From assembly GCA_963575645.1 (NCBI GenBank), contig OY754472.1, positions 25,979,401-26,043,400 of the forward strand: a stretch of 64,000 nucleotides of DNA. The letters run 5' to 3'. Positions 1-64,000 of the stretch are shown one piece after another. The stretch comes from Xanthostigma xanthostigma (Eukaryota; Arthropoda; Insecta; Raphidioptera; Raphidiidae). The notes under the pieces are model-generated. The model was not told the origin of the DNA. It searched no databases and saw nothing but the letters and a program-made list of their open reading frames with translations. A program made the position numbers and the translations under genes. The first letter of the stretch is position 1; each line of letters opens with the position of its first letter.

Positions 1-165
1 ATAATGGTTAATATGCAGTTTGCATTTTCTTATGAGATAATGATCCAAACCTAAAAGATATAGTGTAAATAGACTAACCCTCATGAAATAAAGCAATTTT
101 GCCTATCAGGACTCATTTGCACCTAATTGTCATAAAGCTTGTAAAAACTGCTTGTCTGCGTTAAA
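1..165 (+). repeat. Representative satellite monomer (ATAATGG phase)
   Basis: The first complete 165-bp unit. By eye the array consensus is about 51 G+C out of 165 (31%). Small dyads are present in the unit: ATGCA/TGCAT with a 3-nt loop (consensus positions 13-17 and 21-25) and GCAA/TTGC with a 2-nt gap (93-96 and 99-102). An AATAAA hexamer lies at 87-92 in most copies. The most constant stretches are about 91-103 and 140-152. The usual variable sites are 12-15, 33-40, 60-80, 104-112, 121-140 and 153-165. This copy is the subtype with GATAATGATCC and CCTAAAAGATATAG, seen also at 7,426, 9,241, 9,406, 9,736, 15,181, 15,346, 15,676, 22,936, 24,751, 24,916, 25,246, 50,5xx, 51,0xx, 56,8xx and 57,3xx. 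Confidence 0.93.
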
Positions 166-1980
166 ATAATGGTTAAAATGCAGTTTGCATTTTCTTATGA
201 GAGAATGATCCAAACCTGAATGTTATAGTGTAATTAGACTTACCCTCATGAAATAAAGCAATTTTGCCGATAAGGACTCATTTGCACCTAATTGTCGTAA
301 AGCATGTAAAAACTGCTTGTCTGCTTTAAAATAATGGTTAATATGCAGTTTGCATTTTCTTATGAGAGAATGATCCAAACCTGAATGTTATAGTGTAAAT
401 AGACTTAACTTCATGAAATAAAGCAATTTTGCCTATAAGGACTCATTTGCCCCTAATTGTCATAAAGCATGTAAAAACTGCTTGTATGCGTTAAAATAAT
501 GGCTAATATGCAGTTTGCATTTTCTTATGAGAGAATGATCCAAACCTGAATGTTATAGTGTAAATAGACTTACCTTTGTAAAATAAAGCAATTTTGCCTA
601 TAAGGACTCATTTGCACGCAATTGTCGTGAAGCATGTAAAAACTGCTTGTCTGCGTGAAAATGATAGAAAATATGCAGTTTCCATTTTCTTATAAGAGAT
701 TGATCCAAACCTGAATGTTATAGTGTAAATAGACTTACCCTCATGAAATAAAGCAATTTTGCCTATAAAGGCTTATTTGCACCTAATTGTCGTAAAGCAT
801 GTAAAAACTGCTTGTCTGCGTTTAAATAATGGTTAATATTCAGTTTGCATTTTCTTATGAGAGAATGATCCAAACCTGAATGGTATAGTGTAAATAGACT
901 TACCCTCATGAAATAATGCAATTTTGTCTATAAGGACTTATTTGCACCTAATTGTCGTAAACCATGTAAAAACTGCTTGTCTGCGTGAAAATGATAGTCA
1001 ATATTCAGTTTGCATTTTCTTATGAGAGAATGATCCAAACCTGAATATTATAGTGTAAATAGACTTACCCTTATGAAATAAAGCAATTTTGCCTATAAGG
1101 ACTCATTTGCACCTAATTGTCATAAAGCATGTAAAAACTGCTTGTATGCGTTAAAATAATAGTTAATATGCAGTTTACATTTTCTTGTGAGAGAATGATC
1201 CAAACCTGAATGTTATAGTGTAAGTAAACTTACCTTTGTAAAATAAAGCAATTTTGCCTATAAGGACTCATTTGTACCTAATTGTCGTAAAGCATGTAAA
1301 AACTGCCTGTCTGCGTTAAAATAATGGTTAATATGCAGTTTGCATTTTCTTATGAGAGAATAATCCAAACCTGAATGTTATAGTCTAAATAGACTTACCT
1401 TTGAAAAATAAAGCAATTTTGCCTATAAGGACTCATTTGCACGCAATTGTCGTGAAGCATGTAAAAACTGCTTGTCTGCGTTAAAATGATAGTAAATATG
1501 CAGTTTGCATTTTCTTATGAGAGAATGATCCAAACCTGAATTTTATAGAATAAGTAAACTTACCTTTGTGAAATAAAGCAATTTTGCCTATAAGGACTCA
1601 TTTGTACTTAATTGTCGTAAAGCCTGTAAAAACTGCTTTTCTGCGTTAAAATAATGGTTAATATGCAGTTTGCATTTTCTTATGAGAGAATAATCCAAAC
1701 CTGAATTATATAGTGTAAATAGACTAACCTTCATTAAATAAAGCAATTTTGCCTATAAGGACTCATTTGCCCCTAATTGTCATAAAGCATGTAAAAACTG
1801 CTTGTATGCGTTAAAATAATGGTTATTATGCAGTTTGCATTTTCTTATGAGAGAATGATCCAAACCTGAATGTTATAGTATAAATAGACTAACCATCATG
1901 AAATAAAGCAATTTTGCCTATAAGGACTCATTTGCACCTAATTGTCATAAAGCTTGTAAAAACTGTTTGTATGCGTTAAA

Positions 1981-2145
1981 ATAATAGTTAATATGCAGTT
2001 TGCATTTTCTTATGAGAGCATGATCGAAACATGAATGTAATAGTTTAAGTAAACTTACCTTTGTAAAATAAAGCAATTTTGCCTATAAGGACTCATTTGC
2101 ACCTAATTGTCGTAAAGCGTGTAAAAACTGCTTGTCTGCGTTAAA
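1981..2145 (+). repeat. Monomer subtype with GAGCATGATCGAAAC
   Basis: Carries AGAGCATGATCGAAAC and GTTTAAGTAAAC, and usually follows a monomer ending TTTGTATGCG. Other copies are at 5,116, 5,941, 17,656, 21,451, 29,371, 30,196, 33,66x, 45,76x, 48,57x, 52,69x and 54,84x. Near 52.7 and 54.9 kb the variant reads GTATAAGTAAAC. It is useful for tracing exchanges, because its loss at 20,750-21,000 marks the conversion patch. Confidence 0.82.
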
Positions 2146-2475
2146 ATAATGGTTAATATGCAGTTTGCATTTTCCTATGAGAGAATGATCCAAACCTGAA
2201 TGTTATAGTGTAACTAGACTTACCTTCATGAAATAAAGCAATTTTGCCTATAAGGACTCATTTGCCTTTAATTGTCATAAAGCATGTAAAAACTGCTTGT
2301 ATGCGTTAAAATAATGGTTAATATGAAGTTTGCATTTTCTTATGAGAGAATGATCCAAACCTAAATGTTATAGTGTAAATAGACTTACCTTTGTAAAATA
2401 AAGCAATTTTGCCAATAAGGACTCATTTGCACGCAAATGTCGTGAAGCATGTAAAAACTGCTTGTATGCGTTAAA

Positions 2476-2640
2476 ATAATGGTAAATTCGCAGTTTGCAT
2501 TTTCTTATGAGAGAAGGATATAAACCTAAATGTTATATTGTAAATAGACTTACCTTCATAAAATAAAGCAATTTTGCCTATAAAGACTCATTTGCCCCTC
2601 ATTGTCATAAAGCAGGTAAAAACTGCTTGTATGCGTTAAA
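2476..2640 (+). repeat. Monomer subtype with GGTAAATTCGCAG (marker of higher-order period)
   Basis: This strongly diverged subtype has GGTAAATTCGCAG, GAAGGATATAAACC and ATGTTATATTG, and in many copies continues with ATAAAGACTC, CCCCTCATTG and GCAGGTAAAAACTG. Starts: 2,476, 6,766, 11,221, 18,151, 22,276, 26,731, 31,021, 34,487, 39,599, 42,953, 46,583, 53,018 and 55,164. Spacings in monomers, without the foldback element, are 26, 27, 42, 25, 27, 26, 21, 31, 13, 22, 39 and 13. The local repeat unit of about 26 monomers (4.3 kb) is thus clear on the left and decays to the right. Confidence 0.88.
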
Positions 2641-2805
2641 ATAATAGTTAATATGCAGTTTGCATTTTCTTATGAGAGAATGATCCAAACCTGAATTTTA
2701 TAGTGTAAATTGACTTACCTTTGTAAAATAAAGCAATTTTGCCTATAAGGACTCATTTGCACGCAATTGTCGTTAAGCATGTAAAAACTGCTTGTCTGCG
2801 TTAAA

Positions 2806-3135
2806 ATAATGGTTAATATGCAGTTTGCATTTTCTTATGAGAGAATGATCCAAACCTGAATGTTATAGTGAAAGTAGACTTACCTTTGTGAAATAAAACA
2901 ATTTTGCCTTTAAGGACTTATTTGCACCTAATTGTCGTGAACCATGTAAAAACCGCTTGTCTGCGTGAAAATGATAGTCAATATTCAGTTTGCATTTTCT
3001 TATGAGAGAATGATCCAAACCTGAATATTATAGTGTAAATAGACTTACCCTCATGAAATAAAGCAATTTTGCCTATAAGGACTCATTTGCACCTAATTGT
3101 CATAAAGCATGTAAAAACTGCTTGTATGCGTTAAA
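2806..3135 (+). repeat. Linked monomer pair GTGAAAGTAGAC / ATGATAGTCAATATTC
   Basis: The first monomer has GTGAAAGTAGAC, TAAAACAATTTTGCC, CTTTAAGGACTTA, AACCATGTAAAAACCGC and GCGTGAAAATG; the next always starts GATAGTCAATATTCAG. The pair moves as a dimer, for example at about 3,631, 12,376, 18,481, 19,306, 27,886, 31,351, 32,176, 36,46x, 37,95x, 40,09x, 43,28x, 45,26x, 49,22x, 53,51x and 55,66x. Confidence 0.85.
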
Positions 3136-6100
3136 ATAATAGTTAATATGCAGTTTGCATTTTCTTGTGAGAGAATGATCCAAACCTGAATGTTATAGTG
3201 TAAGTAAACTTACCTTTGTAAAATAAAGCAATTTTGCCTATAAGGACTCATTTGCCCCTAATTGTCATAAAGCATGTAAAAACTGCTTGTATGCGTTAAA
3301 ATAATGGTTAATATGCAGTTTGCATTTTCTTATGAGAGAATGATCCAAACCTGAATGTTATAGTCTAAATAGACTTACCTTTGAAAAATAAAGCAATTTT
3401 GCCTATAAGGACTCATTTGCACGCAATTGTCGTGAAGCATGTAAAAACTGCTTGTCTGCGTTAAAATGATAGTAAATATGCAGTTTCCATTTTCTTATGA
3501 GAGAATGATCCAAACCTGAATGTTATAGTGTAAATAGACTAACCCTCATGAAATAAAGCAATTTTGCCTATCAGGACTCATTTGCACCTAATTGTCATAA
3601 AGCATGTAAAAACTGCTTGTAGGCGTTAAAATAATGGTTAATATGCAGTTTGCATTTTCTTATGAGAGAATGATCCAAACCTGAATGTTATAGTGAAAGT
3701 AGACTTACCTTTGTGAAATAAAACAATTTTGCCTTTAAGGACTTATTTGCACCTAATTGTCGTAAACCATGTAAAAACCGCTTGTCTGCGTGAAAATGAT
3801 AGTCAATATTCATTTTGCATTTTCTTATGAGAGAATGATCTAAACCTGAATATTATAGTGTAAATAGACTTACCCTCATGAAATAAAGCAATTTTGCCTA
3901 TAAGGACTTATTTGCACCTAATTGTCATAAAGCATGTAAAAACTGCTTGTATGCGTTAAAATAATAGTTAATATGCAGTTTGCATTTTCTTGTGAGAGAA
4001 TGATCCAAACCTGAATGTTATAGTGTAAGTAAACTTACCTTTGTAAAATAAAGCAATTTTGCCTATAAGGACTCATTTGCACCTAATTGTCGTAAAGCAT
4101 GTAAAAACTGCCTGTCTGCGTTAAAATAATGGTTAATATGCAGTTTGCATTTTCTTATGAGAGAATAATCCAAACCTGAATGTTATAGTGTAAGTAAACT
4201 TATTTTTGTAAAATAAAGCAATTTTGCCTATAAGGACTCATTTGCCCCTAATTGTCATAAAGCATGTAAAAACTGCTTGTATGCGTTAAAATAATGGTTA
4301 ATATGCAGTTTGCATTTTTTTATGAGAGAATGATCTAAACCTGAATGTTATAGTGTAAATAGACTAACCCTCATGAAATCAGGCAATTTTGCCTATAAGG
4401 ACTCATTTGCCCCTAATTGTCATAAAGCATGTAAAAACTGCTTGTATGCGTTAAAATAATGGTTAATATGCAGTTTGCATTTTCTTATGAGAGAATGATC
4501 CAAACCTGAATGTTATAGTCTAAATAGACTTACCTTTGAAAAATAAAGCAATTTTGCCTATAAGGACTCATTTGCACGCAATTGTCGTGAAGCATGTAAA
4601 AACTGCTTGTCTGCGTTAAAATGATAGTAAATATGCAGTTTGCATTTTCTTATGAGAGAATAATCCAAACCTGAATGTTATAGTGTAAGTAAACTTACTT
4701 TTGTAAAATAAAGCAATTTTGCCTATAAGGACTCATTTGTAACTAATTGTCGTAAAGCATGTAAAAACTGCTTTTCTGCGTTAAAATAATGGTTAATATG
4801 CAGTTTGCATTTTCTTATGAGAGAATAATCAAAACCTGAATTATATAGTGTAAATAGACTAACCTTCATTAAATAAAGCAATTTTGCCTATAAGGACTCA
4901 TTTGCCCCTAATTGTCATAAAGCATGTAAAAACTGCTTGTATGCGTTAAAATAATGGTTAATATGCAGTTTGCATTTTCTTATGAGAGAATGATCCAAAC
5001 CTGAATGTTATAGTATAAATAGACTAACCATCATGAAATAAAGCAATTTTGCCTATAAGGACTCATTTGCACCTAATTGTCATAAAGCTTGTAAAAACTG
5101 TTTGTATGCGTTAAAATAATAGTTAAAATGCAGTTTGCATTTTCTTATGAGAGCATGATCGAAACCTGAATGTTATAGTTTAAGTAAACTTACCTTTGTA
5201 AAATAAAGCAATTTTGCCTATAAGGACTCATTTGCACCTAATTGTCGTAAAGCGTGTAAAAACTGCTTGTCTGCGTTAAAATAATGGTTAATATGCAGTT
5301 TGCATTTTCCTATGAGAGAATGATCCAAACCTGAATGTTATAGTGTAACTAGACTAACCCTCATGAAATAAAGCAATTTTGCCTATCAGGACTCATTTGC
5401 ACCTAATTGTCATAAAGCATGTAAAAACTGCTTGTAGGCGTTAAAATAATGGTTAATATGCAGTTTGCATTTTCTTATGAGAGAATGATCAAAACCTGAA
5501 TTTTATAGAATAAGTAAACTTACCTTTGTGAAATAAAGCAATTTTGCCTATAAGGACTCATTTGCACCTAATTGTCGTAAAGCATGTAAAAACTGCTTGT
5601 CTGCGTTAAAATAATGGTTAATATGCAGTTTGCATTTTCCTATGAGAGAATGATCCAAACCTGAATGTTATAGTGTAACTAGACTTACCTTCATGAAATA
5701 AAGCAATTTTGCCTATAAGGACTCATTTGCCTTTAATTGTCATAAAGCATGTAAAAACTGCTTGTATGCGTTAAAATAATGGTTAATATGCAGTTTGCAT
5801 TTTCTTATGAGAGAATGATCCAAACCTGAATGTTATAGTATAAATAGACTAACCATCATGAAATAAAGCAATTTTGCCTATAAGGACTCATTTGCACCTA
5901 ATTGTCATAAAGCTTGTAAAAACTGTTTGTATGCGTTAAAATAATAGTTAATATGCAGTTTGCATTTTCTTATGAGAGCATGATCGAAACCTGAATGTTA
6001 TAGTTTAAGTAAACTTACCTTTGTAAAATAAAGCAATTTTGCCTATAAGGACTCATTTGCACCTAATTGTCGTAAAGCGTGTAAAAACTGCTTGTCTGCG

Positions 6101-8149
6101 TTAAAATAATGGTTAATATGCAGTTTGCATTTTCCTATGAGAGAATGATCCAAACCTGAATGTTATAGTGTAACTAGACTAACCCTCATGAAATAAAGCA
6201 ATTTTGCCTATCAGGACTCATTTGCACCTAATTGTCATAAAGCATGTAAAAACTGCTTGTAGGCGTTAAAATAATGGTTAATATGCAGTTTGCATTTTCT
6301 TATGAGAGAATGATCCAAACCTGAATTTTATAGAATAAGTAAACTTACCTTTGTGAAATAAAGCAATTTTGCCTATAAGGACTCATTTGCACGTAATTGT
6401 CGTAAAGCATGTAAAAACTGCTTGTCTGCGTTAAAATAATGGTTAATATGCAGTTTGCATTTTCCTATGAGAGAATGATCCAAACCTGAATGTTATAGTG
6501 TAACTAGACTTACCTTCATGAAATAAAGCAATTTTGCCTATAAGGACTCATTTGCCTTTAATTGTCATAAAGCATGTAAAAACTGCTTGTATGCGTTAAA
6601 ATAATGGTTAATATGCAGTTTGCATTTTCTTATGAGAGAATGATCCAAACCTGAATGTTATAGTGTAAATAGACTTACCTTTGTAAAATAAAGCAATTTT
6701 GCCAATAAGGACTCATTTGCACGCAAATGTCGTGAAGCATGTAAAAACTGCTTGTATGCGTTAAAATAATGGTAAATTCGCAGTTTGCATTTTCTTATGA
6801 GAGAAGGATATAAACCTAAATGTTATATTGTAAATAGACTTACCTTCATAAAATAAAGCAATTTTGCCTATAAAGACTCATTTGCCCCTCATTGTCATAA
6901 AGCAGGTAAAAACTGCTTGTATGCGTTAAAATAATAGTTAATATGCAGTTTGCATTTTCTTATGAGAGAATGATCCAAACCTGAATGTTATAGTGTAAAT
7001 TGACTTACCTTTGTAAAATAAAGCAATTTTGCCTATAAGGACTCATTTGCACGCAATTGTCGTGAAGCATGTAAAAACTGCTTGTCTGCGTTAAAATAAT
7101 GGTTAATATGCAGTTTGCATTTTCTTATGAGAGAATGATCCAAACCTGAATGTTATAGTCTAAATAGACTTACCTTTGTAAAATAAAGCAATTTTGCCTA
7201 TAAGGACTCATTTGCACGCAATTGTCGTGAAGCATGTAAAAACTGCTTGTCTGCGTTAAAATGATAGTAAATATGCAGTTTGCATTTTCTTATGAGGGAA
7301 TGATCCAAACCTGAATGTTATAGTGTAAATAGACTAACCCTCATGAAATAAAGCAATTTTGCCTATCAGGACTCATTTGCACCTAATTGTCATAAAGCTT
7401 GTAAAAACTGCTTGTATGTGTTAAAATAATGGTTAATATGCAGTTTGCATTTTCTTATGAGATAATGATCCAAACCTAAAAGATATAGTGTAAATAGACT
7501 AACCCTCATGAAATAAAGCAATTTTGCCTATAAGGACTCATTTGCACCTAATTGTCATAAAGCTTGTAAAAACTGCTTGTCTGCGTTAAAATAATGGTTA
7601 GAATGCAGTTTGCATTTTCTTATGAGAGAATGATCCAAACCTGAATGTTATAGTGTAATTAGACTTACCCTCATGAAATAAAGCAATTTTGCCGATAAGG
7701 ACTCATTTGCACCTAATTGTCGTAAAGCATGTAAAAACTGCTTGTCTGCTTTAAAATAATGGTTAATATGCAGTTTGCATTTTCTTATGAGAGAATGATC
7801 CAAACCTGAATGTTATAGTGTAAATAGACTTAACTTCATGAAATAAAGCAATTTTGCCTATAAGGACTCATTTGCCCCTAATTGTCATAAAGCATGTAAA
7901 AACTGCTTGTATGCGTTAAAATAATGGCTAATATGCAGTTTGCATTTTCTTATGAGAGAATGATCCAAACCTGAATGTTATAGTGTAAATAGACTTACCA
8001 TTGTAAAATAAAGCAATTTTGCCTATAAGGACTCATTTGCACGCAATTGCCGTGAAGCATGTAAAAACTGCTTGTCTGCGTGAAAATGATAGAAAATATG
8101 CAGTTTCCATTTTCTTATGAGAGAATGATCCAAACCTGAATGTTATAGT

Positions 8150-11100
8150 GTAAATAGACTTAACTTCATAAAATAAAGCAATTTTGCCTATAAGGACTCA
8201 TTTGCCCCTAATTGTCATAAAGCATGTAAAAACTGCTTGTATGCGTTAAAATAATGGCTAATATGCAGTTTGCATTTTCTTGTGACAGAATGATCCAAAC
8301 CTGAATGTTATAGTGTAAGTAAACTAACCTTTGTAAAATAAAGCAATTTTGCCTATAAGGACTCATTTGCACCTAATTGTCGTAAAGCATGTAAAAACTG
8401 CTTGTCTGCGTTAAAATAATGGTTAATATGCAGTTTGCATTTTCTTTTGAGAGAATAATCCAAACCTGAATGTTATAGTGTAAATAGACTAACCTTCATG
8501 AAATAAAGCAATTTTGCCTATAAGGACTCATTTGCCCCTAATTGTCATAAAGCATTTAAAAACTGCTTGTATGCGTTAAAATAATGGTTAATATGCAGTT
8601 TGCATTTTTTTATGAGAGAATGATCTAAACCTGAATGTTATAGTGTAAATAGACTTACCCTCATGAAATAAAGCAATTTTGCCTATAAGGACTCATTTGC
8701 ACCTAATTGTCATAAAGCATGTAAAAACTGCTTGTATGCGTTTAAATAATGGTTAATATGCAGTTTTCATTTTCTTATGAGAGAATGATCCAAACCTGAA
8801 TGATATAGTGTAAATAGACTTACCTTCATGAAATAAAGCAATTTTGCCTATAAGGACTCATTTGCCCCTAATTGTCATAAAGCATGTAAAAACTGCTTGT
8901 ATGCGTTAAAATAATGGTTAATATGCAGTTTGCATTTTCTTATGAGAGAATGATCCAAACCTGAATGTTATAGTCTAAATAGACTTACCTTTGTAAAATA
9001 AAGCAATTTTGCCTATAAGGACTCATTTGCACGCAATTGTCGTGAAGCATGTAAAAACTGCTTGTCTGCGTTAAAATGATAGTAAATATGCAGTTTGCAT
9101 TTTCTTATGAGAGAATGATCCAAACCTGAATGTTATAGTGTAAATAGACTAACCCTCATGAAATAAAGCAATTTTGCCTATCAGGACTTATTTGCACCTA
9201 ATTGTCATAAAGCTTGTAAAAACTGCTTGTATGCGTTAAAATAATGGTTAATATGCAGTTTGCATTTTCTTATGAGATAATGATCCAAACCTAAAAGATA
9301 TAGTGTAAATAGACTAACCCTCATGAAATAAAGCAATTTTGCCTATCAGGACTCATTTGCACCTAATTGTCATAAAGCTTGTAAAAACTGCTTGTCTGCG
9401 TTAAAATAATGGTTAATATGCAGTTTGCATTTTCTTATGAGATAATGATCCAAACCTAAAAGATATAGTGTAAATAGACTAACCCTCATGAAATAAAGCA
9501 ATTTTGCCTATCAGGACTTTTTTGCACCTAATTGTCATAAAGCTTGTAAAAACTGCTTGTATGCGTTAAAATAATGGCTAATATGCAGTTTGCATTTTCT
9601 TATGAGAGAATGATCCAAACCTGAATGTTATAGTGTAAATAGACTTACCTTCATGAAATAAAGCAATTTTGCCTATAAGGACTCATTTGCCCCTAATTGT
9701 CATAAAGCATGTAAAAACTGCTTGTATGCGTTAAAATAATGGTTAATATGCAGTTTGCATTTTCTCATGAGATAATGATCCAAACCTAAAAGATATAGTG
9801 TAAATAGACTAACCCTCATGAAATAAAGCAATTTTGCCTATCAGGACTCATTTGCACCTAATTGTCATAAAGCTTGTAAAAACTGCTTGTCTGCGTTAAA
9901 ATAATGGTTAAAATGCAGTTTGCATTTTCTTATGAGAGAATGATCCAAACCTGAATGTTATAGTGTAATTAGACTTACCCTCATGAAATAAAGCAATTTT
10001 GCCGATAAGGACTCATTTGCACCTAATTGTCGTAAAGCATGTAAAAACTGCTTGTCTGCTTTAAAATAATGGTTAATATGCAGTTTGCATTTTCTTATGA
10101 GAGAATGATCCAAACCTGAATGTTATAGTGTAAATAGACTTAACTTCATGAAATAAAGCAATTTTGCCTATAAGGACTCATTTGCCCCTAATTGTCATAA
10201 AGCATGTAAAAACTGCTTGTATGCGTTAAAATAATGGCTAATATGCAGTTTGCATTTTCTTATGAGAGAATGATCCAAACCTGAATGTTATAGTGTAAAT
10301 AGACTTACCTTTGTAAAATAAAGCAATTTTGCCTATAAGGACTCATTTGCACGCAATTGTCGTGAAGCATGTAAAAACTGCTTGTCTGCGTGAAAATGAT
10401 AGAAAATATGCAGTTTCCATTTTCTTATAAGAGATTGATCCAAACCTGAATGTTATAGTGTAAATAGACTTACCCTCATGAAATAAAGCAATTTTGCCTA
10501 TAAAGGCTTATTTGCACCTAATTGTCGTAAAGCATGTAAAAACTGCTTGTCTGCGTTTAAATAATGGTTAATATTCAGTTTGCATTTTCTTATGAGAGAA
10601 TGATCCAAACCTGAATGGTATAGTGTAAATAGACTTACCCTCATGAAATAATGCAATTTTGTCTATAAGGACTTATTTGCACCTAATTGTCGTAAACCAT
10701 GTAAAAACTGCTTGGCTGCGTGAAAATGATAGTCAATATTCAGTTTGCATTTTCTTATGAGAGAATGATCCAAACCTGAATATTATAGTGTAAATAGACT
10801 TACCCTTATGAAATAAAGCAATTTTGCCTATAAGGACTCATTTGCACCTAATTGTCATAAAGCATGTAAAAACTGCTTGTATGCGTTAAAATAATAGTTA
10901 ATATGCAGTTTACATTTTCTTGTGAGAGAATGATCCAAACCTGAATGTTATAGTGTAAGTAAACTTACCTTTGTAAAATAAAGCAATTTTGCCTATAAGG
11001 ACTCATTTGCACCTAATTGTCGTAAAGCATGTAAAAACTGCCTGTCTGCGTTAAAATAATGGTTAATATGCAGTTTGCATTTTCTTATGAGAGAATAATC

Positions 11101-11176
11101 CAAACCTGAATGTTATAGTCTAAATAGACTTACCTTTGAAAAATAAAGCAATTTTGCCTATAAGGACTCATTTGCA
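8150..11176 (+). repeat. 3-kb segment present three times, copy 1
   Basis: This 18-monomer run recurs at about 14,090-17,116 (+5,940, 36 monomers) and about 23,660-26,686 (+15,510). Its end is sharp: here and in the third copy the next block reads ACGCAAATGTCGTG, leading into the GGTAAATTCGCAG monomer, while the second copy reads ACGCAATTGTCGTG and goes elsewhere. The run contains the GATAATGATCC, GTTAAAATGCAG, GCTAATATG and ATGATAGAAAATATG monomers in fixed order. Confidence 0.8.
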
Positions 11177-13880
11177 CGCAAATGTCGTGAAGCATGTAAA
11201 AACTGCTTGTATGCGTTAAAATAATGGTAAATTCGCAGTTTGCTTTTTCTTATGAGAGAAGGATATAAACCTAAATGTTATATTGTAAATAGACTTACCT
11301 TCATAAAATAAAGCAATTTTGCCTATAAAGACTCATTTGCCCCTCATTGTCATAAAGCAGGTAAAAACTGCTTGTATGCGTTAAAATAATAGTTAATATG
11401 CAGTTTGCATTTTCTTATGAGAGAATGATCCAAACCTGAATTTTATAGTGTAAATTGACTTACCTTTGTAAAATAAAGCAATTTTGCCTATAAGGACTCA
11501 TTTGCACGCAATTGTCGTGAAGCATGTAAAAACTGCTTGTCTGCGTTAAAATAATGGTTAATATGCAGTTTGCATTTTCTTATGAGAGAATGATCCAAAC
11601 CTGAATGTTATAGTGTAAGTAAACTTACCTTTGTAAAATAAAGCAATTTTGCCTATAAGGACTCATTTGCCCCTAATTGTCATAAAGCATGTAAAAACTG
11701 CTTGTCTGCGTGAAAATGATAGTCAATATTCAGTTTGCATTTTCTTATGAGAGAATGATCTAAACCTGAATATTATAGTGTAAATAGACTTACCCTCATG
11801 AAATAAAGCAATTTTGCCTATAAGGACTCATTTGCACCTAATTGTCATAAAGCATGTAAAAACTGCTTGTATGCGTTAAAATAATAGTTAATATGCAGTT
11901 TGCATTTTCTTGTGAGAGAATGATCCAAACCTGAATGTTATAGTGTAAGTAAACTTACCTTTGTAAAATAAAGCAATTTTGCCTATAAGGACTCATTTGC
12001 CCCTAATTGTCATAAAGCATGTAAAAACTGCTTGTATGCGTTAAAATAATGGTTAATATGCAGTTTGCATTTTCTTATGAGAGAATGATCCAAACCTGAA
12101 TGTTATAGTCTAAATAGACTTACCTTTGAAAAATAAAGCAATTTTGCCTATAAGGACTCATTTGCACGCAATTGTCGTGAAGCATGTAAAAACTGCTTGT
12201 CTGCGTTAAAATGATAGTAAATATGCAGTTTCCATTTTCTTATGAGAGAATGATCCAAACCTGAATGTTATAGTGTAAATAGACTAACCCTCATGAAATA
12301 AAGCAATTTTGCCTATCAGGACTCATTTGCACCTAATTGTCATAAAGCATGTAAAAACTGCTTGTAGGCGTTAAAATAATGGTTAATATGCAGTTTGCAT
12401 TTTCTTATGAGAGAATGATCCAAACCTGAATGTTATAGTGAAAGTAGACTTACCTTTGTGAAATAAAACAATTTTGCCTTTAAGGACTTATTTGCACCTA
12501 ATTGTCGTAAACCATGTAAAAACCGCTTGTCTGCGTGAAAATGATAGTCAATATTCAGTTTGCATTTTCTTATGAGAGAATGATCTAAACCTGAATATTA
12601 TAGTGTAAATAGACTTACCCTCATGAAATAAAGCAATTTTGCCTATAAGGACCTATTTGCACCTAATTGTCATAAAGCATGTAAAAACTGCTTGTATGCG
12701 TTAAAATAATAGTTAATATGCAGTTTGCATTTTCTTGTGAGAGAATGATCCAAACCTGAATGTTATAGTGTAAGTAAACTTACCTTTGTAAAATAAAGCA
12801 ATTTTGCCTATAAGGACTCATTTGCACCTAATTGTCGTAAAGCATGTAAAAACTGCCTGTCTGCGTTAAAATAATGGTTAATATGCAGTTTGCATTTTCT
12901 TATGAGAGAATAATCCAAACCTGAATGTTATAGTGTAAGTAAACTTACTTTTGTAAAATAAAGCAATTTTGCCTATAAGGACTCATTTGCCCCTAATTGT
13001 CATAAAGCATGTAAAAACTGCTTGTATGCGTTAAAATAATGGTTAATATGCAGTTTGCATTTTTTTATGAGAGAATGATCTAAACCTGAATGTTATAGTG
13101 TAAATAGACTAACCCTCATGAAATCAGGCAATTTTGCCTATAAGGACTCATTTGCCCCTAATTGTCATAAAGCATGTAAAAACTGCTTGTATGCGTTAAA
13201 ATAATGGTTAATATGCAGTTTGCATTTTCTTATGAGAGAATGATCCAAACCTGAATGTTATAGTCTAAATAGACTTACCTTTGAAAAATAAAGCAATTTT
13301 GCCTATAAGGACTCATTTGCACGCAATTGTCGTGAAGCATGTAAAAACTGCTTGTCTGCGTTAAAATGATAGTAAATATGCAGTTTGCATTTTCTTATGA
13401 GAGAATGATCCAAACCTGAATTTTATAGAATAAGTAAACTTACCTTTGTGAAATAAAGCAATTTTGCCTATAAGGACTCATTTGTACCTAATTGTCGTAA
13501 AGCATGTAAAAACTGCTTTTCTGCGTTAAAATAATGGTTAATATGCAGTTTGCATTTTCTTATGAGAGAATAATCCAAACCTGAATTATATAGTGTAAAT
13601 AGACTAACCTTCATTAAATAAAGCAATTTTGCCTATAAGGACTCATTTGCCCCTAATTGTCATAAAGCATGTAAAAACTGCTTGTATGCGTTAAAATAAT
13701 GGTTAATATGCAGTTTGCATTTTCTTATGAGAGAATGATCCAAACCTGAATGTTATAGTATAAATAGACTAACCATCATGAAATAAAGCAATTTTGCCTA
13801 TAAGGACTCATTTGCACCTAATTGTCATAAAGCTTGTAAAAACTGTTTGTATGCGTTAAAATAATAGTTAATATGCAGTT

Positions 13881-15675
13881 TGCATTTTCTTGTGAGAGAA
13901 TGATCCAAACCTGAATGTTATAGTGTAAGTAAACTAACCTTTGTAAAATAAAGCAATTTTGCCTATAAGGACTCATTTGCACCTAATTGTCGTAAAGCAT
14001 GTAAAAACTGCTTGTCTGCGTTAAAATAATGGCTAATATGCAGTTTGCATTTTCTTGTGAGAGAATGATCCAAACCTGAATGTTATAGTGTAAATAGACT
14101 TAACTTCATAAAATAAAGCAATTTTGCCTATAAGGACTCATTTGCCCCTAATTGTCATAAAGCATGTAAAAACTGCTTGTATGCGTTAAAATAATGGCTA
14201 ATATGCAGTTTGCATTTTCTTGTGAGAGAATGATCCAAACCTGAATGTTATAGTGTAAGTAAACTAACCTTTGTAAAATAAAGCAATTTTGCCTATAAGG
14301 ACTCATTTGCACCTAATTGTCGTAAAGCATGTAAAAACTGCTTGTCTGCGTTAAAATAATGGTTAATATGCAGTTTGCATTTTCTTTTGAGAGAATAATC
14401 CAAACCTGAATGTTATAGTGTAAATAGACTAACCTTCATGAAATAAAGCAATTTTGCCTATAAGGACTCATTTGCCCCTAATTGTCATAAAGCATGTAAA
14501 AACTGCTTGTATGCGTTAAAATAATGGTTAATATGCAGTTTGCATTTTTTTATGAGAGAATGATCTAAACCTGAATGTTATAGTGTAAATAGACTTACCC
14601 TCATGAAATAAAGCAATTTTGCCTATAAGGACTCATTTGCACCTAATTGTCATAAAGCATGTAAAAACTGCTTGTATGCGTTTAAATAATGGTTAATATG
14701 CAGTTTTCATTTTCTTATGAGAGAATGATCCAAACCTGAATGATATAGTGTAAATAGACTTACCTTCATGAAATAAAGCAATTTTGCCTATAAGGACTCA
14801 TTTGCCCCTAATTGTCATAAAGCATGTAAAAACTGCTTGTATGCGTTAAAATAATGGTTACTATGCAGTTTGCATTTTCTTATGAGAGAATGATCCAAAC
14901 CTGAATGTTATAGTCTAAATAGACTTACCTTTGTAAAATAAAGCAATTTTGCCTATAAGGACTCATTTGCACGCAATTGTCGTGAAGCATGTAAAAACTG
15001 CTTGTCTGCGTTAAAATGATAGTAAATATGCAGTTTGCATTTTCTTATGAGAGAATGATCCAAACCTGAATGTTATAGTGTAAATAGACTAACCCTCATG
15101 AAATAAAGCAATTTTGCCTATCAGGACTTATTTGCACCTAATTGTCATAAAGCTTGTAAAAACTGCTTGTATGCGTTAAAATAATGGTTAATATGCAGTT
15201 TGCATTTTCTTATGAGATAATGATCCAAACCTAAAAGATATAGTGTAAATAGACTAACCCTCATGAAATAAAGCAATTTTGCCTATCAGGACTCATTTGC
15301 ACCTAATTGTCATAAAGCTTGTAAAAACTGCTTGTCTGCGTTAAAATAATGGTTAATATGCAGTTTGCATTTTCTTATGAGATAATGATCCAAACCTAAA
15401 AGATATAGTGTAAATAGACTAACCCTCATGAAATAAAGCAATTTTGCCTATCAGGACTCATTTGCACCTAATTGTCATAAAGCTTGTAAAAACTGCTTGT
15501 ATGCGTTAAAATAATGGCTAATATGCAGTTTGCATTTTCTTATGAGAGAATGATCCAAACCTGAATGTTATAGTGTAAATAGACTTACCTTCATGAAATA
15601 AAGCAATTTTGCCTATAAGGACTCATTTGCCCCTAATTGTCATAAAGCATGTAAAAACTGCTTGTATGCGTTAAA
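13881..15675 (+). repeat. Linking tail of the first higher-order unit
   Basis: About eleven monomers between the two long higher-order copies. From about 14,090 this stretch matches about 8,150-9,735 at +5,940 bp (36 monomers): both show the TTTTGAGAGAATAATCC monomer, the CAGTTTTCAT monomer and then the run of GATAATGATCC monomers. It has no counterpart after the second long copy, where sequence at about 29,390 switches to a different donor. This suggests the tail arose by unequal exchange between neighbouring units. Confidence 0.8.
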
Positions 15676-17116
15676 ATAATGGTTAATATGCAGTTTGCAT
15701 TTTCTTATGAGATAATGATCCAAACCTAAAAGATATAGTGTAAATAGACTAACCCTCATGAAATAAAGCAATTTTGCCTATCAGGACTCATTTGCACCTA
15801 ATTGTCATAAAGCTTGTAAAAACTGCTTGTCTGCGTTAAAATAATGGTTAAAATGCAGTTTGCATTTTCTTATGAGAGAATGATCCAAACCTGAATGTTA
15901 TAGTGTAATTAGACTTACCCTCATGAAATAAAGCAATTTTGCCGATAAGGACTCATTTGCACCTAATTGTCGTAAAGCATGTAAAAACTGCTTGTCTGCT
16001 TTAAAATAATGGTTAATATGCAGTTTGCATTTTCTTATGAGAGAATGATCCAAACCTGAATGTTATAGTGTAAATAGACTTAACTTCATGAAATAAAGCA
16101 ATTTTGCCTATAAGGACTCATTTGCCCCTAATTGTCATAAAGCATGTAAAAACTGCTTGTATGCGTTAAAATAATGGCTAATATGCAGTTTGCATTTTCT
16201 TATGAGAGAATGATCCAAACCTGAATGTTATAGTGTAAATAGACTTACCTTTGTAAAATAAAGCAATTTTGCCTATAAGGACTCATTTGCACGCAATTGT
16301 CGTGAAGCATGTAAAAACTGCTTGTCTGCGTGAAAATGATAGAAAATATGCAGTTTCCATTTTCTTATAAGAGATTGATCCAAACCTGAATGTTATAGTG
16401 TAAATAGACTTACCCTCATGAAATAAAGCAATTTTGCCTATAAAGGCTTATTTGCACCTAATTGTCGTAAAGCATGTAAAAACTGCTTGTCTGCGTTTAA
16501 ATAATGGTTAATATTCAGTTTGCATTTTCTTATGAGAGAATGATCCAAACCTGAATGGTATAGTGTAAATAGACTTACCCTCATGAAATAATGCAATTTT
16601 GTCTATAAGGACTTATTTGCACCTAATTGTCGTAAACCATGTAAAAACTGCTTGTCTGCGTGAAAATGATAGTCAATATTCAGTTTGCATTTTCTTATGA
16701 GAGAATGATCCAAACCTGAATATTATAGTGTAAATAGACTTACCCTTATGAAATAAAGCAATTTTGCCTATAAGGACTCATTTGCACCTAATTGTCATAA
16801 AGCATGTAAAAACTGCTTGTATGCGTTAAAATAATAGTTAATATGCAGTTTACATTTTCTTGTGAGAGAATGATCCAAACCTGAATGTTATAGTGTAAGT
16901 AAACTTACCTTTGTAAAATAAAGCAATTTTGCCTATAAGGACTCATTTGTACCTAATTGTCGTAAAGCATGTAAAAACTGCCTGTCTGCGTTAAAATAAT
17001 GGTTAATATGCAGTTTGCATTTTCTTATGAGAGAATAATCCAAACCTGAATGTTATAGTCTAAATAGACTTACCTTTGAAAAATAAAGCAATTTTGCCTA
17101 TAAGGACTCATTTGCA
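14090..17116 (+). repeat. 3-kb segment, copy 2 (+5,940)
   Basis: Matches 8,150-11,176 monomer for monomer. It spans the boundary between the linking tail and the second long higher-order copy, so that boundary is defined by alignment to 1-13,880 and is not a structural break. It lacks two private changes shared by copies 1 and 3 (TCAGGACTTTTTTGC and AGCATTTAAAAACTG). Confidence 0.78.
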
Positions 17117-20100
17117 CGCAATTGTCGTGAAGCATGTAAAAACTGCTTGTCTGCGTTAAAATGATAGTAAATATGCAGTTTGCATTTTCTTATGAGAGAA
17201 TGATCCAAACCTGAATTTTATAGAATAAGTAAACTTACCTTTGTGAAATAAAGCAATTTTGCCTATAAGGACTCATTTGTACCTAATTGTCGTAAAGCCT
17301 GTAAAAACTGCTTTTCTGCGTTAAAATAATGGTTAATATGCAGTTTGCATTTTCTTATGAGAGAATAATCCAAACCTGAATTATATAGTGTAAATAGACT
17401 AACCTTCATTAAATAAAGCAATTTTGCCTATAAGGACTCATTTGCCCCTAATTGTCATAAAGCATGTAAAAACTGCTTGTATGCGTTAAAATAATGGTTA
17501 ATATGCAGTTTGCATTTTCTTATGAGAGAATGATCCAAACCTGAATGTTATAGTATAAATAGACTAACCATCATGAAATAAAGCAATTTTGCCTATAAGG
17601 ACTCATTTGCACCTAATTGTCATAAAGCTTGTAAAAACTGTTTGTATGCGTTAAAATAATAGTTAATATGCAGTTTGCATTTTCTTATGAGAGCATGATC
17701 GAAACATGAATGTAATAGTTTAAGTAAACTTACCTTTCTAAAATAAAGCAATTTTGCCTATAAGGACTCATTTGCACCTAATTGTCGTAAAGCGTGTAAA
17801 AACTGCTTGTCTGCGTTAAAATAATGGTTAATATGCAGTTTGCATTTTCCTATGAGAGAATGATCCAAACCTGAATGTTATAGTGTAACTAGACTTACCT
17901 TCATGAAATAAAGCAATTTTGCCTATAAGGACTCATTTGCCTTTAATTGTCATAAAGCATGTAAAAACTGCTTGTATGCGTTAAAATAATGGTTAATATG
18001 AAGTTTGCATTTTCTTATGAGAGAATGATCCAAACCTAAATGTTATAGTGTAAATAGACTTACCTTTGTAAAATAAAGCAATTTTGCCAATAAGGACTCA
18101 TTTGCACGCAAATGTCGTGAAGCATGTAAAAACTGCTTGTATGCGTTAAAATAATGGTAAATTCGCAGTTTGCATTTTCTTATGAGAGAAGGATATAAAC
18201 CTAAATGTTATATTGTAAATAGACTTACCTTCATAAAATAAAGCAATTTTGCCTATAAAGACTCATTTGCCCCTCATTGTCATAAAGCAGGTAAAAACTG
18301 CTTGTATGCGTTAAAATAATAGTTAATATGCAGTTTGCATTTTCTTATGAGAGAATGATTCAAACCTGAATTTTATAGTGTAAATTGACTTACCTTTGTA
18401 AAATAAAGCAATTTTGCCTATAAGGACTCATTTGCACGCAATTGTCGTGAAGCATGTAAAAACTGCTTGTCTGCGTTAAAATAATGGTTAATATGCAGTT
18501 TGCATTTTCTTATGAGAGAATGATCCAAACCTGAATGTTATAGTGAAAGTAGACTTACCTTTGTGAAATAAAACAATTTTGCCTTTAAGGACTTATTTGC
18601 ACCTAATTGTCGTGAACCATGTAAAAACCGCTTGTCTGCGTGAAAATGATAGTCAATATTCAGTTTGCATTTTCTTATGAGAGAATGATCCAAACCTGAA
18701 TATTATAGTGTAAATAGACTTACCCTCATGAAATAAAGCAATTTTGCCTATAAGGACTCATTTGCACCTAATTGTCATAAAGCATGTAAAAACTGCTTGT
18801 ATGCGTTAAAATAATAGTTAATATGCAGTTTGCATTTTCTTGTGAGAGAATGATCCAAACCTGAATGTTATAGTGTAAGTAAACTTACCTTTGTAAAATA
18901 AAGCAATTTTGCCTATAAGGACTCATTTGCCCCTAATTGTCATAAAGCATGTAAAAACTGCTTGTATGCGTTAAAATAATGGTTAATATGCAGTTTGCAT
19001 TTTCTTATGAGAGAATGATCCAAACCTGAATGTTATAGTCTAAATAGACTTACCTTTGAAAAATAAAGCAATTTTGCCTATAAGGACTCATTTGCACGCA
19101 ATTGTCGTGAAGCATGTAAAAACTGCTTGTCTGCGTTAAAATGATAGTAAATATGCAGTTTCCATTTTCTTATGAGAGAATGATCCAAACCTGAATGTTA
19201 TAGTGTAAATAGACTAACCCTCATGAAATAAAGCAATTTTGCCTATCAGGACTCATTTGCACCTAATTGTCATAAAGCATGTAAAAACTGCTTGTAGGCG
19301 TTAAAATAATGGTTAATATGCAGTTTGCATTTTCTTATGAGAGAATGATCCAAACCTGAATGTTATAGTGAAAGTAGACTTACCTTTGTGAAATAAAACA
19401 ATTTTGCCTTTAAGGACTTATTTGCACCTAATTGTCGTAAACCATGTAAAAACCGCTTGTCTTCGTGAAAATGATAGTCAATATTCAGTTTGCATTTTCT
19501 TATGAGAGAATGATCTAAACCTGAATATTATAGTGTAAATAGACTTACCCTCATGAAATAAAGCAATTTTGCCTATAAGGACTTATTTGCACCTAATTGT
19601 CATAAAGCATGTAAAAACTGCTTGTATGCGTTAAAATAATAGTTAATATGCAGTTTGCATTTTCTTGTGAGAGAATGATCCAAACCTGAATGTTATAGTG
19701 TAAGTAAACTTACCTTTGTAAAATAAAGCAATTTTGCCTATAAGGACTCATTTGCACCTAATTGTCGTAAAGCATGTAAAAACTGCCTGTCTGCGTTAAA
19801 ATAATGGTTAATATGCAGTTTGCATTTTCTTATGAGAGAATAATCCAAACCTGAATGTTATAGTGTAAGTAAACTTACTTTTGTAAAATAAAGCAATTTT
19901 GCCTATAAGGACTCATTTGCCCCTAATTGTCATAAAGCATGTAAAAACTGCTTGTATGCGTTAAAATAATGGTTAATATGCAGTTTGCATTTTTTTATGA
20001 GAGAATGATCTAAACCTGAATGTTATAGTGTAAATAGACTAACCCTCATGAAATCAGGCAATTTTGCCTATAAGGACTCATTTGCCCCTAATTGTCATAA

Positions 20101-23100
20101 AGCATGTAAAAACTGCTTGTATGCGTTAAAATAATGGTTAATATGCAGTTTGCATTTTCTTATGAGAGAATGATCCAAACCTGAATGTTATAGTCTAAAT
20201 AGACTTACCTTTGAAAAATAAAGCAATTTTGCCTATAAGGACTCATTTGCACGCAATTGTCGTGAAGCATGTAAAAACTGCTTGTCTGCGTTAAAATGAT
20301 AGTAAATATGCAGTTTGCATTTTCTTATGAGAGAATAATCCAAACCTGAATGTTATAGTGTAAGTAAACTTACTTTTGTAAAATAAAGCAATTTTGCTTA
20401 TAAGGACTCATTTGTAACTAATTGTCGTAAAGCATGTAAAAACTGCTTTTCTGCGTTAAAATAATGGTTAATATGCAGTTTGCATTTTCTTATGAGAGAA
20501 TAATCAAAACCTGAATTATATAGTGTAAATAGACTAACCTTCATTAAATAAAGCAATTTTGCCTATAAGGACTCATTTGCCCCTAATTGTCATAAAGCAT
20601 GTAAAAACTGCTTGTATGCGTTAAAATAATGGTTAATATGCAGTTTGCATTTTCTTATGAGAGAATGATCCAAACCTGAATGTTATAGTATAAATAGACT
20701 AACCATCATGAAATAAAGCAATTTTGCCTATAAGGACTCATTTGCACCTAATTGTCGTAAAGCATGTAAAAACTGCTTGTCTGCTTTAAAATAATGGTTA
20801 ATATGCAGTTTGCATTTTCTTATGAGAGAATGATCCAAACCTGAATGTTATAGTGTAAATAGACTTAACTTCATGAAATAAAGCAATTTTGCCTATAAGG
20901 ACTCATTTGCCCCTAATTGTCATAAAGCATGTAAAAACTGCTTGTATGCGTTAAAATAATGGCTAATATGCAGTTTGCATTTTCTTATGAGAGAATGATC
21001 AAAACCTGAATTTTATAGAATAAGTAAACTTACCTTTGTGAAATAAAGCAATTTTGCCTATAAGGACTCATTTGCACCTAATTGTCGTAAAGCATGTAAA
21101 AACTGCTTGTCTGCGTTAAAATAATGGTTAATATGCAGTTTGCATTTTCCTATGAGAGAATGATCCAAACCTGAATGTTATAGTGTAACTAGACTTACCT
21201 TCATGAAATAAAGCAATTTTGCCTATAAGGACTCATTTGCCTTTAATTGTCATAAAGCATGTAAAAACTGCTTGTATGCGTTAAAATAATGGTTAATATG
21301 CAGTTTGCATTTTCTTATGAGAGAATGATCCAAACCTGAATGTTATAGTATAAATAGACTAACCATCATGAAATAAAGCAATTTTGCCTATAAGGACTCA
21401 TTTGCACCTAATTGTCATAAAGCTTGTAAAAACTGTTTGTATGCGTTAAAATAATAGTTAATATGCAGTTTGCATTTTCTTATGAGAGCATGATCGAAAC
21501 CTGAATGTTATAGTTTAAGTAAACTTACCTTTGTAAAATAAAGCAATTTTGCCTATAAGGACTCATTTGCACCTAATTGTCGTAAAGCGTGTAAAAACTG
21601 CTTGTCTGCGTTAAAATAATGGTTAATATGCAGTTTGCATTTTCCTATGAGAGAATGATCCAAACCTGAATGTTATAGTGTAACTAGACTAACCCTCATG
21701 AAATAAAGCAATTTTGCCTATCAGGACTCATTTGCACCTAATTGTCATAAAGCATGTAAAAACTGCTTGTAGGCGTTAAAATAATGGTTAATATGCAGTT
21801 TGCATTTTCTTATGAGAGAATGATCCAAACCTGAATTTTATAGAATAAGTAAACTTACCTTTGTGAAATAAAGCAATTTTGCCTATAAGGACTCATTTGC
21901 ACGTAATTGTCGTAAAGCATGTAAAAACTGCTTGTCTGCGTTAAAATAATGGTTAATATGCAGTTTGCATTTTCCTATGAGAGAATGATCCAAACCTGAA
22001 TGTTATAGTGTAACTAGACTTACCTTCATGAAATAAAGCAATTTTGCCTATAAGGACTCATTTGCCTTTAATTGTCATAAAGCATGTAAAAACTGCTTGT
22101 ATGCGTTAAAATAATGGTTAATATGCAGTTTGCATTTTCTTATGAGAGAATGATCCAAACCTGAATGTTATAGTGTAAATAGACTTACCTTTGTAAAATA
22201 AAGCAATTTTGCCAATAAGGACTCATTTGCACGCAAATGTCGTGAAGCATGTAAAAACTGCTTGTATGCGTTAAAATAATGGTAAATTCGCAGTTTGCAT
22301 TTTCTTATGAGAGAAGGATATAAACCTAAATGTTATATTGTAAATAGACTTACCTTCATAAAATAAAGCAATTTTGCCTATAAAGACTCATTTGCCCCTC
22401 ATTGTCATAAAGCAGGTAAAAACTGCTTGTATGCGTTAAAATAATAGTTAATATGCAGTTTGCATTTTCTTATGAGAGAATGATCCAAACCTGAATGTTA
22501 TAGTGTAAATTGACTTACCTTTGTAAAATAAAGCAATTTTGCCTATAAGGACTCATTTGCACGCAATTGTCGTGAAGCATGTAAAAACTGCTTGTCTGCG
22601 TTAAAATAATGGTTAATATGCAGTTTGCATTTTCTTATGAGAGAATGATCCAAACCTGAATGTTATAGTCTAAATAGACTTACCTTTGTAAAATAAAGCA
22701 ATTTTGCCTATAAGGACTCATTTGCACGCAATTGTCGTGAAGCATGTAAAAACTGCTTGTCTGCGTTAAAATGATAGTAAATATGCAGTTTGCATTTTCT
22801 TATGAGAGAATGATCCAAACCTGAATGTTATAGTGTAAATAGACTAACCCTCATGAAATAAAGCAATTTTGCCTATCAGGACTCATTTGCACCTAATTGT
22901 CATAAAGCTTGTAAAAACTGCTTGTATGTGTTAAAATAATGGTTAATATGCAGTTTGCATTTTCTTATGAGATAATGATCCAAACCTAAAAGATATAGTG
23001 TAAATAGACTAACCCTCATGAAATAAAGCAATTTTGCCTATAAGGACTCATTTGCACCTAATTGTCATAAAGCTTGTAAAAACTGCTTGTCTGCGTTAAA

Positions 23101-26100
23101 ATAATGGTTAGAATGCAGTTTGCATTTTCTTATGAGAGAATGATCCAAACCTGAATGTTATAGTGTAATTAGACTTACCCTCATGAAATAAAGCAATTTT
23201 GCCGATAAGGACTCATTTGCACCTAATTGTCGTAAAGCATGTAAAAACTGCTTGTCTGCTTTAAAATAATGGTTAATATGCAGTTTGCATTTTCTTATGA
23301 GAGAATGATCCAAACCTGAATGTTATAGTGTAAATAGACTTAACTTCATGAAATAAAGCAATTTTGCCTATAAGGACTCATTTGCCCCTAATTGTCATAA
23401 AGCATGTAAAAACTGCTTGTATGCGTTAAAATAATGGCTAATATGCAGTTTGCATTTTCTTATGAGAGAATGATCCAAACCTGAATGTTATAGTGTAAAT
23501 AGACTTACCATTGTAAAATAAAGCAATTTTGCCTATAAGGACTCATTTGCACGCAATTGCCGTGAAGCATGTAAAAACTGCTTGTCTGCGTGAAAATGAT
23601 AGAAAATATGCAGTTTCCATTTTCTTATGAGAGAATGATCCAAACCTGAATGTTATAGTGTAAATAGACTTAACTTCATAAAATAAAGCAATTTTGCCTA
23701 TAAGGACTCATTTGCCCCTAATTGTCATAAAGCATGTAAAAACTGCTTGTATGCGTTAAAATAATGGCTAATATGCAGTTTGCATTTTCTTGTGACAGAA
23801 TGATCCAAACCTGAATGTTATAGTGTAAGTAAACTAACCTTTGTAAAATAAAGCAATTTTGCCTATAAGGACTCATTTGCACCTAATTGTCGTAAAGCAT
23901 GTAAAAACTGCTTGTCTGCGTTAAAATAATGGTTAATATGCAGTTTGCATTTTCTTTTGAGAGAATAATCCAAACCTGAATGTTATAGTGTAAATAGACT
24001 AACCTTCATGAAATAAAGCAATTTTGCCTATAAGGACTCATTTGCCCCTAATTGTCATAAAGCATTTAAAAACTGCTTGTATGCGTTAAAATAATGGTTA
24101 ATATGCAGTTTGCATTTTTTTATGAGAGAATGATCTAAACCTGAATGTTATAGTGTAAATAGACTTACCCTCATGAAATAAAGCAATTTTGCCTATAAGG
24201 ACTCATTTGCACCTAATTGTCATAAAGCATGTAAAAACTGCTTGTATGCGTTTAAATAATGGTTAATATGCAGTTTTCATTTTCTTATGAGAGAATGATC
24301 CAAACCTGAATGATATAGTGTAAATAGACTTACCTTCATGAAATAAAGCAATTTTGCCTATAAGGACTCATTTGCCCCTAATTGTCATAAAGCATGTAAA
24401 AACTGCTTGTATGCGTTAAAATAATGGTTAATATGCAGTTTGCATTTTCTTATGAGAGAATGATCCAAACCTGAATGTTATAGTCTAAATAGACTTACCT
24501 TTGTAAAATAAAGCAATTTTGCCTATAAGGACTCATTTGCACGCAATTGTCGTGAAGCATGTAAAAACTGCTTGTCTGCGTTAAAATGATAGTAAATATG
24601 CAGTTTGCATTTTCTTATGAGAGAATGATCCAAACCTGAATGTTATAGTGTAAATAGACTAACCCTCATGAAATAAAGCAATTTTGCCTATCAGGACTTA
24701 TTTGCACCTAATTGTCATAAAGCTTGTAAAAACTGCTTGTATGCGTTAAAATAATGGTTAATATGCAGTTTGCATTTTCTTATGAGATAATGATCCAAAC
24801 CTAAAAGATATAGTGTAAATAGACTAACCCTCATGAAATAAAGCAATTTTGCCTATCAGGACTCATTTGCACCTAATTGTCATAAAGCTTGTAAAAACTG
24901 CTTGTCTGCGTTAAAATAATGGTTAATATGCAGTTTGCATTTTCTTATGAGATAATGATCCAAACCTAAAAGATATAGTGTAAATAGACTAACCCTCATG
25001 AAATAAAGCAATTTTGCCTATCAGGACTTTTTTGCACCTAATTGTCATAAAGCTTGTAAAAACTGCTTGTATGCGTTAAAATAATGGCTAATATGCAGTT
25101 TGCATTTTCTTATGAGAGAATGATCCAAACCTGAATGTTATAGTGTAAATAGACTTACCTTCATGAAATAAAGCAATTTTGCCTATAAGGACTCATTTGC
25201 CCCTAATTGTCATAAAGCATGTAAAAACTGCTTGTATGCGTTAAAATAATGGTTAATATGCAGTTTGCATTTTCTCATGAGATAATGATCCAAACCTAAA
25301 AGATATAGTGTAAATAGACTAACCCTCATGAAATAAAGCAATTTTGCCTATCAGGACTCATTTGCACCTAATTGTCATAAAGCTTGTAAAAACTGCTTGT
25401 CTGCGTTAAAATAATGGTTAAAATGCAGTTTGCATTTTCTTATGAGAGAATGATCCAAACCTGAATGTTATAGTGTAATTAGACTTACCCTCATGAAATA
25501 AAGCAATTTTGCCGATAAGGACTCATTTGCACCTAATTGTCGTAAAGCATGTAAAAACTGCTTGTCTGCTTTAAAATAATGGTTAATATGCAGTTTGCAT
25601 TTTCTTATGAGAGAATGATCCAAACCTGAATGTTATAGTGTAAATAGACTTAACTTCATGAAATAAAGCAATTTTGCCTATAAGGACTCATTTGCCCCTA
25701 ATTGTCATAAAGCATGTAAAAACTGCTTGTATGCGTTAAAATAATGGCTAATATGCAGTTTGCATTTTCTTATGAGAGAATGATCCAAACCTGAATGTTA
25801 TAGTGTAAATAGACTTACCTTTGTAAAATAAAGCAATTTTGCCTATAAGGACTCATTTGCACGCAATTGTCGTGAAGCATGTAAAAACTGCTTGTCTGCG
25901 TGAAAATGATAGAAAATATGCAGTTTCCATTTTCTTATAAGAGATTGATCCAAACCTGAATGTTATAGTGTAAATAGACTTACCCTCATGCAATAAAGCA
26001 ATTTTGCCTATAAAGGCTTATTTGCACCTAATTGTCGTAAAGCATGTAAAAACTGCTTGTCTGCGTTTAAATAATGGTTAATATTCAGTTTGCATTTTCT

Positions 26101-29100
26101 TATGAGAGAATGATCCAAACCTGAATGGTATAGTGTAAATAGACTTACCCTCATGAAATAATGCAATTTTGTCTATAAGGACTTATTTGCACCTAATTGT
26201 CGTAAACCATGTAAAAACTGCTTGTCTGCGTGAAAATGATAGTCAATATTCAGTTTGCATTTTCTTATGAGAGAATGATCCAAACCTGAATATTATAGTG
26301 TAAATAGACTTACCCTTATGAAATAAAGCAATTTTGTCTATAAGGACTCATTTGCACCTAATTGTCATAAAGCATGTAAAAACTGCTTGTATGCGTTAAA
26401 ATAATAGTTAATATGCAGTTTACATTTTCTTGTGAGAGAATGATCCAAACCTGAATGTTATAGTGTAAGTAAACTTACCTTTGTAAAATAAAGCAATTTT
26501 GCCTATAAGGACTCATTTGCACCTAATTGTCGTAAAGCATGTAAAAACTGCCTGTCTGCGTTAAAATAATGGTTAATATGCAGTTTGCATTTTCTTATGA
26601 GAGAATAATCCAAACCTGAATGTTATAGTCTAAATAGACTTACCTTTGAAAAATAAAGCAATTTTGCCTATAAGGACTCATTTGCACGCAAATGTCGTGA
26701 AGCATGTAAAAACTGCTTGTATGCGTTAAAATAATGGTAAATTCGCAGTTTGCATTTTCTTATGAGAGAAGGATATAAACCTAAATGTTATATTGTAAAT
26801 AGACTTACCTTCATAAAATAAAGCAATTTTGCCTATAAAGACTCATTTGCCCCTCATTGTCATAAAGCAGGTAAAAACTGCTTGTATGCGTTAAAATAAT
26901 AGTTAATATGCAGTTTGCATTTTCTTATGAGAGAATGATCCAAACCTGAATTTTATAGTGTAAATTGACTTACCTTTGTAAAATAAAGCAATTTTGCCTA
27001 TAAGGACTCATTTGCACGCAATTGTCGTGAAGCATGTAAAAACTGCTTGTCTGCGTTAAAATAATGGTTAATATGCAGTTTGCATTTTCTTATGAGAGAA
27101 TGATCCAAACCTGAATGTTATAGTGTAAGTAAACTTACCTTTGTAAAATAAAGCAATTTTGCCTATAAGGACTCATTTGCCCCTAATTGTCATAAAGCAT
27201 GTAAAAACTGCTTGTCTGCGTGAAAATGATAGTCAATATTCAGTTTGCATTTTCTTATGAGAGAATGATCTAAACCTGAATATTATAGTGTAAATAGACT
27301 TACCCTCATGAAATAAAGCAATTTTGCCTATAAGGACTCATTTGCACCTAATTGTCATAAAGCATGTAAAAACTGCTTGTATGCGTTAAAATAATAGTTA
27401 ATATGCAGTTTGCATTTTCTTGTGAGAGAATGATCCAAACCTGAATGTTATAGTGTAAGTAAACTTACCTTTGTAAAATAAAGCAATTTTGCCTATAAGG
27501 ACTCATTTGCCCCTAATTGTCATAAAGCATGTAAAAACTGCTTGTATGCGTTAAAATAATGGTTAATATGCAGTTTGCATTTTCTTATGAGAGAATGATC
27601 CAAACCTGAATGTTATAGTCTAAATAGACTTACCTTTGAAAAATAAAGCAATTTTGCCTATAAGGACTCATTTGCACGCAATTGTCGTGAAGCATGTAAA
27701 AACTGCTTGTCTGCGTTAAAATGATAGTAAATATGCAGTTTCCATTTTCTTATGAGAGAATGATCCAAACCTGAATGTTATAGTGTAAATAGACTAACCC
27801 TCATGAAATAAAGCAATTTTGCCTATCAGGACTCATTTGCACCTAATTGTCATAAAGCATGTAAAAACTGCTTGTAGGCGTTAAAATAATGGTTAATATG
27901 CAGTTTGCATTTTCTTATGAGAGAATGATCCAAACCTGAATGTTATAGTGAAAGTAGACTTACCTTTGTGAAATAAAACAATTTTGCCTTTAAGGACTTA
28001 TTTGCACCTAATTGTCGTAAACCATGTAAAAACCGCTTGTCTGCGTGAAAATGATAGTCAATATTCAGTTTGCATTTTCTTATGAGAGAATGATCTAAAC
28101 CTGAATATTATAGTGTAAATAGACTTACCCTCATGAAATAAAGCAATTTTGCCTATAAGGACCTATTTGCACCTAATTGTCATAAAGCATGTAAAAACTG
28201 CTTGTATGCGTTAAAATAATAGTTAATATGCAGTTTGCATTTTCTTGTGAGAGAATGATCCAAACCTGAATGTTATAGTGTAAGTAAACTTACCTTTGTA
28301 AAATAAAGCAATTTTGCCTATAAGGACTCATTTGCACCTAATTGTCGTAAAGCATGTAAAAACTGCCTGTCTGCGTTAAAATAATGGTTAATATGCAGTT
28401 TGCATTTTCTTATGAGAGAATAATCCAAACCTGAATGTTATAGTGTAAGTAAACTTACTTTTGTAAAATAAAGCAATTTTGCCTATAAGGACTCATTTGC
28501 CCCTAATTGTCATAAAGCATGTAAAAACTGCTTGTATGCGTTAAAATAATGGTTAATATGCAGTTTGCATTTTTTTATGAGAGAATGATCTAAACCTGAA
28601 TGTTATAGTGTAAATAGACTAACCCTCATGAAATCAGGCAATTTTGCCTATAAGGACTCATTTGCCCCTAATTGTCATAAAGCATGTAAAAACTGCTTGT
28701 ATGCGTTAAAATAATGGTTAATATGCAGTTTGCATTTTCTTATGAGAGAATGATCCAAACCTGAATGTTATAGTCTAAATAGACTTACCTTTGAAAAATA
28801 AAGCAATTTTGCCTATAAGGACTCATTTGCACGCAATTGTCGTGAAGCATGTAAAAACTGCTTGTCTGCGTTAAAATGATAGTAAATATGCAGTTTGCAT
28901 TTTCTTATGAGAGAATGATCCAAACCTGAATTTTATAGAATAAGTAAACTTACCTTTGTGAAATAAAGCAATTTTGCCTATAAGGACTCATTTGTACCTA
29001 ATTGTCGTAAAGCATGTAAAAACTGCTTTTCTGCGTTAAAATAATGGTTAATATGCAGTTTGCATTTTCTTATGAGAGAATAATCCAAACCTGAATTATA

Positions 29101-29390
29101 TAGTGTAAATAGACTAACCTTCATTAAATAAAGCAATTTTGCCTATAAGGACTCATTTGCCCCTAATTGTCATAAAGCATGTAAAAACTGCTTGTATGCG
29201 TTAAAATAATGGTTAATATGCAGTTTGCATTTTCTTATGAGAGAATGATCCAAACCTGAATGTTATAGTATAAATAGACTAACCATCATGAAATAAAGCA
29301 ATTTTGCCTATAAGGACTCATTTGCACCTAATTGTCATAAAGCTTGTAAAAACTGTTTGTATGCGTTAAAATAATAGTTAATATGCAGTT
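15676..29390 (+). repeat. Higher-order repeat, copy 2
   Basis: Second copy of the 1-13,880 series. Differences from copy 1 are few point changes, such as GGTTATTATG at about 1,830 against GGTTAATATG here and CTTGGCTGCG at about 10,712 against CTTGTCTGCG here, plus one structural change near 20,750-21,000 that removes one monomer. Rare shared variants such as GAAACATGAATGTAATAG (2,027 and 17,702), CTCATGAGATAATG (about 9,764 and 25,274) and AGCATTTAAAAACTG (about 8,551 and 24,061) show common descent rather than convergence. The near identity implies recent homogenisation. Confidence 0.9.
20750..21000 (+). repeat. Conversion-like patch replacing three monomers by two
   Basis: Copy 1 (about 5,070-5,490) has, in order, a TTTGTATGCG end, a GAGCATGATCG monomer, a TAACTAGACTAACCC monomer and then GATCAAAACCTGAATTTT. 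Copy 2 instead has CGTAAAGCATG with TCTGCTTTAAA, a TAACTTCATG monomer, a GGCTAATATG start and then the same GATCAAAACCTGAATTTT. The inserted piece matches the order found at about 290-530, 7,715-7,950 and 15,965-16,205. Flanks on both sides remain in register, with the offset changing from 95 to 94 monomers. A short-tract conversion or a double exchange explains this. Confidence 0.78.
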
Positions 29391-31414
29391 TGCATTTTCT
29401 TATGAGAGCATGATCGAAACCTGAATGTTATAGTTTAAGTAAACTTACCTTTGTAAAATAAAGCAATTTTGCCTATAAGGACTCATTTGCACCTAATTGT
29501 CGTAAAGCGTGTAAAAACTGCTTGTCTGCGTTAAAATAATGGTTAATATGCAGTTTGCATTTTCCTATGAGAGAATGATCCAAACCTGAATGTTATAGTG
29601 TAACTAGACTAACCCTCATGAAATAAAGCAATTTTGCCTATCAGGACTCATTTGCACCTAATTGTCATAAAGCATGTAAAAACTGCTTGTAGGCGTTAAA
29701 ATAATGGTTAATATGCAGTTTGCATTTTCTTATGAGAGAATGATCAAAACCTGAATTTTATAGAATAAGTAAACTTACCTTTGTGAAATAAAGCAATTTT
29801 GCCTATAAGGACTCATTTGCACCTAATTGTCGTAAAGCATGTAAAAACTGCTTGTCTGCGTTAAAATAATGGTTAATATGCAGTTTGCATTTTCCTATGA
29901 GAGAATGATCCAAACCTGAATGTTATAGTGTAACTAGACTTACCTTCATGAAATAAAGCAATTTTGCCTATAAGGACTCATTTGCCTTTAATTGTCATAA
30001 AGCATGTAAAAACTGCTTGTATGCGTTAAAATAATGGTTAATATGCAGTTTGCATTTTCTTATGAGAGAATGATCCAAACCTGAATGTTATAGTATAAAT
30101 AGACTAACCATCATGAAATAAAGCAATTTTGCCTATAAGGACTCATTTGCACCTAATTGTCATAAAGCTTGTAAAAACTGTTTGTATGCGTTAAAATAAT
30201 GGTTAATATGCAGTTTGCATTTTCTTATGAGAGCATGATCGAAACCTGAATGTTATAGTTTAAGTAAACTTACCTTTGTAAAATAAAGCAATTTTGCCTA
30301 TAAGGACTCATTTGCACCTAATTGTCGTAAAGCGTGTAAAAACTGCTTGTCTGCGTTAAAATAATGGTTAATATGCAGTTTGCATTTTCCTATGAGAGAA
30401 TGATCCAAACCTGAATGTTATAGTGTAACTAGACTAACCCTCATGAAATAAAGCAATTTTGCCTATCAGGACTCATTTGCACCTAATTGTCATAAAGCAT
30501 GTAAAAACTGCTTGTAGGCGTTAAAATAATGGTTAATATGCAGTTTGCATTTTCTTATGAGAGAATGATCCAAACCTGAATTTTATAGAATAAGTAAACT
30601 TACCTTTGTGAAATAAAGCAATTTTGCCTATAAGGACTCATTTGCACCTAATTGTCGTAAAGCATGTAAAAACTGCTTGTCTGCGTTAAAATAATGGTTA
30701 ATATGCAGTTTGCATTTTCCTATGAGAGAATGATCCAAACCTGAATGTTATAGTGTAACTAGACTTACCTTCATGAAATAAAGCAATTTTGCCTATAAGG
30801 ACTCATTTGCCTTTAATTGTCATAAAGCATGTAAAAACTGCTTGTATGCGTTAAAATAATGGTTAATATGCAGTTTGCATTTTCTTATGAGAGAATGATC
30901 CAAACCTGAATGTTATAGTGTAAATAGACTTACCTTTGTAAAATAAAGCAATTTTGCCAATAAGGACTCATTTGCACGCAAATGTCGTGAAGCATGTAAA
31001 AACTGCTTGTATGCGTTAAAATAATGGTAAATTCGCAGTTTGCATTTTCTTATGAGAGAAGGATATAAACCTAAATGTTATATTGTAAATAGACTTACCT
31101 TCATAAAATAAAGCAATTTTGCCTATAAAGACTCATTTGCCCCTCATTGTCATAAAGCAGGTAAAAAGTGCTTGTATGCGTTAAAATAATAGTTAATATG
31201 CAGTTTGCATTTTCTTATGAGAGAATGATCCAAACCTGAATGTTATAGTGTAAATTGACTTACCTTTGTAAAATAAAGCAATTTTGCCTATAAGGACTCA
31301 TTTGCACGCAATTGTCGTGAAGCATGTAAAAACTGCTTGTCTGCGTTAAAATAATGGTTAATATGCAGTTTGCATTTTCTTATGAGAGAATGATCCAAAC
31401 CTGAATGTTATAGT
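29391..31414 (+). repeat. Block copied from about 5,136-7,159 (+24,255)
   Basis: The variant order GAGCATGATCG, GATCAAAACCTGAATTTT, CCTTTAATTG, GAGCATGATCG, ACGCAAATG and GGTAAATTCGCAG follows 5,136-7,159 at exactly 147 monomers. It ends where TAGTCTAAAT (7,157) is replaced by TAGTGAAAGT here (31,412). Small private changes include GGTAAAAAGTGC at about 31,160. Confidence 0.75.
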
Positions 31415-33190
31415 GAAAGTAGACTTACCTTTGTGAAATAAAACAATTTTGCCTTTAAGGACTTATTTGCACCTAATTGTCGTGAACCATGTAAAAACCG
31501 CTTGTCTGCGTGAAAATGATTGTCAATATTCAGTTTGCATTTTCTTATGAGAGAATGATCCAAACCTGAATATTATAGTGTAAATAGACTTACCCTCATG
31601 AAATAAAGCAATTTTGCCTATAAGGACTCATTTGCACCTAATTGTCATAAAGCATGTAAAAACTGCTTGTATGCGTTAAAATAATAGTTAATATGCAGTT
31701 TGCATTTTCTTGTGAGAGAATGATCCAAACCTGAATGTTATAGTGTAAGTAAACTTACCTTTGTAAAATAAAGCAATTTTGCCTATAAGGACTCATTTGC
31801 CCCTAATTGTCATAAAGCATGTAAAAACTGCTTGTATGCGTTAAAATAATGGTTAATATGCAGTTTGCATTTTCTTATGAGAGAATGATCTAAACCTGAA
31901 TGTTATAGTCTAAATAGACTTACCTTTGAAAAATAAAGCAATTTTGCCTATAAGGACTCATTTGCACGCAATTGTCGTGAAGCATGTAAAAACTGCTTGT
32001 CTGCGTTAAAATGATAGTAAATATGCAGTTTTCATTTTCTTATGAGAGAATGATCCAAACCTGAATGTTATAGTGTAAATAGACTAACCCTCATGAAATA
32101 AAGCAATATTGCCTATCAGGACTCATTTGCACCTAATTGTCATAAAGCATGTAAAAACTGCTTGTAGGCGTTAAAATAATGGTTAATATGCAGTTTGCAT
32201 TTTCTTATGAGAGAATGATCCAAACCTGAATGTTATAGTGAAAGTAGACTTACCTTTGTGAAATAAAACAATTTTGCCTTTAAGGACTTATTTGCACCTA
32301 ATTGTCGTAAACCATGTAAAAACCGCTTGTCTGCGTGAAAATGATAGTCAATATTCAGTTTGCATTTTCTTATGAGAGAATGATCTAAACCTGAATATTA
32401 TAGTGTAAATAGACTTACCCTCATGAAATAAAGCAATTTTGCCTATAAGGACTTATTTGCACCTAATTGTCATAAAGCATGTAAAAACTGCTTGTATGCG
32501 TTAAAATAATAGTTAATATGCAGTTTGCATTTTCTTGTGAGAGAATGATCCAAACCTGAATGTTATAGTGTAAGTAAACTTACCTTTGTAAAATAAAGCA
32601 ATTTTGCCTATAAGGACTCATTTGCACCTAATTGTCGTAAAGCATGTAAAAACTGCCTGTCTGCGTTAAAATAATGGTTAATCTGCAGTTTGCATTTTCT
32701 TATGAGAGAATAATCCAAACCTGAATGTTATAGTGTAAGTAAACTTACCTTTGTAAAATAAAGCAATTTTGCCTATAAGGACTCATTTGCCCCTAATTGT
32801 CATAAAGCATGTAAAAACTGCTTGTATGCGTTAAAATAATGGTTAATATGCAGTTTGCATTTTTTTATGAGAGAATGATCTAAACCTGAATGTTATAGTG
32901 TAAATAGACTTACCCTCATGAAATCAGGCAATTTTTCCTATACTAACTCATTTGCCCCTAATTGTCATAAAGCATGTAAAAACTGCTTGTATGCGTTAAA
33001 ATAATGGTTAATATGCAGTTTGCATTTTCTTATGAGAGAATGATCCAAACCTGAATGTTATAGTCTAAATAGACTTACCTTTGAAAAATAAAGCAATTTT
33101 GCCTATAAGGACTCATTTGCACGCAATTGTCGTGAAGCATGTAAAAACTGCTTGTCTGCGTTAAAATGATAGTAAATATGCAGTTTGCAT
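31415..33190 (+). repeat. Block copied from about 2,870-4,645 (+28,545)
   Basis: Starts with the GTGAAAGTAGAC monomer and follows the 2,870-4,645 order at 173 monomers, including AAATCAGGC at 32,923 (4,378 in the source). It ends near 33,190, where the TTTTATAGAATAAG monomer appears in place of the source's AATAATCC monomer. A local cluster of changes sits at about 32,934-32,948 (TTTTTCCTATACTAACTC). Confidence 0.72.
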
Positions 33191-33418
33191 TTTCTTATGA
33201 GAGAATGATCCAAACCTGAATTTTATAGAATAAGTAAACTTACCTTTGTGAAATAAAGCAATTTTGCCTATAAGGACTCATTTGTACCTAATTGTCGTAA
33301 AGCATGTAAAAACTGCTTTTCTGCGTTAAAATAATGGTTAATATGCAGTTTGCATTTTCTTATGAGAGAATAATCCAAACCTGAATTATATAGTGTAAAT
33401 AGACTAACCTTCATTAAA

Positions 33419-33424
33419 TAAAAG
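33419..33424 (+). other. Satellite phase break, +1 bp
   Basis: TTAAATAAAAGCAATTTTG has one A more than the normal TTAAATAAAGCAATTTTG. Monomer starts shift from position 1 modulo 165 to position 2 after this point. It is the first indel in more than 200 monomers. Confidence 0.85.
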
Positions 33425-35417
33425 CAATTTTGCCTATAAGGACTCATTTGCCCCTAATTGTCATAAAGCATGTAAAAACTGCTTGTATGCGTTAAAATAA
33501 TGGTTAATATGCAGTTTGCATTTTCTTATGAGAGAATGATCCAAACCTGAATGTTATAGTATAAATAGACTAACCATCATGAAATAAAGCAATTTTGCCT
33601 ATAAGGACTCATTTGCACCTAATTGTCATAAAGCTTGTAAAAACTGTTTGTATGCGTTAAAATAATAGTTAATATGCAGTTTGCATTTTCTTATGAGAGC
33701 ATGATCGAAACCTGAATGTTATAGTTTAAGTAAACTTACCTTTGTAAAATAAAGCAATTTTGCCTATAAGGACTCATTTGCACCTAATTGTCGTAAAGCG
33801 TGTAAAAACTGCTTGTCTGCGTTAAAATAATGGTTAATATGCAGTTTGCATTTTCCTATGAGAGAATGATCCAAACCTGAATGTTATAGTGTAACTAGAC
33901 TAACCCTCATGAAATAAAGCAATTTTGCCTATCAGGACTCATTTGCACCTAATTGTCATAAAGCATGTAAAAACTGCTTGTAGGCGTTAAAATAATGGTT
34001 AATATGCAGTTTGCATTTTCTTATGAGAGACTGATCCAAACCTGAATTTTATAGAATAAGTAAACTTACCTTTGTGAAATAAAGCAATTTTGCCTATAAG
34101 GACTCATTTGCACCTAATTGTCGTAAAGCATGTAAAAACTGCTTGTCTGCGTTAAAATAATGGTTAATATGCAGTTTGCATTTTCCTATGAGAGAATGAT
34201 CCAAACCTGAATGTTATAGTGTAACTAGACTTACCTTCATGAAATAAAGCAATTTTGCCTATAAGGACTCATTTGCCTTTAATTGTCATAAAGCATGTAA
34301 AAACTGCTTGTATGCGTTAAAATAATGGTTAATATGCAGTTTGCATTTTCTTATGAGAGAATGATCCAAACCTGAATGTTATAGTGTAAATAGACTTACC
34401 TTTGTAAAATAAAGCAATTTTGCCTATAAGGACTCATTTGCACGCAAATGTCGTGAAGCATGTAAAAACTGCTTGTGTGCGTTAAAATAATGGTAAATTC
34501 GCAGTTTGCATTTTCTTATGAGAGAAGGATATAAACCTAAATGTTATATTGTAAATAGACTAACCCTCATGAAATAAAGCAATTTTGCCTATAAGGACTC
34601 ATTTGCACCTAATTGTCATAAAGCTTGTAAAAACTGCTTGTATGCGTTAAAATAATGGTTAATATGCAGTTTGCATTTTCTGATGAGAGAATAATCCAAA
34701 CCTGAATTATATAGTGTAAATAGACTTACCTTCATAAAATAAAGCAATTTTGCCTATAAAGACTCATTTGCCCCTCATTGTCATAAAGCAGGTAAAAACT
34801 GCTTGTATGCGTTAAAATAATAGTTAATATGCAGTTTGCATTTTCTTATGAGAGAATGATCCAAACCTGAATGTTATAGTGTAAATTGACTTACCTTTGT
34901 AAAATAAAGCAATTTTGCCTATAAGGACTCATTTGCACGCAATTGTCGTGAAGCATGTAAAAACTGCTTGTCTGCGTTAAAATAATAGTTAATATGCAGT
35001 TTGCATTTTCTTATGAGAGAATGATCCAAACCTGAATGTTATAGTGAAAGTAGACTTACCTTTGTGAAATAAAACAATTTTGCCTTTAAGGACTTATCTG
35101 CACCTAATTGTCGTAAACCATGTAAAAACCGCTTGTCTGCGTGAAAATGATAGTCAATATTCAGTTTGCATTTTCTTATGAGAGAATGATCCAAACCTGA
35201 ATATTATAGTGTAAATATACTTACCCTCATGAAATAAAGCAATTTTGCCTATAATTACTTATTTGCACCTAATTGTCATAAAGCATGTAAAAACTGCTTG
35301 TATGCGTTAAAATAATAGTTAATATGCAGTTTGCATTTTCTTGTGAGAGAATGATCCAAACCTGAATGTTATAGTGTAAGTAAACTTACCTTTGTAAAAT
35401 AAAGCAATTTTGCCTAT

Positions 35418-35424
35418 AAGTCAT
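35418..35424 (+). other. Satellite phase break, -3 bp
   Basis: CCTATAAGTCATTTGC lacks the GAC of the usual CCTATAAGGACTCATTTGC. It is private to this monomer; the sister block at about 47.5 kb is intact. Confidence 0.85.
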
Positions 35425-38400
35425 TTGCACCTAATTGTCGTAAAGCATGTAAAAACTGCCTGTCTGCGTTAAAATAATGGTTAATATGCAGTTTGCATTT
35501 TCTTATGAGAGAATAATCCAAACCTGAATGTTATAGTGTAAGTAAACTTACCTTTGTAAAATAAAGCAATTTTGCCTATAAGGACTCATTTGCCCCTAAT
35601 TGTCATAAAGCATGTAAAAACTGCTTGTATGCGTTAAAATAATGGTTAATATGCAGTTTGCATTTTTTTATGAGAGAATGATCTAAACCTGAATGTTATA
35701 GTGTAAATAGACTTACCCTCATGAAATCAGGCAATTTTGCCTATAAGGACTCATTTGCCCCTAATTGTCATAAAGCATGTAAAAACTGCTTGTATGCGTT
35801 AAAATAATGGTTAATATGCAGTTTGCATTTTCTTATGAGAGAATGATCCAAACCTGAATGTTATAGTCTAAATAGACTTACCTTTGAAAAATAAAGCAAT
35901 TTTGCCTATAAGGACTCATTTGCACGCAATTGTCGTGAAGCATGTAAAAACTGCTTGTCTGCGTTAAAATGATAGTAAATATGCAGTTTGCATTTTCTTA
36001 TGAGAGAATGATCCAAACCTGAATTTTATAGAATAAGTAAACTTACCTTTGTGAAATAAAGCAATTTTGCCTATAAGGACTCATTTGTACCTAATTGTCG
36101 TAAAGCATGTAAAAACTGCTTTTCTGCGTTAAAATAATGGTTAATATGCAGTTTGCATTTTCTGATGAGAGAATAATCCAAACCTGAATTATATAGTGTA
36201 AATAGACTTACCTTCATAAAATAAAGCAATTTTGCCTATAAAGACTCATTTGCCCCTCATTGTCATAAAGCAGGTAAAAACTGCTTGTATGCGTTAAAAT
36301 AATAGTTAATATGCAGTTTGCATTTTCTTATGAGAGAATGATCCAAACCTGAATGTTATAGTGTAAATTGACTTACCTTTGTAAAATAAAGCAATTTTGC
36401 CTATAAGGACTCATTTGCACGCAATTGTCGTGAAGCATGTAAAAACTGCTTGTCTGCGTTAAAATAATGGTTAATATGCAGTTTGCATTTTCTTATGAGA
36501 GAATGATCCAAACCTGAATGTTATAGTGAAAGTAGACTTACCTTTGTGAAATAAAACAATTTTGCCTTTAAGGACTTATTTGCACCTAATTGTCGTAAAC
36601 CATGTAAAAACCGCTTGTCTGCGTGAAAATGATAGTCAATATTCAGTTTGCATTTTCTTATGAGAGAATGATCTAAACCTGAATATTATATTGTAAATAG
36701 ACTTACCCTCATGAAATAAAGCAATTTTGCCTATAAGGACTTATTTGCACCTAATTGTCATAAAGCATGTAAAAACTGCTTGTATGCGTTAAAATAATAG
36801 TTAATATGCAGTTTGCATTTTCTTGTGAGAGAATGATCCAAACCTGAATGTTATAGTGTAAGTAAACTTACCTTTGTAAAATAAAGCAATTTTGCCTATA
36901 AGGACTCATTTGCACCTAATTGTCGTAAAGCATGTAAAAACTGCCTGTCTGCGTTAAAATAATGGTTAATATGCAGTTTGCATTTTCTTATGAGAGAATA
37001 ATCCAAACCTGAATGTTATAGTGTAAGTAAACTTACCTTTGTAAAATAAAGCAATTTTGCCTATAAGGACTCATTTGCCCCTAATTGTCATAAAGCATGT
37101 AAAAACTGCTTGTATGCGTTAAAATAATGGTTAATATGCAGTTTGCATTTTTTTATGAGAGAATGATCTAAACCTGAATGTAATAGTGTAAATAGACTTA
37201 CCCTCATAAAATCAGGCAATTTTGCCTATAAGGACTCATTTGCCCCTAATTGTCATAAAGCATGTAAAAACTGCTTGTATGCGTTAAAATAATGGTTAAT
37301 ATGCAGTTTGCATTTTCTTATGAGAGAATGATCCAAACCTGAATGTTATAGTCTAAATAGACTTACCTTTGAAAAATAAAGCAATTTTGCCTATAAGGAC
37401 TCATTTGCACGCAATTGTCGTGAAGCATGTAAAAACTGCTTGTCTGCGTTAAAATGATAGTAAATATGCAGTTTGCATTTTCTTATGAGAGAATGATCCA
37501 AACCTGAATTTTATAGAATAAGTAAACTTACCTTTGTGAAATCTAGCAATTTTGCCTATAAGGACTCATTTGTACCTAATTGTCGTAAAGCATGTAAAAA
37601 CTGCTTTTCTGCGTTAAAATAATGGTTAATATGCAGTGTGCATTTTCTTATGAGAGAATAATCCAAACCTGAATTATATAGTGTAAATAGACTAACCTTC
37701 ATTAAATAAAGCAATTTTGCCTATAAGGACTCATTTGCCCATAATTGTCATAAAGCATGTAAAAACTGCTTGTATGCGTTAAAATAATGGTTAATATGCA
37801 GTTTGCATTTTCTTATGAGAGAATGATCCAAACCTGAATGTTATAGTGTAAATTGACTTACCTTTGTAAAATAAAGCAATTTTGCCTATAAGGACTCATT
37901 TGCACGCAATTGTCGTGAAGCATGTAAAAACTGCTTGTCTGCGTTAAAATAATGGTTAATATGCAGTTTGCATTTTCTTATGAGAGAATGATCCAAACCT
38001 GAATGTTATAGTGAAAGTAGACTTACCTTTGTGAAATAAAACAATTTTGCCTTTAAGGACTTATTTGCACCTAATTGTCGTAAACTATGTAAAAACCGCT
38101 TGTCTGCGTGAAAATGATAGTCAATATTCAGTTTGCATTTTCTTATGAGAGAATGATCCAAACCTGAATATTATAGTGTAAATAGACTTACCCTCATGAA
38201 ATAAAGCAATTTTGCCTATAAGGACTCATTTGCACCTAATTGTCATAAAGCATGTAAAAACTGCTTGTATGCGTTAAAATAATAGTTAATATGCAGTTTG
38301 CATTTTCTTGTGAGAGAATGATCCAAACCTGAATGTTATAGTGTAAGTAAACTTACCTTTGTAAAATAAAGCAATTTTGCCTATAAGGACTCATTTGCCC

Positions 38401-40476
38401 CTAATTGTCATAAAGCATGTAAAAACTGCTTGTATGCGTTAAAATAATGGTTAATATGTAGTTTGCATTTTCTTATGAGAGAATGATCCAAACCTGAATG
38501 TTATAGTCTAAATAGACTTACCTTTGAAAAATAAAGCAATTTTGCCTATAAGGACTCATTTGCACGCAATTGTCGTGAAGCATGTAAAAACTGCTTGTCT
38601 GCGTTAAAATGATAGTAAATATGCAGTTTCCATTTTCTTATGAGAGAATGATCCAAACCTGAATGTTATAGTGTAAATAGACTAACCCTCATGAAATAAA
38701 GCAATTTTGCCTATCAGGACTCATTTGCACCTAATTGTCATAAAGCATGTAAAAACTGCTTGTAGGCGTTAAAATAATGGTTAATATGCAGTTTGCATTT
38801 TCTTATGAGAGAATAATCCAAACCTGAATTTTATAGAATAAGTAAACTTACCTTTGTGAAATAAAGCAATTTTGCCTATAAGGACTCATTTGTACCTAAT
38901 TGTCGTAAAGCATGTAAAAACTGCTTTTCTGCGTTAAAATAATGGTTAATATGCAGTTTGCATTTTCTTATGAGAGAATAATCCAAACCTGAATTATATA
39001 GTGTAAATAGACTAACCTTCATTAAATAAAGCAATTTTGCCTATAAGGACTCATTTGCCCCTAATTGTCATAAAGCATGTAAAAACTGCTTGTATGCGTT
39101 AAAATAATGGTTAATATGCAGTTTGCATTTTCTAATGAGAGAATGATCCAAACCTGAATGTTATAGTATAAATAGACTAACCATCATGAAATAAAGCAAT
39201 TTTGCCTATAAGGACTCATTTGCACCTAATTGTCGTAAAGCATGTAAAAACTGCTTGTCTGCGTTAAAATAATGGTTAATATGCAGTTTGCATTTTCCTA
39301 TGAGAGAATGATCCAAACCTGAATGTTATAGTGTAACTAGACTTACCTTCATGAAATAAAGCAATTTTGCCTATAAGGACTCATTTGCCTTTAATTGTCA
39401 TAAAGCATGTAAAAACTGCTTGTATGCGTTAAAATAATGGTTAATATGCAGTTTGCATTTTCTTATGAGAGAATGATCCAAACCTGAATGTTATAGTGTA
39501 AATAGACTTACCTTTGTAAAATAAAGCAATTTTGCCTATAAGGACTCATTTGCACGCAAATGTCGTGAAGCATGAAAAAACTGCTTGTATGCGTTAAAAT
39601 AATGGTAAATTCGCAGTTTGCATTTTCTTATGAGAGAAGGATATAAACCTAAATGTTATATTGTAAATAGACTAACCCTCATGAAATAAAGCAATTTTGC
39701 CTATAAGGACTCATTTGCACCTAATTGTCATAAAGCTTGTAAAAACTGCTTGTATGCGTTAAAATAATGGTTAATATGCAGTTTGCATTTTCTGATGAGA
39801 GAATAATCCAAACCTGAATTATATAGTGTAAATAGACTTACCTTCATAAAATAAAGCAATTTTGCCTATAAAGACTCATTTGCCCCTCATTGTCATAAAG
39901 CAGGTAAAAACTGCTTGTATGCGTTAAAATAATAGTTAATATGCAGTTTGCATTTTCTTATGAGAGAATGATCCAAACCTGAATGTTATAGTGTAAATTG
40001 ACTTACCTTTGTAAAATAAAGCAATTTTGCCTATAAGGACTCATTTGCACGCAATTGTCGTGAAGCATGTAAAAACTGCTTGTCTGCGTTAAAATAATGG
40101 TTAATATGCAGTTTGCATTTTCCTATGAGAGAATGATCCAAACCTGAATGTTATAGTGAAAGTAGACTTACCTTTGTGAAATAAAACAATTTTGCCTTTA
40201 AGGACTTATTTGCACCTTATTGTCGTAAACCATGTAAAAACCGCTTGTCTGCGTGAAAATGATAGTCAATATTCAGTTTGCATTTTCTTATGAGAGAATG
40301 ATCCAAACCTGAATATTATAGTGTAAATAGACTTACCCTCATGAAATAAAGCAATTTTGCCTATAAGGACTCATTTGCACCTAATTGTCATAAAGCATGT
40401 AAAAACTGCTTGTATGCGGTAAAATAATAGTTAATATGCAGTTTGCATTTTCTTGTGAGAGAATGATCCAAACCTG

Positions 40477-40485
40477 AATGTTATA
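40477..40485 (+). repeat. Probable target-site duplication, left copy
   Basis: AATGTTATA directly before the element. The right flank begins AATATTATA, one mismatch in nine. The empty paralogue at about 49.6 kb has one copy of AATGTTATA at this place, which supports a duplication made by insertion. If the element is taken as the symmetric TTCAAAG...CTTTGAA, the duplication is seven bases (TGTTATA/TATTATA); only TTATA is an exact match. Confidence 0.6.
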
Positions 40486-41077
40486 TTCAAAGCAATGGCA
40501 CGTCAATCCGGTGTTGGAGAGGCAACCGGATGGCGAGTGGTAATCTGGGCCTATGAGTGGTGCAGAACCCCCTGGTAGCGCCCAAAGTGACCCCAAATGG
40601 ACGGGGGCGGCGATATGGGGGTGGGACAAAATCGAAAAATGTTTGAAAAGGCAACCGGATAAAAATGCGGTTGCATTGAAGGAAATACCCTAATTATATA
40701 ATAAATTTTTTTTGCCATCCGAAACACGCGGGTCGTTTTTGCACTAGCGAATAAAAAAAAAATAAAAAAAAAACTGAAAAGGCAACCGCTTCAAAATTAG
40801 TGAGCATACTTATTGACACCACCAAACGTTGGAAAAAAATTGCCATCCGATCCTGATGGGCAGTTTCGGAGAAACAACCCCTCAAAGTCGCCGAAAAACC
40901 CTTTTTTTCGATTTTTTCAACAATAAGTAAAAAAAACACACTAAAAATTGTTCAAATCGGATGGCATTCGAAATTTATACTGTCCTAAGTACAAATAATA
41001 GTGTGTATCAATGCCATCCGATTTCGATTAAATTTACCCCTATTTAGCCACCCCCCAAAACTCATGAAAATAACAAT
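40486..41077 (+). repeat. Foldback element, left inverted arm
   Basis: Runs from TTCAAAGCAATGG to about AATAACAAT. Order of parts: the terminal TTCAAAG block, a GGCAACCGGATGG motif (40,521), a G-rich patch (40,603-40,625), a second GGCAACCGGAT (40,650), TGCCATCCGA (40,713), long A runs (about 40,752-40,774), GGCAACCG (40,781), TGCCATCCGA (40,841), its complement (40,957) and TGCCATCCGA (41,012). About nine of the roughly 15 arm differences fall in the outer 170 bp; the inner part is nearly identical to the right arm. Confidence 0.88.
40713..41021. promoter_or_regulatory. Decamer motif cluster in left foldback arm (possible protein-binding sites)
   Basis: TGCCATCCGA occurs exactly at 40,713, 40,841 and 41,012, and as TCGGATGGCA at 40,957. 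A related GGCAACCGGA motif lies at 40,521 and 40,650, with GGCAACCG at 40,781. Repeated short motifs in long terminal repeats of DNA elements often bind the transposase; that role is inferred here only from arrangement. Confidence 0.55.
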
Positions 41078-41103
41078 TTTATGCAGCGTATGGCATTTTT
41101 TTT
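41078..41103. other. Foldback element, central loop
   Basis: About 26 bp of unpaired sequence between the arms, around ATGCAGCGTATGGCA. It contains a partial version (TATGGCA) of the decamer found in the arms. Just outside the loop, the left arm has four extra bases (TGAA within CTCATGAAAATAACAAT) that the right arm lacks. Confidence 0.75.
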
Positions 41104-41687
41104 ATTGTTATTGAGTTTTGGGGGTTGGCTAAATAGGGGTAAATTTAATCAAAATCGGATGGCATTGATACACACTATTATTTGTACTTAGGACAGTATA
41201 AATTTCGAATGCCATCCGATTTGAACAATTTTTAGTGTGTTTTTTTACTTATTGTTGAAAAAATCGAAAAAAAGGGTTTTTCGGCGACTTTGAGGGGTTG
41301 TTTCTCCGAAACTGCCCATCAGGATCGGATGGCAATTTTTTTCCAACGTTTGGTGGTGTCAATAAGTATGCTCACTAATTTTGAAGCGGTTGCCTTTTCA
41401 GTTTTTTTTATTTTTTTTTTATTCGCTAGAGCAAAAACGGCCCGCGTGTTTCGGATGGCAAAAAAAAATTGTTATATAATTAGGGTATTTCCTTCAATGC
41501 AACCGCATTTTTATCCGGTTGCCTTTTCAAACTTTTTTTGATTTTTCCCCACCCCCATATCGCCGCCCCCGTCCATTTGGGGTCACTTGGGTCGCTACCA
41601 GGGGGTTCTGCACCACTCATAGGCCCAGATTACCACTCGCCATCCGGTTGCCTTTCCGACACCTGATTGACGTGCCATTGCTTTGAA
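41104..41687 (-). repeat. Foldback element, right inverted arm
   Basis: Reverse complement of the left arm, from ATTGTTATTGAG to GCTTTGAA. Decamer copies mirror the left arm at 41,155, 41,210, 41,325 and 41,451. Differences from the left arm include CAGGTGTCGG against CCGGTGTTGG (read on the left-arm strand), and shorter A/T runs. Confidence 0.88.
41155..41460. promoter_or_regulatory. Decamer motif cluster in right foldback arm
   Basis: Mirror set of the left cluster: TCGGATGGCA at 41,155, 41,325 and 41,451, and TGCCATCCGA at 41,210. All four are exact matches, so the motif is kept in both arms, although other positions differ between them. A binding role is inferred only. Confidence 0.55.
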
Positions 41688-41694
41688 TATTATA
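41686..41694 (+). repeat. Probable target-site duplication, right copy
   Basis: AATATTATA directly after GCTTTG. The first two bases may belong to the element end rather than the duplication. The single difference from the left copy (A for G) is also a common satellite variant (GAATATTATAG), so mutation and conversion from a neighbour are both possible. Confidence 0.55.
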
Positions 41695-42030
41695 GTGTAA
41701 GTAAACTTACCTTTGTAAAATAAAGCAATTTTGCCTATAAGGACTCATTTGCACCTAATTGTCGTAAAGCATGTAAAAACTGCCTGTCTGCGTTAAAATA
41801 ATGGTTAATATGCAGTTTGCATTTTCTTATGAGAGAATAATCCAAACCTGAATATTATAGTGTAAATAGACTAACCTTCATGAAATAAGGCAATTTTGCC
41901 TATAAGGACTCATTTGCCCCTAATTGTCATAAAGCATGTAAAAACTGCTTGTATGCGTTAAAATAATGGTTAATATGCAGTTTGCATTTTGTTATGAGAG
42001 AATGATCTAAACCTGAATGTTATAGTGTAA

Positions 42031-42690
42031 ATAGACTTACCCTCATGAAATCAGGCAATTTTGCCTATAAGGACTCATTTGCCCCTAATTGTCATAAAGC
42101 ATGTAAAAACTGCTTGTATGCGTTTAAATAATGGTTAATATGCAGTTTGCATTTTCTTATGAGAGAATGATCCAAACCTGAATGATATAGTGTAAATAGA
42201 CTTACCTTTGAAAAATAAAGCAATTTTGCCTATAAGGACTCATTTGCACGCAATTGTCGTGAAGCATGTAAAAACTGCTTGTCTGCGTTAAAATAATGGT
42301 TAATATGCAGTTTGCATTTTCCTATGAGAGAATGATCCAAACCTGAATGTTATAGTGTAACTAGACTTACCCTCATGAAATCAGGCAATTTTGCCTATAA
42401 GGACTCATTTGCCCCTAATTGTCATAAAGCATGTAAAAACTGCTTGTATGCGATAAAATAATGGTTAATATGCAGTTTGCATTTTCTTATGAGAGAATGA
42501 TCCAAACCTGAATGATATAGTGTAAATAGACTTACCTTTGAAAAATAAAGCAATTTTGCCTATAAGGACTCATTTGCACGCAATTGTCGTGAAGCATGTA
42601 AAAACTGCTTGTCTGCGTTAAAATAATGGTTAATATGCAGTTTGCATTTTCCTATGAGAGAATGATCCAAACCTGAATGTTATAGTGTAA
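42031..42690 (+). repeat. Two-monomer (330 bp) tandem duplication
   Basis: The pair with CCTCATGAAATCAGG followed by AATGATATAG, CTTTGAAAAATAAAG and ACGCAATTGTCGTG is present twice in a row: CCTCATGAAATCAGG starts at 42,041 and 42,371, exactly 330 bp apart. Copies differ at GCGTTTAAATAATGG (first) against GCGATAAAATAATGG (second). It starts about 340 bp right of the foldback element. Confidence 0.8.
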
Positions 42691-43930
42691 CTAGACTTAC
42701 CTTCATGAAATAAAGCAATTTTGCCTATAAGGACTCATTTGCCTTTAATTGTCATAAAGCATGTAAAAACTGCTTGTATGCATTAAAATAATGGTTAATA
42801 TGCAGTTTGCATTTTCTTATGAGAGAATGATCCAAACCTGAATGTTATAGTGTAAATAGACTTACCTTTGTAAAATAAAGCAATTTTGCCAATAAGGACT
42901 CATTTGCACGCAAATGTCGTGAAGCATGTAAAAACTGCTTGTATGCGTTAAAATAATGGTAAATTCGCAGTTTGCATTTTCTTATGAGAGAAGGATATAA
43001 ACCTAAATGTTATATTGTAAATAGACTTACCTTCATAAAATAAAGCAATTTTGCCTATAAAGACTCATTTGCCCCTCATTGTCATAAAGCAGGTAAAAAC
43101 TGCTTGTATGCGTTAAAATAATAGTTAATATGCAGTTTGCATTTTCTTATGAGAGAATGATCCAAACCTGAATGTTATAGTGTAAATTGACTTACCTTTG
43201 TAAAATAAAGCAATTTTGCCTATAAGGACTCATTTGCACGCAATTGTCGTGAAGCATGTAAAAACTGCTTGTCTGCGTTAAAATAATGGTTAATATGCAG
43301 TTTGCATTTTCTTATGAGAGAATGATCCAAACCTGAATGTTATAGTGAAAGTAGACTTACCTTTGTGAAATAAAACAATTTTGCCTTTAAGGACTTATTT
43401 GCACCTAATTGTCGTGAACCATGTAAAAACCGCTTGTCTGCGTGAAAATGATAGTCAATATTCAGTTTGCATTTTCTTATGAGAGAATGATCCAAACCTG
43501 AATATTATAGTGTAAATAGACTTACCCTCATGAAATAAAGCAATTTTGCCTATAAGGACTCATTTGCACCTAATTGTCATAAAGCATGTAAAAACTGCTT
43601 GTATGCGTTAAAATAATAGTTAATATGCAGTTTGCATTTTCTTGTGAGAGAATGATCCAAACCTGAATGTTATAGTGTAAGTAAACTTACCTTTGTAAAA
43701 TAAAGCAATTTTGCCTATAAGGACTCATTTGCCCCTAATTGTCATAAAGCATGTAAAAACTGCTTGTATGCGTTAAAATAATGGTTAATATGCAGTTTGC
43801 ATTTTCTTATGAGAGAATGATCCAAACCTGAATGTTATAGTCTAAATAGACTTACCTTTGAATAATAAAGCAATTTTGCCTATAAGGACTCATTTGCACG
43901 CAATTGTCGTGAAGCATTAAAAAACTGCTT

Positions 43931-45590
43931 GTAGGCGTTAAAATAATGGTTAATATGCAGTTTGCATTTTCTTATGAGAGAATGATCCAAACCTGAATGT
44001 TATAGTGAAAGTAGACTTACCTTTGTGAAATAAAACAATTTTGCCTTTAAGGACTTATTTGCACCTAATTGTCGTAAACCATGTAAAAACCGCTTGTCTG
44101 CGTGAAAATGATAGTCAATATTCAGTTTGCATTTTCTTATGAGAGAATGATCTAAACCTGAATATTATAGTGTAAATAGACTTACCCTCATGAAATAAAG
44201 CAATTTTGCCTATAAGGACTTATTTGCACCTAATTGTCATAAAGCATGTAAAAACTGCTTGTATGCGTTAAAATAATAGTTAATATGCAGTTTGCATTTT
44301 CTTGTGAGAGAATGATCCAAACCTGAATGTTATAGTGTAAGTAAACTTACCTTTGTAAAATAAAGCAATTTTGCCTATAAGGACTCATTTGCACCTAATT
44401 GTCGTAAAGCATGTAAAAACTGCCTGTCTGCGTTAAAATAATGGTTAATCTGCAGTTTGCATTTTCTTATGAGAGAATAATCCAAACCTGAATGTTATAG
44501 TGTAAGTAAACTTACCTTTGTAAAATAAAGCAATTTTGCCTATAAGGACTCATTTGCCCCTAATTGTCATAAAGCATGTAAAAACTGCTTGTATGCGTTA
44601 AAATAATGGTTAATATGCAGTTTGCATTTTTTTATGAGAGAATGATCTAAACCTGAATGTTATAGTGTAAATAGACTTACCCTCATGAAATCAGGCAATT
44701 TTGCCTATAAGGACTCTTTTGCCCCTAATTGTCATAAAGCATGTAAAAACTGCTTGTATGCGTTAAAATTATGGCTAATATGCAGTTTGCATTTTCTTGT
44801 GAGAGAATGATCCAAACCTGAATGTTATAGTGTAAGTAAACTTACCTTTGTAAAATAAAGCAATTTTGCCTATAAGGACTCATTTGCACCTAATTGTCGT
44901 AAAGCATGTAAAAACTGCCTGTCTGCGTTAAAATAATGGTTAATCTGCAGTTTGCATTTTCTTATGAGAGAATAATCCAAACCTGAATGTTATAGTGTAA
45001 GTAAACTTACCTTTGTAAAATAAAGCAATTTTGCCTATAAGGACTCATTTGCCCCTAATTGTCATAAAGCATGTAAAAACTGCTTGTATGCGTTAAAATA
45101 ATGGTTAATATGCAGTTTGCATTTTCTTATGAGAGAATGATCCAAACCTGAATGTTATAGTCTAAATAGACTTACCTTTGAAAAATAAAGCAATTTTGCC
45201 TATAAGGACTCATTTGCACGCAATTGTCGTGAAGCATGTAAAAACTGCTTGTAGGCGTTAAAATAATGGTTAATATGCAGTTTGCATTTTCTTATGAGAG
45301 AATGATCCAAACCTGAATGTTATAGTGAAAGTAGACTTACCTTTGTGAAATAAAACAATTTTGCCTTTAAGGACTTATTTGCACCTAATTGTCGTAAACC
45401 ATGTAAAAACCGCTTGTCTGCGTGAAAATGATAGTCAATATTCAGTTTGCATTTTCTTATGAGAGAATGATCTAAACCTGAATATTATAGTGTAAATAGA
45501 CTTACCCTCATGAAATAAAGCAATTTTGCCTATAAGGACTTATTTGCACCTAATTGTCATAAAGCATGTAAAAACTGCTTGTATGCGTTA
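43931..45590 (+). repeat. Nested 8-monomer and 3-monomer duplications
   Basis: The TTGTAGGCG plus GTGAAAGTAGAC pair near 43,930-44,270 recurs at about 45,250-45,590 (+1,320, 8 monomers). Inside, the rare TTAATCTGCAG monomer occurs at about 44,445 and 44,940 (+495, 3 monomers). The same rare variant is also at about 32,681, pointing to the source. GCATTAAAAAACTG at about 43,914 is private to the first copy. Confidence 0.72.
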
Positions 45591-46399
45591 AAATAATGGT
45601 TAATATGCAGTTTGCATTTTCTTATGAGAGAATGATCCAAACCTGAATGTTATAGTATAAATAGACTAACCATCATGAAATAAAGCAATTTTGCCTATAA
45701 GGACTCATTTGCACCTAATTGTCATAAAGCTTGTAAAAACTGTTTGTATGCGTTAAAATAATAGTTAATATGCAGTTTGCATTTTCTTATGAGAGCATGA
45801 TCGAAACCTGAATGTTATAGTTTAAGTAAACTTACCTTTGTAAAATAAAGCAATTTTGCCTATAAGGACTCATTTGCACCTAATTGTCGTAAAGCGTGTA
45901 AAAACTGCTTGTCTGCGTTAAAATAATGGTTAATATGCAGTTTGCATTTTCCTATGAGAGAATGATCCAAACCTGAATGTAATAGTGTAACTAGACTAAC
46001 CCTCATGAAATAAAGCAATATTGCCTATCAGGACTCATTTGCACCTAATTGTCATAAAGCATGTAAAAACTGCTTGTAGGCGTTAAAATAATGGTTAATA
46101 TGCAGTTTGCATTTTCTTATGAGAGAATGATCCAAACCTGAATTTTATAGAATAAGTAAACTTACCTTTGTGAAATAAAGCAATTTTGCCTATAAGGACT
46201 CATTTGCACCTAATTGTCGTAAAGCATGTAAAAACTGCTTGTCTGCGTTAAAATAATGGTTAATATGCAGTTTGCATTTTCCTATGAGAGAATGATCCAA
46301 ACCTGAATGTTATAGTGTAACTAGACTTACCTTCATGAAATAAAGCAATTTTGCCTATAAGGACTCATTTGCCTTTAATTGTCATAAAGCATGTAAAAA

Positions 46400-48120
46400 C
46401 TGCTTGTATGCGTTAAAATAATGGTTAATATGCAGTTTGCATTTTCTTATGAGAGAATGATCCAAACCTGAATGTTATAGTGTAAATAGACTTACCTTTG
46501 TAAAATAAAGCAATTTTGCCTATAAGGACTCATTTGCACGCAAATGTCGTGAAGCATGTAAAAACTGCTTGTGTGCGTTAAAATAATGGTAAATTCGCAG
46601 TTTGCATTTTCTTATGAGAGAAGGATATAAACCTAAATGTTATATTGTAAATAGACTAACCCTCATGAAATAAAGCAATTTTGCCTATAAGGACTCATTT
46701 GCACCTAATTGTCATAAAGCTTGTAAAAACTGCTTGTATGCGTTAAAATAATGGTTAATATGCAGTTTGCATTTTCTGATGAGAGAATAATCCAAACCTG
46801 AATTATATAGTGTAAATAGACTTACCTTCATAAAATAAAGCAATTTTGCCTATAAAGACTCATTTGCCCCTCATTGTCATAAAGCAGGTAAAAACTGCTT
46901 GTATGCGTTAAAATAATAGTTAATATGCAGTTTGCATTTTCTTATGAGAGAATGATCCAAACCTGAATGTTATAGTGTAAATTGACTTACCTTTGTAAAA
47001 TAAAGCAATTTTGCCTATAAGGACTCATTTGCACGCAATTGTCGTGAAGCATGTAAAAACTGCTTGTCTGCGTTAAAATAATGGTTAATATGCAGTTTGC
47101 ATTTTCTTATGAGAGAATGATCCAAACCTGAATGTTATAGTGAAAGTAGACTTACCTTTGTGAAATAAAACAATTTTGCCTTTAAGGACTTATTTGCACC
47201 TAATTGTCGTAAACCATGTAAAAACCGCTTGTCTGCGTGAAAATGATAGTCAATATTCAGTTTGCATTTTCTTATGAGAGAATGATCTAAACCTGAATAT
47301 TATAGTGTAAATAGACTTACCCTCATGAAATAAAGCAATTTTGTCTATAAGGACTTATTTGCACCTAATTGTCATAAAGCATGTAAAAACTGCTTGTATG
47401 CGTTAAAATAATAGTTAATATGCAGTTTGCATTTTCTTGTGAGAGAATGATCCAAACCTGAATGTTATAGTGTAAGTAAACTTACCTTTGTAAAATAAAG
47501 CAATTTTGCCTATAAGGACTCATTTGCACCTAATTGTCGTAAAGCATGTAAAAACTGCCTGTCTGCGTTAAAATAATGGTTAATATGCAGTTTGCATTTT
47601 CTTATTAGAGAATAATCCAAACCTGAATGTTATAGTGTAAGTAAACTTACCTTTGTAAAATAAAGCAATTTTGCCTATAAGGACTCATTTGCCCCTAATT
47701 GTCATAAAGCATGTAAAAACTGCTTGTATGCGTTAAAATAATAGTTAATATGCAGTTTGCATTTTTTTATGAGAGAATGATCTAAACCTGAATGTTATAG
47801 TGTAAATAGACTTACCCTCATGAAATCAGGCAATTTTGCCTATAAGGACTCATTTGCCCCTAATTGTCATAAAGCATGTAAAAACTGCTTGTATGCGTTA
47901 AAATAATGGTTAATATGCAGTTTGCATTTTCTTATGAGAGAATGATCCAAACCTGAATGTTATAGTCTAAATAGACTTACCTTTGAAAAATAAAGCAATT
48001 TTGCCTATAAGGACTCATTTGCACGCAATTGTCGTGAAGCATGTAAAAACTGCTTGTCTGCGTTAAAATGATAGTAAATATGCAGTTTGCATTTTCTTAT
48101 GAGAGAATGATCCAAACCTG
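46400..48120 (+). repeat. Block duplicated from about 34,300-36,020
   Basis: Both blocks carry the rare TTGTGTGCG before a GGTAAATTCGCAG monomer (34,487 and 46,583), followed by TAACCCTCATG and TTTTCTGATGAGAG. AAATCAGGC follows at 35,726 and 47,825. After removing the 1,209-bp insertion and the 3-bp loss at about 35,420, the spacing is 66 monomers. The loss at 35,420 is absent here, so it arose after the duplication or was converted back. Confidence 0.75.
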
Positions 48121-48789
48121 AATTTTATAGAATAAGTAAACTTACCTTTGTGAAATCTGGCAATTTTGCCTATAAGGACTCATTTGTACCTAATTGTCGT
48201 AAAGCATGTAAAAACTGCTTTTCTGCGTTAAAATAATGGTTAATATGCAGTGTGCATTTTCTTATGAGAGAATAATCCAAACCTGAATTATATAGTGTAA
48301 ATAGACTAACCTTCATTAAATAAAGCAATTTTGCCTATAAGGACTCATTTGCCCCTAATTGTCATAAAGCATGTAAAAACTGCTTGTATGCGTTAAAATA
48401 ATGGTTAATATGCAGTTTGCATTTTCTTATGGGAGAATGATCCAAACCTGAATGTTATAGTATAAATAGACTAACCATCATGAAATAAAGCAATTTTGCC
48501 TATAAGGACTCATTTGCACCTAATTGTCATAAAGCTTGTAAAAACTGTTTGTATGCGTTAAAATAATAGTTAATATGCAGTTTGCATTTTCTTATGAGAG
48601 CATGATCGAAACCTGAATGTTATAGTTTAAGTAAACTTACCTTTGTAAAATAAAGCAATTTTGCCTATTAGGACTCATTTGCACCTAATTGTCGTAAAGC
48701 GTGTAAAAACTGCTTGTCTGCGTTAAAATAATGGTTAATATGCAGTTTGCTTTTTCCTATGAGAGAATGATCCAAACCTGAATGTTATA

Positions 48790-50126
48790 TTGTAAATAGA
48801 CTAACCCTCATGAAATAAAGCAATTTTGCCTATAAGGACTCATTTGCACCTAATTGTCATAAAGCTTGTAAAAACTGCTTGTATGCGTTAAAATAATGGT
48901 TATAATGCAGTTTGCATTTTCTGATGAGAGAATAATCCAAACCTGAATTATATAGTGTAAATAGACTTACCTTCATAAAATAAAGCAATTTTGCCTATAA
49001 AGACTCATTTGCCCCTCATTGTCATAAAGCAGGTAAAAACTGCTTGTATGCGTTAAAATAATAGTTAATATGCAGTTTGCATTTTCTTATGAGAGAATGA
49101 TCCAAACCTGAATGTTATAGTGTAAATTGACTTACCTTTGTAAAATAAAGCAATTTTGCCTATAAGGACTCATTTGCACGCAATTGTCGTGAAGCATGTA
49201 AAAACTGCTTGTCTGCGTTAAAATAATGGTTAATATGCAGTTTGCATTTTCTTATGAGAGAATGATCCAAACCTGAATGTTATAGTGAAAGTAGACTTAC
49301 CTTTGTGAAATAAAACAATTTTGCCTTTAAGGACTTATTTGCACCTAATTGTCGTAAACCATGTAAAAACCGCTTGTCTGCGTGAAAATGATAGTCAATA
49401 TTCAGTTTGCATTTTCTTATGAGAGAATGATCCAAACCTGAATATTATAGTGTAAATAGACTTACCTTCATGAAATAAAGCAATTTTGCCTATAAGGACT
49501 CATTTGCACCTAATTGTCATAAAGCATGTAAAAACTGCTTGTATGCGGTAAAATAATAGCTAATATGCAGTTTGCATTTTCTTGTGAGAGAATGATCCAA
49601 ACCTGAATGTTATAGTGTAAGTAAACTTACCTTTGTAAAATAAAGCAATTTTGCCTATAAGGACTCATTTGCACCTAATTGTCGTAAAGCATGTAAAAAC
49701 TGCCTGTCTGCGTTAAAATAATGGTTAATATGCAGTTTGCATTTTCTTATGAGAGAATAATCCAAACCTGAATATTATAGTGTAAATAAACTAACCTTCA
49801 TGAAATAAGGCAATTTTGTCTATAAGGACTCATTTGCCCCTAATTGTCATAAAGCATGTAAAAACTGCTTGTATGCGTTAAAATAATGGTTAATATGCAG
49901 TTTGCATTTTGTTATGAGAGAATGATCTAAACCTGAATGTTATAGTGTAAATAGACTTACCCTCATGAAGTCAGGCAATTTTGCCTATAAGGACTCATTT
50001 GCCCCTAATTGTCATAAAGCATGTAAAAACTGCTTGTATGCGTTTAAATAATGGTTAATATGCAGTTTGCATTTTCTTATGAGAGAATGATCCAAACCTG
50101 AATGATATAGTGTAAATAGACTTACC
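48790..50126 (+). repeat. Satellite block with empty insertion site
   Basis: Paralogue of the occupied block. At the matching position it reads CCTGAATGTTATAGTGTAAG, with no insert and no footprint. Hence the block duplication most likely came before the insertion, unless one copy was later restored by conversion. Private changes here include CATGAAGTCAGG (about 49,964) and AATAGCTAATATG (about 49,555). Confidence 0.85.
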
Positions 50127-50379
50127 TTCATGAAATAAAGCAATTTTGCCTATAAGGACTCATTTGCCCCTAATTGTCATAAAGCATGTAAAAACTGCTT
50201 GTATGCGTTAAAATAATGGTTAATATGCAGTTTGCATTTTCTTATGAGAGAATGATCCAAACCTGAATGTTATAGTCTAAATAGACTTATCTTTGAAAAA
50301 TAAAGCAATTTTGCCTATAAGGACTCATTTGCACGCAATTGTCGTGAAGCATGTAAAAACTGCTTGTCTGCGTTAAAAT

Positions 50380-51230
50380 GATAGTAAATATGCAGTTTGC
50401 ATTTTCTTATGAGAGAATGATCCAAACCTGAATGTTATAGTGTAAATAGACTAACCCTCATGAAATAAAGCAATTTTGCCTATCAGGACTCATTTGCACC
50501 TAATTGTCATAAAGCTTGTAAAAACTGCTTGTATGCGTTAAAATAATGGTTAATATGCAGTTTGCATTTTCTTATGAGATAATGATCCAAACCTAAAAGA
50601 TATAGTGTAAATAAACTAACCCTCATGAAATAAAGCAATTTTGCCAATAAGGACTCATTTGCACCTAATTGTCATAAAGCTTGTAAAAACTGCTTGTCTG
50701 CGTTAAAATAATGGTTAAAATGCAGTTTGCATTTTCTTATGAGAGAATGATCCAAACCTGAATGTTATAGTGTAATTAGACTTACCCTCATGAAATAAAA
50801 TAATTTTGCCGATAAGGACTCTATTGCACCTAATTGTCGTAAAGCATGTAAAAACTGCTTGTCTGCTTTAAAATAATGGTTAATATGCAGTTTGCATTTT
50901 CTTATGAGAGAATGATCCAAACCTGAATGTTATAGTGTAAATAGACTTAACTTCATGAAATAAAGCAATTTTGCCTATAAGGACTCATTTGCCCCTAATT
51001 GTCATAAAGCATGTAAAAACTGCTTGTATGCGTTAAAATTATGGCTAATATGCAGTTTGCATTTTCTTATGGGATAATGATCCAAACCTAAAAGATATAG
51101 TGTAAATAGACTAACCCTCATGAAATAAAGCAATTTTGCCTATAAGGACTCATTTGCACCTAATTGTCATAAAGCTTGTAAAAACTGCTTGTCTGCGTTA
51201 AAATAATGGTTAAAATGCAGTTTGCATTTT
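50380..51230 (+). repeat. Block repeated near 56,650-57,500 (+6,272)
   Basis: A five-monomer run starting with GATAATGATCC, CCTAAAAGATATAG and the rare TAAATAAACTAACCC, then GTTAAAATGCAG with CCGATAAGGACTC, TCTGCTTTAAA and TAACTTCATG. The offset of 6,272 is 38 monomers plus the two 1-bp gains at about 53,570 and 55,716. It also resembles 1-500. Confidence 0.7.
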
Positions 51231-52329
51231 CTTATGAGAGAATGATCCAAACCTGAATGTTATAGTGTAAATAGACTTACCTTCATGAAATAAAGCAATT
51301 TTGCCTATAAGGACTTATTTGCCCCTAATTGTCATAAAGCATGTAAAAACTGCTTGTATGCGTTAAAATATTGGTTAATATGCAGTTTGCATTTTCTTAT
51401 GAGAGAATGATCCAAACCTGAATGTTATAGTGTAAATAGACTTACCCTCATGAAATAAAGCAATTTTGCCGATAAGGACTCATTTGCACCTAATTGTCAT
51501 AAAGCATGTAAAAACTGCTTGTATGCGTTAAAATGATAGTAAATATGCAGTTTGCATTTTCTTATGAGAGAATGATCCAAACCTAAATGTTATAGTGTAA
51601 ATAGACTCACCTTCATGAAATAAAGCAATTTTGCATATAAGGACTCATTTGCCCCTAATTGTCATAAAGGATGTAAAAACTGCTTGTATGCGTTAAAATA
51701 ATGGTTAACATGCAGTTTGCATTTTCTTATGAGAGAATGATCCAAACCTGAATGGTATAGTGTAAATAGACTTACCCTCATGAAATAATGCAATTTTGTC
51801 TATAAGGACTTATTTGCACCTAATTGTCGTAAACCATGTAAAAACTGCTTGTCTGCGTGAAAATGATAGTCAATATTCAGTTTGCATTTTCTTATGAGAG
51901 AATGATCCAAACCTGAATGTTATAGTGTAAACAGACTTACCCTCATGAAATAAAGTAATTTTGCCTATAAGGACTCATTTGCACCTAATTGTCATAAAGC
52001 ATGTAAAAACTGCTTGTATGCGTTAAAATAATGGTTAATATGCAGTTTGCATTTTCTTATGAGAGAATGATCCAAACCTGAATTATATAGTGTAAATAGA
52101 CTAACCTTCATGAAATAAAGCAATTTTGACTATAAGGACTCATTTGCCCCTAATTGTCATAAAGCATGTAAAAACTGCTTGTAGGTGTTAAAATAATGGT
52201 TAATATGCAGTTTGCATTTTCTTATGAGAGAATGATCCAAACCTGAATTTTATAGTATAAGTAAACTTACCTTTGTGAAATAAAGCAATTTTGCCTATAA
52301 AGACTCATTTGTACCTAATTGTCGTAAAG

Positions 52330-54475
52330 CATGTAAAAACTGCTTTTCTGCGTTAAAATAATGGTTAATATGCAGTTTGCATTTTCTTATGAGAGAATAA
52401 TCCAAACCTGAATTATATAGTGTAAATAGACTAACCTTCATTAAATAAAGCAATTTCGCCTATAAGGACTCATTTGCCCCTAATTGTCATAAAGCATGTA
52501 AAAACTGCTTGTATGCGTTAAAATAATGGTTAATATGCAGTTTGCATTTTCTTATGAGAGAATGATCCAAACCTGAATGTTATAGTATAAATAGACTAAC
52601 CATCATGAAATAAAGCAATTTTGCCTATAAGGACTCATTTGCACCTAATTGTCATAAAGCTTGTAAAAACTGTTTGTTAGCGTTAAAATAATAGTTAATA
52701 TGCAGTTTGCATTTTCTTATGAGAGCATGATCGAAACCTGAATGTTATAGTATAAGTAAACTTACCTTTGTAAAATAAAGTAATTTTGCCTATAAGGACT
52801 CATTTGCACCTAATTGTCGTAAAGCATGTAAAAACTGCTTGTCTGCGTTAAAATAATGGTTAATATGCAGTTTGCATTTTCCTATGAGAGAATGATCCAA
52901 ACCTGAATGTTATAGTGTAACTAGACTTACCTTCATGAAATAAAGCAATTTTGCCTATAAGGACTCATTTGCCTTTAATTGTCATAAAGCATGTAAAAAC
53001 TGCTTGTATGCGTTAAAATAATGGTAAATTCGCAGTTTTCATTTTCTTATGAGAGAAGGATATAAACCTAAATGTTATATTGTAAATAGACTAACCCTCA
53101 TGAAATAAAGCAATTTTGCCTATAAGGACTCATTTGCACCTAATTGTCATAAAGCTTGTAAAAACTGCTTGTATGCGTTAAAATAATGGTTAATATGCAG
53201 TTTGCATTTTCTGATGAGAGAATAATCCAAACCTGAATTATATAGTGTAAATAGACTTACCTTCATAAAATAAAGCAATTTTGCCTATAAAGACTCATTT
53301 GCCCCTCATTGTCATAAAGCATGTAAAAACTGCTTGTATGCGTTAAAATAATAGTTAATATGCAGTGTGCATTATCTTATGAGAGAATGATCCAAGCCTG
53401 AATGTTATAGTGTAAATTGACTTACCTTTGTAAAATAAAGCAATTTTGCCTATAAGGACTCATTTGCACGCAATTGTCGTAAAGCATGTAAAAACTGCTT
53501 GTCTGCGTTAAAATAATGGTTAATATGCAGTTTGCATTTTCTTATGAGAGAATGATCCAAACCTGAATGTATATAGTGAAAGTAGACTTACCTTTGTGAA
53601 ATAAAACAATTTTGCCTTTAAGGACTTATTTGCACCTAATTGTCGTAAACCATGTAAAAACCGCTTGTCTGCGTGAAAATGATAGTCAATATTCAGTTTG
53701 CATTTTCTTATGAGAGAATGATCCAAACCTGAATATTATAGTGTAAATAGACTTACCCTCATGAAATAAAGCAATTTTGCCTATAAGGACTCATTTGCAC
53801 CTAATTGTCATAAAGCATGTAAAAACTGCCTGTATGCGTTAAAATAATAGTTAATATGCAGTTTGCATTTTCTTGTGAGAGAATGATCCAAACCTGAATG
53901 TTATAGTGTAAGTAAACTTACCTTTGTAAAATAAAGCAATTTTGCCTATAAGGACTCATTTGCACCTAATTGTCGTAAAGCATGTAAAAACTGCTTGTCT
54001 GCGTTAAAATAATGGTTAATATGCAGTTTGCATTTTCTTATGAGAGAATAATCCAAACCTGAATGTTATAGTGTAAATAGACTAACCTTCATGAAATAAA
54101 GCAATTTTGCCTATAAGGACTCATTTGCCCCTACTTGTCATAAAGCATGTAAAAACTGCTTGTATGCGTTAAAATAATGGTTAATATGCAGTTTGCATTT
54201 TTTTATGAGAAAATGATCTAAACCTGAATGTTATAGTGTAAATAGACTTACCCTCATGAAATAAAGCAATTTTGCCTATAAGGACTCATTTGCCCCTAAT
54301 TGTCATAAAGCATGTAAAAACTGCTTGTATGCGTTTAAATAATGGTTAATATGCAGTTTGCATTTTCTTATGAGAGAATGATCCAAACCTGAATGATATA
54401 GTGTAAATAGACTTACCTTCATGAAATAAAGCAATTTTGCCTATAAGGACTCATTTGCCCCTAATTGTCATAAAG
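52330..54475 (+). repeat. 13-monomer tandem duplication, copy 1 (2,146 bp)
   Basis: Followed directly by a second copy at +2,146 bp, which is 13 monomers plus a shared 1-bp gain (GAATGTATATAGTG at about 53,566). Shared rare variants are CAATTTCGCC (52,451), AAAGTAATTTTGCC (52,777), GCAGTGTGCATTATC (about 53,365), CCAAGCCTG (53,392) and CCCCTACTTG (54,128). A private change is TTTGTTAGCG at about 52,673, where the other copy reads TTTGTATGCG. Confidence 0.88.
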
Positions 54476-56625
54476 CATGTAAAAACTGCTTTTCTGCGTT
54501 AAAATAATGGTTAATATGCAGTTTGCATTTTCTTATGAGAGAATAATCCAAACCTGAATTATATAGTGTAAATAGACTAACCTTCATTAAATAAAGCAAT
54601 TTCGCCTATAAGGACTCATTTGCCCCTAATTGTCATAAAGCATGTAAAAACTGCTTGTATGCGTTAAAATAATGGTTAATATGCAGTTTGCATTTTCTTA
54701 TGAGAGAATGATCCAAACCTGAATGTTATAGTATAAATAGACTAACCATCATGAAATAAAGCAATTTTGCCTATAAGGACTCATTTGCACCTAATTGTCA
54801 TAAAGCTTGTAAAAACTGTTTGTATGCGTTAAAATAATAGTTAATATGCAGTTTGCATTTTCTTATGAGAGCATGATCGAAACCTGAATGTTATAGTATA
54901 AGTAAACTTACCTTTGTAAAATAAAGTAATTTTGCCTATAAGGACTCATTTGCACCTAATTGTCGTAAAGCATGTAAAAACTGCTTGTCTGCGTTAAAAT
55001 AATGGTTAATATGCAGTTTGCATTTTCCTATGAGAGAATGATCCAAACCTGAATGTTATAGTGTAACTAGACTTACCTTCATGAAATAAAGCAATTTTGC
55101 CTATAAGGACTCATTTGCCTTTAATTGTCATAAAGCATGTAAAAACTGCTTGTATGCGTTAAAATAATGGTAAATTCGCAGTTTTCATTTTCTTATGAGA
55201 GAAGGATATAAACCTAAATGTTATATTGTAAATAGACTAACCCTCATGAAATAAAGCAATTTTGCCTATAAGGACTCATTTGCACCTAATTGTCATAAAG
55301 CTTGTAAAAACTGCTTGTATGCGTTAAAATAATGGTTAATATGCAGTTTGCATTTTCTGATGAGAGAATAATCCAAACCTGAATTATATAGTGTAAATAG
55401 ACTTACCTTCATAAAATAAAGCAATTTTGCCTATAAAGACTCATTTGCCCCTCATTGTCATAAAGCATGTAAAAACTGCTTGTATGCGTTAAAATAATAG
55501 TTAATATGCAGTGTGCATTATCTTATGAGAGAATGATCCAAGCCTGAATGTTATAGTGTAAATTGACTTACCTTTGTAAAATAAAGCAATTTTGCCTATA
55601 AGGACTCATTTGCACGCAATTGTCGTAAAGCATGTAAAAACTGCTTGTCTGCGTTAAAATAATGGTTAATATGCAGTTTGCATTTTCTTATGAGAGAATG
55701 ATCCAAACCTGAATGTATATAGTGAAAGTAGACTTACCTTTGTGAAATAAAACAATTTTGCCTTTAAGGACTTATTTGCACCTAATTGTCGTAAACCATG
55801 TAAAAACCGCTTGTCTGCGTGAAAATGATAGTCAATATTCAGTTTGCATTTTCTTATGAGAGAATGATCCAAACCTGAATATTATAGTGTAAATAGACTT
55901 ACCCTCATGAAATAAAGCAATTTTGCCTATAAGGACTCATTTGCACCTAATTGTCATAAAGCATGTAAAAACTGCCTGTATGCGTTAAAATAATAGTTAA
56001 TATGCAGTTTGCATTTTCTTGTGAGAGAATGATCCAAACCTGAATGTTATAGTGTAAGTAAACTTACCTTTGTAAAATAAAGCAATTTTGCCTATAAGGA
56101 CTCATTTGCACCTAATTGTCGTAAAGCATGTAAAAACTGCTTGTCTGCGTTAAAATAATGGTTAATATGCAGTTTGCATTTTCTTATGAGAGAATAATCC
56201 AAACCTGAATGTTATAGTGTAAATAGACTAACCTTCATGAAATAAAGCAATTTTGCCTATAAGGACTCATTTGCCCCTACTTGTCATAAAGCATGTAAAA
56301 ACTGCTTGTATGCGTTAAAATAATGGTTAATATGCAGTTTGCATTTTTTTATGAGAAAATGATCTAAACCTGAATGTTATAGTGTAAATAGACTTACCCT
56401 CATGAAATAAAGCAATTTTGCCTATAAGGACTCATTTGCCCCTAATTGTCATAAAGCATGTAAAAACTGCTTGTATGCGTTTAAATAATGGTTAATATGC
56501 AGTTTGCATTTTCTTATGAGAGAATGATCCAAACCTGAATGATATAGTGTAAATAGACTTACCTTCATGAAATAAAGCAATTTTGCCTATAAGGACTCAT
56601 TTGCCCCTAATTGTCATAAAGCATG
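54476..56625 (+). repeat. 13-monomer tandem duplication, copy 2
   Basis: Near-exact repeat of the preceding 2.1 kb. The junction falls within TAAAGCATGTAAAAACTGC (about 54,470-54,490), the stretch common to all monomers: the left part follows a TTGTATGCG-type monomer while the continuation takes the TTTTCTGCG end. This is what in-register unequal exchange would leave. Confidence 0.87.
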
Positions 56626-57479
56626 TAAAAACTGCTTGTATGCGTTAAAATAATGGTTAATATGCAGTTTGCATTTTCTTATGAGAGAATGATCCAAACC
56701 TGAATGTTATAGTCTAAATAGACTTACCTTTGAAAAATAAAGCAATTTTGCCTATAAGGACTCATTTGCAAGCAATTGTCGTGAAGCTTGTAAAAACTGC
56801 TTGTATGCATTAAAATAATGGTTAATATGCAGTTTGCATTTTCTTATGAGATAATGATCCAAACCTAAAAGATATAGTGTAAATAAACTAACCCTCATGA
56901 AATAAAGCAATTTTGCCTATAAGGACTCATTTGCACCTAATTGTCATAAAGCTTGTAAAAACTGCTTGTCTGCGTTAAAATAATGGTTAAAATGCAGTTT
57001 GCATTTTCTTATGAGAGAATGATCCAAACCTGAATGTTATAGTGTAATTAGACTTACCCTTATGAAATAAAGCAATTTTGCCGATAAGGACTCTTTTGCA
57101 CCTAATTGTCGTAAAGCATGTAAAAACTGCTTGTCTGCTTTAAAATAATGGTTAATATGCAGTTTGCATTTTCTTATGAGAGAATGATCCAAACCTGAAT
57201 GTTATAGTGTAAATAGACTTAACTTCATGAAATAAAGCAATTTTGCCTATAAGGACTCATTTGCCCCTAATTGTCATAAAGCATGTAAAAACTGCTTGTA
57301 TGCGTTAAAATAATGGCTAATATGCAGTTTGCATTTTCTTATGAGATAATGATCCAAACCTAAAAGATATAGTGTAAATAGACTAACCCTCATGAAATAA
57401 AGCAATTTTGCCTATAAGGACTCATTTGCACCTAATTGTCATAAAGCTTGTAAAAACTGCTTGTCTGCGTTAAAATAAT

Positions 57480-58300
57480 GGTTAAAATGCAGTTTGCATT
57501 TTCTTATGAGAGAATGATCCAAACCTAAATGTTATAGTGTAAATAGACTAACCCTCATGAAATAAAGCAATTTTGCCAAAAAGGACTCATTTGCACCTAA
57601 TTGTCATAAAGCTTGTAAAAACTGCTTGTATGCGTTAAAATAATAGTTAATATGCAGTTTGCATTTTCTTATGAGAGAATGATCCAAACCTGAATGTTAT
57701 AGTTTAAGTAAACTTACCTTTGTAAAATAAAGCAATTTTGCCTATAAGGACTCATTTGCCCCTAATTGTCATAAAGCATGTAAAAACTGCTTGTATGCGT
57801 TAAAATAATGGTTAATATGCAGTTTGCATTTTCTTATGAGAGAATGATCCAAACCTGAATGTTATAGTGTAAATAGACTTTCCTTTGTAAAATAAAGCAA
57901 TTTTGCCTATAAGGACTCATTTGCACGCAATTGTCGTGAAGCATGTAAAAACTGCTTGTCTGCGTGAAAATGATAGAAAATATGCAGTTTCCATTTTCTT
58001 ATGAGAGAATGATCCAAACCTGAATGTTATAGTGTAAATAGACTTACCCTTATGAAATAAAGCAATTTTGCCTATAAAGACTTATTTGCACCTAATTGTC
58101 GTAAAGCATGTAAAAACTGCTTGTCTGCGTTTAAATAATTGTTAATATGCAGTTTGCATTTTCTTATTAGAGAATGATCCAAACCTGAATGTTATAGTGT
58201 AAATAGACTTACCTTCATGAAATAAAGCAATTTTGCCTATAAGGACTCATTTGCCCCTAATTGTCATAAAGCATGTAAAAACTGCTTGTATGCGTTAAAA
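57480..58300 (+). repeat. Duplicated block, copy 1 of the +2,640 pair
   Basis: TTTTGCCAAAAAGG (57,571), GACTTTCCTTTG (about 57,877), AATAATTGTTAATATG (about 58,134) and CTTATTAGAGAATG recur at exactly +2,640 (16 monomers). A further CCAAAAAGG monomer at about 58,400 is not in register with this pair. Confidence 0.75.
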
Positions 58301-58869
58301 TAATGGTTAATATGCAGTTTGCATTTTCTTATGAGAGAACGATCCAAACCTGATTGTTATAGTGTAAATATACTTACCCTCATGAAATAATGCAATTTTG
58401 CCAAAAAGGACTCATTTGCACCTAATTGTCATAAAGCTTGTAAAAACTGCTTGTATGCGTTAAAATAATAGTTAATATGCAGTTTGCCTTTTCTTATGAG
58501 AGAATGATCCAAACCTGAATGTTATAGTTTAATTAAACTTACCTTTGTAAAATAAAGCAATTTTGCCTATAAGGACTCATTTGCCCCTAATTGTCATAAA
58601 GCATATAAAAACTGCTTGTATGCGTTAAAATAATGGTTAATATGCAGTTTGCATTTTCTTATGAGAGAATGATCCAAACCTGAATGTTATAGTGTAAATA
58701 GACTTACCCTCATGAAATAAAGCAATTTTGCCTATAAAGACTTATTTGCACCTAATTGTCGTAAAGCATGTAAAAACTGCTTGTCTGCGTTTAAATAATG
58801 GTTAATATGCAGTTTGCATTTTCTTATTAGAGAATGATCCAAACCTGAATGTTATAGTGTAAATAGACT

Positions 58870-59846
58870 TACCTTCATGAAATAAAGCAATTTTGCCTAT
58901 AAGGACTCATTTGCCCCTAATTGTCATAAAGCATGTAAAAACTGCTTGTATGCGTTAAAATAATGGTTAATATGCAGTTTGCATTTTCTTATGAGAGAAT
59001 GATCCAAACCTGATTGTTATAGTATAAATAGACTTACCCTCATGAAATAATGCAATTTTGCCTATAAGGACTTATTTGCACCTAATTGTCGTAAACCATG
59101 TAAAAACTGCTTGTCTGCGTGAAAATGATAGTCAATATTCAGTTTGCATTTTCTTATGAGAGAATGATCCAAACCTGAATGTTATAGTGTAAACAGACTT
59201 ACCCTCATGAAATAAAGCAATTTTGCCTATAAGGACTCATTTGCACCTAATTGTCATAAAGCATGTAAAAACTGCTTGTATGCGTTAAAATAATGGTTAA
59301 TATGCAGTTTGCATTTTCTTATGAGAGAATGATCCAAACCTGAATTATATAGTGTAAATAGACTAACCTTCATGAAATAAAGCAATTTTGACTATAAGGA
59401 CTCCTTTGCCCCTAATTGTCATAAAGCATGTAAACACTGCTTGTAGGCGTTAAAATAATGGTTAATATGCAGTTTGCATTTTCTTATGAGAGAATGATCC
59501 AAACCTGAATGTTATAGTATAAGTAAACTTACCTTTGTGAAATAAAGCAATTTTGCCTATAAGGACTCATTTGCACCTAATTGTCGTAATGCATGTAAAA
59601 ACTGCTTTTCTGCGTTAAAATAATGGTTAATATGCAGTTTGCATTTTCTTATGAGAGAATAATCCAAACCTGAATTATATAGTGTAAATAGACTAACCTT
59701 CATTAAATAAAGCAATTTTGCCTATAAGGACTCATTTGCCCCTAATTGTCATAAAGCATGTAAAAACTGCTTGTATGCGTTAAAATAATGGTTAATATGC
59801 AGTTTGCATTTTCTTATGAGAGAATGATCCAAACCTGAATGTTATA
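58870..59846 (+). repeat. Duplicated block, copy 1 of the +2,973 pair
   Basis: CCTGATTGTTATAG (59,011 at TGATTG), GTAAACAGACT, TTTTGACTATAAGG and the rare ATGTAAACACTGC (59,428) recur at +2,973, which is 18 monomers plus a 3-bp gain at about 60,914. Ends near 59,846, where the partner switches to TATGAATAGACTAACCATC. Confidence 0.75.
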
Positions 59847-60119
59847 GTGTAAATAGACTTACCCTCATGAAATAAAGCAATTTTGCCGATGAGGACTCAT
59901 TTGCACCTAATTGTCATAAAGCTTGTAAAAACTGCTTGTATGCGTTAAAATAATGGTTAATATGCAGTTTGCATTTTCTTATGAGAGAATGATCCAAACC
60001 TGAATGTTATAGTGTAAATAGACTTACCCTCATGAAATAAAGCAATTTTGCCGATGAGGACTCATTTGCACCTAATTGTCATAAAGCATGTAAAAACTGC
60101 TTGTATGCGTTAAAATGAT

Positions 60120-60940
60120 AGTAAATATGCAGTTTGCATTTTCTTATGAGAGAATGATCCAAACCTAAATGTTATAGTGTAAATAGACTAACCCTCATGA
60201 AATAAAGCAATTTTGCCAAAAAGGACTCATTTGCACCTAATTGTCATAAAGCTTGTAAAAACTGCTTGTATGCGTTAAAATAATAGTTAATATGCAGTTT
60301 GCATTTTCTTATGAGAGAATGATCCAAACCTGAATGTTATAGTTTAAGTAAACTTACCTTTGTAAAATAAAGCAATTTTGCCTCTAAGGACTCATTTGCC
60401 CCTAATTGTCATAAAGCATGTAAAAACTGCTTGTATGCGTTAAAATATTGGTTAATATGCAGTTTGCATTTTCTTATGAGAGAATGATCCAAACCTGAAT
60501 GTTATAGTGTAAATAGACTTTCCTTTGTAAAATAAAGCAATTTTGCCTATAAGGACTCATTTGCACGCAATTGTCGTGAAGCATGTAAAAACTGCTTGCC
60601 TGCGTGAAAATGATAGAAAATATGCAGTTTCCATTTCCTTATGAGAGAATGATCCAAACCTAAATGTTATAGTGTAAATAGACTTACCCTCATGAAATAA
60701 AGCAATTTTGCCTATAAAGACTTATTTGCACCTAATTGTCGTAAAGCATGTAAAAACTGCTTGTCTGCGTTTAAATAATTGTTAATATGCAGTTTGCATT
60801 TTCTTATTAGAGAATGATCCAAACCTGAATGTTATAGTGTAAATAGACTTACCTTCATGTAATAAAGCAATTTTGCCTATAAGGACTCATTTGCCCCTAA
60901 TTGTCATAAAGCATATTATAAAAACTGCTTGTATGCGTTA
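60120..60940 (+). repeat. Duplicated block, copy 2 of the +2,640 pair
   Basis: Matches 57,480-58,300. Private changes are TGCCTCTAAGG (about 60,376), TTAAAATATTGG (about 60,441), TTGCCTGCG (about 60,597), CATTTCCTTATG (about 60,633) and CATGTAATAAAGC (about 60,856). Confidence 0.73.
60912..60921 (+). other. Satellite phase break, +3 bp
   Basis: AAAGCATATTATAAAAACTGC stands where the sister monomers have AAAGCATGTAAAAACTGC. A related CATATAAAAACTGC at about 58,603, 14 monomers to the left, suggests the ancestor had CATATAAAA and three bases were added here. Confidence 0.8.
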
Positions 60941-61842
60941 AAATAATGGTTAATATGCAGTTTGCATTTTCTTATGAGAGAATGATCCAAACCTGAATGT
61001 TATAGTGTGAATAGACTTACCCTCATGAAATAAAGCAATTTTGCCTATAAAGACTTATTTGCACCTAATTGTCGTAAAGCATGTAAAAACTGCTTGTCTG
61101 CGTTTAAATAATGGTTAATATGCAGTTTGCATTTTCTTATTAGAGAATGATCCAAACCTGAATGTCATAGTGTAAATAGACTTACCTTCATGAAATAAAG
61201 CAATTTTGCCTATAAGGACTCATTTGCCCCTAATTGTCATAAAGCATGTAAAAACTGCTTGTATGCGTTAAAATAATGGTTAATATGCAGTTTGCATTTT
61301 CTTATGAGAGAATGATCCAAACCTAATTGTTATAGTATAAATAGACTTACCCTCATGAAATAATGCAATTTTGCCTATAAGGACTTATTTGCACCTAATT
61401 GTCATAAAGCATGTAAAAACTGCTTGTATGCGTTAAAATGATAGTAAATATGCAGTTTGCATTTTCTTATGAGAGAATGATCCAAACCTAAATGTTATAG
61501 TGTAAATAGACTAACCCTCATGAAATAAAGCAATTTTGCCAAAAAGGACTCATTTGCACCTAATTATCATAAAGCTTGTAAAAACTGCTTGTATGCGTTT
61601 AAATAATTGTTAATATGCAGTTTGCATTTTCTTATTAGAGAATGATCCAAATCTGAATGTTATAGTGTAAATAGACTTACCTTCATGTAATAAAGCAATT
61701 TTGCCTATAAGGACTCATTTGCCCCTAATTGTCATAAAGCATGTAAAAACTGCTTGTATGCGTTAAAATAATGGTTAATATGCAGTTTGCATTTTCTTAT
61801 GAGAGAATGATCCAAACCTGAATGTTATAGTGTAAATAGACT

Positions 61843-62819
61843 AACCTTCATGAAATAAAGCAATTTTGCCTATAAGGACTCATTTGCCCCTAATTGTCAT
61901 AAAGCATGTAAAAACTGCTTGTATGCGTTAAAATAATGGTTAATATGCAGTTTGCATTTTCGTATGAGAGAATGATCCAAACCTGATTGTTATAGTATAA
62001 ATAGACTTACCCTCATGAAATAATGCAATTTTGCCTATAAGGACTTATTTGCACCTAATTGTCGTAAACCATGTAAAAACTGCTTGTCTGCGTGAAAATG
62101 ATAGTCAATATTCAGTTTGCATTTTCTTATGAGAGAATGATCCAAACCTGAATGTTATAGTGTAAACAGACTAACCCTCATGAAATAAAGTAATTTTGCC
62201 TATAAGGACTCATTTGCACCTAATTGTCATAAAGCATGTAAAAACTGCTTGTATGCGTTAAAATAATGGTTAATATGCAGTTTGCATTTTCTTATGAGAG
62301 AATGATCCAAACCTGAATTATATAGTGTAAATAGACTAACCTTCATGAAATAAAGCAATTTTGACTATAAGGACTCATTTGCCCCTAATTGTCATAAAGC
62401 ATGTAAACACTGCTTGTAGGCGTTAAAATAATGGTTAATATGCAGTTTGCATTTTCTTATGAGAGAATGATCCAAACCTGAATGTTATAGTATAAGTAAA
62501 CTTACCTTTGTGAAATAAAGCAATTTTGCCTATAAGGACTCATTTGCACCTAATTGTCGTAAAGCATGTAAAAACTGCTTTTCTGCGTTAAAATAATGGT
62601 TAATATGCAGTTTGCATTTTCTTATGAGAGAATAATCCAAACCTGAATTATATAGTGTAAATAGACTAACCTTCATTAAATAAAGCAATTTTGCCTATAA
62701 GGACTCATTTGCCCCTAATTGTCATAAAGCATGTAAAAACTGCTTGTATGCGTTAAAATAATGGTTAATATGCAGTTTGCATTTTCTTATGAGAGAATGA
62801 TCCAAACCTGAATGTTATA
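61843..62819 (+). repeat. Duplicated block, copy 2 of the +2,973 pair
   Basis: Partner of 58,870-59,846. Carries TTTTCGTATGAGAG (about 61,957). That variant recurs near 63,608 as TTTCGTATGAAAG, 10 monomers away after a 1-bp loss at about 63,144, so this block was copied again to the right. Confidence 0.73.
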
Positions 62820-64000
62820 GTATGAATAGACTAACCATCATGAAATAAAGCAATTTTGCCTATAAGGACTCATTTGCACCTAATTGTCATAAAGCTTGTA
62901 AAAACTGCTTGTCTGCGTTAAAATAATGGTTAAAATGCAGTTTGCATTTTCTTATGAGAGAATGATCCAAACCTGAATGTTATAGTGTAATTAGACTTAC
63001 CCTCATGAAATAAAGCAATTTTGCCGATAAGGACTCTTTTGCACCTAATTGTCGTAAAGCATGTAAAAACTGCTTGTCTGCTTTAAAATAATGGTTAATA
63101 TGCAGTTTGCATTTTCTTATGAGAGAATGATCCAAACCTGAATGTATAATGTAAATAGACTTAACTTCATGAAATAAAGCAATTTTGCCTATAAGGACTC
63201 ATTTGCCCCTAATTGTCGTAAAGCATGTAAAAACTGCTTGTCTGCGTTTAAATAATTGTTAATATGCAGTTTGCATTTTCTTATTAGAGAATGATCCAAA
63301 CCTGAATGTTATAGTGTAAATAGACTTACCTTCATGTAATAAAGCAATTTTGCCTATAAGGACTCATTTGCCCCTAATTGTCATAAAGCATGTAAAAACT
63401 GCTTGTATGCGTTAAAATAATGGTTAATATGCAGTTTGCATTTTCTTATGAGAGAATGATCCAAACCTGAATGTTATAGTGTAAATAGACTTACCTTCAT
63501 GAAATAAAGCAATTTTGCCTATAAGGACTCATTTGCCCCTAATTGTCATAAAGCATGTAAAAACTGCTTGTATGCGTTAAAATAATGGTTAATATGCAGT
63601 TTGCATTTTCGTATGAAAGAATGATCCAAACCTGATTGTTATAGTATAAATAGACTTACCCTCATGAAATAATGCAATTTTGCCTATAAGGACTTATTTG
63701 CACCTAATTGTCGTAAACCATGTAAAAACTGCTTGTCTGCGTGAAAATGATAGTCAATATTCAGTTTGCATTTTCTTATGAGAGAATGATCCAAACCTGA
63801 ATGTTATAGTGTAAACAGACTAACCCTCATAAAATAAAGCAATTTTGACTATAAGGACTCATTTGCACCTAATTGTCATAAAGCATGTAAAAACTGCTTG
63901 TAAGCGTTAAAATAATGGTTAATATGCAGTTTGCATTTTCTTATAAGAGAATGATCCAAACCTGAATTATATAGTGTAAATAGACTAACCTTCATGAAAT

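Follow-up and report, generated by a model that had tools for sequence, protein, structure and literature searches.

Results

An insertion into a satellite array

The window, by which we mean the whole stretch of 64,000 nucleotides that was analysed, is occupied by a 165-bp satellite array into which a foldback element has inserted (Table 1). Satellite matches over the window all lie in one orientation, and the sole uncovered run of at least 10 bases is 40486-41683. The 381 anchored monomers define 380 intervals, 373 of exactly 165 bp, six of 162-168 bp and one of 1374 bp, that is, 165 + 1209. The single uncovered run and the single aberrant spacing bear out an earlier reading of this DNA, made from its letters alone (the sequence-only reading), in which the element was the only interruption in 64 kb. 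The insertion added exactly 1209 bases, made up of the 1206-bp element and a 3-bp duplication of TTA, and removal of the element and one TTA gives CCTGAATGTTATAGTG, a stretch present in the satellite consensus. Because the empty site is restored in the satellite and the gain is 1209 bp, the ends of the element and its 3-bp duplication are fixed without relying on other copies. These ends, TATTCAAAGC...GCTTTGAATA, extend the element by 2 bp at either side relative to the 40486-41687 proposed earlier.

The element has no blastn match in the first 2 kb of the window, which is satellite. No higher-order period was found in the array, since mean identity stays within 0.905-0.918 whichever monomer lag between 1 and 30 is taken, and among the partly overlapping loci L001-L058 this satellite was found at the window's own locus (L001) only.

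Table 1. Coordinates of the features in the window
Feature	Position	Strand	Remarks
165-bp satellite array, host of the insertion	1..64000	+	From satellite matches and anchor spacing
Target site duplication TTA, left	40481..40483	.	3 bp; L001, the window copy
Complete foldback element	40484..41689	.	1206 bp
Left arm	40484..41076	+	593 bp
Left-arm field of 8 exact GSCAWCCG motifs	40521..41020	.	Either strand; putative transposase-binding repeats
Centre (hairpin loop region)	41077..41096	.	About 20 bp; from arm comparison and hairpin fold
Right arm	41097..41689	-	593 bp; inverted copy of left arm
Target site duplication TTA, right	41690..41692	.	3 bp

Structure of the element

The near-perfect inverted repeat reported earlier is real: the two 593-bp arms of the window element are identical at 572 of 596 aligned columns, 6 of which are gap columns, and a single strand of the whole element is predicted to form one hairpin of -712 kcal/mol (a raw value, without shuffled reference). 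The earlier arm length of about 590 bp was close, while the loop, put at about 26 bp, shrinks to a centre of about 20 bp. The G+C content of the element is 40%, compared with 32% for the window. Within the arm, blastn detected a single short internal repeat (39 bp, 77%), and an ungapped self-match scan revealed no tandem period above threshold. In line with the sequence-only reading, no coding capacity was seen: the longest of the nine listed ORFs of at least 40 aa overlapping it is 83 aa (one of 82 aa extends into the satellite) and there was no Pfam match in the single forward frame scanned, with stops read as X. Likewise, no Rfam match was obtained over 39900-42300.

The left arm carries eight exact GSCAWCCG motifs, starting at 40521, 40527, 40650, 40714, 40781, 40842, 40958 and 41013, where 0.03 would be expected and where 5000 single-base shuffles gave a maximum of 2; with one mismatch, there are 10 compared with 0.7 expected. 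Neighbouring motifs lie, loosely, some 60 bp or double that distance apart, and the motif is absent elsewhere in the window, outside 40401-41800. The counts refer to the window's left arm. By analogy with Galileo, which is reported to have further transposase-binding sites in the repeats of its long TIRs (PMC3688188), the motifs may be read as putative transposase-binding sites.

A dispersed repeat family with 3-bp duplications

The element is repeated across the genome. With up to two mismatches, its terminal 24-mer occurs 529 times forward and 533 times in reverse in the 623-Mb genome, compared with 0 for the reversed control, which would correspond to roughly 530 elements, provided that both ends survive in most of them. 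A genome search with the left arm gave at least 80 matches (40 scored of 806 candidates), on ten contigs. These two results exclude the outcome that no other copy exists, which the sequence-only reading had named as fatal to its interpretation. Among the 100 terminal 24-mer ends listed, all with zero mismatches and on C1 below 55.5 Mb, the adjacent pairs number 35; the length is 1150-1215 bp in 29 and 686, 821, 866, 895, 1688 and 4592 bp in the other six; 30 ends have no partner within 6 kb. At one place on C3 (G000:C3:23716408), two element ends almost abut (TATTCAAAGCAATGGCACATTGCTTT), as if nearly the whole interior had been deleted. No published description of the family was found among the open-licence papers searched, and the family may be catalogued elsewhere. 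According to its description, iMITEdb, a database of insect MITEs, dropped consensus sequences longer than 800 bp (PMC5199201), so that an element of this length would be absent there.

An arm search of the genome, with collection of the copies and their target duplications, had been suggested as a check. All 23 distinct paired copies (both ends required, 3 to 4 mismatches at most, duplicates removed by flank) have an exact 3-bp target site duplication (TSD), and none has one of 4, 5, 6, 7 or 8 bp; this count covers paired copies, the examined loci holding 15 further distinct ends without a partner. With strands merged, the TSDs are TAA/TTA in eight cases, ATA/TAT in seven, AAA/TTT and GTA/TAC in two each, and AAC/GTT, AAT/ATT, ACA/TGT and GAA/TTC in one each (n=23). 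The target is A+T-rich, and C at position -1 and G at position +3, at 0.37 apiece over both orientations, form a weak frame around it. The ends of the 23 paired copies are TATT...AATA, which the search pattern itself contained, at up to 3 mismatches.

Age and origin of the family

The arms of 18 of the 23 paired copies (36 arms) were compared; L009, in which no centre was located, was left out, as were L035, L039, L040 and L057 on account of their size. Left and right refer here to the family orientation, which is set by the centre and is opposite to that of the window. Divergence of the 36 arms from the majority has a mean of 1.6% and a median of 1.5%. Left arms are 0.022 apart and right arms 0.017, and the left-right distance is 0.024 within a copy and 0.030 between copies. 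Four left arms are identical (L005, L006, L019 and L022), and the smallest distance to the left arm of the window copy, 0.17%, is shown by the left arm of L002 (C11). Judged by this 1.6% divergence and by the identity of some arms, the family is a recent burst. Up to the central edge, only columns 549 and 575 separate the left majority from the right one, and at 549 one side is tied at 9:9; the founder was therefore near a perfect palindrome. We infer that one end was recently duplicated in inverted orientation and that this founded the family. There is no need to invoke ongoing homogenisation within copies, though the within-copy distance is slightly smaller than the between-copy one.

Search for a coding relative

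The sequence-only reading had proposed to identify the superfamily through a related autonomous element sharing these ends. This route was tried, and no coding relative was found. Profile searches of the genome gave at least 151 matches to DDE_Tnp_4, at least 95 to DDE_3 and at least 19 to Transposase_1. Of the 24 matches to these three profiles listed on C1, 21 fall within its first 55.5 Mb, none of them less than 20 kb from a listed end; for DDE_Tnp_4, nine are listed on C1, eight of them in the stretch that the 100 listed ends span, and none of these eight comes within 20 kb of a listed end.

Terminal patterns followed by forced mismatches were used to look for relatives that share the ends but differ in the interior, and five such genome searches yielded no paired candidate. 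The numbers of places were 0 (control 1), 11 (control 2), 6 (control 0, each place on a different contig), 0 and 0. Five of the 11 places were inspected, over about 103 bases each: L064 proved to be a diverged arm copy, whereas in L062, L063, L065 and L066 the likeness to the arm stops after about 17-20 bp, with no GSCAWCCG field visible by eye. At two places (C10:19957384-19957418 and C11:2021945-2021979; control 1), the inner arm edge continues into sequence that differs from the known centre. These places could represent longer relatives, small shifts or chance; among the transposase matches listed, none lies near either of them by eye.

ORFs of at least 110 aa were listed in L039-L058 and judged by eye. 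The locus with 4592 bp between its ends (L039) was rejected as a coding relative, being a foldback copy into which a LINE has inserted: the LINE spans about 385-3761, carries ORFs of 549 and 492 aa that look reverse-transcriptase-like and endonuclease-like by eye, and has about 13 bp of arm repeated at its junctions. L043, L049 and L051 have about 1460 bp from the end in common. Because the flanks outside this stretch resemble one another too, as judged by eye, the three were interpreted as a truncated copy sitting inside another repeat. L046 keeps 54 bp of the end and nothing more. Two exact matches in viral_contigs and one in genome_contigs (Ferrimonas) stop at 17-19 bp and were taken as chance.

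Two further features of the transposase matches may be mentioned. A majority of the listed DDE_Tnp_4 (Harbinger) matches, by eye, and several of DDE_3 and Transposase_1 lie at about 8.7-16.4 Mb on C10, a transposon-dense block that is perhaps heterochromatin or a special chromosome; none of the 80 listed arm matches is on C10. Also, a DDE_3 match of 39.3 bits with a 224-aa open frame accounts for 38 of the 95 listed, on C1-C10 and C12, and is apparently a young mariner-type family.

Discussion

Our results make it very probable that the element is a non-autonomous foldback-type DNA transposon, large and MITE-like, which was moved in trans by a DDE transposase cutting with a 3-nt stagger. Its structural kind is that of a foldback or large MITE, with long inverted arms, a short centre, no coding capacity seen, and many dispersed copies with target duplications. 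We envisage that the gene-less element depends on a DDE-type transposase made elsewhere in the genome, which would bind the element ends, probably aided by the repeated GSCAWCCG sites along both arms, excise the element and join it to an A+T-rich target cut with a 3-nt stagger. The window copy would be one such insertion, into a satellite monomer. The family is ordinary in kind: it is a real and recent non-autonomous foldback with 3-bp duplications, to which we assign no superfamily.

As for the source of the transposase, mobilisation by a PIF/Harbinger (PHIS) enzyme is a serious possibility, though we would stop short of calling it probable. It agrees with the 3-bp TSD in 23/23 copies and with TTA/TAA as the commonest TSD class (8/23), and the DDE_Tnp_4 matches (150 candidates scored) include many in long open frames. 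However, the TSD is other than TTA/TAA in 15/23, and the ends are TATT, compared with the G-rich ends reported in Medicago by a survey that filtered for a G-containing end motif (PMC2213677). Moreover, no transposase match was tied to the family ends within the first 55.5 Mb of C1, as judged from the listed ends.

EnSpm/CMC elements also make 3-bp duplications, and EnSpm/CACTA ends are CAC..., which conflicts with TATT here. Another superfamily of 3-bp duplication, whether AcademX, Zator or a relative of EnSpm/CMC, could well have supplied the transposase, without this being the expected answer. The length of the TSD fits, as reported lengths are 0-4 bp for PHIS, 3 bp for Zator and 3-4 bp for AcademX (PMC10045372), and 3 bp for Academ (PMC5199201). 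For Zator, PF07592 (ISAzo13, a relative of Zator) had 0 matches in the genome, but the controls were equally silent. It is conceivable, if rather unlikely, that the transposase represents an undescribed lineage with a 3-nt stagger, A+T-rich and loosely palindromic targets, TATTCAAAG ends and about eight GSCAWCCG sites per arm, and that its element became a foldback by inverted duplication of one end and then multiplied as a near-perfect palindrome.

The length of the duplication speaks against both Mutator and Tc1/mariner. Mutator (MULE) target duplications are about 8-11 bp. The sequence-only reading had suggested a Mutator-like or foldback element; the foldback part stands, given the long near-identical arms, the tiny centre, the copies and their TSDs, and the Mutator-like part is contradicted by a TSD of 3 bp in 23/23. 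A Mutator-like foldback would suit the long TIRs, and most described foldbacks seem to be Mutator (PMC4079207), but with 4-8 bp duplications in 0/23 copies, and 4-10 bp reported for IS256/MuDR elements (PMC10045372), we regard it as very unlikely. Still less credible is a Tc1/mariner MITE with a TA duplication, its boundary lying between TA and TTCAAAG at one end and between CTTTGAA and TA at the other. Although TA is present at the proposed boundary at both ends, the matching 3 bp outside TA in 23/23 copies would be left unexplained, and 1202 + 2 = 1204 added bases would be predicted, whereas the satellite shows 1209 and the empty site needs TTA. Finally, long palindromes are hard to sequence, but an assembly or library artefact can practically be discounted in view of about a thousand ends in the genome, arm matches spread over ten contigs, and copies with individual flanks and exact TSDs.

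The non-autonomous foldback with 3-bp duplications has several implications. As most described foldbacks seem to be Mutator (PMC4079207), the duplications here indicate that long staggers are not a requirement of the foldback form. In addition, with a recent insertion in a clean satellite array, the empty site is known exactly and the array acquires a date marker. Long palindromes, some hundreds of them in a single genome, might also be places where rearrangements occur or double-stranded RNA forms.

Among known systems, Galileo, of the P superfamily in Drosophila, has a TSD of 7 bp, compared with 3 bp here, where moreover no coding copy was found and the arm scan gave no tandem period. The likeness to Galileo lies in its foldback-like long TIRs with repeated internal sites, which are reported to be bound by the Galileo THAP domain (PMC3688188). 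With PIF/Harbinger elements and MITEs the family shares a 3-bp A+T-rich target duplication, but this is TTA/TAA in only 8/23 copies and the ends are TATT; the arms, at 593 bp, also contrast with the 14-25 bp TIRs reported for autonomous PIF/Harbinger elements (PMC2213677). Tetris of Drosophila virilis, as described, is similarly a non-autonomous foldback whose transposase source was not found and which is associated with satellite DNA (PMC4079207). However, it was assigned to Mutator, with TSDs of 8-10 bp rather than 3 bp, and its TIR repeats themselves became satellite-like arrays (PMC4079207), whereas here the satellite merely hosts the element.
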